From Anaerolineae bacterium (GTDB lineage: Bacteria; Chloroflexota; Anaerolineae; Anaerolineales; Anaerolineaceae): a stretch of 64,000 nt of DNA. The stretch spans positions 26,214 to 90,213 of the forward strand of contig JABLXM010000003.1 of assembly GCA_013177815.1 (NCBI GenBank), written 5' to 3'. Below, in pieces: positions 1-64,000 of this stretch. Each line of letters starts with the position of its first letter. Position 1 is the stretch's first letter. Under the pieces are notes generated by a model, which searched no databases, was not told the DNA's origin, and was given only the letters and a program-made list of their open reading frames with translations. The translations under genes were made by a program, and so were the position numbers.

Positions 1-21
1 GGCGGCATCCGCCAGGTATAC

Positions 22-240
22 ATGGTCGAATTCGGTTCCCGCGGCGGCAACGTCTTTCCACTCACCCCCGATACGACCTCGGATGGTGACCCCACCTGGT
101 CACCGGATTCCCAATGGATTGCTTACACCTCCGAACGCGGCGGTAACCCGGATATCTTCGGCATGTCAAAGAACGGTAAATTACAATCCAACCTCACCAC
201 TGCGCCGGGGCGCGATCTGATGCCAGCCTGGCAGCCGTAG
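22..240 (+). CDS. C-terminal fragment of TolB/PD40-type beta-propeller protein (5' end outside window)
   Basis: PD40-like repeats: TSDGDPTWSPDSQWIAYTSERGGNPDIFGM. Confidence 0.7.
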   Translation: MVEFGSRGGNVFPLTPDTTSDGDPTWSPDSQWIAYTSERGGNPDIFGMSKNGKLQSNLTTAPGRDLMPAWQP

Positions 241-266
241 CTCTGATCGAACGTATTCGATTATGA

Positions 267-560
267 TCACTCCAGATTAGAAGAGGGTAACTGCACTTGA
301 TGATCTTGGGGTTGTTTGGGGTAGCGCCTGGGCGTTGGTCGACCGGAGGTTGGATTGAGCATCAGATGCAATTGATTGACCGCCACCTGGTCATACTCCC
401 GCCTCCCACACACATCACACACCCAGGATGGAAAATCCGGCACCGTGATCAGTTCATCCATCAACCAGGTGAAATAGGTCGTGTATTGCAACCGCATGAT
501 CCCTGCCTGGCAGTCACTGCAGGGAACGACTCTTTCGTTGTTTGATGGTTGACTATTCAC
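267..560 (-). CDS. YgiT-type zinc finger protein
   Basis: Two CxxC pairs (CSDCQAG...CDVCGRREYD) typical of YgiT/MqsA N-terminal zinc finger. Confidence 0.7.
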   Translation of the reverse strand: MNSQPSNNERVVPCSDCQAGIMRLQYTTYFTWLMDELITVPDFPSWVCDVCGRREYDQVAVNQLHLMLNPTSGRPTPRRYPKQPQDHQVQLPSSNLE

Positions 561-572
561 GATCGTGTGCTT

Positions 573-1205
573 TCAAGGACCCAAGCCTATTGTATCAGGT
601 ATTAAGGCTACCCCGTCAGGTTTATCACGGGTTATAGCGCGCAACTCGTTCAGGGGCCAATAGATGAAGATCGCCCTCCCGACCACATTCTCGAATGGAA
701 CGAAGCCCCAACTGTGCGAGTCATAGGATGAGTTGCGGTTATCGCCCAACACGAACAACATATCCTCCGGCACCACCCACTCGCCGGTATATGCCGGCGG
801 CGCAGAGATATACGATTCGACCAGATCCTGCCCGTTCACCGTCACCACACCGTTGGAGACCACAACCGTATCGCCGGGCAAGCCGATCAGCCGTTTGATG
901 TAATCCTCCGCCGGGTCCTGTGGGAAATGGAATACGATGATATCGCCGTGTGAATATTCTCCCAAGCGATAAGCCATGCGGTTCACCAGCAGCAACTCGC
1001 CCTCATAGAGCGTTGGCTGCATGCTGATATTCTTGACCTCCACCCGCGCCACGAACCCATCGATCAGGAAATACAGCACCACTGCCAGCAGGATAGTCTC
1101 CAGGGCTTCCCTGATAAATCCTTTGGTTCTGGGTATTGCCTGGTCTATCTGACCGGTATCGGCGCTCCCCTGTGCTTCCGCTACTTGCTGTGGTTTTTCG
1201 ATCAT
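573..1205 (-). CDS. lepB: Signal peptidase I
   Basis: N-terminal TM, catalytic Ser motif ISMQPTL, Lys motif YIKRLIGLPGDTV, GDNRNSSYDSHSWGFV. Confidence 0.95.
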   Translation of the reverse strand: MIEKPQQVAEAQGSADTGQIDQAIPRTKGFIREALETILLAVVLYFLIDGFVARVEVKNISMQPTLYEGELLLVNRMAYRLGEYSHGDIIVFHFPQDPAEDYIKRLIGLPGDTVVVSNGVVTVNGQDLVESYISAPPAYTGEWVVPEDMLFVLGDNRNSSYDSHSWGFVPFENVVGRAIFIYWPLNELRAITRDKPDGVALIPDTIGLGP

Positions 1206-1272
1206 GCGTCTGATGAGTCTCCAGTATCGAGGCGGATTATACGCCGCTTATGGACGACCGGCAAGGTAATGT

Positions 1273-2634
1273 TCAACGTCGCGGCTTTAGCACGATCCGG
1301 ATCGGCGTCCCCAAAAACGGGTACTCTTTTCGGATGGTGTTTTCCAGGAAGCGAATATAGGTGAAGTGCGCCAACTTGGGGTCATTACAGTACATCATGA
1401 AGGTCGGCGGATCACTGCGCACCTGGGTGCCGTAATATATCCGCAGCGCACGCCCGGTGCGCGAGGTTGGCGCATGCAGATCTTGAGCGCGCTGGATCAA
1501 GCGGTTCAATTGACCGGTCGTCAGGCGCGCCAGCCGTTCCTCCTGTACCCGCAGCGCCATCGGTAAGACCTGATCCACCCGCTGACCGGTCAGCGCGGAA
1601 ACGTAAAGGATCGGAACGTATGGCAGGAAATTGAGATCACGCCGGATGACCTCGGTGAACTGCTCCGCCGTGTAAGTATCCTTCTGGATCGCATCCCATT
1701 TGTTGACCACCACCACCGTGCTCTTCCATGCCTCCAGGATGAATCCGGCGATGTGCGCATCCTGAGCGCTCATGCCGGCAGTCGCGTCCACCACCATCAA
1801 TGCCACCTCGCAGCGTTCGATCGCCCGCATGGCGCGCAGAACGCTGTACTTCTCCACCCCGGGTTCGATCCGTCCTCGCCGGCGCATCCCGGCAGTATCA
1901 ATCAGGGTGATCGGCACCCCCTCGTATTCGATCGCGGTATCGATCGCGTCACGTGTTGTGCCGGCGATCGGGCTGACGATGACCCGTTCCTCACCCACCA
2001 GGCGGTTGAGCAGGCTGGATTTGCCAACGTTGGGTTTGCCGACAATCGCAATCTTGACCGAATCATCCTCTTCACTCTGTTCGACGATGGGGAATGCCGC
2101 CACCAGCGCATCCAGCAGATCACCTGTGCCGGTGCCGTGTTGGGCAGAGATGGGGTACGGTTCGCCAATCCCCAGTTCATAGAATTGCGTCACACCCAGG
2201 CGGGTTTTGGCGTTATCGGCTTTGTTCGCGACCAGCAGGATGGGCGGTTTGAGATCCCCATCCACCTTGCGCTGGTTCCGTCGTAACATGTCAGCCACTT
2301 CGTGGTCGGCGGGTGTGATACCGCTGCCGGCATCCACCAGGAACAGCACCACGTCTGCTTCACGCACTGCCAGTTGCGCTTGCGCTTTGATCTGTTGAAT
2401 ATAATCGGCTGAACCGATCGAAAGAGGGTCTTTACTGCTACTGGATGGGTCGATGCCACCCGTATCGATGATATCGAATTGCACACCGTTCCACTCGCAC
2501 TGCGACAGCAAACGATCTCGCGTCGTACCGGGGACATCATCTACGATTGCCAGTTGCTCCCCCGATAGGCGATTGAACAGCGTGCTTTTACCCACGTTCG
2601 GTCTTCCGACGAGGGCTACTACGGGTTTGATCAT
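1273..2634 (-). CDS. der: Ribosome biogenesis GTPase Der (EngA)
   Basis: Two GTPase domains (GRPNVGKST, GKPNVGKSS), KH-like C-terminus. Confidence 0.97.
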   Translation of the reverse strand: MIKPVVALVGRPNVGKSTLFNRLSGEQLAIVDDVPGTTRDRLLSQCEWNGVQFDIIDTGGIDPSSSSKDPLSIGSADYIQQIKAQAQLAVREADVVLFLVDAGSGITPADHEVADMLRRNQRKVDGDLKPPILLVANKADNAKTRLGVTQFYELGIGEPYPISAQHGTGTGDLLDALVAAFPIVEQSEEDDSVKIAIVGKPNVGKSSLLNRLVGEERVIVSPIAGTTRDAIDTAIEYEGVPITLIDTAGMRRRGRIEPGVEKYSVLRAMRAIERCEVALMVVDATAGMSAQDAHIAGFILEAWKSTVVVVNKWDAIQKDTYTAEQFTEVIRRDLNFLPYVPILYVSALTGQRVDQVLPMALRVQEERLARLTTGQLNRLIQRAQDLHAPTSRTGRALRIYYGTQVRSDPPTFMMYCNDPKLAHFTYIRFLENTIRKEYPFLGTPIRIVLKPRR

Positions 2635-2641
2635 AATGCTC

Positions 2642-3883
2642 CTATGGACTCCCAGTCGAACGCGCGATGACCACCTCGATCGAGGCTGGTATGATCGATT
2701 CGACCCGCAGGTCGGGGTCCCCCACCTCGACCGTTGGTTCGATCTGGTAACTGCCAGGTTCGAGATCGGTCAGGTCGACAACAACCTGCACATCGTTCTT
2801 CAACAGCGCTTCCAGGTTGGGCAACGGACCGGAGACGATGACATCCACCGTTTGGGGGGATAGCGTGGCGTTGAAACCACTCCCGGTGCCGATCGCGCTG
2901 ACCTTCAGGTTCGGCAGCGTCAGGCTGCCCTCGATGGCGGCGATCCCGACCTGTACCTGCACCAGTTGCTCACCCACCAACGTCACACCTTCCGGAAGAG
3001 CCAGCGGCAACCCGATGTCGATATCATCTTTGGCGCCGGTCAGGTCCAAAACGGAAGTTTCCACATAACCGGGCAGATCGTCCACCAGTTTTGGATCCGC
3101 CGAAAACACCGTAACCGCCGGCGGGAACACCGAAATATTGGTCACCCGATACCCGGTTGCAATTTGCCCACTCGTGACGACTTTGACCACCACGTTGCGA
3201 AAACCGCCGCGCTGGGTGACGGTTACCGAGGCATCCACCCGGTCCGGTGCAATGGTCAACCCGGAGACGATCGTATCGTTCGCATCCACCGCCAGGATCG
3301 GCAAGCTGACGTCGATATCCTCGGTAGCGCGGTTGAGGTCCAGCACCACCCGCAATTCCTGAACCCGGTTGATCACCGATTCGGGTCCGCTGATGACCGT
3401 CTCCTCCGGATCGATTTCGGGCGATTCTGCCTGGTAACCAACAGCCGGCGCGCCCCGCTCCACCAGGACGATCGGCAGGCTGTGCACACTCAAATTCTCC
3501 AGCACAATATCGACGCTGCGCGGCGTGTACGAAACCACCTCCGCCGGGCGGACGCCCACCTGGATCTGTACAGGCAAGGAATGCGCGCCCGCCTCCAGGG
3601 CAGAAAGATCGACCAGCGCGCGGATCGGCATCTGCTCGTTGATCAGGCGATCCCAGATCGATTGAGGCGCTCGTAGCGTCAGGTTTACATTTTGCACATC
3701 GGAGGCGGTCAGGATCAGATCGGGGTCTTGTCCAATGAACTCGATTTGGATGGCGCGCGGGTATAGCCGTTCCTCGATCGGGTCAGTCTCGGTCACCGCC
3801 GAGATCCAAACAGCAAACGCCAGCACGATCGCCATGATCAGCGTGCCCAGGTTATTGATGAGCCAACGAAATGCTTTGATCAT
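2642..3883 (-). CDS. YbbR-like domain protein (CdaR-like)
   Basis: N-terminal TM plus repeated YbbR-like domains; directly downstream of cdaA with 4-bp overlap. Confidence 0.85.
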   Translation of the reverse strand: MIKAFRWLINNLGTLIMAIVLAFAVWISAVTETDPIEERLYPRAIQIEFIGQDPDLILTASDVQNVNLTLRAPQSIWDRLINEQMPIRALVDLSALEAGAHSLPVQIQVGVRPAEVVSYTPRSVDIVLENLSVHSLPIVLVERGAPAVGYQAESPEIDPEETVISGPESVINRVQELRVVLDLNRATEDIDVSLPILAVDANDTIVSGLTIAPDRVDASVTVTQRGGFRNVVVKVVTSGQIATGYRVTNISVFPPAVTVFSADPKLVDDLPGYVETSVLDLTGAKDDIDIGLPLALPEGVTLVGEQLVQVQVGIAAIEGSLTLPNLKVSAIGTGSGFNATLSPQTVDVIVSGPLPNLEALLKNDVQVVVDLTDLEPGSYQIEPTVEVGDPDLRVESIIPASIEVVIARSTGSP

Positions 3884-4770
3884 TCCTTGTCACCATCTTC
3901 TCGCGGTCGGCGCACCAGGTTCAGCAGGCGGCGCAAGATGTTATCCTGTTCGCTCTCGGCTGTGGGTGCTTTGTAGAAAGCATTCAGGATATTCTCCAAT
4001 CGTTCCGGATCCAGTCGGCGGATCATGCGTCCGTTGTGCGCAATCGAGATCGAGCCGGTCTCTTCGGAGACAACCATCGCAATGGCATCGCTGGCTTCAG
4101 CGATGCCCAACGCAGCGCGGTGTCGCAAGCCCATCTGGCGGTCGGGCGTAACCGTGAGGATGCCGCTCGACGAAAGTGGCATGACGCAAGCCGCCGCCAC
4201 AATATCCCGTCCAGAGATGATCACGGCACCATCATGCAGTGGCGTATTCGGGTAAAAAATCTGCATCAATAACTCGGGCGTCACGGTCGCATCCAGACGG
4301 ACGCCGGTGCGAACATACTCCCGCAAGCTGTCGTTGCGTTGCAGCACGATCAGCGCACCATGCTGCCGGGCAGAGAGTCTCGCCGCAGCGCTCACGACCC
4401 CCCGAATCGTCTCCTCCATCACTTCCGGCGAAGTCGTCAAACGGCGAAAAATCTCCTGCCCGCTGCCCGCCCGACCCAATCGCTCCAAGGCGCGGCGGAT
4501 CTCCGGCGCGAAGATGACCGGTATCGTGACAACCAACGCCGGCAGCGTGTTGCGGATCAAGAACGAGAACGCCGGCAAGTTGACCAGGCTGACCAACAAA
4601 CTCAACGCGATTGCCACCAGGATCACCCCCCGCAGCAATACCATCGCCTGGGTATCTTTTACCAACATCATGATGGCGAAGAAAATGGCAGTCACCAACA
4701 ACAGGTCCAGAACGCTCAACCAGTTGAGACGTTGAAAAACAAAAAGGAACTGTCCAAGAGCTTCTTGCAT
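3880..4770 (-). CDS. cdaA: Diadenylate cyclase CdaA
   Basis: TM segments, DGAVI and RHRAALG motifs of DisA_N domain. Confidence 0.93.
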   Translation of the reverse strand: MQEALGQFLFVFQRLNWLSVLDLLLVTAIFFAIMMLVKDTQAMVLLRGVILVAIALSLLVSLVNLPAFSFLIRNTLPALVVTIPVIFAPEIRRALERLGRAGSGQEIFRRLTTSPEVMEETIRGVVSAAARLSARQHGALIVLQRNDSLREYVRTGVRLDATVTPELLMQIFYPNTPLHDGAVIISGRDIVAAACVMPLSSSGILTVTPDRQMGLRHRAALGIAEASDAIAMVVSEETGSISIAHNGRMIRRLDPERLENILNAFYKAPTAESEQDNILRRLLNLVRRPREDGDKE

Positions 4771-4790
4771 AAGTGATCACCCGTCTGCGT

Positions 4791-5930
4791 TTAGATCGGT
4801 CGCAAGATCCTATCCTGCCGTAATTGCTTGAAGAATAATTGCGTATTCGGTATCCTGGACTCGCTCGCCGCTTCCTGCCATGCCAAAACACCCAGGCTGC
4901 CGGAATCGCGTTGCGAATAGCCCAGCTCACGCCAAATTGCCAATTCACCAGCCAGTTCTCGTTTCACGTAGATCAAGGAAACCTCGCACAACAATTCATT
5001 GGATGCCCGCTCCATTGCGGTAACCAGTTGCGTCAGGGATGGTTTCAGCGGCAGTTTTGGGTCGATCAGCAAGTCCGTCGTCCGCGCGATCAGGTTTTCC
5101 ACCTGCCAGCCAATCAAACCACTCACCACCCCATCCAGCATCAACACCAGGAAAGCCTTCTCGCCAAATTCCGCCAGGATATCCTCCGGGGTCACCTCCG
5201 CCGCGGGGTATCCAAGCCGGTTGATCAATGCCGCAATCGCGGCAGCGTGGCGCGCCGTCGCCCGTTCCGCTTTGAGCGCGGAGCCGATGGGCGCAGGTCT
5301 GGTCGCCTGGGTTGAGCGGACAGCATCCTTGACGGGCATCTTTTGCCACGCTTCGGTCACCTGTTTCCAGGTCTCGATAAGGCTGCCCGAATTATCGATA
5401 ACGACTTGGGCGGCAGCCATTTTCCGCTCCTGGGGTGGTTGCGCGTCGATGCGTTGCCGCGCATCAGCCGCATCCATTTTGCGTTTCTCGGCCAACCGCG
5501 CAAATTGTACTTCCGGCTTGGTATAAGTCACCCAGATGCCATCGCACCACGATTTCAAATTGCTCTCCAGTAGTTTGATCGCCTCAACGACGATCACCTG
5601 CCGGCTGGAGCGTTGCACCAACAAATCGACCGCCTGCAACACATAGGGGTGGACAATCTGCTCCAATTGCTGGAGCGCTGCGGCATCCGAGAAAACCAGT
5701 CTGCCCAATCGCTTTCGATCGATCTGCCCGCGTTCATCGAGGATATAATTGCCAAATGTTTGTACCACCGGCTGGTAACCCGGCGCCCCTTGTTCCAACA
5801 CCCGGCGCGCCAGGGCATCGGCATCGATCCCGTACGCCCCAAGATGCTCCAACATCTTGCGCACCACGCTCTTGCCCGTCCCGATATTGCCGGTCAATCC
5901 AATGACATACTTGCCCGTCCACTTGCCCAC
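4791..5930 (-). CDS. coaE: Dephospho-CoA kinase fused to C-terminal GNAT-like acetyltransferase domain
   Basis: P-loop GLTGNIGTGKS, YGIDADALARRVL; residues from about 215 look GNAT-like. Confidence 0.85.
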   Translation of the reverse strand: MGKWTGKYVIGLTGNIGTGKSVVRKMLEHLGAYGIDADALARRVLEQGAPGYQPVVQTFGNYILDERGQIDRKRLGRLVFSDAAALQQLEQIVHPYVLQAVDLLVQRSSRQVIVVEAIKLLESNLKSWCDGIWVTYTKPEVQFARLAEKRKMDAADARQRIDAQPPQERKMAAAQVVIDNSGSLIETWKQVTEAWQKMPVKDAVRSTQATRPAPIGSALKAERATARHAAAIAALINRLGYPAAEVTPEDILAEFGEKAFLVLMLDGVVSGLIGWQVENLIARTTDLLIDPKLPLKPSLTQLVTAMERASNELLCEVSLIYVKRELAGELAIWRELGYSQRDSGSLGVLAWQEAASESRIPNTQLFFKQLRQDRILRPI

Positions 5931-6010
5931 AAGCCACCTTGATAGAATTATTAATGAACAAGTTGATTTTAGCCTTGCGAGGATAGATTGTCAAACCATT
6001 CGCTGTTAGC

Positions 6011-7289
6011 CAGGGCAATCGCAAAGTCAGGAATTTAATATTTCCAACAAGAAATTAGTGTCAACAGCGCAAAGCATCCTTTTAGTCTTCGCACCACATT
6101 TTTTGGATTTATTCAGCCTTAACAAATTGAGAGCCATTTTTCGAAGAAGAGCCAGGTTCTCAGGAGCATGACCGGTTCTGACTCGACTGCTATCTTCGTT
6201 GAATGAGACATCCAGGCTCCAATGAAGTTTATTCTCAACTTCCCAGTGCTGCCGAATAAATTTCATTATTTGGGTCGCACCAAATACAGCACTGGAGATA
6301 AAGTATCTGATTTGAACAGATGTTTCTCCATTTATTACTCTGGTCGCTTTGAGAATTATCAAACTGCTCAATTTTTGCCAATGGCCTTCAGGATCGATGT
6401 AATTAATATATTCGGGATCTGAAGTAATCCAACATTCTCTGGTTTCGATCCTGCCATGCCCTTTATTAACTTTTTTAGAATAATCATAGGGCGTATCTTT
6501 GAACTCGTTTTCGTAATCAACATTGAAGGCTGACGCAATTTGATCATATAAAGAGCCTTGATTCTGTTTCACGGTTAATAGGTAATCACCGCCTTGTTCT
6601 ATAATGGTTGAAACGATCTCTTTTTGCGTACCAATAGCATCAATACTGATAAGACAGCCATGGATATCCAGCATTTTTAGCAACTCTGGTATGGCTCTAA
6701 TCTCATTGCTTTTGTCATCAACTTTCACTTGACCTAGCACTAGACCATTTTGGCTGGCCCAGGCGCTCACTAAGTGGAGCGCTTCCCTCCCTTTGGATTG
6801 GTCATGTGACCGGCGTGCCGTCTTCCCATCAATCGCAATCAATTGACCCCTTGTGATTTCTGCTATTTCATGCACCCACCCCAGGAAACTTTCCTGAAAC
6901 TCTTGGGGATCAATCAGGGCAAATACTTTACCAAATGTGTCGTGTGATGGAATTCCATGTGGCAGCTCTAAAAATGTCTCAAACCATTCCCGCTTTGCAT
7001 TCCCAAAGTATTCAATCATGACCCAATCATCTCCACCACAGATTACTCCACAAATCGCTATTGCGATGATGTCGATTAGCTTGTGTCGAATTCCATTGGG
7101 TTTGCGTTTGTCTGATATCGTTGTGAAGTGGGTGATTAAGTCAGCCATGATACTCCTTTTTGACTTAATCTTAGCTATCGCTTCATTTTTGACGAGAATC
7201 TTACATCATGGGTTTGTTAGTACTTTTGACTCATTTTTGTATTGTGATAATCTAAATTTTTCACTTTTTCCGACTTTGCAATTGCCCTG
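6011..7289 (-). mobile_element. ISAs1-family insertion sequence
   Basis: Imperfect terminal inverted repeats CAGGGCAATCGCAAAGTCAGGAA (left) and CAGGGCAATTGCAAAGTCGGAA (reverse complement of right) bracket an ISAs1-type transposase ORF. Confidence 0.88.
6027..7148 (-). CDS. ISAs1-family DDE transposase, apparently intact
   Basis: LIAIDGKTARRS, LISIDAIGTQKEI, HWEVENKLHWSLDVSFNEDSSRVRTGHAPENLALLRKMALNLL. Confidence 0.93.
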   Translation of the reverse strand: MADLITHFTTISDKRKPNGIRHKLIDIIAIAICGVICGGDDWVMIEYFGNAKREWFETFLELPHGIPSHDTFGKVFALIDPQEFQESFLGWVHEIAEITRGQLIAIDGKTARRSHDQSKGREALHLVSAWASQNGLVLGQVKVDDKSNEIRAIPELLKMLDIHGCLISIDAIGTQKEIVSTIIEQGGDYLLTVKQNQGSLYDQIASAFNVDYENEFKDTPYDYSKKVNKGHGRIETRECWITSDPEYINYIDPEGHWQKLSSLIILKATRVINGETSVQIRYFISSAVFGATQIMKFIRQHWEVENKLHWSLDVSFNEDSSRVRTGHAPENLALLRKMALNLLRLNKSKKCGAKTKRMLCAVDTNFLLEILNS

Positions 7290-7452
7290 TCCCTGCAACG
7301 ACACGATTGTTGGGTAATGTTGTATCATATTACCGCCCTTTTTACTCCTCTCATTTTTCGGCATCCTCAGCGGCGGCGGACGATTTTCATCTGGCAAAAA
7401 AACACCATCCGTTGTATACTGATTTACACACCAATCTAGCGAGGGATGAACC

Positions 7453-8583
7453 ATGAAAGTGACGGTTTCACAACAGAACCTGGCGCATGCGGTCAACACG
7501 GTCTCGCGGGCGGTTTCGCCGCGCACCACCCTGCCCGTGCTGGGCAATGTGCTGGTGGCGACCGATGAAGGTCGGCTGCGTCTTTCTGCTACCAACCTGG
7601 AATTGGGCATTTCCTGCTGGATTGGCGCGCAGATCGAAGAGGATGGCGCCATCACCGTGCCGGCGCGCACCTTCGCCGACCTGGTCAGTACACTGCCGTC
7701 GGATTCGGTCAAGCTCACGGTGGACCAGCGCACCCAATCGCTGAACGTGGTATGCAGCGCTTCCAATACCGATATCCGCGGCATCGATGCCCAGGAATAT
7801 CCCCCCATGGCAGTGCTCAGCCCGGATAGCGGCATCGAACTCAATTACGCTGACTTCAAAGAGATGATCCAGCAGGTGGCTTTCTCCGCCTCGGTGGATG
7901 ACGCCCGCCCGGTGTTGCAGGGCGTCCTGCTGACCATCAACGACCAGGAGATCTCGCTGGCTGCCACCGACGGCTACCGCATCTCGGTGCGGCACGCCGG
8001 GATCCCCAGCCCGGTGGAGAAAGAGATCAGCGCCATCATCCCGGCGCGCGCGCTGAACGAACTGGCGCGCTTAGCCAGCGATGGGGAGAAGACCGTGCGC
8101 CTGGTGCTGCCCAGCGGTCGCGGGCAGGCGATCTTCAGCCTGCAGGATGCCGAGCTTTCCACCCTGCTGATCGACGGCACCTTCCCGGATTACAAGGTCA
8201 TTATCCCGCGCAACTTCAAGACCACTTCCATTATCTCGACCGGCAGTTTCCTGAAAGCCTGCAAACAAGCCGAGATCATCGCCCGCGAAGGCAACAACGT
8301 CATCCGCCTCAACATTCAACCCGGTCAGCAGGATGCCCCCGGTCAGGTGGAGATCACCGCACAGAACGAGGAGACCGGCTCCAGCGAGATCCAGGTGGAT
8401 GCCAACATCGAAGGTCCTGCGCTGGTGATCGCCTTCAACGTCAAGTTCCTGCGCGAGGTACTGGATGTCATCAAGACTCCTTCAATCGCACTGGAAACCA
8501 ACGCCAACAACACCCCCGGGTGCATCCGCCCGGTCGGCGATGAGGATTACCAGCACGTCATCATGCCGATGCACCTGGGCTAG
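7453..8583 (+). CDS. dnaN: DNA polymerase III subunit beta (sliding clamp)
   Basis: Full-length beta clamp, three-domain pattern, ends VMPMHLG. Confidence 0.95.
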   Translation: MKVTVSQQNLAHAVNTVSRAVSPRTTLPVLGNVLVATDEGRLRLSATNLELGISCWIGAQIEEDGAITVPARTFADLVSTLPSDSVKLTVDQRTQSLNVVCSASNTDIRGIDAQEYPPMAVLSPDSGIELNYADFKEMIQQVAFSASVDDARPVLQGVLLTINDQEISLAATDGYRISVRHAGIPSPVEKEISAIIPARALNELARLASDGEKTVRLVLPSGRGQAIFSLQDAELSTLLIDGTFPDYKVIIPRNFKTTSIISTGSFLKACKQAEIIAREGNNVIRLNIQPGQQDAPGQVEITAQNEETGSSEIQVDANIEGPALVIAFNVKFLREVLDVIKTPSIALETNANNTPGCIRPVGDEDYQHVIMPMHLG

Positions 8584-8598
8584 GCAGGGAGCAGCGGC

Positions 8599-10992
8599 GT
8601 GGATTTCATCCCCGGCGCCAACGAACGCTATCTGAGTGTCGCCCTCTCGCTGGCGCAGTACCCGGTGCTCGCCAGCGCCATCCGCGAGCAAATGCGCTGC
8701 GTGCTGTTCGAACGCGGCTACATCCTGCCGCAGAAGTTCGAAGCGGAAGCGCGCGAAGCCGCCATCCAGACCCAACAGCGTGAAGGTCTGACCCACCCCT
8801 ACGAAGAAGAACCCGCCGAAACCTGGGAAATGCGCCTGGGCAAAGTGCGCGACCAACTGACCGACATCAAGTTCTCGATGTACCTGCCGTTCGAGGAGTT
8901 GGGACAGATCATCAACGATATCCTCGCCCAGCGCGGTGTGACGCTGCCGGATACCATGCTCTCGATGAACCCCGAACTGGCGCCCATCGAGATGGTTTTC
9001 GAGCAAGCGATGGCGCTGGAACGGATGCCGGCGGACCAGCAGATGAAATATGCCGCCCGCCTGCACGAATCCAAAGTGGTGCTGATCCGCACCCTCATCA
9101 GCGACCAACTGCCCTACATCAACGTCGCCAAGGAATGGTTCACCATCGCCGACCTGGTAGAGATCCGGCGGCGCAAGATCGGCTTGGGGCGCATCGGCGG
9201 CAAAGCCGCCGGGATGCTGCTGGCGCACCGCATCCTGATGGCGCCCGCCGACCCCCCCCTCTCTGCCCGCCTGGAAATACCGGAATCGTACTACGTCGGT
9301 TCGCACGAGTTCTATACCTTCATGACCATCAACAACCTGACGCACTGGATCGACCAGAAGTACAAGACCGAAGAAGAAATGCGCGCCGATTACCCCACCA
9401 TTGTCAACGAGTTCGAAGCCGGCAAGTTTCCGCCGGATATCGAACAAAAACTGGCCACCATGTTGACCAACCTGAACGGAAGCCCGTTGATCGTGCGTTC
9501 CTCCAGTCTGCTAGAGGACAACTTCGGCACCTCCTTCGCCGGCAAGTATGACAGCGTCTTCCTGCCCAACCAGGGCGCGGTGGAACACAGCCTGCACGAG
9601 CTGACGCGCGCCATCGCCCACATCTATGCCTCGGTGCTCAACCCCAACGCCCTGCTGTACCGCCGCGCTAAGCGACTGCTGGATTACGACGAGCGCATGG
9701 CGGTGATCATCCAGGTGGTGCGCGGCGAGCGCTTCGGGCGATATTACCTGCCGCACGCCGCCGGGGTGGCGTTCAGCCGCAACCAGTACCGCTGGGCGCC
9801 GCAGATCCGCGCCGGCGACGGTTTCATCCGGCTGGTGTGGGGGCTGGGTACCCGCGCGGTGGACCGGGTGGGCAACGATTACCCGCGCCTGGTGGCGCTC
9901 AGCCATCCGCTGCTGCGCCCATCCACCCAGCCCAAGTTCATCCGGCGCTACTCACAACAGTACGTCGACCTGCTCGACCTGGAGGACAATCAGTTCAAGT
10001 CGCTGCCGGTGCACCAGGTGCTCACCACCCGTTACCCGCCGTTGCGCTACCTGGCGCAGTTGGAACAGGACGGCTACTTCACCTCGCTGCGCGGCGGGGT
10101 CTTCGAGGGGGGGATGACCGACCTGGTGCTGACCTTCGACGAACTGTTGCGGCGCACCACCTTCGCCGATCAGATGCGGCGCATACTCAACCGCCTGGAG
10201 CGTTTCTACCGTGCGCCGGTGGATATGGAATTCGCGCTGGAACTGGAGAACTTCTCCGCCAGCACGCCAGACCTGCGCATCACCATCCTGCAATGCCGCC
10301 CGCAAAGCCACCTGGAGGCGGTGGAACAGGTGCAATTGCCCGGCAACCTGCCGCCGGAGAAGGTGGTCTTCTCGACTCATTTCGTGGTGCCCAGCGGCTT
10401 CATTCCGCGGGTCGATTATATGCTGTTCGTCCCACCCGAGGGGTACTTCGACATTGATTCGCACCTGGAACGCACCAACTTGGCACGCACCATCGGAAAA
10501 TTGAACGCCGCGCTGGCGGGCAGGAAATTCATCTGCATCGGTCCAGGGCGCTGGGGGTCTTCCAACTCCGACCTGGGCGTGCCGGTCGGCTTCGGCGATA
10601 TCTACAACGCCCGTTCGCTGGTGGAACTAGCGGGGCAGGGCTGCGGACCGGAACCGGAGCCCTCGCTGGGCACGCACTTCTTCCAGGACCTGTTGGAATC
10701 ACAGATCTATCCGCTGGCGATCACGCTGGATGACCCGCGCACGGTGTTCAACCGCGCCTTCTTCGATAATTGCCCCGATCACAGCGGGGAATTCATCCAG
10801 GTGAACAAGAAACTGCAAAGCGCGCTGCGGCTGATCAAGATCTCCGATTGCCTGCCGGGGCACCACCTGGAGGTGGTGATGGATGACGACCACGGGCAGG
10901 CGATGGCATACCTTTCGCCGGACGATCCGGAGGGGGTTGCGCCCACAGCCGAATCCGTGCAAACCGATCACAGCCAAAACCAAGCGACCTGA
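8599..10992 (+). CDS. PEP/pyruvate-binding (PPDK N-terminal) domain protein
   Basis: GRIGGKAAGMLLA, LIVRSSSLLEDNFGTSFAGKYDSVFLPN; GTG start. Confidence 0.85.
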   Translation: MDFIPGANERYLSVALSLAQYPVLASAIREQMRCVLFERGYILPQKFEAEAREAAIQTQQREGLTHPYEEEPAETWEMRLGKVRDQLTDIKFSMYLPFEELGQIINDILAQRGVTLPDTMLSMNPELAPIEMVFEQAMALERMPADQQMKYAARLHESKVVLIRTLISDQLPYINVAKEWFTIADLVEIRRRKIGLGRIGGKAAGMLLAHRILMAPADPPLSARLEIPESYYVGSHEFYTFMTINNLTHWIDQKYKTEEEMRADYPTIVNEFEAGKFPPDIEQKLATMLTNLNGSPLIVRSSSLLEDNFGTSFAGKYDSVFLPNQGAVEHSLHELTRAIAHIYASVLNPNALLYRRAKRLLDYDERMAVIIQVVRGERFGRYYLPHAAGVAFSRNQYRWAPQIRAGDGFIRLVWGLGTRAVDRVGNDYPRLVALSHPLLRPSTQPKFIRRYSQQYVDLLDLEDNQFKSLPVHQVLTTRYPPLRYLAQLEQDGYFTSLRGGVFEGGMTDLVLTFDELLRRTTFADQMRRILNRLERFYRAPVDMEFALELENFSASTPDLRITILQCRPQSHLEAVEQVQLPGNLPPEKVVFSTHFVVPSGFIPRVDYMLFVPPEGYFDIDSHLERTNLARTIGKLNAALAGRKFICIGPGRWGSSNSDLGVPVGFGDIYNARSLVELAGQGCGPEPEPSLGTHFFQDLLESQIYPLAITLDDPRTVFNRAFFDNCPDHSGEFIQVNKKLQSALRLIKISDCLPGHHLEVVMDDDHGQAMAYLSPDDPEGVAPTAESVQTDHSQNQAT

Positions 10993-11002
10993 AAAATCGG
11001 CT

Positions 11003-11698
11003 CTAAACCACTGTCCCGAACAGCGCCCCGATCGCGGCGGTGGCTGCCATTGCCAACAAACCCCAGAAGGTCACACGACCGGCGCCGCGCCAGATGCTGG
11101 CGCCGCCCGTGCGAGCCGCCAAGGCGCCCATCGCCGCCAGGAACACCAGCGAACTGGCGCCCACGATGGGTATCATAAGCGTGGTTGGGCTGATCAGCAC
11201 AACGATCAGCGGCAGCAGCGCGCCGCCCGCAAAGGTCGCCGCGGATGCCAGCGCAGCCTGGATCGGGCGGGCAGCGTGCGCCTCGGACATGCCTAACTCG
11301 TCGCGCGCATGGGCAGCCAGGGCATCATGCGCCATCAATTGTTGGGCAACCTTCTTTGCCAACGCTTTGTCCAAGCCGCGCGCTTCATATATGCCTGTCA
11401 GTTCTTCCAGTTCATTGTCACCATCGTTTTCCAACTCACTGCGTTCGCGCACCAGGTCCGCCTTTTCGGTATCCGCCTGTGAACTGACGGATACATATTC
11501 CCCGGCAGCCATCGACATGGCGCCCGCCACCAGCCCCGCAACGCCCGCGGTCAGCACCGCTCCGCGAGCCGCGCCGGCAGCCGCCACCCCGATGATCAGG
11601 CTGGCGGTCGAAACGATGCCGTCATTGGCGCCCAGAACCGCAGCGCGCAGCCAGCCGATGCGAGTGGTGTAATGTACTTCGATATGTTTTTGCTCCAA
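11003..11698 (-). CDS. VIT1/CCC1-type transporter family protein
   Basis: LGANDGIVSTASLIIGVAAAG, AGAMSMAAGEYVSVSSQADTEKADL; TTG start at 11698 behind GGAGG; upstream part of ORF 11003..12037 is out-of-frame read of the next gene. Confidence 0.85.
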   Translation of the reverse strand: MEQKHIEVHYTTRIGWLRAAVLGANDGIVSTASLIIGVAAAGAARGAVLTAGVAGLVAGAMSMAAGEYVSVSSQADTEKADLVRERSELENDGDNELEELTGIYEARGLDKALAKKVAQQLMAHDALAAHARDELGMSEAHAARPIQAALASAATFAGGALLPLIVVLISPTTLMIPIVGASSLVFLAAMGALAARTGGASIWRGAGRVTFWGLLAMAATAAIGALFGTVV

Positions 11699-11729
11699 AT
11701 TGATCCTCCACGCTGCTTTCTTTTTTCTA

Positions 11730-12236
11730 TTACATCCCCGCCCGCCAGGAGCGCACCATTTCCACCTGCGCATCGCTCTCCGGCGAGCGTATCCACGCCG
11801 CGTTGACGCCCTGGCGCAGCCGGGCGATCTCCGCCAGCGCCTGGTCGCCGCTCGTGCCGTGGCGCGCCAGGTGACAGCCCACCACCAGCCCGGTGCGACC
11901 CACGCCGGCGTAACAGTGCACGAAGACCGGCTTCGCCTGCGCCAGGGACACATCGATGCGGTCCAGGATGCACACCATATCGTCCTGGCTGCACACGCCC
12001 ATGTCGCGGATCGGATGCCGATAGTGCTCGGCGGCATGACCGTACACCTGCGCCTGCTCCATCAGCAGCGCCCGGTAGGGGGTGACCTCGAAGTCCATCG
12101 TCAGGTCGATCATCACCCGCACACCCGCCAGCAGCAGTTGTGAGAGCGTGTCGCGCGTCATCTCGTCCGAGTGTCTTGTCGGGTTGCGCCCGGCGAGGAA
12201 CAGCCCGGGGCGCACCCAGTAGCAATGTTGGTTCAT
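11730..12236 (-). CDS. Dual-specificity/tyrosine phosphatase family protein
   Basis: HCYAGVGRTG = HCxxGxxRT/S P-loop. Confidence 0.88.
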   Translation of the reverse strand: MNQHCYWVRPGLFLAGRNPTRHSDEMTRDTLSQLLLAGVRVMIDLTMDFEVTPYRALLMEQAQVYGHAAEHYRHPIRDMGVCSQDDMVCILDRIDVSLAQAKPVFVHCYAGVGRTGLVVGCHLARHGTSGDQALAEIARLRQGVNAAWIRSPESDAQVEMVRSWRAGM

Positions 12237-12308
12237 AAAACCTTCCGAAGGTTATTTCTTCCTTTTATTAGACTTCTTCCTCACTCCAAACAGCATTATA
12301 CTATTCGC

Positions 12309-13676
12309 ATGCGTTACGTGCGCCTCACCTTGCTGCTGGTGGTCCTGCTGGCTGCCTGTGTGCCCGCCAGCCCGAGCGATACCCCACCCCACCCCACACC
12401 TACAGTAGCGCTGGCGACCGTCAGCGCAGCCGCGCCGCCCTTGATGGCAACCCTGCCGCAGCCGCTGCCGGCTGACCTGGAACCGATGTGGCTGACCAAC
12501 TGGCGCGACTCCACCCTGTTGGCATACGACCCGGTGCTGTTGGAGCAGGTGGCTTCGCTGGCACTGGACGGCATGCCGCTGGACGCCGCAGTGGGCGAAG
12601 GCGGGTTGTGGGTGCTGGATAGCGCCCGTTCGCGGCTGCTGCGGCTGGATCCCGCCAACCTGGGTCTGGTGGCGGATATCCCCCTCGTACCTTACCAGGT
12701 GAGCGCGCTGGCGGTCGGGTTAGGCGGAGTATGGGTGGGCGTGCAGCAGCCAGGCATCGAAGCCGGTCGTCCGGCGGTGGCGGGGTTGCTGCGGGTGGAC
12801 CCATTGACCAACACGCCCGGCGAGTTGGTGCAGATCGGCGCGCCGGCGGTGGATTTCAGCATCGCGGATGGGCGGCTGTGGCTGGTCGCCAGCCGGGAGG
12901 GCTTCAGCGCGCTTGCCAGCCTGGATCCTGGCACGCTGGCGCTCGATTACCTGGACCGCTACGGCACCTGGTATGACCTGAGCGTGGCGACGGCGGACGC
13001 CGGCTCGCTGTGGGTCGCCAACACGTACAATGGCGCCAAACTCTATCGCCTGGACGCACAAAGCGGCGATCTGCTGGCGACCATAGAAATAGAAGGCGCT
13101 GCCGGCAAGCCCTACGACCTGGCAGTGGCTGCCGGGAGCGTCTGGCTGTTGTTCGACGACGGCATGCTGGCGCACATCGACCCGCAGCGCGAGGAGGTGC
13201 TGGCGCTCTTCCCGGTTTCCAACCGTGGGGGCAGCCTGCGCGTGGGTGAGGGTCAGTTGTGGGTGTTGAGCCAGTACGACGGCGCCATCTACCGCATCGA
13301 TCCGTACGACAACCGCGTCAGCATGCTGGTCGCCACCGGCGGGCGCGTGCCAACCCCCACCCCCGCGCCGACCGCCACCGCCTACGCGCTCGAACCACCG
13401 CGCCTGCCTTGCCAGGGCGCCTACGAGACGCGCCTCAAGGTTGGCATGACTGCCTCGGTGGTGCGCGAACCACCCATCCCCAACCGGATGCGCAGCGAAC
13501 CACGGGTCGGCGCGGACGCAGTGGGCTTGCTGCAACCCGGGGAGAAGATGACCATCCTCAAGGGACCGGAATGCGTGGATGATTGGATCTGGTGGCAGGT
13601 GCAGTCGCTTTCGACCGGGTTGGTGGGATGGACCGCCGAGGGCGACCAGGACGCCTACTGGCTGGAGCCGGAGTAG
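12309..13676 (+). CDS. Secreted lipoprotein, beta-propeller plus C-terminal SH3-like domain
   Basis: Lipobox LLVVLLAAC, repeated L-W-V-L/N propeller blades; internal ATG at 12309 gives signal peptide. Confidence 0.7.
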   Translation: MRYVRLTLLLVVLLAACVPASPSDTPPHPTPTVALATVSAAAPPLMATLPQPLPADLEPMWLTNWRDSTLLAYDPVLLEQVASLALDGMPLDAAVGEGGLWVLDSARSRLLRLDPANLGLVADIPLVPYQVSALAVGLGGVWVGVQQPGIEAGRPAVAGLLRVDPLTNTPGELVQIGAPAVDFSIADGRLWLVASREGFSALASLDPGTLALDYLDRYGTWYDLSVATADAGSLWVANTYNGAKLYRLDAQSGDLLATIEIEGAAGKPYDLAVAAGSVWLLFDDGMLAHIDPQREEVLALFPVSNRGGSLRVGEGQLWVLSQYDGAIYRIDPYDNRVSMLVATGGRVPTPTPAPTATAYALEPPRLPCQGAYETRLKVGMTASVVREPPIPNRMRSEPRVGADAVGLLQPGEKMTILKGPECVDDWIWWQVQSLSTGLVGWTAEGDQDAYWLEPE

Positions 13677-13780
13677 GTGCACAAACGGATCTTATCTGAT
13701 GACGCCGATGCGCGACCGGGTTGGGGGCTATTTCATCGCAGAAGTCGCAAAGGGTACAGCGCACCCAATAACATCTGTGC

Positions 13781-16720
13781 TCAGGGGATATACTTCCACA
13801 GGGTGGTGGTCTGACCGGTGTAAGAGCCTGGCTGGTCGACGGCGAAGTACAGCGCGTTCCCGGCTGGCAACAAGTCGAAGGCGCGGTTGGGCGTCACCTG
13901 GCGCGTGCCGGACGGCGTGCCGTCGGTCCGCCACAACGACCAGCCGCTCTGCGCATCCGGGGCGGTGAAGAACAGCATCCGGTCGAGCAGCGCCAGTTGC
14001 CCGCTGCCGGGGTTGCGGGGCGCAGGCGGAAATTCCGTCACTGCCAACGGCGCCTCACCGGAGGCGTCGACACTGTAAAGCGCCGCTCCGCCATCCTCGG
14101 TCAGGATCATCCAGTACGCCCGCCCGTCCATGACGACCAGTGGCTGGGCGGTCGCCCCGGCTAGCGTGCCGGGCTGGTTGGCGAGCAGGCGCGCGCCGCC
14201 GGTGCCCCCAATGGCGTACAACAGCACTTTGCCCGCGGGGTCCGCCATCTGGAACAGCAAGTCATCCCCCAACACCGTCATAGCCGTCAACGGAAACGAA
14301 TCGGCATTGGAGAACAGCGGCGCTGCCTGTAATGTGCCTGCAGCAGTGCCATCGCTGCGCCACAGGGCGCTGCCGTTGGCGCTGAAGTGCAACACTGCCA
14401 GGCTGTTACCCCACAGCACCAGCCGGTCAGCAGGCAGGTCGGGTGAGCCTTGCGGCAGGTCCGCCAGTTTGAGCAGCCCGGCTGCGCTGCCATCGCTGCG
14501 CCACAGCGCGCGATGCGAGCGCGCGGCGTCCTCCAGCACCAGGTACCACTGATCCTGCCAGACAAGCGCATCGACGACAGCCGCCTGCCCGGCGATCTCA
14601 CTCACCAGCAGGGTACCGGTCGCCGTTCCATCCGTAGCATAAATGAAGACAGCCGGCGCGCTTGCGCTGGTGAGGGCAAAGACGGCTTGTCCACCCAGGC
14701 TGGCTGCGGCGGCTGGCTGGTGATCTGTCACATCGCCGCCGCGGAAAATGGTCAGCAAGCCGGCTTCATCCGCGCCGGGGTGAAGGTGGTACAGCCCGGT
14801 CTTGTGGATTTCGGGGTCGATCGCCGTAAAGAGCAGCCGGTCACCCAGGCTGACGGGCGTGGCGGGGTCATCGAGCGCGAAGGTATCCCCAAAGGCAGCC
14901 GAAGCGCCGGCAGCATCCACCCGGTTGGCAAGCGCGCCTTCGAGCGTATTGCTCAAATAGACCAAGCCATCATCCAGGGACGAGAGCAGGGTGGTGCCGT
15001 AACCGGCAGCCGGGGCAGACGCGATGCGCTCGAAATCATTGGTAAGTTGCAGCGGTTTACCGGTGATGAGCGGTGGCGATGCTCCCGGCGGCAGCACGCC
15101 CCACAACTGGTCTCCGTTGCGCAGCAGGCGCGCATCCGGCGAGAACTCCAGCGTGGAGACCGTGCCGGCAGGCAAAGTGTGCAGCAGCGCCCCGCTGGAA
15201 GCGTTCCAAATCAGGATCTTGCCTTCCGATCCACCGCCTGCCACCAGCGCACCATCCGGAGAGAATGCCACCCGGTCGATGGTATCGCGCAGACCGGTAA
15301 GCGAACGCAGGTACTGCTTGGTTCGCAGATCGAACAACGCCAGTTCGACCGTGTCCATGATGCCGTCCACTTCCACCGCCAGCAGGCTGCCATCCGGCGA
15401 AATGGCAAAACCGGGCGGAACCGGGAAGGACTTGCCGCGCCCCTCATAAGTCGATAGCACCTCACCGCTCTCCAGGTCTATCTGGGAAATGTAACCGGGG
15501 GCGCCATCCAGCAAATAATCGCCTCTGGGCGAGAAAGTGAGCATCTCGCCGCCCAGGTCGGCGGTGATGATGCCGGTGCGCTCGCCGGTATTGGCGTCCC
15601 ACAGGACGATGGCGTCGGTGAGCCCGCCAGCGAGAACAGAGCCATCCGGGGAAAAAGCCACATCGTAACCACGGGGTCCGTAATTACCGAGAAAATAATC
15701 CTCCTGCGCCAGCGCGCGTTCAAGCGTGAGCGCCAGGTAGAGTTCGTCCTCGACCAGGTCCCAGATGCGCACGCTGCGGTCGAGCGAACCGGAGGCAATG
15801 CGGGTGCCATCCTGAGAATACGCCAGGCTCCAGATGGTATCGGTGTGGTCGCTGAAGACGTGCAAGAGACGACCGCTTTCGACCTCCCAGATGTTGAGGC
15901 TGTTCTGGTTGGCGGCGGCGTAGGATTGCCAGTCCGGCGAGAAAACGCCGTAAGGAATGGACAGGGCAGCCACCTGGTTGAGCCGCTTGATATTGGCAGC
16001 GGTTATGGGTTCCAACGACTGCGGCAGTTGCACCGCAGTGAAGGACAGCGGCGTGGGGGTCGGCGCAGGGGTGGCAGCGGCCGGTACAACCGGGCTGGCA
16101 GTGGCTTCCTGCGGGTCGGGGATCATTGATTCACCTGGCGTGGGAGTGGCGGTGGCAGCAATGCGAGCCGTCAGCCGGACCCCCGCCGGCTGGAGCAGCA
16201 AGAAATAGACCGCAGCCACCGCCAGGATGATGACAGGGATCAGCGCCAGCCACAGGGCACGCCGTCGCACGTGCGGTCGGTGGGCTTCATCCACGTCTTC
16301 CAGCGCCGGCATCGCCCCCACAACCTCCGCACGCAGGACTTCGTCGGGCGTTGCCGGGGTTGGGGCAGGTTGCGGCGGCGCGGTGTCCTCCAATGCATCC
16401 ACCGGCGGCTCGAGCGGCAGGGTTGGATCCACAGCAGTAGCAGGAGGAACTGGTACCGGCTCTGCTGCCGGCGGTTTTGGCGGTTGGGATCGTATAACGG
16501 CGAGGGCTTGCGCCAGCATCTGGCTGTGCGGCAGCCGGCGCAGTCCCTCCTGCAGAACCTGCATGCGCTCGCCGGGCTTGCCGGCAGTATCCGCCAGCCA
16601 CAACCAGGCAGCTTCCTCCTGCGGGTTGGTCTGTAGTATCTCCAACAGCAATTGGCGGGCAGCGAACTTCTGTCCGGCGCGCGCCAGGGCAATGGCATCG
16701 GGTAGGCGGGGATCGCTCAT
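13781..16720 (-). CDS. Large membrane-anchored protein: N-terminal TPR-like, TM, WD40 propeller, C-terminal ELWxxDGT-type repeats
   Basis: LIPVIILAVAAVYFLL TM; SPDGSVLAGG/IWDLV WD40 units; repeated ALWRSDGSAAG, SLWRTDGTPSGTRQVT. Confidence 0.8.
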   Translation of the reverse strand: MSDPRLPDAIALARAGQKFAARQLLLEILQTNPQEEAAWLWLADTAGKPGERMQVLQEGLRRLPHSQMLAQALAVIRSQPPKPPAAEPVPVPPATAVDPTLPLEPPVDALEDTAPPQPAPTPATPDEVLRAEVVGAMPALEDVDEAHRPHVRRRALWLALIPVIILAVAAVYFLLLQPAGVRLTARIAATATPTPGESMIPDPQEATASPVVPAAATPAPTPTPLSFTAVQLPQSLEPITAANIKRLNQVAALSIPYGVFSPDWQSYAAANQNSLNIWEVESGRLLHVFSDHTDTIWSLAYSQDGTRIASGSLDRSVRIWDLVEDELYLALTLERALAQEDYFLGNYGPRGYDVAFSPDGSVLAGGLTDAIVLWDANTGERTGIITADLGGEMLTFSPRGDYLLDGAPGYISQIDLESGEVLSTYEGRGKSFPVPPGFAISPDGSLLAVEVDGIMDTVELALFDLRTKQYLRSLTGLRDTIDRVAFSPDGALVAGGGSEGKILIWNASSGALLHTLPAGTVSTLEFSPDARLLRNGDQLWGVLPPGASPPLITGKPLQLTNDFERIASAPAAGYGTTLLSSLDDGLVYLSNTLEGALANRVDAAGASAAFGDTFALDDPATPVSLGDRLLFTAIDPEIHKTGLYHLHPGADEAGLLTIFRGGDVTDHQPAAAASLGGQAVFALTSASAPAVFIYATDGTATGTLLVSEIAGQAAVVDALVWQDQWYLVLEDAARSHRALWRSDGSAAGLLKLADLPQGSPDLPADRLVLWGNSLAVLHFSANGSALWRSDGTAAGTLQAAPLFSNADSFPLTAMTVLGDDLLFQMADPAGKVLLYAIGGTGGARLLANQPGTLAGATAQPLVVMDGRAYWMILTEDGGAALYSVDASGEAPLAVTEFPPAPRNPGSGQLALLDRMLFFTAPDAQSGWSLWRTDGTPSGTRQVTPNRAFDLLPAGNALYFAVDQPGSYTGQTTTLWKYIP

Positions 16721-16915
16721 AGGTCGGTCAGGTTTAGTTTAATATGAAATAGGGGGATTGGCAAACAAGATGAGAGCGCCATGAAGGCATCCAGTATACA
16801 AAAACCATGTGTACAGCCAGGATAGTATAAAGTTCACCCATATGAGTAGGCGATTAAAAACAAGCTGTGATAAAATTGACCTGCCGAAATTCAGACTTCA
16901 TAGATAGGGATAGCC

Positions 16916-17272
16916 ATGTTAGTCGAGTATATTCCCCTGCTGATCATCTTTCTACTTGCATTTTTCGTGGCTCTGGTGGTACAAGGATTGGGAGCCGGCT
17001 TTGGTCCGCGCCGCCCCACCGAGCGCAAGGGGCAACCGTATGAATCGGGCATGGTGCCGTATGGACCGGGGACGCGGCGAATTTCGGTGCGCTACTACCT
17101 GGTGGCGGTGCTGTTCATCCTCTTCGATATCGAAGCCATTTTCATCCTGCCCTGGGCTGTGGTTTACCGCGACCTGGGGGTGAGCGGTCTGGTGCTCATG
17201 ATCGTATTCATCTTCATTCTGGAGGCTGCATTCGTTTACGCGTGGAAAAAAGGAGCGCTGGAATGGGAATAG
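16916..17272 (+). CDS. nuoA: NADH-quinone oxidoreductase subunit A
   Basis: [39 protein letters not shown]. Confidence 0.96.
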
Positions 17273-17745
17273 AGCAAAAAACTGGCAACATGGGTATCGT
17301 GACCACCACGCTGGAACAGGTGGTGAACTGGTCGCGTACCAACTCCATGTGGCCAATGCTGTTCGGTCTGGCATGTTGCGCCATCGAGATGATGGGCGCC
17401 CAGGCATCCAATTATGACATGAGCCGTTTCGGCATGGAATTGATGCGCGCCAGCCCGCGGCAGTCCGACTTGATGATCGTCGCCGGGCGCGTCAGCCGTA
17501 AGATGGCGCCGGTGCTGCGTCAGTTGTACGACCAGATGCCGGAACCCAAATGGGTGATCGCCATGGGCGATTGCGCCTCGTGCGGGGGCGTTTTCAACAA
17601 CTATGCCGTCGTGCAAGGCGTGGACGAAGTGGTGCCGGTCCACATCTATGTGGCAGGCTGCCCACCGCGCCCCGAAGGGTTGATCCACGGCATCATGACG
17701 CTGTACGAACAAGTGAAACAGGAAAAAATAACCACCTGGCGCTAG
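17263..17745 (+). CDS. nuoB: NADH-quinone oxidoreductase subunit B
   Basis: [46 protein letters not shown] at 17263 overlapping nuoA. Confidence 0.97.
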
Positions 17746-17768
17746 TCGCCATCCAGGATTGCAGATCC

Positions 17769-18281
17769 ATGAATGAAAAAATACAGGCAGCAGTGAATGG
17801 ATTAGCGGAGCGTTTTGGGCTGGAAGCCAGAGAGTTCCGCGGAGAAGCCAGCATTTACGTCCAGCCACGGCAAGTGGTGGAAGTGGCGCGGGTGTTGCGC
17901 GACGCGTATGGCTTCGACATGCTCGTGGATATCACCGCGGTAGACTACTGGCAGCAACGGTCGCCGCGCTTTCAGGTGGTGGTGCAACTCGTCTCCATGG
18001 TTCATCACCAGGTCATCCGTTTACGCGTCGGCGTCGAGGACAACGCGCCGGTCGTACCCACCCTGGAGCAGGTCTTCCCGAATGCCAACTGGTACGAGCG
18101 CGAGGTGTTCGATATGTTCGGCATTCGCTTCGAGGGTCATTCGGACCTGCGGCGCATTATCATGCCTTATGATTGGGAAGGGCACCCGTTGCGCAAGGAT
18201 TATCCGCTGGGATACGAAGAACCACAATTCAGCTTCAATAAAGACGAAGTCATGGTGCGCAAGCCGCACCCAAAGGAATAG
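17769..18281 (+). CDS. nuoC: NADH-quinone oxidoreductase subunit C
   Basis: WYEREVFDMFGIRFEGHSDLRRIIMPYDWEGHPLRKDYPL. Confidence 0.96.
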   Translation: MNEKIQAAVNGLAERFGLEAREFRGEASIYVQPRQVVEVARVLRDAYGFDMLVDITAVDYWQQRSPRFQVVVQLVSMVHHQVIRLRVGVEDNAPVVPTLEQVFPNANWYEREVFDMFGIRFEGHSDLRRIIMPYDWEGHPLRKDYPLGYEEPQFSFNKDEVMVRKPHPKE

Positions 18282-18298
18282 GGGGAGGCGAGGACGAC

Positions 18299-19528
18299 AT
18301 GACAGAGATTCGCGAAGTAACCGTCGAAGAACTGCATCACCTGGTTTCGGACCGGGCGCAGAACGGCGAGACTATGCTGCTCAACATGGGACCGCAGCAC
18401 CCAGCCACCCACGGTGTGCTGCGCTTGTTGCTGGAACTGGACGGCGAGATCGTGGTCAACGCCGTCCCCGATATCGGCTTCCTGCATACCGGTGTCGAAA
18501 AGAACATGGAAGCCAAGACCTACCAGAAAGCCGAGGTCATGACCGACCGGTTGGATTATCTCAACCCGATCGGCAACAACCTGGTGTACTGCCTGGCGCT
18601 GGAGAAACTGCTGGAATTGGATGTGCCGCCGCGGGCGCAGGTGCTGCGCGTGCTGCTGGCAGAATTGACGCGGCTGGGTTCCCACTTGCTGTGGCTGGGA
18701 ACATCCGCGCTGGACCTGGGCGCCATGTCGGTTTTCCTGTATTCCATGCGGGAACGCGAGATCGTGCTGGATATCTTCGAGATGGTCTCCGGTCAGCGCA
18801 TGATGACCACCTATATCCGTCCGGGGGGGCTTTGGCGCGATACGCCGCCGGAATTCGAAGACGCCGTAACAAGTTTGCTTCGATTGACGCCGCGGCGTAT
18901 CGACGAGTATGAGTCGCTGTTGAACAAGAACCCGCTCTTCCTGGAACGCACCAAGGGGATCGGCGTCATCAACGTGGAGCAGTGCCGGCAGTGGGGCATC
19001 ACCGGTCCTGTGGTGCGCGCCGCCGGCTTACCTTACGACCTGCGCAAGGTGCGCCCATACAGCGGTTACGAACAATATGATTTCGACATCCCCACCGCCA
19101 CCGGCGGTGATGTCTTTTCGCGCTACCTGGTGCGGACGGCTGAGATGCGCCAGAGCCTGCGCATCGTGGAGCAGGCGTTGCGCAAGCTCCAACCCGGCGC
19201 AGTGCGCAGCAACAACCGTAAATACGTCCCACCGCCGCGCTCCGAACTCTCGACCAGCATGGAGGCGGTCATCCATCACTTCAAGCTGTGGACCGAGGGC
19301 TTCCCCGTGCCGGCAGAGGGCGTCTACCAGGCAATCGAATCCCCGCGCGGCGAACTGGGGGTCTACCTGGAAGGTGACGGTGGACCCAAACCCCTGCGCG
19401 TGCACTACCGCACCCCATCATTTTCCAATTTGCAGATCATGCCGCTGCTCAGCCGCGGACATTTCATCGCCGACCTGGTCGGCATCATCGCCAGTATCGA
19501 TATCGTGCTTGGAGATACAGACCGTTGA
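18299..19528 (+). CDS. nuoD: NADH-quinone oxidoreductase subunit D
   Basis: MGPQHPATHGVLRLLLELDGE, GFLHTGVEKNME. Confidence 0.97.
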   Translation: MTEIREVTVEELHHLVSDRAQNGETMLLNMGPQHPATHGVLRLLLELDGEIVVNAVPDIGFLHTGVEKNMEAKTYQKAEVMTDRLDYLNPIGNNLVYCLALEKLLELDVPPRAQVLRVLLAELTRLGSHLLWLGTSALDLGAMSVFLYSMREREIVLDIFEMVSGQRMMTTYIRPGGLWRDTPPEFEDAVTSLLRLTPRRIDEYESLLNKNPLFLERTKGIGVINVEQCRQWGITGPVVRAAGLPYDLRKVRPYSGYEQYDFDIPTATGGDVFSRYLVRTAEMRQSLRIVEQALRKLQPGAVRSNNRKYVPPPRSELSTSMEAVIHHFKLWTEGFPVPAEGVYQAIESPRGELGVYLEGDGGPKPLRVHYRTPSFSNLQIMPLLSRGHFIADLVGIIASIDIVLGDTDR

Positions 19529-20046
19529 ACGAATTGCAGAAACGTTATCCTGAAGATGTGGCGGCGATCCTCAAGAAATACCCGCCGGAATTCCGCCGGT
19601 CGGCGATCATGCCGCTGTTGTACCTGGCGCAGCGCCAGGATGGACACGTCTCCGGGCGCTCGGTGACGGATATTGCCGAGTTGACCGGGCTTTCCACCAC
19701 TGATGTGACCTCGGTGGTCGGCTTCTACACCTTGTTCCACGCCGAAGCAGGCGGGCGCTATCGCATCCAGGTGTGCACCGACCTGCCATGCGCATTGCGC
19801 GGCGCGGATGACTTCCTGGCTTTACTGCAGAAGGAACTGGGGATCAGCGTGGGTGAAACGACGCCCGATGGCATGTTCACGATCGAAGAAGTGAAGTGCC
19901 TGGCAGCCTGCCACCGCGCGCCGATGTTCCAGGTGCAGGGCGATGGCGATATCACTTATCATGAACATCAAACCGTGGAGAGCGCCATGCAAGTGCTGAA
20001 AGGGCTGCGCCAACAGGCGCAAAAGAGCGGAAAGGAGGCAGCATGA
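19525..20046 (+). CDS. nuoE: NADH-quinone oxidoreductase subunit E
   Basis: CTDLPCALRGA...VKCLAACHRAP. Confidence 0.95.
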   Translation: MNELQKRYPEDVAAILKKYPPEFRRSAIMPLLYLAQRQDGHVSGRSVTDIAELTGLSTTDVTSVVGFYTLFHAEAGGRYRIQVCTDLPCALRGADDFLALLQKELGISVGETTPDGMFTIEEVKCLAACHRAPMFQVQGDGDITYHEHQTVESAMQVLKGLRQQAQKSGKEAA

Positions 20047-21296
20047 GCCAATACCTGTTGCTGCGCCATCGCGAGTTGCCCGACCTGGATAAATTGAGCG
20101 GTTACCGCGCACAAGGCGGTTTCGAGACCTTCAAAAAGGCGGTCAACGATATGTCGCCCGCCGAGGTGCTGACGACGGTGAAAGAATCGGGGCTGCGCGG
20201 TCGCGGTGGGGCAGGTTTTCCCACCGGGCTCAAGTGGGGCTTCATCCCCAACAACCTGTGGCCCCACTATGTGGTCGCCAATGCGGATGAATCGGAGCCC
20301 GGCACCTTCAAGGACCGCGAGATTTTAGAGAATAATTCCTTCCAGTTCCTGGAGGGGTTGATGCTGGCATCATTCGCCATCCAGGCGAACGTCGCTTATA
20401 TCTACCTGCGCGGCGAGTACTGGCAACTGGCAAAACAACTGGACCGGCAGATCGCCGAGTTGGAAGAGGCGGGCTTGTTAGGGAAGGACCTGTTCGGCAG
20501 CGATTATTCCCTTAACCTCTATACGCACTTGGGCGCGGGCGCTTACATTTGCGGCGAGGAGACCGCTTTGCTGGAATCGATCGAGGGCAAACTGGGGCAG
20601 CCGCGCCTGCGACCGCCCTTCCCGGCGGTGGCGGGGTTATACGGCAAGCCGACCGTCATCAACAACGTGGAGACGCTGGCGAACGTGCCGCTCATCATCG
20701 CCAACGGCGCCGCCTGGTACCGCAGCTTCGGCACCGAAAAGTCGCCGGGCACCAAGGTATTCTCGCTTTCCGGTAATGTGGTCAACCCCGGCAACTACGA
20801 GCTGCCGCTCGGCACGACCTTCCGCGAGTTGATCTACACCCACGGCGGCGGCATCCCCCATGGGCGCAAGATCAAAGCCATCATGGCAGCCGGCGCCTCC
20901 TCCACCATCATCCCGGCGAGCGAGGAAGCGCTGGATACGCCGATGGATTACGAGGAGCCTCAGGCGCGCTTCAACGCGCCGCTGGGCTCTGCGTCGGTGA
21001 TCGTGATGGACGAGACGGTCAACATGGCGTGGCTGGTGAGCAAGACCGTCAATTTCTTCAAGCATGAATCCTGCGGCAAGTGCACTCCCTGCCGTGAAGG
21101 CACCTTCTGGATGAACCGTATCAGCCACCGTTTGGTCTCCGGCAACGGCAGCAGCGCGGATATCGACCTGCTCGATCACGTGGCGCACCAGATTCAGGGC
21201 AAGTGTCTGTGCGCGCTGGGTGAATTTTCCACCATGGCGGTCATCAGCGGCGTGGAGCACTTCCGCCCCGACTTCGAAACCTTGGTTGGGAATTAA
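20043..21296 (+). CDS. nuoF: NADH-quinone oxidoreductase subunit F
   Basis: GLRGRGGAGFPTGLKW, ESCGKCTPCREG. Confidence 0.97.
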   Translation: MSQYLLLRHRELPDLDKLSGYRAQGGFETFKKAVNDMSPAEVLTTVKESGLRGRGGAGFPTGLKWGFIPNNLWPHYVVANADESEPGTFKDREILENNSFQFLEGLMLASFAIQANVAYIYLRGEYWQLAKQLDRQIAELEEAGLLGKDLFGSDYSLNLYTHLGAGAYICGEETALLESIEGKLGQPRLRPPFPAVAGLYGKPTVINNVETLANVPLIIANGAAWYRSFGTEKSPGTKVFSLSGNVVNPGNYELPLGTTFRELIYTHGGGIPHGRKIKAIMAAGASSTIIPASEEALDTPMDYEEPQARFNAPLGSASVIVMDETVNMAWLVSKTVNFFKHESCGKCTPCREGTFWMNRISHRLVSGNGSSADIDLLDHVAHQIQGKCLCALGEFSTMAVISGVEHFRPDFETLVGN

Positions 21297-21853
21297 CCAC
21301 AGAGACACGGAGACACAGAGATTTTTCTCTAAACTAGAGGCGTATAGAGATCAAGAATTGGCAAATATCAGGTTATGTAATTATCAGGATTATTGAGTTG
21401 TCGAAGATGCTCATAGATAGACCCAAAACAATGACCGCGGCTGACCTGGCGCTATTGAATCCCATCACCCACGATGTGATCGGCGCCGCCATCGAGGTGC
21501 ACCGTCAGCTTGGACCTGGTCTGCTCGAGTCGATCTATGAAACATGCCTGGCGGAAGAGTTAAAGCTCAGGGATATTCCTTTTGTCCGTCAAGTACGCCT
21601 GCCGGTCGTTTACAAAGGCATCGAACTGGATTCTGAATATCGTGTGGATATGGTTGTCGATCACAGTGTGGCGATCGAGATCAAGGCAATCGAATCGCTT
21701 CAACCAGTTCATGAGGCTCAAATGCTCACTTATTTAAAGTTGGGTAAATGGAAGCTGGGACTGTTGATGAACTTCAATGTGCCAGTCATGAAGGATGGTA
21801 TCAAGCGATTGGTTTCATAAAATTTGTTTCTCTGTGCCTCTGTGTCTCTGTGG
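21297..21853. mobile_element. Putative GxxExxY cassette bounded by 25-bp imperfect inverted repeats
   Basis: Left 21297-21321 CCACAGAGACACGGAGACACAGAGA; reverse complement of right 21829-21853 CCACAGAGACACAGAGGCACAGAGA (23/25 identical). Confidence 0.65.
21398..21820 (+). CDS. GxxExxY family protein (PDDEXK-like nuclease fold)
   Basis: GPGLLESIYETCLAEEL, YRVDMVVDHSVAIEIKAIE; TTG at 21398 or ATG at 21407. Confidence 0.88.
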   Translation: MSKMLIDRPKTMTAADLALLNPITHDVIGAAIEVHRQLGPGLLESIYETCLAEELKLRDIPFVRQVRLPVVYKGIELDSEYRVDMVVDHSVAIEIKAIESLQPVHEAQMLTYLKLGKWKLGLLMNFNVPVMKDGIKRLVS

Positions 21854-21888
21854 TTTTATCCTGGCACATAGCTGAGGAAATGGACTGA

Positions 21889-24381
21889 ATGACAATGAAG
21901 ATGGTGACGTTGCGGATCGATGAACATACCGTGGAAGTGCCGGCGGGAACCCGGGTGGTGGATGCCGCCAAGAAGGTGGGGGTGGATATTCCGGTGTTCT
22001 GCTACCACCCCAAATTGGAATCGGTGGGCATGTGCCGCATGTGCCTGGTGGAGATCGGGCGACCGGTGGTCGACCGCGCCAGCGGGAAAGTGGTACTCGA
22101 AGCGGACGGCTCGCCGAAAATCCAGATGGCGCCCAAGCTGGAGACCGCCTGCACCACCCCGGTCTCGGATGGCATGTTGGTGGTGACTACCAGCGAGAAA
22201 GTGGCAGCCGCCCGCCGCGAAGTGGTCGAGTTCATCTTGACCTCGCACCCGCTCGATTGCCCGATCTGTGACAAGGGCGGCGAATGCCCGTTGCAGAACC
22301 TCACCATGGCATACGGTTCCGGCACTTCGCGCTTCATATTCGACGAGAAAATGCGCTCTGCCAAGCACGTGCCGCTGGGCGAATTGATCTACCTCGACCG
22401 CGAACGCTGCATTCAATGCGGGCGCTGCGTGCGCTTCCAGCACGAAGTGGTCGACGACCCGGTACTGGATTTCTACCAGCGCGGGCGGGCATTGGAGATC
22501 ATCACCCGTTCCGAACCGGGTTTCGACTCGGTCTTCTCCGGCAACACCACCGATATCTGCCCGGTGGGTGCGCTGACGACGGCGGACTTCCGCTTTGGCG
22601 CCCGCCCCTGGGAGATGAAACCCGCTGCCTCGATCTGCGCGCAGTGCCCGGTGGGTTGCAACATCGTCTACGACGTGCGGCGCGAAGCCAAAAGCAGCGG
22701 CAAACCGGTCATCAAACGCGTCATGCCGCGCCAAAACGAATCTGTCAACGAGGTCTGGATATGCGACAAAGGGCGCTTCGTGCACCACTACAACGAAAGC
22801 GCCGAACGACTGACCCAGCCACTGATGCGCGTCGATGGCGAACTGACGCCCGTCTCATGGCAACAGGCGCTGGAAACAGCAGCCGCCAAATTGAAGGAAG
22901 CCGGCAAGGGTCTGGTGACCCTGGCGGGCGGCAGGTTGAGCAACGAGGATCTGTTCAACTTGCGCGAACTGACCCGCGCCCAGGGCGGCACGACGCTGCT
23001 GCACACCCACATGGGCGGCGGCGAATGGACCCGCCAGTTGGGGCTAAACCAGGGCAGCAATCTTGGCAGCCTGGGTAACGGCGACGCCATCGTGGTGATC
23101 GCCAGCGACCTGCACCAGGAAGCGCCGCTGTGGTGGCTGCGCGTCAAACAGGCAGCGCAGCGCGGCGCAACATTGATAGTGCTCAATGCCCGCCCAACCC
23201 GCCTGGATGCTTACGCTGCGCACGCGCTGCGTTACCAGCCGGGCGAGGCTGCACAGGCTGTCGCCGGGCTGATGGGCAACCACAAAACGCCGGCGGCTTT
23301 TCAAACTGCGCGCGAGGCCCTGGCGGGTGCAGCCAACCTGGTGGTCTTCTTTGGCAGCGATGGGTTGGGCTTGACCGGTACACGGGCGCTGGCGCAAACT
23401 TGTGCGGACCTGCTGATGCAATCCGGGCATTACGGGCGACCGAACAACGGTCTGGTGGGCGTGTGGCAGCACAGCAACGACCAGGGTGCTTGGGAGATGG
23501 GCTACGCGCCGGCAGCCGACCTGGTGGGCAGCCTGAAAAAAGCCAAAGTGGCGCTGCTGGCTGCCGCCGACCCGGTTGGTGATGAGCCGGCGCTCGCCAA
23601 AGCCCTGGCAGGCGCGGATTTCGTCATCGTACAGGAAATGTTCCTGACCGCCAGCGCAGAAAAAGCCGACCTGGTGCTGCCGGTGGCTGCCATCCCTGAA
23701 CGCGAGGGCAGCCTGACCAGCGGCGAGCGCCGGGCGCAGCGTTTCTACCCGGCGGTGCCCGCGCCGGACGGCGTGCGACCCGATTACACCATCGCGGCGC
23801 AATTAGGGCAACGATTGGGCTTGGAATTGGAAGGGCGTGCCGCCGGGCTGGTGTTCCTGCGCCTGGCGCAGAGCGAGCCTGCCTTCGCTGGTCTGTCCTA
23901 CCAGGCGTTATCAACTGCCGAGGAACAATGGCCCATCGTCGGTCGGCGCGACCTGTACTTCGGCGGCACGACATATGACAACAACCAGGGCATGGGAACG
24001 CACTTGCAGCCGGTGCTCAAAGCCGGTGAAAGACCTGCCGCGGTTGCAGCAGCTCTCGATACTGAACTGATGGACGCCGGGGACAACCTGCTGGTGCTGC
24101 CGCACACCCGCCTCTTCGACCAGGGCAGCCTGGTGCGCTTCAGCCGACTGCTGGTGGAACGGGTGGCAACGGCGGAACTGCGGTTGAACCCCGCCACTGC
24201 CAAACACTTCGGTCTGGCAGAGGGCGTTGCGGCAAGCCTGAACCTGAACGGCGCGGATGCCAGCGTCATCGTCCGGATGGATGATGCGCTGCCGCCGGGC
24301 GCCGCCTGGCTGCCGCGCCGGGTGGGCGTGCCGCTGTGGGCGCCGGCTGCGGCGCAAGTCAAGGTTATGGAAAGGGATTAA
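21889..24381 (+). CDS. nuoG: NADH-quinone oxidoreductase subunit G
   Basis: 2Fe-2S and 4Fe-4S motifs (CYHPKLESVGMCRMC, CPICDKGGECPLQ, CIQCGRCVRF) and molybdopterin-type domain. Confidence 0.95.
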   Translation: MTMKMVTLRIDEHTVEVPAGTRVVDAAKKVGVDIPVFCYHPKLESVGMCRMCLVEIGRPVVDRASGKVVLEADGSPKIQMAPKLETACTTPVSDGMLVVTTSEKVAAARREVVEFILTSHPLDCPICDKGGECPLQNLTMAYGSGTSRFIFDEKMRSAKHVPLGELIYLDRERCIQCGRCVRFQHEVVDDPVLDFYQRGRALEIITRSEPGFDSVFSGNTTDICPVGALTTADFRFGARPWEMKPAASICAQCPVGCNIVYDVRREAKSSGKPVIKRVMPRQNESVNEVWICDKGRFVHHYNESAERLTQPLMRVDGELTPVSWQQALETAAAKLKEAGKGLVTLAGGRLSNEDLFNLRELTRAQGGTTLLHTHMGGGEWTRQLGLNQGSNLGSLGNGDAIVVIASDLHQEAPLWWLRVKQAAQRGATLIVLNARPTRLDAYAAHALRYQPGEAAQAVAGLMGNHKTPAAFQTAREALAGAANLVVFFGSDGLGLTGTRALAQTCADLLMQSGHYGRPNNGLVGVWQHSNDQGAWEMGYAPAADLVGSLKKAKVALLAAADPVGDEPALAKALAGADFVIVQEMFLTASAEKADLVLPVAAIPEREGSLTSGERRAQRFYPAVPAPDGVRPDYTIAAQLGQRLGLELEGRAAGLVFLRLAQSEPAFAGLSYQALSTAEEQWPIVGRRDLYFGGTTYDNNQGMGTHLQPVLKAGERPAAVAAALDTELMDAGDNLLVLPHTRLFDQGSLVRFSRLLVERVATAELRLNPATAKHFGLAEGVAASLNLNGADASVIVRMDDALPPGAAWLPRRVGVPLWAPAAAQVKVMERD

Positions 24382-24385
24382 AGGC

Positions 24386-25387
24386 ATGGACCTTGGAATG
24401 ATCATCGAATGGAGCGTCAAAGCCCTGGTCATCATCCTGACCCTGACGGCGGGCTTCGCCTATACCACCCTCTATGAGCGCAAGCTGCTCGCCCGCATGC
24501 AGGTGCGCATCGGACCCAACCGCGCCGGACCTGCCGGTCTTTTGCAGCCGATAGCCGACGCCGTCAAGTTGATCTTCAAAGAGGAACTCATCCCTGCCAA
24601 AGCCGATAGGTTCATCTTCATACTGGCGCCCATCATCACTGTCATCCCGGCGCTGATCATCACCGCAGTGGTGCCGTGGGGACGCAGCATCACCCTGTTC
24701 GGGCGCGAGATTCCGCTCTACCTGGCGGACGTCAACGTGGGGGTGCTGTATATCATGGCGATCACCTCCATCTCCGTTTACGGCATCACGTTGGCAGGCT
24801 GGTCATCCAACAACAAATATGCCACGCTGGGCGGGGTGCGCGCCACTGCGCAGATGATCAGCTATGAACTGGCGCTGGGTTTCGCCATGATCGCCCCGGT
24901 GATGATGGCAAGCTCGATGCGTATGATCGATATCGTCGAAGGTCAAAAAACGATGTGGTACGCCGTGCTTCAACCGGTGGCGTTCGTGATCTATTTTGCC
25001 GCCAGCCTGGCGGAGATCAACCGGGCGCCCTTCGATATGCCCGAAGCCGAGCAGGAACTGGTTGCCGGCTATCATACCGAATACTCCAGCATGAAGTTCG
25101 CTACCTTCTTCATGGCGGAATATATCAAAATGATCGCGATCGCGATGATCGGGTCATCCTTGTTCCTGGGCGGCTACCTGGGACCCTTCGTGGACCAGGT
25201 GCCCATTCTGGGACCCATTTACCTGGCGATCAAGGTGGTGGCATGGCTGTTCGTCACCATCTGGATTCGCGCCACCCTGCCCCGCATCCGCTATGACCGG
25301 CTGATGCAACTGGGATGGAAAGTGCTCTTCCCGGTGGCGCTGTTGAACGTCCTGGTCACCGCCATCGTGGTGGTGCTTATCGGTTAG
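24386..25387 (+). CDS. nuoH: NADH-quinone oxidoreductase subunit H
   Basis: YERKLLARMQVRIGPNRAGPAGLLQPIADAVKL; ATG at 24386. Confidence 0.96.
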   Translation: MDLGMIIEWSVKALVIILTLTAGFAYTTLYERKLLARMQVRIGPNRAGPAGLLQPIADAVKLIFKEELIPAKADRFIFILAPIITVIPALIITAVVPWGRSITLFGREIPLYLADVNVGVLYIMAITSISVYGITLAGWSSNNKYATLGGVRATAQMISYELALGFAMIAPVMMASSMRMIDIVEGQKTMWYAVLQPVAFVIYFAASLAEINRAPFDMPEAEQELVAGYHTEYSSMKFATFFMAEYIKMIAIAMIGSSLFLGGYLGPFVDQVPILGPIYLAIKVVAWLFVTIWIRATLPRIRYDRLMQLGWKVLFPVALLNVLVTAIVVVLIG

Positions 25388-25403
25388 CGTAGGAGTTTAG
25401 ACC

Positions 25404-25895
25404 ATGCTTCAGGGATTCATGACCACACTCAAATCGATACTGGAAAAGCCGGTCACCATCCAGTATCCGGAACAAAAACGACCGGTGCGCAGCCGCTTCA
25501 AAGGGCGGCATGTGCTGAAGCGTTACGACAATGGGCTGGAAAAGTGCATCGGCTGCGCGCTGTGCGCCGCCGCCTGTCCGGCGGACGCCATTTTTGTAGA
25601 AGCCTCCGAGAATAGCGATGAAAACCGTTATTCGCCCGGTGAACGCTACGCCAGCACTTACGAGATCAACATGATGCGCTGTATCTTCTGCGGTTTTTGC
25701 GAGGACGCCTGCCCAACCGAAGCCATCGTGCTGGGTGATAACTATGAACTCTCTTTCACCAGCCGGACGGACGCGATCTATCCCAAGGACATGTTGCTGG
25801 AGCCGGTGCCGGAAGACGGGTCGCCCACACCACAAAAAGTGCCCGCCGGCGCGTTCGACCGCGCCATCCCGCTGATGCAGGATGCAACCGACTGA
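25404..25895 (+). CDS. nuoI: NADH-quinone oxidoreductase subunit I
   Basis: Two 4Fe-4S motifs CIGCALCAAACP, CIFCGFCEDACP. Confidence 0.96.
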   Translation: MLQGFMTTLKSILEKPVTIQYPEQKRPVRSRFKGRHVLKRYDNGLEKCIGCALCAAACPADAIFVEASENSDENRYSPGERYASTYEINMMRCIFCGFCEDACPTEAIVLGDNYELSFTSRTDAIYPKDMLLEPVPEDGSPTPQKVPAGAFDRAIPLMQDATD

Positions 25896-25913
25896 TATGG
25901 GGAGGCGTAAGGA

Positions 25914-26474
25914 ATGACAACGGCTTTATATATTATCCTGGCAGTGGTGATCGTCGGCAGCGCCCTGGGCACCATCATGAGCCGCAACGCGGTCTACGCC
26001 GCGCTCTACCTGGCGCTCAACTTCATGTCGGTGGCACTGCTCTACCTGTTTCTGGGCGCGCCGTTCATTGCGCTGGTGCAGGTGACGGTCTATGCCGGCT
26101 CGATCATGGTCTTGTTCATCTTCGTGATCATGCTGCTGGGCGCGGAACGCCTGGCAGCCAGCGAGAACCTGCGCGGTCAGCGTTTTTTGGCGATCGCCCT
26201 TGGCGTGGTGCTGCTCGCCATCCTGGGAACGGTCTTCATCTCCCGCGCCGAACTGACCGGTATCGTCACCCCGCCCACCGCAGTGGATTTCGGTTCGCCG
26301 CGTCAGATCGGCACCGCACTGTACACCCAGTACTGGCTGCCGGTCATGATCACCTCGATGCTGCTGCTGGTCGCCACCGTGGGCGCCATCTTGCTGACGC
26401 GCGGGGAAGGGACATCCATCCGCGACAACCTGAAGCGAGTGGACGAGAAGGAACAAGCAGACCAGGAAGAATGA
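25914..26474 (+). CDS. nuoJ: NADH-quinone oxidoreductase subunit J
   Basis: NuoJ TM pattern FMSVALLYLFLGAPFIALVQVTVYAGSIMVLFIFVIMLL. Confidence 0.94.
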   Translation: MTTALYIILAVVIVGSALGTIMSRNAVYAALYLALNFMSVALLYLFLGAPFIALVQVTVYAGSIMVLFIFVIMLLGAERLAASENLRGQRFLAIALGVVLLAILGTVFISRAELTGIVTPPTAVDFGSPRQIGTALYTQYWLPVMITSMLLLVATVGAILLTRGEGTSIRDNLKRVDEKEQADQEE

Positions 26475-26502
26475 CCGCGGTTTTTCGCGGGAGGAGAAGG
26501 AT

Positions 26503-26802
26503 ATGCCATTAGCCTATTACATCGGACTATCAGCGGTCATGTTCATTTTGGGGATCATGGGCGTGCTGCTGCGCCGAAACGCCCTGGTGGTCTTCATGTC
26601 GCTGGAATTGATCTTCAATTCGGCAAATTTGCTGTTCATCACGTTCGCGTCCTATTATCAACTGCTGGCGGGGCAGATCATGGTCTTTTTTGTCATGACC
26701 GTGGCGGCGGCTGAAGTGGCGGTGGGATTGGCATTGATGGTGGAGATCTTCCGCACCAAAAATACCATCAACATCGACCAGATGAGCCAGATGAAGGGTT
26801 AG
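26503..26802 (+). CDS. nuoK: NADH-quinone oxidoreductase subunit K
   Basis: NALVVFMSLELIFNSANLLF, VAAAEVAVGLALMVEIFR. Confidence 0.95.
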   Translation: MPLAYYIGLSAVMFILGIMGVLLRRNALVVFMSLELIFNSANLLFITFASYYQLLAGQIMVFFVMTVAAAEVAVGLALMVEIFRTKNTINIDQMSQMKG

Positions 26803-26812
26803 GAACGGAATA

Positions 26813-28816
26813 ATGGCGACGATATTGGCAAATGAAGCGAATTGGGCAGCGACGCTGGCGCCGTGGGTCATCTTCTCACCACTGATCGGGCTGCTGCTTA
26901 ACCTGTTGTTCGGGCTGCGTTGGGGTGAACGGGTGACGGGGTTCGTTGCCAGCCTGGCGAGCGTGGCGTCGTTCGCCCTGGCAGTGGCGTTAGGGATCGC
27001 CATCCGGGGTCAGCACGAGGCACTGATCGTGCCGCTGGCGGACTGGATCAGCGTGGGTTCGTTCGATGTCCAGTGGGCGCTGCGGGTGGATAGCCTTTCG
27101 GTGATGATGATGCTGGTCGTCGCCGGCGTGGGTGCCATCATCCATGTCTACGCCACCGGCTACATGCACAGCGATGTGCGTCACAACGGCGACCCGGGTC
27201 GCTACCGGCGCTTCTTCGTCTACTTCAACCTGTTCATCCTTGCGATGCTGGTGCTGGTCTCGGCGGATAACTACCTGATGCTGTTCGTCGGCTGGGAGGG
27301 GGTCGGTCTGTGCTCATATCTGCTGATCGGGTTCTGGTTCGAGGGCGGCGCGGGCGGCATTGCCAACGCCAAGGCTGCCAAGAAGGCATTCGTGGTCAAC
27401 CGCATCGGCGATTTCGGTCTGCTGCTGGCGATCTTCATCATGTTCTGGTCGTTCGGCACGTTGCAGTTCGACGCGGTCTTTGCCCAGGCGGGGCAGGTTT
27501 TCCCCGGCATCATCCTGGCGATCACGCTGTTCATGCTGCTGGGTGTGAGCGGTAAGAGCGCCCAACTGCCACTTTACGTCTGGCTGCCGGACGCCATGGC
27601 AGGTCCAACCCCGGTTTCGGCGTTGATCCATGCCGCCACCATGGTGACCGCAGGCGTCTACCTGATCGCGCGTTCCAGCGCCCTATTCCTGGCTGCGCCT
27701 GCCGCCCAGGCGGCGGTGATGTGGGTGGGCGCGCTGACCGCCCTGTTGGCAGCCACCATCGCGGTCGGTCAGTTCGATATCAAGAAAGTGCTGGCTTATT
27801 CGACCATCAGCCAGTTGGGCTTCATGGTGGCGGCGGTGGGCATGGGTGCCTTCTCGGCTGGCATGTTCCACCTCACCACTCACGCCTTCTTCAAGGCGCT
27901 GCTCTTCCTGGCTGCCGGTTCGGTCATCTTGGGGATGGAACGCGGGCATGAGGATGCCGGCGATCACGAGCTGGCGACGGCGGGCGGCGGTCATGAAGAT
28001 GCGCACGCCTTCGATCCACAGGATATGCGCAACATGGGCGGGCTACAACGCCGTATGCCCTGGACGATGGGCGTCTACCTGGTGGGCGCGCTGGCGCTTT
28101 CCGGCATTGCGCCGCTGGCGGGCTTCTTCTCCAAGGACGAGATCCTGGGCGCTGCCCGCGAGGTTTCGCTGCCGGTCTTCATCATCCTGGTGATTTCCGC
28201 CTTCCTGACGGCGTTCTACATGGGGCGGCAGATCTTCATGGTCTTCTTCGGCAAGCCGCGCAGCGCGGCGGCGGATCATAGCAGCGAGAGCAAGCCCATC
28301 ATCGTCGCGCCATTGGTAATCCTGGCGATCCTCTCGGTGTTGGGCGGTGTGCTGAACCTGCCCGGCGTCTACTGGCTGGAGCACTGGCTGGAACCGGTAC
28401 TGGCTGGCAACCTGGCGGTCGAGTTCGAGCTGCCGGTGGCGCTGCTTTCGCTGGCGGTGGCATTGACCGGCTTGCTGCTGGCATGGGGCGTATATGGCAA
28501 GCGCTCGCTTGGCAGCCCGGAGAACCCCGACCCCCTGGCAAAGCCGATGGGGGGGCTTTTCACCGCTGCACAGCACAAGTGGTGGGTGGACGAGCTTTAC
28601 CAGGCTGTTTTCGTGCACCCCTTCGAACGCATTTCGCTCTGGCTGGCAGGCACGTTCGACCAGGGCGGCATCGACGGCGTGGCGAACGGACTGGGTGCGC
28701 TCACGCGCACCCTCTCGAACTGGTGGAGCAAATTCCAGAACGGCTTCGTGCGCTCGTACGCGCTGGCGGTGGTTTTCGGAATGGTCGCCATCCTGGCATT
28801 CCTGGTGCTGCGCTAA
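26813..28816 (+). CDS. nuoL: NADH-quinone oxidoreductase subunit L
   Basis: YMHSD, GWEGVGLCSYLLIGFWF, LPDAMAGPTPVSALIHAATMVTAGVYL. Confidence 0.97.
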   Translation: MATILANEANWAATLAPWVIFSPLIGLLLNLLFGLRWGERVTGFVASLASVASFALAVALGIAIRGQHEALIVPLADWISVGSFDVQWALRVDSLSVMMMLVVAGVGAIIHVYATGYMHSDVRHNGDPGRYRRFFVYFNLFILAMLVLVSADNYLMLFVGWEGVGLCSYLLIGFWFEGGAGGIANAKAAKKAFVVNRIGDFGLLLAIFIMFWSFGTLQFDAVFAQAGQVFPGIILAITLFMLLGVSGKSAQLPLYVWLPDAMAGPTPVSALIHAATMVTAGVYLIARSSALFLAAPAAQAAVMWVGALTALLAATIAVGQFDIKKVLAYSTISQLGFMVAAVGMGAFSAGMFHLTTHAFFKALLFLAAGSVILGMERGHEDAGDHELATAGGGHEDAHAFDPQDMRNMGGLQRRMPWTMGVYLVGALALSGIAPLAGFFSKDEILGAAREVSLPVFIILVISAFLTAFYMGRQIFMVFFGKPRSAAADHSSESKPIIVAPLVILAILSVLGGVLNLPGVYWLEHWLEPVLAGNLAVEFELPVALLSLAVALTGLLLAWGVYGKRSLGSPENPDPLAKPMGGLFTAAQHKWWVDELYQAVFVHPFERISLWLAGTFDQGGIDGVANGLGALTRTLSNWWSKFQNGFVRSYALAVVFGMVAILAFLVLR

Positions 28817-28843
28817 AGCGGCTGCCGGGTGAAGGAATCGTTT

Positions 28844-30346
28844 ATGGACTATTTGAGCAATCCTTTGGTAATCTTGTTGCTGATGCCCCTGCTGGGATGC
28901 GTTGTGTTGGCAGCCCTGCCAGCAGGGCGCAAGAACGCCCTGCGTTGGACGGCGCTGCTGGCATCGCTGGCGACCTTTGCGGTCTCCCTTTGGATGCTGG
29001 CGGGGTTCCGCAGCGGTGAAGCCGGGCTGCAGTGGGTCATCCGCCAACAATGGGTGCAGGTCGCCTCGCTGCCGGTCAGCTTCTACCTGGGGGTGGACGG
29101 CATCAGCGTGCTGATGGTGCTGCTGACCACCTTCCTGACGCCGATCGCCATCCTCTCCTCCTGGGAGGCGGTGCAGGACAAGGTCAAAGGCTTCATGATG
29201 CTCTTCCTGCTGCTGGAAACCGGTATGTTGGGGGTCTTCCTGTCGCTGGACCTGGTGTTGTTCTATATCTTCTGGGAATTTACGCTCATCCCGATGTATT
29301 TCCTGATCGGCGTGTGGGGCGGCGAAAGGCGCATCTACGCGGCGGTCAAATTTTTCCTGTTCACCATGGCAGGCTCGGTGCTGATGCTGCTGGCGATCCT
29401 GTTCATCGGCTGGCAGGGCGGAACCTTTGCGCTGCCCGACCTGGTCGCTGCCCGTGAGAGCTTCGCTGCGGCGCAGACCTGGCTGTTCCTGGCTTTTGGG
29501 CTGGCTTTCGCCATCAAAGTGCCGCTCTTCCCGCTGCACACCTGGCTGCCGGATGCGCACGTGGAGGCGCCCACCGCCGGCTCGGTCATCCTGGCAGGCG
29601 TGCTGCTCAAGATGGGCACCTACGGCTTCCTGCGCTTCAACCTGCCGCTCTTTCCGGAAGCTTCGGTCAAGTTTGCGCCCTGGGTGGGCGCGCTGGCGGT
29701 GATCGGTATCATCTACGGCGCGGCGGTCGCCTTCGCGCAAAAGGACGTCAAGAAACTGGTGGCTTATTCCTCGGTCAGCCATCTGGGCTTTGTGATGTTG
29801 GGGCTGTTCGCCCTCAACCAGCAGGGGGTTTCCGGCGGCATCATCCAGATGGTCAACCACGGGCTGAGCACCGGCGCGCTCTTCCTCATCGTCGGCATGC
29901 TTTATGAACGCCGGCACACCCGCGAGATGTCTGACTACGGCGGCATCTGGAAAGTGGTGCCGGTGATGGGCGCGATGATGCTGTTCATCAGCCTTTCATC
30001 CGCCGGGCTGCCGGGTTTGAACGGCTTCGTGGGCGAATTCACCATCCTGCTGGGGTCGTTCGGTTCGACAGCGTTGGGCAGCCCGTGGTTCGCCGGGGTC
30101 GCCACCGTGGGCGTCATCCTGGCGGCGGTCTATTTGCTGACCATGTTCGAGAAGGTCTTCCTGGGCAGGGTGACCCGGGATGAAAACCTGGGTTTGAAGG
30201 ACGTCAGCCTGCGTGAGGTGCTGGTGCTGGCGCCGATCATGATCCTGATCGTTTGGATCGGCGTCTACCCCAAGCCATTCTTCGACCTGATCAATCCAAG
30301 CGTGCAGAGCCTGCTTTCGGTATTCTCTGCCACGCTGGTGCCATAG
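28844..30346 (+). CDS. nuoM: NADH-quinone oxidoreductase subunit M (GTG at 28829 is an alternative start)
   Basis: FWEFTLIPMYFLIGVWGG, LPDAHVEAPTAGSVILAGVLLKMGTYGFLRF. Confidence 0.96.
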   Translation: MDYLSNPLVILLLMPLLGCVVLAALPAGRKNALRWTALLASLATFAVSLWMLAGFRSGEAGLQWVIRQQWVQVASLPVSFYLGVDGISVLMVLLTTFLTPIAILSSWEAVQDKVKGFMMLFLLLETGMLGVFLSLDLVLFYIFWEFTLIPMYFLIGVWGGERRIYAAVKFFLFTMAGSVLMLLAILFIGWQGGTFALPDLVAARESFAAAQTWLFLAFGLAFAIKVPLFPLHTWLPDAHVEAPTAGSVILAGVLLKMGTYGFLRFNLPLFPEASVKFAPWVGALAVIGIIYGAAVAFAQKDVKKLVAYSSVSHLGFVMLGLFALNQQGVSGGIIQMVNHGLSTGALFLIVGMLYERRHTREMSDYGGIWKVVPVMGAMMLFISLSSAGLPGLNGFVGEFTILLGSFGSTALGSPWFAGVATVGVILAAVYLLTMFEKVFLGRVTRDENLGLKDVSLREVLVLAPIMILIVWIGVYPKPFFDLINPSVQSLLSVFSATLVP

Positions 30347-30361
30347 AAGGGGCGCTGCTGA

Positions 30362-31807
30362 ATGACGATAAATGACCTGAACACGATCTTACCCCTGGTT
30401 GTGCTGGCTGGCTGGTCGGTAGTGGTGCTGCTGGCAGACCTGTGGATTCCCAAGGACCGCAAGGGGTGGACGGCGGCGCTCTCAGCAGTTGGGCTGGTGG
30501 TGGTATTGGGGTTGACGCTGGCGCGCGGCGGTACCGTTCAGAAAGCCTTCTTCGGCACCGTGCTGGTGGATGGCTTTGCCCTCTACCTGGATATCATCTT
30601 CCTGGTGGGCGGGCTGGCGGGCATCGCGCTGGCTTACGATTACCTCAAACGCATGGAGCTGGAGCGCGGCGAGTACTACCCGCTGTTGCTGATCGCCATT
30701 TCCGGCATGATGCTGATGACCTATGCCAATGACCTGATCATCGTCTTCCTGGCGCTGGAATTGCTCTCGCTGCCGCTCTACATCATGGCTGGTTTCGCAC
30801 GCTTCAACCTGCAATCGGAGGAAGCGGCGCTCAAGTACTTCCTGCTCGGATCTTTTGCCTCCGGGCTCGTGCTCTACGGTGTGGCGCTGCTGTTCGGCGC
30901 CAGCGGTCACACCGACCTGCCCGGGTTGGTCAACACCATGCGGGCTGGCACCGGCAACCAGGCGTTGTTCCTCTTCGGCGCTGCGTTGCTGCTGGTGGGC
31001 TTCAGCTTCAAGACCGGCATCGTGCCGTTCCATATGTGGATGCCGGATGTCTACCAGGGCGCGCCTTCGCCGGCGACGGCTTTCATGTCGGTCGGCGCCA
31101 AAGCCGCCGGCTTCGCCGCGTTGATGCGCGTCTTCGTCACCGTCTTCCCATCCCTGAGCGATGACCTGACACCCATTCTGTGGGCACTGGCAGCCATCAC
31201 CATGGTGGTGGGCAACGTCCTCGCCATCTCGCAAAAGAACATCAAACGCCTGCTGGCGTATTCCAGCATCGCCCAGTCGGGCTACCTGCTGATGGCGTTC
31301 GTGCCGTACGCCAACGCCGAGGTCTCCAGCGATTCGATCGCCGCCATGCTGTTCTATCTGCTGGCTTATACGCTGACCACCTTCGGCGCATGGGCAGTCA
31401 TCATCCAGATGGAGCAGCAGGAACGCCGCGGTTTAGAAGTGGCGGATTACGCCGGGCTGGGCAAGCGCCACCCCTGGCTCGGGCTGGCGATGACGATCTT
31501 CATGCTCTCGTTCACCGGCGTGCCGCTGACGTTGGGCTTCTGGGGCAAGTTCTACCTGTTCAGCACGGCGGTGGAAGGCGGCTTCGTGGGGCTGGCGCTG
31601 ATCGGTCTGCTGACCTCGGTGGTCTCGGCGTTCTACTACCTGCGGGTGGTGGTGGTGATGTACATGCAGCCCGGCGACCCGCCGGTGAAGCAAAACCGGT
31701 GGGTCAACCTGACCGCACTGCTGGCAGCGGCGGTGGTGGTGGGGCTGGCATTCATCCCCGGCAGCGTGCTGGACTTGGCGTTGCAGGCGGTGCTGCAATT
31801 GCAGTAA
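30362..31807 (+). CDS. nuoN: NADH-quinone oxidoreductase subunit N
   Basis: FLALELLSLPLYIMAGFAR, KTGIVPFHMWMPDVYQGAPSPATAFMSVGAKAAGFAAL. Confidence 0.95.
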   Translation: MTINDLNTILPLVVLAGWSVVVLLADLWIPKDRKGWTAALSAVGLVVVLGLTLARGGTVQKAFFGTVLVDGFALYLDIIFLVGGLAGIALAYDYLKRMELERGEYYPLLLIAISGMMLMTYANDLIIVFLALELLSLPLYIMAGFARFNLQSEEAALKYFLLGSFASGLVLYGVALLFGASGHTDLPGLVNTMRAGTGNQALFLFGAALLLVGFSFKTGIVPFHMWMPDVYQGAPSPATAFMSVGAKAAGFAALMRVFVTVFPSLSDDLTPILWALAAITMVVGNVLAISQKNIKRLLAYSSIAQSGYLLMAFVPYANAEVSSDSIAAMLFYLLAYTLTTFGAWAVIIQMEQQERRGLEVADYAGLGKRHPWLGLAMTIFMLSFTGVPLTLGFWGKFYLFSTAVEGGFVGLALIGLLTSVVSAFYYLRVVVVMYMQPGDPPVKQNRWVNLTALLAAAVVVGLAFIPGSVLDLALQAVLQLQ

Positions 31808-31853
31808 CGCCGCGCTCACGTAAAAAACGAATACAGATCACACGAACAGAGAC

Positions 31854-31895
31854 AAACGTCCACGGGCGAACCGATCAAATAGCCCGTGGACGTTT
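31854..31895 (+). terminator. Hairpin terminator downstream of nuoN
   Basis: AAACGTCCACGGGC-(14 nt)-GCCCGTGGACGTTT, perfect 14-bp stem followed by TCGTT, between convergent genes. Confidence 0.75.
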
Positions 31896-31923
31896 TCGTT
31901 CCCGCAAAGCCAACCCGTTGTTT

Positions 31924-34860
31924 TTAGCGGACCCCCCACAAGCGCACGGTGCCGTCAGCGGAGGAACTGATCAGCAGTGAGCCATCCGGTGAAAACTGCA
32001 AAGCATGGACCCAACCACGGTGACCTTCCAGCAATCGCAGCACCTCGCCGCTTTCAACGTCCCATAACGCAATCGCGCCCTCATATGAGGCGCTCGCCAG
32101 GATGCTGCCATCCGGTGAATACGCCACATTGGATACGGAAGATGTGGCGCCCCACAGCGTTTTGACCACCTCACCCGTGGATGGGTCGATCACGTTGATC
32201 GACCCATCCACATATCCGGCTGCCAGGTAGTTGTTTGCAGGAGAGAACGCAATAGCGTCCGCATTGGAGACGCTCTTTAAGTTCTTCGAGAAATTGAACT
32301 CCGGGACCGACCAAAGTATCAGACTGCCATCATAATCACTGCTGGCAAACCAACGCCCATCCGAAGAGAACGCCAGTCCGGATATCTCGGCGGTATTCCC
32401 GGCGAGCTGCCATTCCAATTGGCTGTTGTAATAATCATCCGGCGGCTGATAAGTCTCCCAGGAAAATTCGGGGTCCAGCAATTCCACGAAAAGCCGCGAA
32501 GACAAAACCGACAGGTTCCCTTCCCAATCTCCTATCGCCAGCCAGTCGCCATCGGGGGAAAACTGCATGATATTGGGGGTCATACTACCATAGTAGTACA
32601 TATCGCTGTTCTTGAGGTCATTGGTGACGGGATCCCAGGAGCTGATGTTGTCATAATCGGCAGTGATCAATAAATCCCTCAGCGGGTATTGCGCCATGGT
32701 CGAATTGTTCTCCAAGGTAGTCATTGATTGCACCGCACCGTTCCTCGGGTCGATGAGGTTGAGTTGGGTCGGGTATCCCCCACCGTACACCAGAAGCGGC
32801 TGGTCGTGGAGCATGTAGACAAATACAGGGGCAGCGTTGAAGCCGGTCACCTGGATGATCTTCTCCCCTTCCGGCATGCGCCAGGCGGTGAGCGAGCCAT
32901 CCTCCGAGGCAGTCACGAGGATGGCGCCATCCACCGAGAAAGACAGGCTGTTGATGATTCCATCGTGGGCGGATAACAATTGCCGCGAGTAAGGCTCACC
33001 GGTTTTGGCATTGAAGAGGGCAACCTTGCCGGCAGTGGTGCCAACCGCCAACACATTCCCGTCAGGCGCATATGCCAGCCTGGTAGCGTCGGAGGGAACA
33101 TTGATGGCGCGCACCAACGCCCAATCGCCCACCGAGTAAATGTTGACCACACCCGATTGCGTGAACGCAGCCAGAAAATTGTCGTCTGGTGAAAAAGCGC
33201 AGTAAGTGGTCAATTGGTGCAAGGTCTTAACTTCATTAAAGTGCCCATCTTCCAGACTGAATATCGTCATTTGATCATCGTCTATGACTGTCACCCATTT
33301 ACCGTCTGAGGATACGACTGCGGAATATGCCCAACCATAACCCATATCGGAGTGATATTCCGAAATACGTTCTCCGCTTTCGATATCCCAGAGGTATAAC
33401 GCCTCGGTACCGTGGATGCTGATGAGGCGATTCTCACCAGGGATAAAACCCAGCCCCGCGACTTCCTCATAGCGACCAGCCTGCATTGTCTGGAGCAGCC
33501 CGCCCTGATTGTTCCACACACGGATGACGGCATCATCCGAACCGCCTGCAAGGAGGCTGCCATCCGCCGAGTAAGCCAATGCTCTAACGCCCCCTTGCAC
33601 CTCGTGCGACCACAACAAATAGTTCATCTGTGAGTCATAAACATAAAAACCGAGCGTTGTAGCGGCTGCCAACTGGCTTTCATCGGGAGAGAACTTCACC
33701 TGGTTCAATACACCATTTCCATAACGCGCGATGGGCACCACACCGGCTGCGTTAGCGGCGGTAATGGGCGTGGTGGGAATATCTGCCGGGGTATTCATTT
33801 GCACAGGTGTGGGCGATGGCGTTACATAAATCGTGGGCGTGGGGGATACGCTTGGCGCGCGTATAGCCGTGGATAAGAACGGCTTCACAACGGCTGGGGG
33901 GGTGATGCCAACTGCCGGAAGCTCACCGGAATCAGAAGATAACAGGCGGTAAATACCAAAAACGCCGCCCAAAACGATTACCAGCATCAGCACGCCGCCG
34001 GCAACCGCCAACCAACCCCAACCCGGCATACGACGCTTGCCCGCCGGTATCTCGGTTATGGGCGCCCTGCTCAAAGCCGACTTGAATTCCTTGATCGTCA
34101 TGAAGCGATCGCCCGGAGCAGGCTGCATGGCTTTGAGGATCGCTGCTTCGACCTGGGGGGATATTTGGGGATTGAACTGACGCGGCGCCGTGAGGGGTGA
34201 TCCGATGGTGCGCTGAATGGACTCGACCGGCACCCGCCCGGTGAGCAGATTATAGAGCGTTGCGCCCAACGCGTAGATATCCGAACGGTGATCGGTTATA
34301 CCAAAACCGTATTGCTCCTGGGGTGAAAAGCCGGGGGTCACCGCGCGGGCGCCGGCAGTGGTGCGCACCTCGGGGTCATAGAGCTTGGCAACCCCAAAAT
34401 CGACCAGCATTGCCCGACCATCAGAACCAATGATGATATTTTGGGGCTTGATATCGCGGTGGATGACCGGCTTGGGTTGACCGTGCAGGTACGCCAGTGC
34501 GTCACAGATTTGATCGATCCATTCCAGCACTTCCCCTTCTGACAGGGGGGCGCCGGCTTTTTGAAGCTTGGCTGCAAGGTCTTCGCCCTCGACGAAATCC
34601 ATCACCAAGTACTGACCCTGTCCCGGGATGATGAAATAGTCCGTCACACGCGGTAGATTCGCATGGTGCATATTCGCCATAATGCTGGCTTCGTGAATGA
34701 ACTGACGCTGGGCATCTTCTGAGACTTCAAAATTCTCTTTGACAGCGCAGGGGCGCATCAGGTTAAGGTCGGTGGCTTTATAGACAGCGCCAAAGCCCCC
34801 CTGACCCAGAAGGGCAATGATCTGGTAACGATTATTGAGAATGTCGCCGTTCGAGTGCAT
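31924..34860 (-). CDS. Membrane-anchored Ser/Thr protein kinase with C-terminal WD40 repeats
   Basis: GQGGFGAVYKA, VIHRDIKPQNI, DFGVAK; central TM; repeated FSPDG...LWD units. Confidence 0.92.
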   Translation of the reverse strand: MHSNGDILNNRYQIIALLGQGGFGAVYKATDLNLMRPCAVKENFEVSEDAQRQFIHEASIMANMHHANLPRVTDYFIIPGQGQYLVMDFVEGEDLAAKLQKAGAPLSEGEVLEWIDQICDALAYLHGQPKPVIHRDIKPQNIIIGSDGRAMLVDFGVAKLYDPEVRTTAGARAVTPGFSPQEQYGFGITDHRSDIYALGATLYNLLTGRVPVESIQRTIGSPLTAPRQFNPQISPQVEAAILKAMQPAPGDRFMTIKEFKSALSRAPITEIPAGKRRMPGWGWLAVAGGVLMLVIVLGGVFGIYRLLSSDSGELPAVGITPPAVVKPFLSTAIRAPSVSPTPTIYVTPSPTPVQMNTPADIPTTPITAANAAGVVPIARYGNGVLNQVKFSPDESQLAAATTLGFYVYDSQMNYLLWSHEVQGGVRALAYSADGSLLAGGSDDAVIRVWNNQGGLLQTMQAGRYEEVAGLGFIPGENRLISIHGTEALYLWDIESGERISEYHSDMGYGWAYSAVVSSDGKWVTVIDDDQMTIFSLEDGHFNEVKTLHQLTTYCAFSPDDNFLAAFTQSGVVNIYSVGDWALVRAINVPSDATRLAYAPDGNVLAVGTTAGKVALFNAKTGEPYSRQLLSAHDGIINSLSFSVDGAILVTASEDGSLTAWRMPEGEKIIQVTGFNAAPVFVYMLHDQPLLVYGGGYPTQLNLIDPRNGAVQSMTTLENNSTMAQYPLRDLLITADYDNISSWDPVTNDLKNSDMYYYGSMTPNIMQFSPDGDWLAIGDWEGNLSVLSSRLFVELLDPEFSWETYQPPDDYYNSQLEWQLAGNTAEISGLAFSSDGRWFASSDYDGSLILWSVPEFNFSKNLKSVSNADAIAFSPANNYLAAGYVDGSINVIDPSTGEVVKTLWGATSSVSNVAYSPDGSILASASYEGAIALWDVESGEVLRLLEGHRGWVHALQFSPDGSLLISSSADGTVRLWGVR

Positions 34861-34988
34861 GGGGATTTACCTCCACATAATACCAATTCAGTCAGGCATC
34901 AATGACTGCAATGCCAACCATCAGGTTGGATATTACATGGCACTATCGATGTTAAAATTATATAACTTATGTATAAATCAAGGCAACT

Positions 34989-35513
34989 ATGGAACGCAAA
35001 CCGATCGATTTGACGTCGTTCACCGCCCACCCGCACGCATTATGGGATTGGACCTGGTTCCTGCTGGCAAGCGGCGACCTGGCTGCCGGCAAGTACAACG
35101 CCATGACTGTCTCGTGGGGCGCGCTGGGGTTCATCTGGAATAAACCGCTGGCGATGGTGGTGGTGCGCCCAACGCGCTACACCTTCGGCTTCATGAATGA
35201 CTTTGCCTCGTTCACGCTCTCGGCATTCGACCAATCCCACCGCAAAGCGCTGGAATACCTGGGCAGCCGTTCAGGGCGGAACGAAGACAAGATCAAGGCT
35301 TCCGGGCTAACTCTCCAGTCCGCCACCCAGGTGGCGGCGCCAGGCTTCGCCGAAGCCGAACTGGTGCTGGAATGCCGCAAGGTCTATTGGCAGGATATAG
35401 ATCCCAGCCACTTCCTCGATACCCGCATCGACCAGCTCTATAACAAAGACTATCACCGCATTTTCTTCGGCGAGGTGGTCGCCATCACCGGCACCGACAA
35501 GTACACTGGGTAA
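34989..35513 (+). CDS. Flavin reductase-like (FMN-binding split barrel) protein
   Basis: GKYNAMTVSWGALGFIWNKPLAMVVVRPTRYTFGF. Confidence 0.8.
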   Translation: MERKPIDLTSFTAHPHALWDWTWFLLASGDLAAGKYNAMTVSWGALGFIWNKPLAMVVVRPTRYTFGFMNDFASFTLSAFDQSHRKALEYLGSRSGRNEDKIKASGLTLQSATQVAAPGFAEAELVLECRKVYWQDIDPSHFLDTRIDQLYNKDYHRIFFGEVVAITGTDKYTG

Positions 35514-35520
35514 CAAAAAA

Positions 35521-35883
35521 ACCTCAGAGGCACAGAGGATGATATTCACCGCAGAGGACGGAGAGAACGCGGAGATATTTATCAGGAGCGCCGATAGAGA
35601 TAGACCAGCGCGCCGGCGATACAGTCCGATGAAGCCTTCTTCAGCCAGGGCAGTCTAACATTCGATGCTCACACCAATGCGGTTTTTTTGGGAACATAGC
35701 AATCCAAGCTCTATGACGGTCTCCGGCGACCTCGGCACGAACGGTCTGCCGTATCTGCATGAGAATATACCAAGCACTGGGGAAGAAAAGGCAACCAATT
35801 TACTTTTTACTTTTTCTCCGTGTCTCCGTGCCTCTGTGGTTAGTAAATAACAATCTCTGCCATCTCTCCGCTCTCTGCGGTGA
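35521..35883. repeat. ORF-less element with two nested inverted repeats of the CACAGAG/CCGCAGAG type
   Basis: ACCTCAGAGGCACAGAGG (35521) versus CTCCGTGCCTCTGTGGT (ends 35840); TCACCGCAGAG (35546) versus CTCTGCGGTGA (ends 35883). Confidence 0.6.
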
Positions 35884-35895
35884 GTTACCCCCTGA

Positions 35896-36921
35896 TCAAG
35901 CCACCTGGAAGAGCAGCGGTTCGCCAGCCATCCAACGGCGGATATTTGTGTAATCTACAAATCGCTCGGGCAAGCCGGCAGCTTCCAGCGAGCCGGAGGC
36001 GGTATGCCCGGTGAGCAGCATGTTGCTATCCGGAACACGCGCCAGGTCCAGCAATGGGTTATCCTGTCGGATCGGCTCCCAGACGAAGGTATCGCTGGCA
36101 ACGCCCCCCAACCGCCCGGACGCCAGCGCATCCCGCACATCCGCTTCATTGAGTAATGGACTTCCACCGCAATTGACGATGCAAGCGCCCGCTTTCATCA
36201 TTGCGATGAAATCCTTGTCGATGAACTCCTCCGTCTCAGGCGAATACGGCAGCAGGATGCACAAGTAATCGCTGGCACGCGCCAGGTCATCCTGGCTGGC
36301 GAAGTGGATCGCAAGGTCGCGTTCGGCAGTCTCAGGGAGTCGGCTGCGCTTGTTGTACAGCACGGTGCATTCGAAACCCTTCAGCCGGCGCGCCAGTTCG
36401 ATGCCAATCTCGCCAAAACCCAGGATGCCAACGGTCTGATGGTAAAGCGTGCCGATGCCCTGGCGGTGGGTGAAGTCAACGACGAAGTGATCCTCGGTGC
36501 AGCGTTTGGGCGGCATGCCCCAATCCTGGTCGAGCGTGACGGCGTGCATGGCTTCGCGCAGCCGCTTCGCCAGCGCCAGCAGTTGCAGCAGCATATGTTC
36601 CGCCACCATGATGGTCGTCCCGATGGGCTGGTAGCATACCGGGATGCCGGCAGCGCGTGCCGCCGCCAGGTCGATATCGTAGGTCTGCGAGCCCAGGCGC
36701 TGCACCAATTCGAGTTCGTCCCCAGCGGCAATGATCTGAGCATCGATGGGCTGCGCGCGTTCGGTGATCAGGATGCGCTTGCCCGGCAGATGCTGGACGA
36801 TATCCTCTTTGGATGGATCGCGCAGCATGGTGATCTCTAGTTCAGGCGGCGCTCCCTGCAGCGCGGCTTGCTGGTGGCGCGCGCCGCGGTGGGTGATGAA
36901 CAACGTAGGATAGGTGGTCAT
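35896..36921 (-). CDS. D-2-hydroxyacid dehydrogenase-like NAD(P)-binding protein
   Basis: Rossmann motif GILGFGEIGIELARRLKGF, overall 2-Hacid_dh architecture. Confidence 0.82.
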   Translation of the reverse strand: MTTYPTLFITHRGARHQQAALQGAPPELEITMLRDPSKEDIVQHLPGKRILITERAQPIDAQIIAAGDELELVQRLGSQTYDIDLAAARAAGIPVCYQPIGTTIMVAEHMLLQLLALAKRLREAMHAVTLDQDWGMPPKRCTEDHFVVDFTHRQGIGTLYHQTVGILGFGEIGIELARRLKGFECTVLYNKRSRLPETAERDLAIHFASQDDLARASDYLCILLPYSPETEEFIDKDFIAMMKAGACIVNCGGSPLLNEADVRDALASGRLGGVASDTFVWEPIRQDNPLLDLARVPDSNMLLTGHTASGSLEAAGLPERFVDYTNIRRWMAGEPLLFQVA

Positions 36922-37072
36922 GGAATTCCTCCGGTGGGTGGCATGCGGTCTGGCTGCTGGAACGCAATCCCGATGGCGCTCTTTATTATGGAGCGTGTGA
37001 TCAGCGACCCCATCGCGTGACCGGTGGATGATGCAATAATTATATGACAGAATGGCGGCTGATCATTAAACA

Positions 37073-37102
37073 GCAAAGGGATGGTTTTTTCCATCCCTTT
37101 GC
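37073..37102 (-). terminator. Hairpin downstream of phnE-like gene
   Basis: GCAAAGGGATGG-TTTTTT-CCATCCCTTTGC perfect 12-bp stem. Confidence 0.6.
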
Positions 37103-37122
37103 GCTCAGTTCAAGTCAGTCGA

Positions 37123-38961
37123 TCAGACGTAGCGCTCACGCAGCATCGACGAGATGTAATCCATGCTGGCGACCACCACCGCGATGGCAAGCATTTGCGC
37201 GCTGGCGGCGCGGTAGTTGAGCAGGTTGATATTCTGCTGCAACAGAAAGCCAATGCCGCCGCCGCCGACAAAGCCGATGATAGTGGACATACGCACGTTG
37301 ATATCCCAACGGTACATGGTGTAAGAGATATAGGGCGGGACGATCTGCGGCACCACGCCGTAGATGATGGTCTGCAAACGGTTGGCGCCGGTGGCTTCGA
37401 TTGCCTCCAGCGGACCGGGCATGATGCTCTCCACCTGCTCAGAATACAGTTTGCCCAGGCTGACGATGGTGTGCAGCCCCAACGCCAGCACGCCCGCAAA
37501 CGGACCGATGCCGACCGCGATGACGAACACGATTGCCATCACCAGGGCTTCGATCGAGCGCAGCCCGTTCAGCAGCGTGCGTGTGATGGTGTAGATCACC
37601 ATGCCGGTCGGCAATGTATCCCTGGCTTTGGTAGTGATCGCCAGGAACAATCCCAACCCGCCACCGACTGCCATCGGGATCCACAAAGTGTATAACGGGC
37701 GGTCGATCTGGTACAACCACTCCACCAACGCGCCCAGCAGACCCAACACCAGCGCGCCGGCTACCGACATCAGGAGTAAATTCAGGATCTTGACCGTGGT
37801 CACCGGCAGGCGCTCGGAGGAACGCTGCCCGATGCCTCCAAAGAAACTACCCAACGCGCCGCCCGCCGCCAGTGCACCCAGCGCCGGCGTCAGCACCCGC
37901 AGAATCTCGCTGATCTGGAACAGGAAGTTGCCCAAGAAAGCGAACGGACCCAACACGCCGGAAAGCGCGTTGCCAATGTTGGCAACCAGCGCCGCCAGTT
38001 GCAGCAGACCGAAGATGCTCGCCAACACCACCAGGATCATCACCACCCCGCGCACCAGGCGCAGCCACAACGGCGGCGTCCGGATATCGCGTTCAGGCAG
38101 CGCCCAGCGCACACCGTAAACGACGATGAAGGGCGTAACCACCACGCTGGCGATGATGACCGCCAGGTTGGCTGCGATCGGCGCTGTGACGTTCGAAACG
38201 AACTGCACCGCCAGGTAGCCGATCGCCATGCCCACAGGCCAGCCGATGACCGTGAGTGCGATGTTGGTAACGGAATTGCGGACTGGTTTCATCAAGTTGC
38301 GCGCCGCCAAAAAACTAAGCGGAACCGCAAATATCGTACCAGCAATCGTCGCCAGCAAAGCCAGGAAGACCGTCTCGACGATCTTATCCCATGTATCTTT
38401 GGCGGTTTGAGTAAGGTGAGGGCTGCCAACATTGCGGCGTAGGGTGGCACGGATATATTGATTATCATCACTAAGCCGGTCAGGCAGAACCAAATTGGCA
38501 ATGAAATGCCCGGTCTGGTCCGTTTCGACGATATCGCGCCCAAGCGATACAGTATTGCCAGGGTCGTTTCCGGGGATGAACCGCAATGGACCCTCAGTAT
38601 TGGGGGAAAAATTATATCCTTCCACTTGAATGGTATCGCCAGGGTTGCCACAGGATGGCGTTAGCACCAAGTATGGTTGCTGGGTGTTTGGAACTTCCCC
38701 TTTGACTTGCCCACCGCCCACTGGGCAGGGCACATGGATTGGGGCGTTGATGATTTCTTCTTGCTGGTCGTATTCTATCAATTCTGGTCTTGCCAAAGCA
38801 CGCGTAACTCGGACAAGACTGTTGATACGGGTTTCGCTGCGGAGTTCTGTAAGATCCACCTGAGTGATTTCAAAACCATAGGCGAGTACAACCATCACCA
38901 GCAAGACGATGGCGCCAAGCCGTAAGGATTTTAAGATAGATGGTTTATTGTTTTTCTGCAT
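37123..38961 (-). CDS. phnE: PhnE-type ABC transporter permease with N-terminal IPT/TIG-like domain and internal multi-TM insertion
   Basis: VETVFLALLATIAGTIFAVPLSFLAARNLM and RSIEALVMAIVFVIAVGIGPFAGVLALGLHTIVSLGKLYSEQVE...EAIEATGANRLQTIIYGVVPQ motifs; 612 aa. Confidence 0.85.
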   Translation of the reverse strand: MQKNNKPSILKSLRLGAIVLLVMVVLAYGFEITQVDLTELRSETRINSLVRVTRALARPELIEYDQQEEIINAPIHVPCPVGGGQVKGEVPNTQQPYLVLTPSCGNPGDTIQVEGYNFSPNTEGPLRFIPGNDPGNTVSLGRDIVETDQTGHFIANLVLPDRLSDDNQYIRATLRRNVGSPHLTQTAKDTWDKIVETVFLALLATIAGTIFAVPLSFLAARNLMKPVRNSVTNIALTVIGWPVGMAIGYLAVQFVSNVTAPIAANLAVIIASVVVTPFIVVYGVRWALPERDIRTPPLWLRLVRGVVMILVVLASIFGLLQLAALVANIGNALSGVLGPFAFLGNFLFQISEILRVLTPALGALAAGGALGSFFGGIGQRSSERLPVTTVKILNLLLMSVAGALVLGLLGALVEWLYQIDRPLYTLWIPMAVGGGLGLFLAITTKARDTLPTGMVIYTITRTLLNGLRSIEALVMAIVFVIAVGIGPFAGVLALGLHTIVSLGKLYSEQVESIMPGPLEAIEATGANRLQTIIYGVVPQIVPPYISYTMYRWDINVRMSTIIGFVGGGGIGFLLQQNINLLNYRAASAQMLAIAVVVASMDYISSMLRERYV

Positions 38962-38975
38962 GGGTTCACCGCCAA

Positions 38976-39728
38976 CTAACCTACGCGCTCAGCATCGCGA
39001 CCGTAGATATCTTTGAACTTCTTATCGTCGATCTCTTTCGGAGAGCCTTCGAACACCACCCGCCCCTCGTTGAGAGCAATGACCCGGTCGGCGTAGCGAT
39101 GCACCAGATCCAGGAAGTGCAGGCTGCACAGCACGGTCACCTTGTCGGTCTTGTTGATCTCCTCCAGGTGCTTCATGATGCTGTGCGCCAGCACGGGGTC
39201 CAGACTGGCGACCGGCTCGTCCGCCAGGATCATCTGGGGGTCCTGCATCAGGGCGCGGGCGATGCCAACCCGTTGCTGCTGACCGCCGCTCAGTTCGTCG
39301 GCGCGGTTCTCGGCTTTGTCGGCGATGCCCACCCGCTCCAATTGCTGAATGGCTTTATCGACATCCTCTTTGGGGAAGCGGTTCATCAGGCTCCAGGCGG
39401 GGTTGGTGTAACCCAGCCGCCCTGCCAGCACGTTGGTGATCACCTTGGAGCGGTGCACCAGGTTGAAGTGCTGGAACACCATCCCGATCCGGCGGCGGAT
39501 GCGGCGCATCTCATCCGGTGTGGCGGCGGTGATGTCCTCGCCGTTCCACAGGATCTGTCCGGAGGTGGGGTCGACCAGCCGGTTGATGCAACGCAGCAGG
39601 GTGGACTTGCCCGAACCGGACAGTCCGATTACCGCCAGGAACTGCCCTTCCGGCACCTCAAAGCTGACATCCGTGAGTGCCTGAACGCCCCCTTCGTACA
39701 CTTTGGTTAGATTTTTGATCTGGAGCAT
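38976..39728 (-). CDS. phnC: PhnC-type ABC transporter ATP-binding protein
   Basis: GLSGSGKSTLLRCINRL, LSGGQQQRVGIARALMQDPQMILADEPVASLD. Confidence 0.92.
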   Translation of the reverse strand: MLQIKNLTKVYEGGVQALTDVSFEVPEGQFLAVIGLSGSGKSTLLRCINRLVDPTSGQILWNGEDITAATPDEMRRIRRRIGMVFQHFNLVHRSKVITNVLAGRLGYTNPAWSLMNRFPKEDVDKAIQQLERVGIADKAENRADELSGGQQQRVGIARALMQDPQMILADEPVASLDPVLAHSIMKHLEEINKTDKVTVLCSLHFLDLVHRYADRVIALNEGRVVFEGSPKEIDDKKFKDIYGRDAERVG

Positions 39729-39812
39729 TTATATTCCCACGTTTTCCATTATTTTTATATCCACATATATTATATAGAAAAACAAAATATATGAAAGGAC
39801 AAAATATATACA

Positions 39813-39845
39813 ATCAAGGGCAGGGAGAAAAGACCTGCCCTTGAT
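39813..39845 (-). terminator. Hairpin between phnD-like and phnC-like genes
   Basis: ATCAAGGGCAGG-(9 nt)-CCTGCCCTTGAT. Confidence 0.5.
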
Positions 39846-39868
39846 CATTGCCTAAAGCGTAGGAACCA

Positions 39869-40999
39869 CTACTCTTCGATTGTATATCCGGTCGCAACGA
39901 CCATGGAACGCACCATGTCGTATTCCGCATCGGTAGCGGTTTCGATACCGGTCCATCCGTAGAAATCATTGTTGCCGATGGATTCACTCCATGCGTCGGT
40001 CTGCGAGAAAGCAACCAGGGCTGCTTCGATCTCGGCGCGCAGGTCAGCCGGGAATTCGGGGCTGAAAGACATTGTATCGTTGGGAACTGCTTGAGAAATT
40101 GCCAGGATGCGCACCTTTTGCATCACATCTGGGGCTTCCGTCCGGATATTGGCACGGGCATCCAGCACACGCCAACCATCGCACAGGAGTTTCTTGCCTT
40201 CTTCATCGGGGGCGCAGTTCGGGATGGCTTCATCGGGGATTTCATACATGTCTTCAGTAACTTTGCCTTCTTGATAGTCAGCCCAAGAGAAGACAGGTGA
40301 GCCATCTGGCGTCAACGGCACACTGTAGAAGACGGTACCAAAATCCACTTCGCCGTTGTAGACGGCTGTAACGGTCTGGTTGTGTCCACCCGTTTGAACC
40401 TGTTCGCCGGGGGTGATGCCTGCATCAGCCAATTCAACAAACGGGACCATGTAGCCTGAGGTTGAGCCTTGATCACCATAACCCCAGGTGGCACCTTCGA
40501 GGTCCGCCAGGGTTTGGAATTCACTGTCGCGAGCAACAATGTATTCAGCCCAATAAACCGGATAACCGTAACGGATGGCTTTGAAGGCGACATCGACGCC
40601 GCATAGCTGGCTGGCAATGGCATAACCCAACCCGGGAATGAACGCGATGGTATCGGTGGGTGAGGCGCACATTTCTTCGATCGTGGCGGCGTAGGAGGTC
40701 GGAACCACAACTTCGAAGGTATAGCCGGTCGCCTCGTTGAGCGCGTCCGCCATCACCTGACCACCGGTGACGATGATGTTGGCGTCAACCGAGGGCACGA
40801 ACAGCACCTTGATGGGGTGCTCGGGGGTGCCGATTTCCGGCATGGGCGGCGGCGCTTCAGTCGGCTGCGCCGGGACGGCGGTTGGGATGACCTCGGTCGG
40901 GACCTCAGGCGCCTCGGTGGGCGCGGCTGGTCCACAGGCAGAGAGCAACAGGACCACAACAGCCATCAGGGAAAACAACAACATGCTCTTGCGTTTCAT
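39869..40999 (-). CDS. phnD: PhnD-type phosphonate/phosphite/phosphate ABC transporter substrate-binding lipoprotein
   Basis: Lipobox LLLSAC, IKVLFVPSVDANIIVTGGQVMADALNEATGYTFEVVVPTSYAATIEEM; ATG at 40999 behind AGGAG. Confidence 0.88.
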   Translation of the reverse strand: MKRKSMLLFSLMAVVVLLLSACGPAAPTEAPEVPTEVIPTAVPAQPTEAPPPMPEIGTPEHPIKVLFVPSVDANIIVTGGQVMADALNEATGYTFEVVVPTSYAATIEEMCASPTDTIAFIPGLGYAIASQLCGVDVAFKAIRYGYPVYWAEYIVARDSEFQTLADLEGATWGYGDQGSTSGYMVPFVELADAGITPGEQVQTGGHNQTVTAVYNGEVDFGTVFYSVPLTPDGSPVFSWADYQEGKVTEDMYEIPDEAIPNCAPDEEGKKLLCDGWRVLDARANIRTEAPDVMQKVRILAISQAVPNDTMSFSPEFPADLRAEIEAALVAFSQTDAWSESIGNNDFYGWTGIETATDAEYDMVRSMVVATGYTIEE

Positions 41000-41362
41000 C
41001 TTGATTCTCCTCTCAGCAGGATAGAATTTGAGTGTGGGGTATTCCCCACATGTAAAAATAGTACTACAAAAACTAAGCGGGTGCAAGTTGATACGACAGA
41101 GAAGTTGATTAACAAGGCTTTATGATACGTTTAAGCGTTATCGGAATCCATGCCGGGCAAAAGACCCGCAAAGGAATGGGCAATCCAAGAAGTCGGATGC
41201 ACCTGACTGAATAAAGCAAAGCATCTCACTCGATAATGAGGGATCATTCGCTGTGCTGCCTGGCATGGCTACCGCATCGTCCCGGTGCCCTGCAAACAGG
41301 CTGGCAGCGTGGCGGACAGCTTTCAAGATAACCCGTTCATCAAGATAAGATCATGCGCCAGG

Positions 41363-43540
41363 TTACTGGCAGCCTCCCATATCGATGGGCGTCTTGCACT
41401 TGGTGGGCGTGGCGCTGGGCGCCTGCGTCAGGGTGCGGGTGGGCGTATTGGTCACGGTTGGTGTCTGCGTTATGGTGCGGGTTTGGGTGCGCGTGCCGGT
41501 GCGGGTGGGCGTGCGCGTAATGGTTGGCGTTCGTGTGATGGTCGGCGTTTGTGTAATGGTGGGCGTTTGTGTGATGGTGCCGGTGCGGGTTTGGGTGCGC
41601 GTCACCGTGATTGTGCGCGTTATTGTCGAGGTCGGCGCAACCACATCCGTGATTTGGAACTGAAATGTTTCCAAGGTGGAATAGCTCAACGGGTTGTTGT
41701 TGACCCCAATGACATAGACGTCATAGGTGCCGTTGGTGATCAGCGTACCGGTGCTCCAGTAATCCTGCATCGGCATGCGGGTGTAGCAATTTCTGCCGTT
41801 GTCACCGAAGATGCAGTAAGGGGCGCTGCTCTCGGTTTGGTCGTGCACCTTGACGCCGGATGAGTCATAGACCAGGAAGCGCACCTGTTTAATTCCGTGT
41901 TGGGGATCGGTCACATTGGCGGCGATGTAGAACGCTCCCGAGACGACGCTGTCGTAGATCGGCTCCACCACCGGACCGTTCAGACCGCGCGCAGTCTTGC
42001 TGCACGATAGACCGCCAACGGTGTAGCGGATGGTGGTCTCGAAATCCGAGCCATGATAGTAGTTATAGGACGTGCCGCTGTGGGGCCACAGGTTGACGTA
42101 AAAGTTGCTGGTGAACCCCTGCGAAAATTCCCGGTACTGCCCGGGCTCCAGGCTGGGCGGGGTCGGAAAATCATAATCCCAATTGGTGCCGACGCTGGTA
42201 AGCGGGACCCGCGCGGCAGTGGGCGGCGAGTAGAACCAGGACGGGCTGCCACCCTCCGGCGCCAGTCCAAAGCGGCGCGTCGAGATGATGGGTCTGGTCA
42301 CACCGGATTCATTATGCCAGTCGTGCAGCCATATGCCGTGAACGCCGGTCAGCACCACATCCCAAGCCGGGCTGGTGTTGAGCATCCCCAGATAGATGAC
42401 CGACCCCTGCACGGTCAGCAAATCCGGAATGCCGCCGTCACGCACCGGCACGATCTGCAGGTCATCACACGAGGGGACAGGGGTGTTGGTGACCGTCCGC
42501 GTCAGGGTAACGGTGCGCGTGATGGTGGGGGTGCGGGTGACGGTGGGCGTCTGCGTGATGGTCACCGTGGTGGTGGTGGTGGGCGTCTGCGTTTCGGTGG
42601 GGGTGAGCGTCTCGGTCGGCGGGAGGGGGGTGTAGGTATGGGTGGCAGCGATGGCAATGCCGCCGGTCAGACCGGTGACGCGCGAATTCCGGAACTTTTC
42701 CACCAGTCCCTCGCGCTCAGAGGTCAACCGCAGGGTGGGCCACCAACTGCTGAGGAAAGGCGTGATGAGCGTGTGGCGGTAGGTCAACACCACCCGCACA
42801 CGGTCACCGGGACCGCCGGCATCATCCACATAGCGCAAAATGCCGCTGTTATCGCCAGCGGAAAACTCGCAATAGACCGGATATTTATACATATCCTTGG
42901 TGCCCGGGTCATAGGGGTTGTAATACTCCGGATTTGGATTGAAGCGGAAATAATCGCCATCCGGCGCTGTGATGCGGTTGGAGCACATGGTAACGTTGAA
43001 ATAACCCGGCAGGCTGGGGTTGCCGCGATAATCCTGCATAAAGCCGCTGCTGACATAGGCGTTACCCAGATAACCCAGGTAATCCCCGGAGGTGGTGCTA
43101 TCCGGTTCCCAGGCGATGCCGGTGGCGCCGGATAGTGCTGCCTCGCGGATCGATGGCATGCGGGCGTAGTCCTGCAACGCGGCGTTCCATATTTCTGTCA
43201 CTTCCTCACCACTGACGATGAGATTAGGCGGCACTTCGCAGTCATAGCCGCCGCCTGTGGCGTCCGCCGCCTGGATGCCGGGGTACAGGTTCTCCAGTGC
43301 AGCCGCCGCCTCATCACAATAGTCCGGGTTGTAAGAGCCAGTCACGGCGTAACGCACGCCAAAGCGCGCGCCATTCTCCAACGCCAGCCAGGCTTGCATC
43401 AAGCGACCGAACTCGATGATGCCGAAGATCATCATCAGCAGGATGGGCAGCGCCAGAGCGAACTCCAACATGCTTTGCGCCGGGTGTTGCGCGCGCAAGC
43501 GGGAAACGACTTGAGAACGAAATCGCCGGATGGTGTTCAT
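41363..43540 (-). CDS. TadE-like pseudopilin domain protein with two Thr-rich TxTxTP repeat blocks
   Basis: QSMLEFALALPILLMMIFGIIEFGRLMQAWLALENGARFGVRYAV; repeats TPTITRTPTITRTPTRTGTRTQTRT. Confidence 0.8.
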   Translation of the reverse strand: MNTIRRFRSQVVSRLRAQHPAQSMLEFALALPILLMMIFGIIEFGRLMQAWLALENGARFGVRYAVTGSYNPDYCDEAAAALENLYPGIQAADATGGGYDCEVPPNLIVSGEEVTEIWNAALQDYARMPSIREAALSGATGIAWEPDSTTSGDYLGYLGNAYVSSGFMQDYRGNPSLPGYFNVTMCSNRITAPDGDYFRFNPNPEYYNPYDPGTKDMYKYPVYCEFSAGDNSGILRYVDDAGGPGDRVRVVLTYRHTLITPFLSSWWPTLRLTSEREGLVEKFRNSRVTGLTGGIAIAATHTYTPLPPTETLTPTETQTPTTTTTVTITQTPTVTRTPTITRTVTLTRTVTNTPVPSCDDLQIVPVRDGGIPDLLTVQGSVIYLGMLNTSPAWDVVLTGVHGIWLHDWHNESGVTRPIISTRRFGLAPEGGSPSWFYSPPTAARVPLTSVGTNWDYDFPTPPSLEPGQYREFSQGFTSNFYVNLWPHSGTSYNYYHGSDFETTIRYTVGGLSCSKTARGLNGPVVEPIYDSVVSGAFYIAANVTDPQHGIKQVRFLVYDSSGVKVHDQTESSAPYCIFGDNGRNCYTRMPMQDYWSTGTLITNGTYDVYVIGVNNNPLSYSTLETFQFQITDVVAPTSTITRTITVTRTQTRTGTITQTPTITQTPTITRTPTITRTPTRTGTRTQTRTITQTPTVTNTPTRTLTQAPSATPTKCKTPIDMGGCQ

Positions 43541-43542
43541 GG

Positions 43543-45462
43543 TCACTCTGCAATCCTGGTATAAATGCGGGTGGCGATGTCTTCGAAGATGGGCAACAGG
43601 TCCAAACCGGATGCGGCGTAATAATATTGCCCACAATCCTCACGGTGAGGGGTCAGTTGGCACGGGTCGGTGGTGCGGTCCCCATCATCCCCCACCGCTG
43701 CCATATAGCGCAGCAAATCCTCGCCGACGGTGCCGGCGCCCAGACCGATGCCGCCGCCCACCCCAATCGAATAGATCGCCAGGTCGTTGCCGGGGGGTTC
43801 GTTCAGGTTGGTGGAGTGGGTCAGCGCGGCTTCGTCCGTCATATCCAGAGCGTAATCCAGCACGCTGTAAGAAAGGTTGGGCACCGAACCATCCCAGGTG
43901 GTGCCACTTGGGCAAGTGGTCGCCGTATCATCGATGCAGTAGCGGTCTGGGAAATCGTAATCGATACAGGCGGTGGTCCAAAAACTCTGCCCGAGCGGAC
44001 CGGTACAAAAGCCATTGGGATATTGCACCGGGATGTTGCCGCTGGTGGAAGGCGTATCGCTCAGGTTGACGATGCCATCGGAGAGGAACACGATCACCCA
44101 CACTGCACCCGGTCGCCCATTCTGCTTGAGGATGTTGGAGGCGGTGCGTATGCCGCAGCCGGTGCAGGTCGAAAGCAGCGAAGGCACGGCAAAGGCGGTT
44201 TGCGGTCCGGCGCCGTCCGGGTCGCGCGTATTCTTGGTGATCCAGGCGCTGCCCACCACATTATCGTTCTCGCTATAGCTGCCATCGCCATCCCAATCCA
44301 CCGCATCGAACTTGAAATCGTCATCACACGGGAAACCCCCATAACCCAGGTAGTTGAACTTGACGTTCTCGTCCCAGCGGTCGGAATCGAGCGTGCAGCA
44401 CATGGGGTGAAAGGGGTTGATGTAACAGGGCGGCAGATTGGGGTCGGCATCCGCCCCATCGCCGTCGCGGTCCTCCGGGTTGGCAGGGTTGAACATAGGG
44501 GTGTTGCCAATACGCGACGAGATCCAATAGGGCCATAAGTAGTTGTAAGGCGGATCATCGTGCAGCAGGATGGTATCCACGGCGTTGCTGGCAGCATCCA
44601 GGTCATCGCTCAACGCCACATTCGTGCCCAGCATGTTGGGGATCGAGTGGGTTACACCGATGCTGTCAAAGGTGACCAACCCCACCTGGTCGTAGCCCTC
44701 ATACAATGTAGCGATCAGCGCCTTGGCGGCTTCCTTGGCTTCGTACAGCGGATGGCAGGAATTATCCACGTTGCAACCCACCGGATGGCTGGCGTCTGCG
44801 GTGGTGCGGTCGGGGTCATAATAGCCGGCGATGTCCGGGTAACTCGGATCCAGGGTACCGATGGTATCGCTAGCCATCGATTCCGAAACATCGATCACGA
44901 TCACCAGGTCCACCGGCGCAGCCTCCGCAATCGAATTGGTGCGCAGCGTGATCGAATTGAAACCCAGCAGGTGAAGGAAGTACAGTGGCGCTTGCTGCTG
45001 CGCCGCCAGCCACACCAGTTTACGCGGCGCTTCCATATTTTCGGTATCCGGGCAGCGCTGGTAGAATTGCGGCGCGCTGGTTTGCAGGTCCGTATCGCGG
45101 ATGCCATCGCCGTTCAGGTCGCATACGAACACATCCAGGTCCACCGTGGTCATATCGACGTTGTGCAACGCCAGCACCTCTTCCGAAGCCTCGCTCATCA
45201 GCGCCACCCGTTCCACCATCGTCATGCCCTCGGTGCCGCGTTTGAAGTCGTTGGCAGCCGCCACCGCGGCGGAATCGACCGCGCGTTTCAGTTGTCCATA
45301 GGTGACGTAAACCGCGCCGGCATCCACTGCCAGTCCCACGAAGAAGAGCAGGACGAACAGCGAGACCGCGAAGATCACCACCACTTGCCCGCGCGGGGCA
45401 GGTTCATGGCTTGGGCGTCGCAGACGGTTGAGCAGCGGGGAGAGGCATGAGGGTATATGCAT
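43543..45462 (-). CDS. TadG-like Flp pilus-assembly protein with VWA domain
   Basis: GQVVVIFAVSLFVLLFFVGLAVDAGAVYVTYGQLKRAVDSAAVAAA; MIDAS DVSES; start ATG at 45462. Confidence 0.82.
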   Translation of the reverse strand: MHIPSCLSPLLNRLRRPSHEPAPRGQVVVIFAVSLFVLLFFVGLAVDAGAVYVTYGQLKRAVDSAAVAAANDFKRGTEGMTMVERVALMSEASEEVLALHNVDMTTVDLDVFVCDLNGDGIRDTDLQTSAPQFYQRCPDTENMEAPRKLVWLAAQQQAPLYFLHLLGFNSITLRTNSIAEAAPVDLVIVIDVSESMASDTIGTLDPSYPDIAGYYDPDRTTADASHPVGCNVDNSCHPLYEAKEAAKALIATLYEGYDQVGLVTFDSIGVTHSIPNMLGTNVALSDDLDAASNAVDTILLHDDPPYNYLWPYWISSRIGNTPMFNPANPEDRDGDGADADPNLPPCYINPFHPMCCTLDSDRWDENVKFNYLGYGGFPCDDDFKFDAVDWDGDGSYSENDNVVGSAWITKNTRDPDGAGPQTAFAVPSLLSTCTGCGIRTASNILKQNGRPGAVWVIVFLSDGIVNLSDTPSTSGNIPVQYPNGFCTGPLGQSFWTTACIDYDFPDRYCIDDTATTCPSGTTWDGSVPNLSYSVLDYALDMTDEAALTHSTNLNEPPGNDLAIYSIGVGGGIGLGAGTVGEDLLRYMAAVGDDGDRTTDPCQLTPHREDCGQYYYAASGLDLLPIFEDIATRIYTRIAE

Positions 45463-46159
45463 GGATTTGGATGGGGTTGGGTAAGAAGTCAGACATGATG
45501 GGAATTCCCAGTACCTGGGAGTAACAATAATAGAACTCCACCGCCACGAAACCTTTGTTGTTGGTGGAATTGAGGGACATATCGAGGTCGATGCGATCCT
45601 TGGTGTAATAAGGCTGTGTTCGCACAGGTTCACCCGCGCAATTGCGTTTGAAATTGCTGTTGTGCGCCAGGTCGGCGTCATGGTCGGAGTACGCCCAGTA
45701 GCCATCCGGCTGGGGCCAGACCGGATCCTGTACTGAGTGATCCATCACGGTATAAACGGATATTACGATATCGTCGGTCTCGGGATCGAAGACCATGTAA
45801 GGATTCAATCCGTTGCACCAATCGGTATCGGTGCAATTGGGCGACCCTGTGGGCGGCGAAAAGATGCAAGAGGTGTGGAAGTAAAAATGAAAGGGATCCG
45901 GCTGCGAACAGGAGACCGTATCCAACCCTGCCAGCGTGTACGGGTCGCGCACCGAGGCGAAGCGCGCCGCCTCGCGCGTCAGGTCCAGTACATCCAGGTA
46001 TCGTCCAATGAAGATGACCACTTCCACCATGCCCAACAGCATGATCAACAGGATCGGCAACACCAACGCCAGTTCAATGAAGGATTGCGCCTTCTGCAAC
46101 CGGTTCTTCCCCGCAACGGGCTGGGTTGGAGACGTGTTGATGAATGATTTGCCATCCAT
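45404..46159 (-). CDS. TadE-like pseudopilin protein
   Basis: AQSFIELALVLPILLIMLLGMVEVVIFIGRYLDVLDLTREAARFAS. Confidence 0.82.
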   Translation of the reverse strand: MDGKSFINTSPTQPVAGKNRLQKAQSFIELALVLPILLIMLLGMVEVVIFIGRYLDVLDLTREAARFASVRDPYTLAGLDTVSCSQPDPFHFYFHTSCIFSPPTGSPNCTDTDWCNGLNPYMVFDPETDDIVISVYTVMDHSVQDPVWPQPDGYWAYSDHDADLAHNSNFKRNCAGEPVRTQPYYTKDRIDLDMSLNSTNNKGFVAVEFYYCYSQVLGIPIMSDFLPNPIQIHAYTLMPLPAAQPSATPKP

Positions 46160-46312
46160 AGAGTCAAATCCTGATTTTACAATACCGTAGCGGAGGGTTA
46201 AAGTCAATAACCTGGCTTCAAACCTGACAAAACTGTAGTCTCGGTGAGACTTAATTTCAACAAATTCAGGACAATTGGTCCAGACAACCTGTATTTTTAA
46301 TCTTTAAGCGGC

Positions 46313-46339
46313 AAAATCGGCAATGGCATTGCCGATTTT
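46313..46339. promoter_or_regulatory. Perfect palindrome just upstream of the phage-module promoter
   Basis: AAAATCGGCAATG-G-CATTGCCGATTTT (13-bp arms, 1-nt centre). Confidence 0.55.
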
Positions 46340-46345
46340 GGGGGC

Positions 46346-46376
46346 TTGACACATGCACTTCCATATTTATTATAAT
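46346..46376 (+). promoter_or_regulatory. Sigma70-like promoter for phage module
   Basis: TTGACA (46346-46351) with TATTAT at 16-nt or TATAAT at 19-nt spacing. Confidence 0.5.
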
Positions 46377-46410
46377 AATTAGAACATAATTTCGAAATCG
46401 TTATTACCAG

Positions 46411-46725
46411 GTGAAAGCACGGCAAGAAATGCACTCAACCCCCAAACGGTCCCGCAAGACCACCCGCGACAGCCAACGCCTGGATGTGGAGATCGCCATG
46501 ATCCGGAATCTGATCGAGCGGCTGGCGCTGGAAGCCGGTCAATCCGATAACCTGCCCGACCTGGTGCGTGTCCTCAACGCCATCAGCCAGGCGAGCACCC
46601 GCCTGGCGGCGCTGCTCAAAGACAACCGCCAACTGGCGGAAGATCAGGACCTGTCTGGCGCATTGCAGTCCGCCATCAGCGAGGTGGCAGAGGAATTACG
46701 CCAGACAACGTTGCTGGAGCCTTAG
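46411..46725 (+). CDS. Small hypothetical protein, positional candidate for small terminase subunit
   Basis: First ORF of the phage-like operon; helical, charged; GTG at 46411 or ATG at 46429. Confidence 0.45.
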   Translation: MKARQEMHSTPKRSRKTTRDSQRLDVEIAMIRNLIERLALEAGQSDNLPDLVRVLNAISQASTRLAALLKDNRQLAEDQDLSGALQSAISEVAEELRQTTLLEP

Positions 46726-46907
46726 ACCGGATGGGGACGGGGTTTTTGCTGGCTGGCAGTGCCTGCCCCGCCTGCCGCCAACCGCTGGCAGGCTCAGTGG
46801 GATAAACCATCACTGCCCGAGCGCCGCGCCCTTGTGGCTTTCAAGACGCCGGACTCCCTGAGCCGCGCCAGACTGCCAGCCAGCACATCACAAGGAGAAC
46901 GAAAGGA

Positions 46908-47171
46908 ATGCCAACCCAATCCGAGATCAATCTGATCGCCGAACAACTGCGCCAGGCGGAGGTCAACAGCCTGCGGGCGGAGCTGCGCCACCTGCGTGAG
47001 ATGACCGATGCCCGCCTCAAGCTGTTGGAGCACGCCAGCCTGGATCATGAAACCCGCCTGCGCGCCGCCACCGACGGCGTGACCAGCTTCAAGACCTGGT
47101 CCGGGCTGGCGAACGGCGGCTCGTCCATCCTGGCGCTGCTGGCGCTGGTCAAGTCCTTCTTCCTGCCATGA
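46908..47171 (+). CDS. Coiled-coil plus C-terminal TM small protein (XhlA/holin-like)
   Basis: RQAEVNSLRAELRHLREMTDARLKLLEHA then GGSSILALLALVKSFFLP; AAGGA upstream. Confidence 0.5.
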   Translation: MPTQSEINLIAEQLRQAEVNSLRAELRHLREMTDARLKLLEHASLDHETRLRAATDGVTSFKTWSGLANGGSSILALLALVKSFFLP

Positions 47172-47177
47172 AAACGC

Positions 47178-48683
47178 ATGCCCCTGACGCAACAGCAACT
47201 CTTAAAAACCGCACTGCGCGATGTGGCGCTCTTCTCGTCGCGTCTGACCGGCATCCGGCTGCGCAGCTACCAGCAAGTGGTGGCGCAGGCGGTGCTGGCG
47301 TCGGTGTTCGGCGAGCGCGGGCGCTCCTTCGTGATCATGTTCCCGCGCCAATCCGGCAAGAACGAACTGCAAGCGGGCATCGAAGCCTACCTGCTGCTGG
47401 TGCTCTCGCAGCAACCCGCCGAGATCGTCAAGGTCTCGCCCACCTGGAAGCCCCAATCGCAGAACGCCATGCGCCGGCTGGAGCGGGTGCTGCAAGCCAA
47501 CCATTTGACACGCCAGTTGTGGCGCAAGGAGAACGGTTACATCTACCGCATCGGGCAGGCACGCGCCACCTTCCTTTCCGGCGCGCCGGAATCCAACATC
47601 GTCGGCGCCACCGCCTCCACCCTGCTGGAAGTGGACGAAGCCCAAGATGTACTGGTGAGCAAGTTCGACCGCGAGATTGCGCCGATGGCTGCCAGCACCA
47701 ATGCCACGCGCGTCTTTTGGGGCACCGCCTGGACGGCAGCCACCCTGCTGGGGCGCGAGCTGCGGCTGGCGCGCCTGGCGCAGCAGAGCGATGGCATCCG
47801 GCGGGTCTTCACGCTCTCCGCCGAACAGGTGGCGGCGGAAGTGCCCGCCTATGGCGACTACGTGCGCGCCCAGGTGGCAATGCACGGCAGGGATAACCCC
47901 ATGGTGCGCTCGCAGTACTTCTCGGAAGAGGTGGATGGCGCCGGCGGCATGTTCAACCCCGGGCGGGTGGCGCTGTTGCTGGGCGACCACCCCCGCCTGG
48001 AGCAGCCGCGCGCCGGGCACATCTACGCCGGGCTGCTGGACGTGGCTGGCGAGGACGAAAACCAGGGCAGCGTGCACACCATGCTGACGAACCCGCGGCG
48101 CGATTCCACTGCCCTGACGGTGGTGGAGGTCGACACCGCCACCCTGGCGGACGACCTGATCCGCCGCCCCACCTACCGCGTGGTGCACCGCCGCACCTGG
48201 CAGGGCGTGCGCCATGCCAGCCTGTACAGCCAACTGCGCGCCCTGGCGGATCACTGGCGCATGGCGCACCTGGTGGTGGATGCCACCGGCGTGGGGGCGG
48301 GGCTATCCGCCTTTCTCTCGCAGGCGCTGCCCGGGCGGGTCATCCCGTTCAACTTCTCCCTGCGCAGCAAATCGCAATTGGGCTGGCAGATGCTGGATCT
48401 GGTGGAACAGGGGCGCTTCAAGGAATATCACCCCCCGGATGACCTGTTCCTGCGGCAGTTGCGAGCGGTCGAATACGAGATCCTGCCCGGCGTCGGTCAG
48501 GTGATGCGCTGGGCGGTGCCCGAAGGTGCCCGCGACCCGGTCGATGGGGCGTTGCTGCACGATGACCTGGTGCTTTCGGCAGCGTTGGTGGGCGTGCTGG
48601 ATTCACTGGAGTGGCACACCAGCCGTCCGGCGACTGTGCTGCCCGGCGACGACCCGCTGCGCGAGCTTGACCGCGGTTTCTAG
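47178..48683 (+). CDS. Phage terminase large subunit
   Basis: Walker A-like MFPRQSGKNE, Walker B LLEVDEAQDV, nuclease-like VVDATGVG and LHDDLVLSAALV. Confidence 0.85.
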   Translation: MPLTQQQLLKTALRDVALFSSRLTGIRLRSYQQVVAQAVLASVFGERGRSFVIMFPRQSGKNELQAGIEAYLLLVLSQQPAEIVKVSPTWKPQSQNAMRRLERVLQANHLTRQLWRKENGYIYRIGQARATFLSGAPESNIVGATASTLLEVDEAQDVLVSKFDREIAPMAASTNATRVFWGTAWTAATLLGRELRLARLAQQSDGIRRVFTLSAEQVAAEVPAYGDYVRAQVAMHGRDNPMVRSQYFSEEVDGAGGMFNPGRVALLLGDHPRLEQPRAGHIYAGLLDVAGEDENQGSVHTMLTNPRRDSTALTVVEVDTATLADDLIRRPTYRVVHRRTWQGVRHASLYSQLRALADHWRMAHLVVDATGVGAGLSAFLSQALPGRVIPFNFSLRSKSQLGWQMLDLVEQGRFKEYHPPDDLFLRQLRAVEYEILPGVGQVMRWAVPEGARDPVDGALLHDDLVLSAALVGVLDSLEWHTSRPATVLPGDDPLRELDRGF

Positions 48684-48711
48684 CACCCACGAGCACAAGA
48701 AAGGAGACCTT

Positions 48712-49398
48712 ATGATCACCCCCACACAGGGAAGCATCACCCAACATTTTGGCGAGAACCCGCAAGTCTACGCCCGCTGGGACTACCCCGGTCACAACGG
48801 GTTGGACCTTGCCGGGCAGCTTGGTCAGCCAGTGCTGGCGGTCGCCGCCGGGCGGGTCGCCAACGGTTACGAACCGGCAGGGTACGGCACCTATATCGAA
48901 GTCGATCACGGCGGCTTCTCCACCCTCTATGCCCACCTGGCATTCCGCCTGGTGAACGACGGGCAGCCAGCGGCGGCAGGCGAGGTGTTGGGCGGCTTGG
49001 GTTCCACCGGTTTTTCCAGCGGTCCACACCTGCACTTCGAAGTGCGCATCCCAGGACAGGGCGCGCCCGGCTATCGCCGGCACCAGGTGGACCCGCTGCC
49101 CTACCTGCAGGGCGAAAAGTCCCTGCCGGCGCTTGGCAGCCCAGAGGGGGAAGCGCCAGAGGTGGTGACCGGGCGGGTGCTGTGTCGCTCCTTGCTGGTG
49201 CGCTCGCGCCCCAGCACCCAGGGCGCCGTCGTCAGCCGGCTGGCTCATGGCGACGAGATTGCCCTGCACGCACTGACCGCCGTGTGGGCGCAGATCGGGC
49301 GCGGGCGCTATGTGGCGCTGCGCTATGACGGCGAAGAGCTGGTCGCGCTGGACGCGGACGGGCTGCAACGGCTATCCGCCGCCGGGAGGGGCGCATGA
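48712..49398 (+). CDS. M23 family metallopeptidase with C-terminal SH3-like domain
   Basis: HNGLDLAG (HxxxD), HLHFEVR; GAGACC upstream of ATG at 48712. Confidence 0.88.
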   Translation: MITPTQGSITQHFGENPQVYARWDYPGHNGLDLAGQLGQPVLAVAAGRVANGYEPAGYGTYIEVDHGGFSTLYAHLAFRLVNDGQPAAAGEVLGGLGSTGFSSGPHLHFEVRIPGQGAPGYRRHQVDPLPYLQGEKSLPALGSPEGEAPEVVTGRVLCRSLLVRSRPSTQGAVVSRLAHGDEIALHALTAVWAQIGRGRYVALRYDGEELVALDADGLQRLSAAGRGA

Positions 49399-50756
49399 CG
49401 CTCTGGAGCCGCATCTTCAAACCCGAACGTGCCGCGCCAGCCCAACGCGCCCGCTTCTCGCAACCGGAGGAGACCGAAGCCACCCTGGCGCTGGGCGCTT
49501 CGCTCTTCGGCGGCTCGCCGCGCGACCGTCTGAGCTACAGCCGCCAGGAGATGCTGGCGGAATGCCTGCTGGCGTGGCGCATCAACCCGCTGGCGCGCCG
49601 CCTGGTGACGCTGACCTCGCAATATGTCATCGGCGACGGACTCAAGATCACCTGCAAACACCCCGCCACCAACAACTTCATCCACCAGGTCTGGCAGCAC
49701 CCGCTCAACCGCCTGGCAACCCGCACGGTGGACTGGTGCGACGAACTGACCCGCAGCGGCAACCTGTTCATCCTGGTCAGCACCGACGGCGGCGGCATGT
49801 CCTACCTGCGGGCGGTGCCGGCGGCGGAGATCGATTCCATCACCAGCCGCCCCAACGACATCGAGCAGCCGCTGCTGTTCCAGCCCAGGGCGGGTGCGGG
49901 CGAGCCGCTGATGTTGAAACCGCCCCCCTACCGTGCTTACGACCCAGCTAACGACCCGCAGCCTTTTGCGCCGGTCATGCTGCATTACACCATCAACCGA
50001 CCGGTAGGCGCGCAGTGGGGCGAATCGGACCTGGCGCCGGTGCTACGCTGGCTGAGCCGTTACGCCAACTGGCTGGAAGACCGCGCCCGCCTGAACCGCT
50101 TCCGCAATACCTTCGTGTATGTCGTCAGCGGGCGCTTCACCAGCGAACGCGAGCGCCAGGAGCGCCAGCGCGCGTTGCACCAGGCGCCGCCCACCCCCGG
50201 CGCCATCCTGGTGAAGGACGATTCGGAACACTGGGAGGTGCTGGCGCCCAAGCTGGAAAGCGACGAAGCCGCCGCCGATGGGCTGGCGCTCAAAAAGATG
50301 ATCGCTGCCGGCTGCGGTGTGCCGCTGCACTTCCTGGCGGAGCCGGAAAGCGCCACCCGCACCACCGCCGAGGCGGCGGGCGGTCCCGCCTACCGCGCCT
50401 TCGAGCAGCGCCAGCAGTACTTCACCTGGTTGGTGGCGGATATTTTGAACGTCTGCATCCGCCGGCGCCGGCTGGTGTTGGGGGCAGTCCGGGGCAGCCC
50501 TTCGCCCGAAGCCGATGTGCACGTGCACGGCGCCGATATCTCGGCGCGCGACAATGCCTCATTGGCAGGCGCGGCGGCGGACATGGCGCCGGTGCTGTGC
50601 ATGCTGCGCGACCGCTGCCTGATCGACGATGAGGAGTTCCTGCGGCTGCTTTACCGCTTCAGCGGCGAGGCGCTCGACCCCGCCGAGATGCTGGCGCGCG
50701 CCGCCGCCCCGCCGACGCCAGCCACCCCGGCTGTCAGCCCGGAGGCATCCCGATGA
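49395..50756 (+). CDS. Phage portal protein
   Basis: Position between terminase and protease/capsid; RINPLARRLVTLTSQYVIGDGL, KKMIAAGCGVPLHFLAEPESATRTTAEAAGGPAYRAFEQRQ. Confidence 0.78.
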   Translation: MTLWSRIFKPERAAPAQRARFSQPEETEATLALGASLFGGSPRDRLSYSRQEMLAECLLAWRINPLARRLVTLTSQYVIGDGLKITCKHPATNNFIHQVWQHPLNRLATRTVDWCDELTRSGNLFILVSTDGGGMSYLRAVPAAEIDSITSRPNDIEQPLLFQPRAGAGEPLMLKPPPYRAYDPANDPQPFAPVMLHYTINRPVGAQWGESDLAPVLRWLSRYANWLEDRARLNRFRNTFVYVVSGRFTSERERQERQRALHQAPPTPGAILVKDDSEHWEVLAPKLESDEAAADGLALKKMIAAGCGVPLHFLAEPESATRTTAEAAGGPAYRAFEQRQQYFTWLVADILNVCIRRRRLVLGAVRGSPSPEADVHVHGADISARDNASLAGAAADMAPVLCMLRDRCLIDDEEFLRLLYRFSGEALDPAEMLARAAAPPTPATPAVSPEASR

Positions 50757-50794
50757 CCGCCACCAACCTCACACCTGCGTTCAAGGAGGGCAGC

Positions 50795-52723
50795 ATGCAG
50801 ACCCATCAAGCGCGCATCCGCTTGCAGCAGGCGCTGCCCACCGGCGAGCCGCCCATCGCCGGGCAGCCAGGGGGCGCCTTCGAGATCCTCGCCATCACCG
50901 CCGGCGAAGGCAACGGCTGGCATTTCCCCGCCGCGGTGCTGCAGGAATCGCTGCCGTTGTGGCAAGGCGCAGAGTGCTTCATCGATCACGCCTGGCGCGG
51001 GCATTCGCTGCGCGACCTGGCGGGCGTGCTGACTGAAGTCCACTACGACCCGCAGGCGCAGGGCATCCAGGCGCACTTGCAGCCCTTCGGTCCCGCCGCC
51101 GCCCTGCTGGAGGAAATGGGGCGCGCCATGTTGAATGCGCCAGTCGCCCCGGCGGTTGGTTTTTCCGCCGATATCTTGTTCAGCGCCGAAGGACAGCGAG
51201 TGGCGCGCATCCTGCGGGTTTTCTCGGTCGACCTGGTGATCGACCCGGCTCGCGGCGGCACCTTCATGCGGGCGCTCAATTCACAGTGGGCGGGCAGCCC
51301 GCCCGCCCTACGAAAGGAGAATACCATGCCACACGAAACGCCCACCCAAAGCCCCGACCCCGGGGCGCTGCAACAGGCGGTCAACGCGGAACTGGAAAGC
51401 GCCCAAAGCCTGCGGCAGCAACTGTGCGCCAGCCTGCTGGAAAGCGCGCTGGCGGTCTCCAACCTGCCGGCGCCCGCCGCCAACCAGGTGCGCCAGCGCT
51501 TCAGCGGGCGAGCCTTCGACCCGGCTGATCTGAACAGCGCCATCGAGGAGACGCGCGACCTGGTGAGCGCCCTGACCGCCGGCGCGGTGGTGCAGGGTCC
51601 CGGGCGCCTCTCCGCCATGCACAGCAGCGAGGAGCAGTTCACCTCCGCCGTGCACGACCTGCTGGGCGCGCCGCGCCCACAGGGGCTGGAAGGCGTGCAG
51701 CCGCACCGCCTGGGCGGCATCCGCGAACTCTATACCCTCATGACCGGCGACATCGAGTTCCGCGGCACGCTCGACCCCCAACGCGCCCTGTTTGCCACCC
51801 CCAACACCAGCGCCAACCTGCCGGGCGTGCTCAAGAACGCCCTCAACAAGCTGGTGCTGCTGCATTGGGAGGAACTGGGGCGCGCCGGCTACCGCTGGTG
51901 GGAGCCGGTGGTGCAGGTGGAGCACTTCAACTCGCTGCAAGCGCTCACCGGCGTGCTGGTGGGCGAGGTGACCGTGCTGCCCACCATCGCCGAGGGCGCC
52001 GCCTACACCGAACTGGAGGTCAGCGATTCGCCCGAGACCGCCGCCTGGACCAAGTACGGCGGCTATATCGGGCTGACGCTGGAGATGTTCGAGCGTGACG
52101 AGACCCACAAACTGCGCCAGTACCCGCGCAAACTGGCGTCCGCCGGCTTGCGTCGCATCTCCAGCCTGGTGAGCGCGGTCTTCACCGCCAACGGCGCGGT
52201 GGGTCCGGTCATGGCGGATACTTACAACGTCTTCGACGCCTCCCATCACGCCAACCTGGGCACCGCCGCGCTCTCCGGCGCAGCCTGGGAAGCCGCCTCG
52301 CAAGCCATCTATGAACAACCCATGGTGGTCGCCGCGGGCGGAGAGGCGCCCGTGCTGGCGCTGGACGCGCGCTACCTGCTGGTGCCGCGCGAGCTGCGCC
52401 TGACCGCCATGCGCATCCTCTACCCCACCTGGGAGCGTGAAGCCAACATCGTCTCGGAGAACTTGCAGCGCGGGCAGTTCGGCGATGTCATCACCGTGCC
52501 CGAATGGAGCGACGCCAACAACTGGGCGGCGGTCGCCGACCCGCGCCTGGCACCGGGCATCATCCTGGCGGAGCGCTTCGGCGTAATGCCGGAAGTCTTC
52601 ATCGCCGATAACGAACTGAACGGCGCGCTCTTCACCAACGACCAGTTGCGCATCAAAGCGCGCCACTGGCTGGCGGTGCTGGTGGCAGACCACCGCCCGC
52701 TCTACAAAGCCAACGTGGCTTGA
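50795..52723 (+). CDS. Fused prohead protease-like / major capsid protein
   Basis: N-terminal protease-like CFIDHAWRGHS...VGFSADI; C-terminal capsid-like VQVEHFNSLQALTGVLVGEVTVLPTIAEGAAYTEL...IVSENLQRGQFGDVITVPEW; start 50795 behind AAGGAGG. Confidence 0.72.
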   Translation: MQTHQARIRLQQALPTGEPPIAGQPGGAFEILAITAGEGNGWHFPAAVLQESLPLWQGAECFIDHAWRGHSLRDLAGVLTEVHYDPQAQGIQAHLQPFGPAAALLEEMGRAMLNAPVAPAVGFSADILFSAEGQRVARILRVFSVDLVIDPARGGTFMRALNSQWAGSPPALRKENTMPHETPTQSPDPGALQQAVNAELESAQSLRQQLCASLLESALAVSNLPAPAANQVRQRFSGRAFDPADLNSAIEETRDLVSALTAGAVVQGPGRLSAMHSSEEQFTSAVHDLLGAPRPQGLEGVQPHRLGGIRELYTLMTGDIEFRGTLDPQRALFATPNTSANLPGVLKNALNKLVLLHWEELGRAGYRWWEPVVQVEHFNSLQALTGVLVGEVTVLPTIAEGAAYTELEVSDSPETAAWTKYGGYIGLTLEMFERDETHKLRQYPRKLASAGLRRISSLVSAVFTANGAVGPVMADTYNVFDASHHANLGTAALSGAAWEAASQAIYEQPMVVAAGGEAPVLALDARYLLVPRELRLTAMRILYPTWEREANIVSENLQRGQFGDVITVPEWSDANNWAAVADPRLAPGIILAERFGVMPEVFIADNELNGALFTNDQLRIKARHWLAVLVADHRPLYKANVA

Positions 52724-52760
52724 TCGACCCGCATCGAACAACGAGAAAAGGAGAAAAATC

Positions 52761-53132
52761 GTGAACACCCTCTTGACTTCCCGCAAATTCTGGTTCACCG
52801 CCCTGGCGCTGCTGGTGGTGGTGATGCAGGCATTCATCCCCACCTTCGAGATCGATCAGGAGAACGCCGCCGCCCTGTTGGTGGTGATCGTCTCCTACCT
52901 GGTGGGCGTTTCGGTCGACCCCGGACCGGGCGGCTGGCGCGGTGTGCTGCGCTCGCGCAAGTTCTGGAGCGCCGTGGTTGGGCTGCTGATCATCCTGCTG
53001 GATGGCTTCGGTCTGGCGCTGCCCTTCGAACTGACCGCGGAGCAGTTGATCGCATTGGCGGTCACCATCGGCGGCTATATCACCGCGGTCGCGCTGGAAA
53101 AGCCCAAAGGGCTGCCCCAGCCGGCGCGCTGA
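52761..53132 (+). CDS. Holin-like small membrane protein with two tandem homologous halves
   Basis: SRKFWFTALALLVVVMQAFIPTFEI repeated as SRKFWSAVVGLLIILLDGFGLALPFEL. Confidence 0.6.
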   Translation: MNTLLTSRKFWFTALALLVVVMQAFIPTFEIDQENAAALLVVIVSYLVGVSVDPGPGGWRGVLRSRKFWSAVVGLLIILLDGFGLALPFELTAEQLIALAVTIGGYITAVALEKPKGLPQPAR

Positions 53133-53153
53133 ACCGGCGCCCGCGTTGATCTT

Positions 53154-53205
53154 GGTGAGCGAAGCGACTCCAAACCATCCCGCGCCTGCCTTCGCTTCGC
53201 TCACC
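53154..53205. repeat. 14-bp perfect inverted repeat (hairpin)
   Basis: GGTGAGCGAAGCGA-(24 nt)-TCGCTTCGCTCACC. Confidence 0.8.
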
Positions 53206-53218
53206 GCCCTGCACAACC

Positions 53219-53302
53219 TGTGGATAACCCGCCGTTTTCTGTGGATAACCCGGCATTCCCTGTTGATAACTGTCGATATTTTCTGGATAAAAGTGAGGAA
53301 AA
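53219..53302 (+). repeat. Four DnaA-box-like direct repeats with exact 21-bp period (origin-like)
   Basis: TGTGGATAA at 53219 and 53240, TGTTGATAA at 53261, TCTGGATAA at 53282; TGTGGATAA is the complement of TTATCCACA. Confidence 0.75.
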
Positions 53303-53305
53303 CCC

Positions 53306-53506
53306 ATGAACATCTTCGAGATTGCGCGCGGGCTGGCTGGCGAGGGGGTGCTTTCCTGCCGGCGGCGCGCCGATGGCAGCCTGGTCGTCATCAACGCCCG
53401 CGGGCAGAAGGTGATCTACCCCGCCGATGTGGTGGCGGCGCTGGCGGAAAAACTGGCTGCCGTCTCACCCCGGCGCCGCAAAACCGGCAAGCGCGCCGGG
53501 CGCTGA
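53306..53506 (+). CDS. Small basic hypothetical phage-module protein
   Basis: 66-aa ORF in operon, basic tail RRRKTGKRAGR; AGTGAGG upstream. Confidence 0.45.
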   Translation: MNIFEIARGLAGEGVLSCRRRADGSLVVINARGQKVIYPADVVAALAEKLAAVSPRRRKTGKRAGR

Positions 53507-53516
53507 GGAGCACGTT

Positions 53517-54023
53517 ATGCCCACCCCCGGAAAGGACTGCGACATCACCCTGGCACACCCGCTGGTCAACGGCGGCGAGCCGGTCGGCTTCATGCTGCAC
53601 CCCGCCAACCAACTGATCGGACCGGAGGTGCGCATCCATCACGAGGTCTACACCGACGCGCTGGCGCAGCACTTCGACGTGCGCCACCTGTGGTTCGACG
53701 TGCTGATCGCCGACGAGTTGTTGGCGCCGGATGGCAGCCGCCTGGCGGGCGCCGCCAGCCAAATGCTGGCGCACCTGACAGCCATCGCTGCCGCGCACAC
53801 CAACATCGCTCTCGATACCCGCCTGGGCGTCATTTCGGGGCTTTCTGCCCTGCAACATGCCCTCATCTATTCCATCCGCCACGACCACACCGTCATCACC
53901 GTGCACCTCACCACCCACTCGGCGAACTTCCAGCCTGCCAACCCTGCCTACTACTTCGCTTCGGTCTGGCAGGCGGCGGATTACAGCGGCGAGATGGATT
54001 GGAATAATTCCTATTGGAGGTAG
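53517..54023 (+). CDS. Hypothetical virion-associated protein
   Basis: 169-aa ORF, GAGGAG ribosome-binding site, co-directional with virion genes. Confidence 0.5.
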   Translation: MPTPGKDCDITLAHPLVNGGEPVGFMLHPANQLIGPEVRIHHEVYTDALAQHFDVRHLWFDVLIADELLAPDGSRLAGAASQMLAHLTAIAAAHTNIALDTRLGVISGLSALQHALIYSIRHDHTVITVHLTTHSANFQPANPAYYFASVWQAADYSGEMDWNNSYWR

Positions 54024-54027
54024 GAGC

Positions 54028-55341
54028 ATGAACTACCCTTTGTCTTCCGATGTCAGCGCCGGGCAGCCCACCGCCGCCAGCCACTATAACAACCTGCGCG
54101 CCGATGCCCTGCGCCTGGGTCAATCCGCCGGCGATGCGGTCAACCTGGGCGACCTGCTTTCAGATTATCAAAGCCATCTGTCGATCGAATACCTTGCCAC
54201 CAACCGCCTGCGTGTGCCGGCATCCGCCGCCGAGCCAGTGGCGTTGGTGATCGGCGGGGCGCCGCTGCGAGCCACCGCCAATGTGGACCTGCCCGCCGGG
54301 CGATTCTCCGGCGCGCCCGCCACCTGGTACATCTTCGCCGTGCAAACCGCCGGCAGTCACGCCTTCAGCCTGGAGGTCAACACTTCGCCGGAGGGCGCTG
54401 CCAACAAGCGCCTGATCGGTTCGGTCTACTTCGACGGCGATGATCTGATCCAGGACAGCATCCGCACCCGCCAGGCGGCGCATATCGCCGACCTGCTGGC
54501 GCTGGCGTACGCCCAGCGCTGCGATGGTCGCCTGACGTTCGCCAGCGGCGCGCCCGTGCCGGGCACGGATATCACCGCCGCCGGCACGCTGTATTTCACG
54601 CCCTATCACGGCAACCGCGTCAGCCTGTACAACCCGCTCACCGGCTGGGGCTTGCGCACCTTCGACGAACTATCGATCTCGCTCGCCGCCCTCTCCGCTG
54701 GCGAGATGGCAGACGTGTTCATCCATGATGAAGGCGGCGCGCTGGCGCTGCAATTGGAAGCGTGGTCCACCCCCAACGCCCGCGCCGCTGCGCTCACCCG
54801 CCAGGACGGGGTGCTGGTCAAGTCGGGCGCGGCGGGCTGCCGCTACCTGGGCACGCTCTACGCCAACGGCAGCGGCACCGGCGAGGACAGCCAAGCCAAC
54901 CGCCTGCTATGGAACTGCCGCAACCGCGTGGCGCGCAAACTGCTGCGGCAGGAGACGACCGATTCCTGGAGTCACACCGCCGCCACCTGGCGTCCGTTCA
55001 ACAACGATGTCGCCAACCGCTTCATGTTCGTCGCCGGGCTGGTGGAGGACGCCTTCAGCATCAGCGCCGTGGGCATGTCCTCCAACGCATCCTCCACCAA
55101 TCGCTACCTGGGCATCTGCGACAAGGACGGCTCGGATTACGTCCTGCGCCCGGCTGCGCTTTCTGCCATCGGCGCCACCCAGAACCGCATCAGCATGGTC
55201 GCGCAGTGCGTCGACCTGCCGGCGCTGGGTCTGAACACCCTCTACCTGGGCGAATACGGCGCCTCCGGCACCACTTTCTACGGCGATTACAGTGTTCCCG
55301 GTCAGTTGCAATGCGGCGGGAGCGGTCTATGGTACGCCTAG
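54028..55341 (+). CDS. Hypothetical virion structural (fibre/spike-like) protein
   Basis: 438-aa ORF, Gly/Ser/Ala-rich beta-type composition, TAGGAG upstream of ATG. Confidence 0.5.
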   Translation: MNYPLSSDVSAGQPTAASHYNNLRADALRLGQSAGDAVNLGDLLSDYQSHLSIEYLATNRLRVPASAAEPVALVIGGAPLRATANVDLPAGRFSGAPATWYIFAVQTAGSHAFSLEVNTSPEGAANKRLIGSVYFDGDDLIQDSIRTRQAAHIADLLALAYAQRCDGRLTFASGAPVPGTDITAAGTLYFTPYHGNRVSLYNPLTGWGLRTFDELSISLAALSAGEMADVFIHDEGGALALQLEAWSTPNARAAALTRQDGVLVKSGAAGCRYLGTLYANGSGTGEDSQANRLLWNCRNRVARKLLRQETTDSWSHTAATWRPFNNDVANRFMFVAGLVEDAFSISAVGMSSNASSTNRYLGICDKDGSDYVLRPAALSAIGATQNRISMVAQCVDLPALGLNTLYLGEYGASGTTFYGDYSVPGQLQCGGSGLWYA

Positions 55342-55354
55342 GGGAGGAGGAACG

Positions 55355-56005
55355 ATGAGCGACCTGGCTGAATTCATCACCCGCCTGCGCCAGACCCTGG
55401 GCGACCCGGCTGGCGAACGCTACGGCGAGAGCCTGCTGGCGGAGGCGCTGCGCAAGGCGCTGGCAGGCTACGACCAGGCGGCGCCGCTGGTGCGCATCCA
55501 GGATGTGATCTTCGCCGGCGATGGGCGGCAGCAAGCGCTGGCGGGGCTGGGCGGTCTGCTCAGCCTGCAACAGGTGGTCTATCCATACGTCGACGAAAAC
55601 TCCCCAGCCACCCACGCCTACACCTGGTACTGGCTGGACGGGGTGGCAGTGTTGGACCTGAGCACCCGCGCCGCCCCACGGGCTGGCGAAACGGCGCGGC
55701 TGACCTTCAGCGCCCGCAACACCATCGCCGGGCTGGATGGCGCCGCCGAAACCAGCCTGCCGGCAGAACACGACACCGCCCTGGTGGAGGGCGCCGCGGC
55801 TTTTGCGCAAATGATGCGCGCCCTCAGCATCAACGAAGCCTACAACAACCGCAACACGCAACTGGACCTGTTGGCAGAATCGCGCCGGCGGCTGGAGTCG
55901 TACGAGGAGATGCTGCGCCGCATCGGTCGCCTGGCGTTCACCCCGCCCGGCGCGTTCGCCGCCGGCGGCTGGCGCCTGGACCGCTGGGATGGCATCCGGT
56001 CATAG
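55355..56005 (+). CDS. Putative head-tail connector/adaptor-like protein
   Basis: 217-aa ORF, helical connector-like, GGAGGAGG upstream; last gene of module. Confidence 0.45.
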   Translation: MSDLAEFITRLRQTLGDPAGERYGESLLAEALRKALAGYDQAAPLVRIQDVIFAGDGRQQALAGLGGLLSLQQVVYPYVDENSPATHAYTWYWLDGVAVLDLSTRAAPRAGETARLTFSARNTIAGLDGAAETSLPAEHDTALVEGAAAFAQMMRALSINEAYNNRNTQLDLLAESRRRLESYEEMLRRIGRLAFTPPGAFAAGGWRLDRWDGIRS

Positions 56006-56010
56006 ACGCC

Positions 56011-57110
56011 CCGTCATCCTGAGGCTACTGCCCTCCGACATCCTGAGGCTGCGTATCACAATCACCGTCATCCTCAGGCTGCTGCCCCCAGTCATCCTGA
56101 GGCTGCGTATCACAATCACCGTCATCCTGAGGCTGCGTAGCAGCCGAAGGATCTCCCAGGTCGAGGCGGGGAAGCCAGCCCGTCCGTCATTCTGAGGACG
56201 GGCTGGCTTCTGAGAATAAGTCAACAACACCCCACACCCCATCATCTTGACGGCTACTGTGCCCCACCTCCCGTCATCCTGAGGCTGCGTATCACAATCA
56301 CCGTCATCCTGAGGCTGCGCAGCAGCCGAAGGATCTCCCAGGTCGAGGCGGGGAATATCCTTCGCGCACTGCCCGCCCTCAGAATGACGGATTGGTAAAC
56401 TCCCAAGCGTATCAATCCCAATCCAGACTCAAATCTCTCCACCGGGGATTAGTAGTCGTTATCAATGCAATCTTCTTTTCCCTCCTCCAACCCTTGATCT
56501 GTTTTTCACGAATGATTGCATCTTCTATGGACTCGAATTGCTCAAAATACACCAAATATTTGATGTTATATTTTGCCGTAAAGCCCGGAATCAATTTCTC
56601 CTTATGTTGTTGAACACGTCCATATAGATCTGATGTGACTCCTGTGTATAGGATCTTCGTCCTGCTGGACATGATATAGGTATATCCGCCTTTATTCATC
56701 ACTGATAATCATATCCGCAATGTCTATAATAGACATAATTGAAACGCGATGCTTAAGACACTTGGCTCTACACACCCGTCATCCTGAGGCTGCGTAGCAG
56801 CCGAAGGATCTCCCAAGCCAAGGCGGGGAATATTCTTTGCGCACCGCCTGCCCTCAGAATAACAGATAGGCTGGCTGATCAGACGGCAACCAACACCCCA
56901 CACCCTGTCATCTTGACAGCTACTGTGCCCCACCTCCCGTCATCCTGAGGCTGCACAGCAGCCGAAGGATCTCCCAGTTTGAGGTGGGGGAAATTCTTCG
57001 CGCACTGCCCATCCTCAGAATGACGAATAGGGCTGGCTTCTGAGAATAAGTCAACAACACCCCACACCCCGTCATGGTTGAGGTGGAGGAGATCCTTCGG
57101 GCACCGCGTG
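56011..57110. repeat. GTCATCCTGAGG repeat array (REP-like, palindromic units about 90 bp) interrupted by a GIY-YIG ORF
   Basis: Repeated CCGTCATCCTGAGGCTGCGTAGCAGCCGAAGGATCTCCCA...CCCTCAGAATGACGG units (e.g. 56776-56864, 56937-57025), plus hairpin GAAGCCAGCCCGTCC-N10-GGACGGGCTGGCTTC at 56171-56210. Confidence 0.85.
56412..56702 (-). CDS. GIY-YIG nuclease superfamily protein inside repeat array
   Basis: GGYTYIMSSRTKILYTGVTSDLYGRVQQHKEKLIPGFTAKYNIKYLVYFEQF, REKQIKGWRREKKIALI. Confidence 0.88.
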   Translation of the reverse strand: MMNKGGYTYIMSSRTKILYTGVTSDLYGRVQQHKEKLIPGFTAKYNIKYLVYFEQFESIEDAIIREKQIKGWRREKKIALITTTNPRWRDLSLDWD

Positions 57111-57115
57111 CCCTC

Positions 57116-57144
57116 TTGACAAATTAGAACTTTTGTACTATATT
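57116..57144 (+). promoter_or_regulatory. Consensus sigma70-like promoter TTGACA-17-TATATT
   Basis: TTGACA 57116-57121, 17-nt spacer, TATATT 57139-57144. Confidence 0.6.
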
Positions 57145-57547
57145 ATATTAAGGGCTTCCTCCCAAATCCATCCTCACCCTCGCACCTTGACATCCCTCAT
57201 ACCCTCCTGCCGCCCAGGTCTATTCGTTTCATTCGTTCCTTAATCCGGCACCCCGAAACGAATACCGCGAATTGTTTCTCAATACCGGCGCCCCAAAAAC
57301 AATTCCCGCAGCGCGCCACCTCACCAATCCGTCATTCTGAAATGCCAGGACCTTCGGAAGGTTCAAGAGCATTCGCCACCCGTCCCTATGATCTCTCCGC
57401 GCCTCTCCGATCTCTTTGTGAAATCCCCCTTTCCAAAGGAGATCGCCACACCGCCTGCGCTCCTCGCGAAGAAACATAATCCGTGGAAGTGTGAACCTGC
57501 CCAATTACCCCGCATGTTATAATCCCCAACACACCCAACGAGGAAAA

Positions 57548-58189
57548 ATGCTCAATCTCTCCCCCGCCACACTCATCACCCGCATCATCACACTGGTCAT
57601 CGCCTTTTCGGTGCACGAATTCGCCCACGCCTGGAGCGCTACCCAACTCGGCGACGACACCCCGCGCCTGAACGGGCGCCTGACGCTCAACCCGCTGGCG
57701 CACCTGGACGTGATGGGCTCGCTGATGCTGCTGGTGGCGGGCTTCGGCTGGGCAAAGCCGGTGCCGGTCAACGCCTACGCGCTGATGCGGCGCTCGCCCG
57801 CGGGATTGATGCTGGTTTCGCTGGCGGGACCGCTCGCCAATCTGTTGATGGCGATCCTCGCCGCCGTACCGCTGCGCCTGAACCTGTTCCCCGCCAGCTA
57901 TAGCAGCGGGCTGCTGCCCACCCCCTACAGCTTCCTGTTGGAGTTCATGGTCATCAACCTGCTATTGATGCTGTTCAACCTGATCCCACTGGCGCCGTTG
58001 GACGGCGAAAAGGTTGCCACCTACTTCCTGCCCGCCCGCTGGGCGCGCAGTTGGGATAGCATCCGCCCATACAGCCCGCTCATCCTGATGGCGCTGATCT
58101 TCGTGCTGCCGATGGTGGGCGTCGATGTCATCGGCTGGATCATGCGCCCTGCCATGAACAGCCTGATCACCCTGTTGATAGGAGCCTGA
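57548..58189 (+). CDS. Site-2 protease (M50) family protein
   Basis: HEFAHAWSA (HExxH), NPLAHLDVMGS, NLIPLAPLDGEK; ATG at 57548 behind GAGG. Confidence 0.92.
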   Translation: MLNLSPATLITRIITLVIAFSVHEFAHAWSATQLGDDTPRLNGRLTLNPLAHLDVMGSLMLLVAGFGWAKPVPVNAYALMRRSPAGLMLVSLAGPLANLLMAILAAVPLRLNLFPASYSSGLLPTPYSFLLEFMVINLLLMLFNLIPLAPLDGEKVATYFLPARWARSWDSIRPYSPLILMALIFVLPMVGVDVIGWIMRPAMNSLITLLIGA

Positions 58190-58190
58190 C

Positions 58191-59171
58191 ATGACCGTTC
58201 AATTGACCGTCATCGGTTGCAACCGGCTGGGCACCTCGGTCGGGCTGGCGCTGGCTGGCGAAACCGCCCAACTAAAGCGCGTCGCGCACGACCCCAACCC
58301 CACCCTGGCGCGCGCCGCCGAGAAGATGGGCGCCTTCGACAAAGTGACGCTCAACCTGCACAACGCCGTCGCAGATGCCGATATCGTCCTGCTGGCGCTG
58401 CCGCTGGCGCAGGCATGGGAAACGCTGGAAACGATCGCGCCAACCCTGAAGGAAGGCTGCCTGGTGCTGGATACTGCCCCCGCCCGTGTTGCTTCGTTGG
58501 CTGCCGCCGCCCGGGTGCTGCCCGCGGGACGGCACTTCGTCACCTTCACCCCCACCCTCAGCCCCGATACGCTGATGTCACCCGACCTGGACCAAAAAGC
58601 CGCCTCGGCGGAACTATTCAAGAACAGTCAGGTGTTCCTCTCCGGCGCGCCCGGCACCGAAGGTGAAGCGATCAAACTGGCTTACGACCTGGCGGTACTG
58701 TTGGGCGCGCGTCCCTTCTTCGCCGACCCCTACGAGACGGATGGTTTGTGGGCTGGCACCCACCTGCTGCCACAGTTGACAGCAGCCGCCCTGGTGGATA
58801 CCGCCACCACACAGCCCGGCTGGTCCGACGCCCGCCGCGTTGCCGGCGCCGAATTCGCCATCGCTTCTGCGCCGCTGCTCTTCATGGAAGCAGAGCAACC
58901 CGCCGATGTCCCCTGGGAGCAGCGCGAGAACCTGACCCGCCTGCTGGATGACTACATTGCCTCGCTGCATGACCTGCGCAAGGCACTGAGCGCCGGCGAC
59001 CCGCAAGCGCTGGGAGAATGGCTCGCCAATGCCGCCGCCGCCCGTGAGACATGGCTGGCGCAACGCCACACATCCGATTGGGACCCCAAATTCTCCCAGA
59101 CCGAAATCCCATCGAGCGGCGAGATGCTGGGCAGATTGGTTGGCATCCGTCCCAAGAAGAAGAAAGCATGA
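58191..59171 (+). CDS. NAD(P)-binding prephenate dehydrogenase-like protein
   Basis: Rossmann-like TVIGCNRLGTSVGLAL, DADIVLLALPL. Confidence 0.7.
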   Translation: MTVQLTVIGCNRLGTSVGLALAGETAQLKRVAHDPNPTLARAAEKMGAFDKVTLNLHNAVADADIVLLALPLAQAWETLETIAPTLKEGCLVLDTAPARVASLAAAARVLPAGRHFVTFTPTLSPDTLMSPDLDQKAASAELFKNSQVFLSGAPGTEGEAIKLAYDLAVLLGARPFFADPYETDGLWAGTHLLPQLTAAALVDTATTQPGWSDARRVAGAEFAIASAPLLFMEAEQPADVPWEQRENLTRLLDDYIASLHDLRKALSAGDPQALGEWLANAAAARETWLAQRHTSDWDPKFSQTEIPSSGEMLGRLVGIRPKKKKA

Positions 59172-59443
59172 GCGTCTTCTGCTACATCGTCGAGTGCGCC
59201 GATGGCACCTACTACACCGGCTGGAGCACCGACCCCGACCGCCGTGCGCGGCAGCACAACCGCGGCGCCGGCGCGCGCTACACCCGCACCCGCCGCCCGG
59301 TGCGCCTGATCTACGTGGAGCCCCAGCCGGACCGCGCCGCCGCCCTGAAACGCGAACGCCGGCTGAAGCAGATGACCCACCAGCAGAAATCCGACCTGGC
59401 ACACTGCCAGCCGAGCGCCAGCTCACCCACCGACCCGGCATGA
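59168..59443 (+). CDS. GIY-YIG nuclease family protein (UPF0213/YhbQ-like)
   Basis: CYIVECADGTYYTGWSTDPDRRARQHNRGAGARYTRTRRPV. Confidence 0.9.
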   Translation: MSVFCYIVECADGTYYTGWSTDPDRRARQHNRGAGARYTRTRRPVRLIYVEPQPDRAAALKRERRLKQMTHQQKSDLAHCQPSASSPTDPA

Positions 59444-59465
59444 CCGCCCGCAGGGGGCATATCGT

Positions 59466-60599
59466 ATGAGCGCGACCAAGATCCTCACCATCCACTCGCC
59501 CGGGCGGGTCAACCTTTTGGGCGAACACGTCGATTACAACGACGGCATGGTGCTGCCTGCCGCCATCGACCGGCGCGTCACGCTGCGGGCGCGCGCCATC
59601 GGCAGACGCATTGTGCGTCTGCGCGCCGAGGACCTCAACGCCGAGACCGCCTTCGACCTCGATCACCTGGACGACAAAGTGGACGTCAACGGGCTGCCGT
59701 TGCCCGCCTGGGCGCGTTACCCTGCCGGGGTGGCATGGGCGGCGCGCCGGGACGGGTTGGAAGTGCGCGCGGTCGAGGCGACCTTCACCTCCCAGATCCC
59801 GATGGGCGCCGGGGTAAGCTCCTCCGCCGCGGTGGAAGTGGCATTCGCCCTGCTGTGGGACAAGCTGGCTTGCTGGGGGCTGGCGCGCATGGCGCTGGCG
59901 CAACTGTGCCTGCGCGCCGAACAGGATTACGTCGGTGTGCGCTGCGGCATCATGGATCAGTTCGCTTGCGCCTGCGGCGTGGCAGAGCATGCTCTGTACC
60001 TCGACACGCGCAGCCTGGAATGGCAGCCGCTGCCGCTGCCATCCGGGGCTACCATCATCATCGCCGATTCGGGCGTGCGGCGCGCGCTGGCGGATTCCGC
60101 CTACAACCAGCGCCGGCAAGCGTGCGAGCAGGCGGTGCACCTGCTACGAGCCAGCCTGCCGGGTCTGCGCGCCCTGCGGGATGTTTCCCCGGCGCAACTG
60201 GACCAACTGCACTCCCTGCTGCCGCCCATAGTCGCCCGGCGTGCCCGCCATGTGGTGACGGAATGCGAGCGCGTGCGCCAGGCGCTGAACTGCCTGCAGC
60301 GGGGCGATGCGGCAGGCTTCGGCGCGTTGATGTTCGCAGGGCACGCCTCGCTGCGCGACCTGTACGAGGTCAGCACGCCGGAACTGGACACGCTGGTGGC
60401 AATCGCCGGCGCGTTGCCGGGCTGCTGGGGTGCGCGCCTGAGCGGCGCTGGCTTTGGGGGCTGCACCGTCAACCTGGTGGCAGAGGCAGCGCCGGCGGAA
60501 TTCATGGAAAGATTATGCGCGGGGTACGCGCGCCAGACCGGGCGCGAGGCGACGGTGTACCTGTGTCACGCCAGCGCCGGCGCGCAGGTGGTGGATTGA
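59466..60599 (+). CDS. galK: Galactokinase
   Basis: GRVNLLGEHVDYNDGMVLPAAID, PMGAGVSSSAAVEVA, GAGFGGCTVNLV. Confidence 0.92.
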   Translation: MSATKILTIHSPGRVNLLGEHVDYNDGMVLPAAIDRRVTLRARAIGRRIVRLRAEDLNAETAFDLDHLDDKVDVNGLPLPAWARYPAGVAWAARRDGLEVRAVEATFTSQIPMGAGVSSSAAVEVAFALLWDKLACWGLARMALAQLCLRAEQDYVGVRCGIMDQFACACGVAEHALYLDTRSLEWQPLPLPSGATIIIADSGVRRALADSAYNQRRQACEQAVHLLRASLPGLRALRDVSPAQLDQLHSLLPPIVARRARHVVTECERVRQALNCLQRGDAAGFGALMFAGHASLRDLYEVSTPELDTLVAIAGALPGCWGARLSGAGFGGCTVNLVAEAAPAEFMERLCAGYARQTGREATVYLCHASAGAQVVD

Positions 60600-60705
60600 T
60601 TTCACGAGATGCTTCCCCCTGTAAGGACTTCACACTTCGTTCAGTATGACGAAATCGACGATGGTAGAGATACCCCCATGCTCTGCGGGGGGAGGAATCC
60701 AAACC

Positions 60706-60724
60706 CTTGGACTCCAAGTCCAAG
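60706..60724. terminator. Hairpin between convergent galK and phosphoribosyltransferase genes
   Basis: CTTGGACT-CCA-AGTCCAAG. Confidence 0.45.
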
Positions 60725-60758
60725 TTTGATTACATCAGAAATTGATGCTTCCCGGAGA

Positions 60759-61310
60759 TCAATCGGTGAAGACCGGCAGGTGACCCAGCGAGATGATCTG
60801 CGCCCATTTGGCGCGCTCGCCCTCGGTGAAGATGGCGGCTTCGGCTGCCACTTCTGCACCGGCTTTCTGCAACAGCATCTGCATGCCCTGCAGGGTCGAA
60901 CCGGTGCTGATGACATCATCGACGATGATCACCTTGCGCCCCTTCATCATCACGCGGTCCTTCTCGTCCAGGTAGAGGGTTTGCGGCTCACCCGTGGTGA
61001 TCGAGAGCGTCTCGGCGCTCAACGCTTCGCCCATATAGGGTTTATAGGTCTTGCGCAACACCACGTAGGGTTTCTTGGTCTCCACTGCCAGCATGTGCGC
61101 CAGCGGCACCGATTTGGTCTCGGCAGTGACGATGACGTCAAAATCAATGCCTTGCAGTTTCTCCGCCAGCCCGCCGGAACAGGCTGCCACCAGTTCGGTA
61201 TCCCCCAGAATATTGAGGATGGCAATGCGCAGCCCGGGTTTGATCTCGAACAGCGGCAGTTCGCGCTTTACTCCGTAGAGTTCCACCGGATACGTTTCCC
61301 GATTGACCAT
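60759..61310 (-). CDS. Purine phosphoribosyltransferase family protein (adenine/xanthine PRT-like)
   Basis: PRPP motif VIIVDDVISTGSTLQGM. Confidence 0.85.
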   Translation of the reverse strand: MVNRETYPVELYGVKRELPLFEIKPGLRIAILNILGDTELVAACSGGLAEKLQGIDFDVIVTAETKSVPLAHMLAVETKKPYVVLRKTYKPYMGEALSAETLSITTGEPQTLYLDEKDRVMMKGRKVIIVDDVISTGSTLQGMQMLLQKAGAEVAAEAAIFTEGERAKWAQIISLGHLPVFTD

Positions 61311-61386
61311 GTTCGCTTCTCCAGACCGAAAAATGTTCAAGTTACAAGGACAAGTTTATCACAAGATGACGCACGGGCATCACGTC

Positions 61387-64000
61387 TTACTCATCAAACG
61401 CCTGACGCTTCGCCAAACGCTGCTGGGCGGTGCGCAGGCAGGCTGCCAGCATATCCACCTTCACCGGCTTGCTGATATAGTCATCCATCCCCATCGCCAG
61501 GCAGCGCTCACGGTCACCCTCCAGCGCGTTGGCGGTCATGGCGATGATCCACGGCTGCCGCTCGGGCGCAAAGGTGCGCCGGATGTGTTGCACGGTCTCT
61601 TCGCCGTCCATCCCCGGCATCTGGAGGTCCATGAAGATGATAGGGTAATCCCGCTGTTCGAGCGCCGCCAGGACTTCGTTGCCGTTCACCACCACGTCCA
61701 CGGCGTAACCCAGTTTCTCCAGCATACGCTGCGCCACCCGCTGGTTGACCAAATTGTCCTCCGCCAGCAGCAAGGTGACCGGGCTGCCCGGCGCATTCAA
61801 CGAGTCCGGCTGGCTGACCAACCCGGGTTCTGCTTGCTCCAACTCCAACAGCGGACGAACCGGGATCAGGCTGGAGATGGCATCGAACAGGGCGGAAGCT
61901 TTGACCGGTTTGGACAGCATCACACACGGCTGCAACGCCGCGGGCGCCGCCGCGCGGTTGCCCAGCGACGAAAGCAGGATGATGGGAAACTTCAGCGGCG
62001 GGCGTTGATTGCGGATCTCGTGCACCAGTGCGTACCCATCCATACCCGGCATGTGTACATCCACGATCGCCAGGTCGAAGGTGCGCCGGCGCAGCACCTG
62101 CAACGCCTCGGCGCCGGAAGCAGCCTGTTCCACCACGATGCCCCACTTTTGCGCCAGGTTCACCAGCACCTGGCGGTTGGTCTTGTGATCATCCACCACC
62201 AGCAAGCGCTTGCCTTCCAGTTGATCGCTGGTCGCCCAGATCGGCAGCGTGTCAACCCCCACTGGCAGCACACGGATGGTGAAGTGGAAGGTAGAGCCTT
62301 TCCCGGGCACGCCCTCGCTCTCCACCCACATGCGCCCGCCCATCATCACGGTGAGGCGATGACTGATGGCTAACCCCAAGCCGGTGCCACCGTACTTGCG
62401 CGCGGTAGAAACATCCGCCTGGCTGAAGGATTGGAACAAGCGACTCATATGACTGCGCTGAATGCCGATGCCGGTATCCTGCACCCAGAAATGCAAGGTG
62501 GTCAGACCGCTATCCGAATCCAACCCATCGGATGTCAGGCGGATCGAGACTTCTCCCGCATCGGTGAACTTGATGGCATTGGAGACCAGGTTGACCAGAA
62601 TCTGCCGCAGGCGGGTGACATCGCCGATGACCGCCGGCGGAACGGAGTCATCCACCAGGTATGACACTTCCAGGTTCTTGCGGTTGGCGCTGGGGGTCAT
62701 CATATCCAGCACGTCCTCAATGCAGGCGACCGGTTGGAAGGGATTCTCCTCCAGCTCCAGTTTGCCCGCCTCCATCTTGGAAAAATCGAGGATGTCGTTG
62801 ATGATCGCCAGTAACAAGTCGCCGCTGGTGCGAATGGTCTCCAGGTATTCGCGCTGCTCGCGCGTGAGGGGCGTATCCAGCAACAGGCTGGTCATACCAA
62901 TGACGCCGTTCATGGGAGTGCGTATCTCGTGGCTCATGTTCGCCAGGAACTCGGTCTTGGCTTTGGCAGCGGCTTCCGCCTCACGGCGGGCTTTCTGCGC
63001 TTCCTCCAAGAGCCAGATCTTCTGCAGCGCGATCGCCATGTGGTCGACGAAGGTGGATGCCAGCGCAGCGTGCTCCTCGGTGAACTGGTTGGGGCGCCGG
63101 TGGTCCAACGTGACCACACCGACCACCCGCCCGAAGATACGGATGGGTACACCCATCCAGGCGCGGGTGCCGCGGTGCGGCGGGCGTTTGAAGGCGGCAT
63201 ATTCCTTGGGCGCATCGGTGAGGATGAGGGATTTCGCTTCACGGATGACGCGATAGTTGGGCGAATCAGCGTCCCTCGAGACCGGTATACGAACATGCAG
63301 CAGTTCATCGGGATGTTTGAAACCGCGCACCGCCACGATATGCAGGTCCTGCTCACGGATCAATTGAACCGAAGCGGTGGTTGCCGGCAGAACTTTCATC
63401 ATCTCCGCCAGGATGCGTTCGCCGGCGTCCTGCAGATCGAGCGCCATCGTCACCACCTCGGCAGCGTTGCGCAGGGTGTCCGCTTTCTGAATGGCGCGGT
63501 TCAGCTCGGTAATATCTACGAAGGTCCAAACCGCGAAGCCATCCAATTGCAGGAAGTGCAGTTCGATATCACGGTGGCTGCCGTCCTTGCGGACGAACGG
63601 CAGAAGTGCACCGCCGCTATCGCGGCACGATTCGCGCCCGGAACGCGTCAAGCTGCGCAGGGTATCCACGGCGCGCCGGTGCACCTCTGCGCCGGGGAAA
63701 ACGCGTTTCTGCCAGGCTTTCAGGTCGCGCACTTCCTCCAGGGTATAGCCGGTCATTTCGATGAAGGTATGGTTGATATAGTCCGCTCGCGCTGGGTCAG
63801 CACTGGTAACCAGGGTCGCCAGGGGAATCTCCTCGACGATCTGGCGGAAGCGCTCCTGACTGGAGCGCAAGGCTTCCTCCGCCAGCACTTTTTCAGTCAC
63901 ATCGATGCTGAGGATGATGGTCAGGTTATGCTCACCTCGCTCGTCACGCAGTGGCACGAGCAGCGTATTGAGCAGCCGGGTTTCGCCATCCGGACGCAGG
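61387..64000 (-). CDS. Hybrid sensor histidine kinase/response regulator (PAS, GAF, HisKA, HATPase, two REC); 5' end beyond window
   Basis: [62 protein letters not shown]. Confidence 0.95.

Follow-up and report, generated by a model that had tools for sequence, protein, structure and literature searches.

A compact virion operon in Anaerolineaceae, probably domesticated and resembling a short-tailed gene transfer agent

Proven gene transfer agents (GTAs) are few, and most of them are alphaproteobacterial. A GTA is defined by tailed-phage-derived proteins able to form tailed-phage-like particles, by vertical inheritance and co-diversification with the host, by a fully endogenised genome, and by a head too small for that genome, which packages mostly random host DNA and delivers it to other cells (PMC9662315). 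In Faecalibacterium, a 10.5-kb podovirus-like operon, FpGTA, works as a GTA, with particles containing bacterial DNA of 8.4-8.9 kb (Nat Commun 2026, PMC12946183). The virion module analysed here, found in a window of 64,000 nucleotides (the whole stretch of DNA studied) from an Anaerolineae bacterium of the family Anaerolineaceae, is like FpGTA a compact operon of about 10 kb with TerS, TerL, portal, capsid and lysis genes and without a long tail, and we count the genus-wide presence of FpGTA in Faecalibacterium as a further likeness. However, FpGTA encodes scaffold and capsid proteins in separate genes and keeps its fibre and lysis genes in another operon of 5.5 kb, whereas the module has its protease fused to the capsid protein, forms a single operon, carries an SOS box and belongs to another phylum. 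With RcGTA and CcGTA (Rhodogtaviriformidae) the module shares vertical inheritance, purifying selection, one set per genome and the lack of replication or integration genes; RcGTA differs in its full siphovirus-like tail and in a genome spread over several loci, and the phage ancestor of the module was likely distinct from that of RcGTA/CcGTA. The nearest cultured-phage proteins are 24-33% identical to those of the module. BhGTA (VSH-1) of Brachyspira and PBSX of Bacillus subtilis form a small particle with random host DNA, and their known induction by DNA damage fits the SOS box of the module, but both have long tails, and PBSX kills rather than transfers. No report of a GTA in Chloroflexota was found in the open-access literature searched, and as far as searched a GTA-like element is new to bacteria of the Chloroflexota type.

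The module (46429-56005) consists of eleven intact genes, all in one direction on the forward strand, with intergenic distances of -4 to 182 nt. This agrees with the initial annotation, which described a compact, co-directional and undamaged run of head genes in about 9.6 kb: by Pfam and PHROG, the genes that it named (large terminase, M23 peptidase, portal, protease-capsid fusion and holin-like protein) are all present and open. Its inventory, however, overlooked the small terminase gene and a 66-aa reading frame, and we corrected the starts of the M23 gene (48712) and of downstream genes (53517, 54028 and 55355). The small terminase subunit TerS (46429..46725, with an alternative GTG start at 46411) belongs to a family whose members match four PHROG small-terminase families (best 2e-6), and lies directly 5' of TerL in most loci. 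The 87-aa protein at 46908..47171, conserved in 26 loci, has a coiled coil and a C-terminal membrane helix, from which, reading the sequence alone, we infer a putative XhlA-like lysis accessory. The large terminase (47178..48683; PHROG terminase 6e-10, Pfam Terminase_6C above cut-off) combines an ATPase with an RNaseH-like nuclease, and its motifs are intact, including Walker A FPRQSGKN, Walker B DEAQ and the nuclease aspartates, conserved over 68 sequences. It is followed by the endolysin, an M23 endopeptidase with an SH3-like domain (48712..49398; M23 match 3e-24), whose slot holds a GH25 lysozyme in most relatives, by the portal protein (49395..50756; PHROG 1e-32), and by the fusion of prohead protease and major capsid protein (50753..52723; Phage_capsid_4 2e-26), in which H79 and S138 of the protease part are invariant. 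The holin (52761..53132; PHROG holin 5e-4) reads as two repeats of the ~65-aa form found in relatives, and a conserved small protein of 66 aa (53306..53506; 14 loci) is of unknown function. Four DnaA-box-like sequences with 21-nt spacing, two of them exact TTATCCACA, are present at 53219..53290; such clusters occur in few relatives only, and we rejected them as a common replication signal.

The module was found to lack an integrase as well as genes for a repressor or for replication; around it we saw no direct repeat fit for an att pair, and the window contains no tRNA. It thus has neither the genes nor the att sites that would mark a temperate prophage as active. The neighbours are host genes: TadG2, TadG1 and TadE upstream on the reverse strand (41363..46159), and downstream, outside the module, an M50 peptidase (57548..58189, forward strand) and a prephenate dehydrogenase. 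The earlier observation that no integrase or lysogeny regulator is visible is thus borne out. By its sequence, the module encodes what is needed for capsid building, DNA pumping and cell lysis, and nothing for its own replication, integration or repression.

The last three genes encode the putative neck, tail and fibre. The 168-aa protein (53517..54023) has a tail-tube or Dit-N-terminal fold, as of a neck or short-tail ring: its AF2 model reaches pLDDT 86, the best Foldseek matches in the PDB are phage neck, tail and baseplate proteins (E 2e-3 to 2e-2, TM 0.4-0.45), and the BFVD matches are Dit-like and tail tube proteins. The 437-aa protein (54028..55341) has no database match, and a fibre or receptor-binding function is inferred; its N-terminal anchor is conserved while the C-terminus is variable. 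The 216-aa protein (55355..56005), occurring in 69 loci, is head-tail connector-like by a weak match to PHROG structural proteins. Two alternative tail-tip cassettes are found among the loci, g168-g437 or c7-c8, and no part of the module changes more than its fibre and tail-tip genes. Against PHROG and Pfam, g437, c7 and c8 either remained without a match or matched unnamed families or a DUF. With PDB sequence profiles, g216, g168 and c8 yielded no more than chance matches, and the Foldseek matches of c8, mostly generic jelly-roll folds, were set aside. No gene of the module exceeds the capsid fusion with its 656 aa, so that a tape measure is lacking; the whole genome (G000, 88.9% complete) is likewise without the tape-measure family PF10145, and no tail-length genes flank the module. 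The module therefore does not meet the RcGTA-type criterion of long siphovirus-like tail genes including a tape measure. The earlier claim that long-tail genes are lacking holds, with the refinement that the module is not wholly tail-less, given the tail-tube/Dit-type fold and the fibre-like protein.

A perfect palindrome of 27 bp with 13-bp arms, possibly an operator or a divergent terminator, lies between TadE and the module promoter (46313..46339); it is known from the window only, its sequence not being conserved across genera. A promoter-like TTGACA - 19 nt - TATAAT is inferred at 46346..46376 on the forward strand, and directly 3' of the -10 stands a LexA/SOS-type box, TAGAACATAATTTCGA (46380..46395, forward strand), which matches TAGAACANNTGTTCTA at 11/14 positions. 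The box in the window is imperfect, with 7 of 8 core bases, and most relatives have a better-matching one at the head of the module. Allowing at most one mismatch in the 200 nt upstream, GAACN4GTTC is detected in 44 of 55 modules of the host family versus 21 of 260 control promoters (P 2e-27), and it also precedes rearranged operons and modules of other families; strong sites number 0 in 531 kb of rpoB regions. LexA and RecA are both present in 27/27 genomes. Since the box is so frequent at these loci compared with the controls, and occurs in other families too, the module is likely to be under SOS control, a prediction for which the box at the hosts' own lexA and recA promoters has not been checked; the criterion of an SOS regulon, GAACN4GTTC at the promoter, is met. 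LexA boxes are found on ordinary prophages as well.

On the whole, the capsid gene is present in 102 of 147 genomes and 29 of 40 genera of the host family (50 of 64 among the good genomes), almost always in single copy, and the core frames are intact across species in 78/78 capsid, 67/68 terminase and 70/72 portal genes. Tad pilus genes adjoin the module in seven genera spread over the tree, and no family locus contains a homolog of the integrase of the mobile relatives. The initial annotation had proposed checking synteny across related genomes and dN/dS of the core genes. The median dN/dS values, 0.18 for terminase, 0.145 for portal and 0.13 for capsid (holin 0.16, lysozyme 0.15), indicate purifying selection. 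In addition, dS of the module is close to that of rpoB, with 0.28-0.31 versus 0.33 in one pair of genomes (G020/G107), 0.45-0.64 versus 0.60 in another (G154/G163), and 0.97-1.05 for terminase, portal and capsid versus 0.96 in a third (G121/G129). The module tree has 34 of 52 splits in common with the rpoB+fusA host tree, whereas none of 2000 label shuffles gave more than 3; within genera the trees have 28 of 30 splits in common, with distance correlations of r 0.94-0.999, while genera compared with one another show no more than moderate congruence (Mantel r 0.39, 40/2000 permutations). Copies also occur in other families of the class, those of family f12 nesting within or beside f1, which counts against our main reading. 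Leaving out G503 with its bad rpoB row, the distance correlation is r 0.62 over 38 taxa at class level and r 0.57 over 13 taxa outside the order (0/2000 permutations). At the level of sequence comparison, the module has co-diversified with the host family under purifying selection. Of the criteria for a GTA, tailed-phage-derived proteins are met in their sequence part (terminase, portal and protease-capsid by Pfam and PHROGs), vertical inheritance is met, though more weakly between genera, and full endogenisation is met by the host genes on both sides, the seven-genus neighbour and the absence of mobility genes. With a module of only about 9.6 kb, a head too small for it is not assured.

The congruent trees, equal dS and low dN/dS support domestication, and they have to be weighed against the mobile relatives. 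These IMG/VR elements (L046, L287, L302, L332 and L334; ~19-26 kb), presumably mobile, have the same set of TerS, TerL, portal, protease/capsid, holin and connector, likewise without a long tail and with capsids ~48-58% identical; unlike the module they encode HTH, ArdC-like, UvrD-like and SWIM proteins, several having accessory genes in common, and L287 a tyrosine integrase (Pfam 7e-27). They interleave with the resident f1 genera in the tree, and in view of this and of the moderate congruence between genera, some genera may have got their copy separately. The same facts would suit an ordinary but very host-faithful lineage of ~25 kb short-tailed temperate phages, whose copies lost their mobility genes, were captured per genus and then inherited. 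We regard this as unlikely, though as the most serious alternative, because frames are intact and dN/dS is ~0.15 across species, dS equals that of rpoB, each genome has a single locus without mobility genes near it, and the Tad neighbour is common to distant genera; a useless remnant would decay. Plain decay of a prophage might be suggested by the lack of integrase and tail genes and by genus g8, where second copies exist and an in-frame stop interrupts one of them. It is contradicted by purifying selection, intact frames and a promoter box conserved in dozens of genera, and we rejected it as having almost no chance of being right. The initial annotation had named sporadic presence with attachment sites, tail genes just outside the expected order and frameshifted core genes as signs of a normal or decaying prophage; we looked for all of them and found none.

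Inducible killer particles carry an SOS box, and the module might be a domesticated particle with another job, namely killing or signalling, as by PBSX, through heads with or without DNA inside, or lysis and DNA release for biofilm. The missing long tail for injection and the changeable fibre and tail tip with its two cassettes, as expected of a targeting part, are compatible with this, as is the SOS box; yet the conserved terminase and portal imply that DNA packaging matters, and the known killer particles need a working tail, which leaves this reading improbable. A capsid-encoding satellite that depends on the tail of a helper phage would likewise measure ~10 kb and lack a long tail, while encoding terminase, portal and capsid itself. 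However, neither the module nor its flanks contain an integrase or a satellite regulator or primase, lysis genes are its own, no matching helper tail is seen, PF10145 is absent from the genome, and inheritance is single-copy and co-diversified; we rejected the satellite as very improbable. The initial annotation had left a GTA-like and a satellite element side by side as domesticated, particle-forming candidates. Domestication is supported, and the GTA-like alternative is favoured by the absence of an integrase and of helper-hijack genes and by vertical inheritance, while packaging and transfer of host DNA have not been shown.

The module is thus, with fair probability, a domesticated and vertically inherited virion operon, most likely a short-tailed GTA under SOS control, for which particles, packaged DNA and transfer remain to be shown. 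In such a GTA, DNA damage would lead RecA to trigger LexA cleavage, and the operon would be expressed in some cells; TerS and TerL would feed DNA through the portal into the capsids. This would presumably be host DNA, as there is no genome of an element that packaging could prefer. For attachment, the particle would have a neck and a short tail, made of the 216-aa connector, a ring of the 168-aa tube-fold protein and the 437-aa fibre. Holin and M23 endolysin would let the particles out, and relatives may take up the particle DNA. The wider proposal, for which we see about even chances, is a class-wide, independently domesticated and directly LexA-controlled GTA lineage without a long tail, in which tail tips and lysins can be exchanged. 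It would descend from short-tailed phages of ~25 kb that form an uncultured family, and would have been a standard chromosomal organ of these bacteria at least from the time when the host family arose. That the module is a resident chromosomal cluster also explains why many of the short contigs labelled 'viral' in public collections probably stem from bacterial chromosomes. The host family is large and mainly uncultured, and most of its species keep the cluster intact by selection. If the GTA reading is true, it can pay to keep a particle set that lacks a long tail and answers to the SOS response, and a major group of environmental bacteria would routinely exchange DNA in capsids.

The module belongs to a metagenome-assembled genome of 3.24 Mb, 88.9% complete, which we place in Chloroflexota (class Anaerolineae) by inference from its proteins. 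It comprises eleven closely packed plus-strand genes (46429-56005) between two host genes, TadE, which ends at 46159 on the minus strand, and an M50 peptidase at 57548; the co-directional, tightly spaced virion run of the initial annotation is thus borne out. In order, they encode the small terminase (TerS), a protein with a coiled coil and a membrane helix, the large terminase (TerL), an M23 endolysin, the portal, a protease-capsid fusion, a holin, and proteins of 66, 168 (g168), 437 (g437) and 216 (g216, connector-like) amino acids, with a G+C content of 0.65-0.70 against 0.55-0.60 around them. No integrase, repressor, replication gene, tape measure, tRNA or flanking direct repeat was found at the module, which agrees with the annotation for the first four. 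The holin gene (52761-53132) looks like a tandemly duplicated version of the ~65-aa form found in most relatives, and between it and the 66-aa ORF stand four DnaA-box-like sequences at an exact 21-nt spacing (53219-53290); similar clusters are seen in few relatives only. Directly behind the module (56031-57115), an 89-nt non-coding repeat (CGTCATCCTGAGGCTGCG...) recurs in several imperfect copies, and a small GIY-YIG-like ORF is found there on the minus strand (56412-56702). A GxxExxY-type small protein lies inside the complex I (Nuo) operon (21431-21820).

Of the 147 genomes in the host's family, the protein search detects the capsid fusion in 102, including 50 of the 64 with at least 90% completeness and at most 5% contamination; 29 of the family's 40 genera are represented. 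These counts overstate absence, since G031, scored as capsid-less, has TerS next to TadE close to the end of a contig, the arrangement also seen in its congener G088. Each carrying genome has one capsid locus, except three genomes of genus g8 with two; among the second modules (e.g. G170:C5:14001-15881) one capsid has an in-frame TAG. The extra copies of g8 may decay. Beyond this family, the portal profile also matches in other families of the order and of the class; in a class-level sample, 42 of 198 genera have copies, most of them single and intact.

The usual order in about 80 loci is TerS-(b)-TerL-lysin-portal-capsid-holin-connector, where b is another module-associated protein, and then either of two tail-tip cassettes, g168-g437 as in the window or c7-c8. 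The lysin is mostly a GH25 lysozyme, the window having the M23 peptidase. Synteny across related genomes, proposed earlier as a check, reveals host genes at the flanks across family loci, with Tad genes immediately upstream in seven genera (g1, g4, g11, g21, g27, g32 and g36). In genus g17 (L056, L111-L115) the set is rearranged, and the capsid gene lies apart from the portal gene (~27 kb in G016); this could represent a module spread over several loci or another phage lineage, one sister to the integrase-bearing L287. A conserved ~169-aa protein, c22, possibly a head decoration protein, is found behind the capsid in e.g. L061, L302 and L332 and is absent from the window. The best structural matches of the g168 model (pLDDT 86), of modest score, are proteins of the neck, tail tube and baseplate ring. 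In g437 the 30 N-terminal residues are conserved and the C-terminus diverges, a sequence pattern that appears fibre-like. The natural reading is a particle of capsid, connector, one ring and fibres, i.e. with a very short tail.

The core genes, annotated as undamaged, are indeed so: a single open frame is kept in 78/78 capsid, 67/68 TerL and 70/72 portal sequences, and the terminase and protease catalytic residues are conserved. Median within-genus dN/dS from simple Nei-Gojobori counts, likewise proposed for the three core genes, is 0.18 for TerL, 0.145 for portal and 0.13 for capsid; it is 0.16 for holin, 0.15 for lysozyme, 0.10 for g168, 0.165 for g437 and 0.36 for g216, compared with 0.03 for rpoB. 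Within the same genome pairs, module and rpoB have equal dS, and this speaks for shared descent of module and chromosome. For 55 genomes, the TerL+portal+capsid and rpoB+fusA trees have 34 of 52 splits in common (2000 shuffles gave 3 at most). Each multi-member genus forms one clade in the module tree, and within genera the two trees agree on 28 of 30 splits; they agree less well between genera (Mantel r 0.39, 40/2000). Across the class, families represented more than once mostly stay together in the module tree, and module and host distances correlate outside the order too. Copies of another family, f12, nest within or beside those of the host's family, so transfers have occurred.

In IMG/VR, 123 relatives are confirmed. 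The best 80 were analysed; nearly all of them lie on contigs no longer than 26 kb, and many are short stretches that bear module genes and nothing else. This holds for many 4-16 kb 'viral' contigs among L032-L052 and L286-L345; we infer that such contigs are probably pieces of host chromosome that have been catalogued as viral. L287 encodes a tyrosine integrase; L046, L302, L332 and L334 have further accessory genes in common. The mobile relatives possess the same virion set as the module, without a tape measure found in the contig stretch analysed, and are interspersed among the family's lineages in the tree; therefore the resident module looks like virion genes from an uncultured family of short-tailed phages, stripped down and fixed. 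No close cultured phage was found (24-33% identity).

Palindromes upstream of TerS suggested the consensus TAGAACANNTGTTCTA. Because it was derived from these same data, a published motif was used for a second test: GAACN4GTTC, known as the LexA box in Bacillus and other Gram-positives (PMC4234289, PMC3323433). When no more than one mismatch is allowed within 200 nt, this motif precedes 44 of 55 modules against 21 of 260 control promoters, which are those of other host genes at these loci and have similar GC (P 2e-27). The P value overstates independence since the loci are related by descent; the box in 20-odd genera and ahead of rearranged operons weighs more. The extended motif (at least 11/14 within 400 nt) occurs at 55 of 58 loci, and at 12/14 or better none is found in 531 kb around rpoB. 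The box stands ahead of whichever gene comes first in rearranged modules and also ahead of modules of other families, and all 27 genomes tested have LexA and RecA genes, yet there is no direct proof that it is these hosts' LexA box. It precedes the capsid gene in g17 loci L111 and L112. The same box is seen before small conserved proteins (~44-159 aa as called) of genera g15 and g7 (L127:470, L139:149 and L072:769, module-oriented), probably one family and possibly an unknown SOS gene.

Gene transfer agents (GTAs) are defined by six features (PMC9662315), three of which are legible from sequence and all met here; the other three need experiments. The described system nearest in architecture, FpGTA of Faecalibacterium, is a podovirus-like GTA operon of 10.5 kb whose particles have ~40-nm heads and ~9-kb DNA (PMC12946183). 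Based on these features and this likeness, we hold with fair confidence that the module works like a GTA, and only provisionally that it is one.
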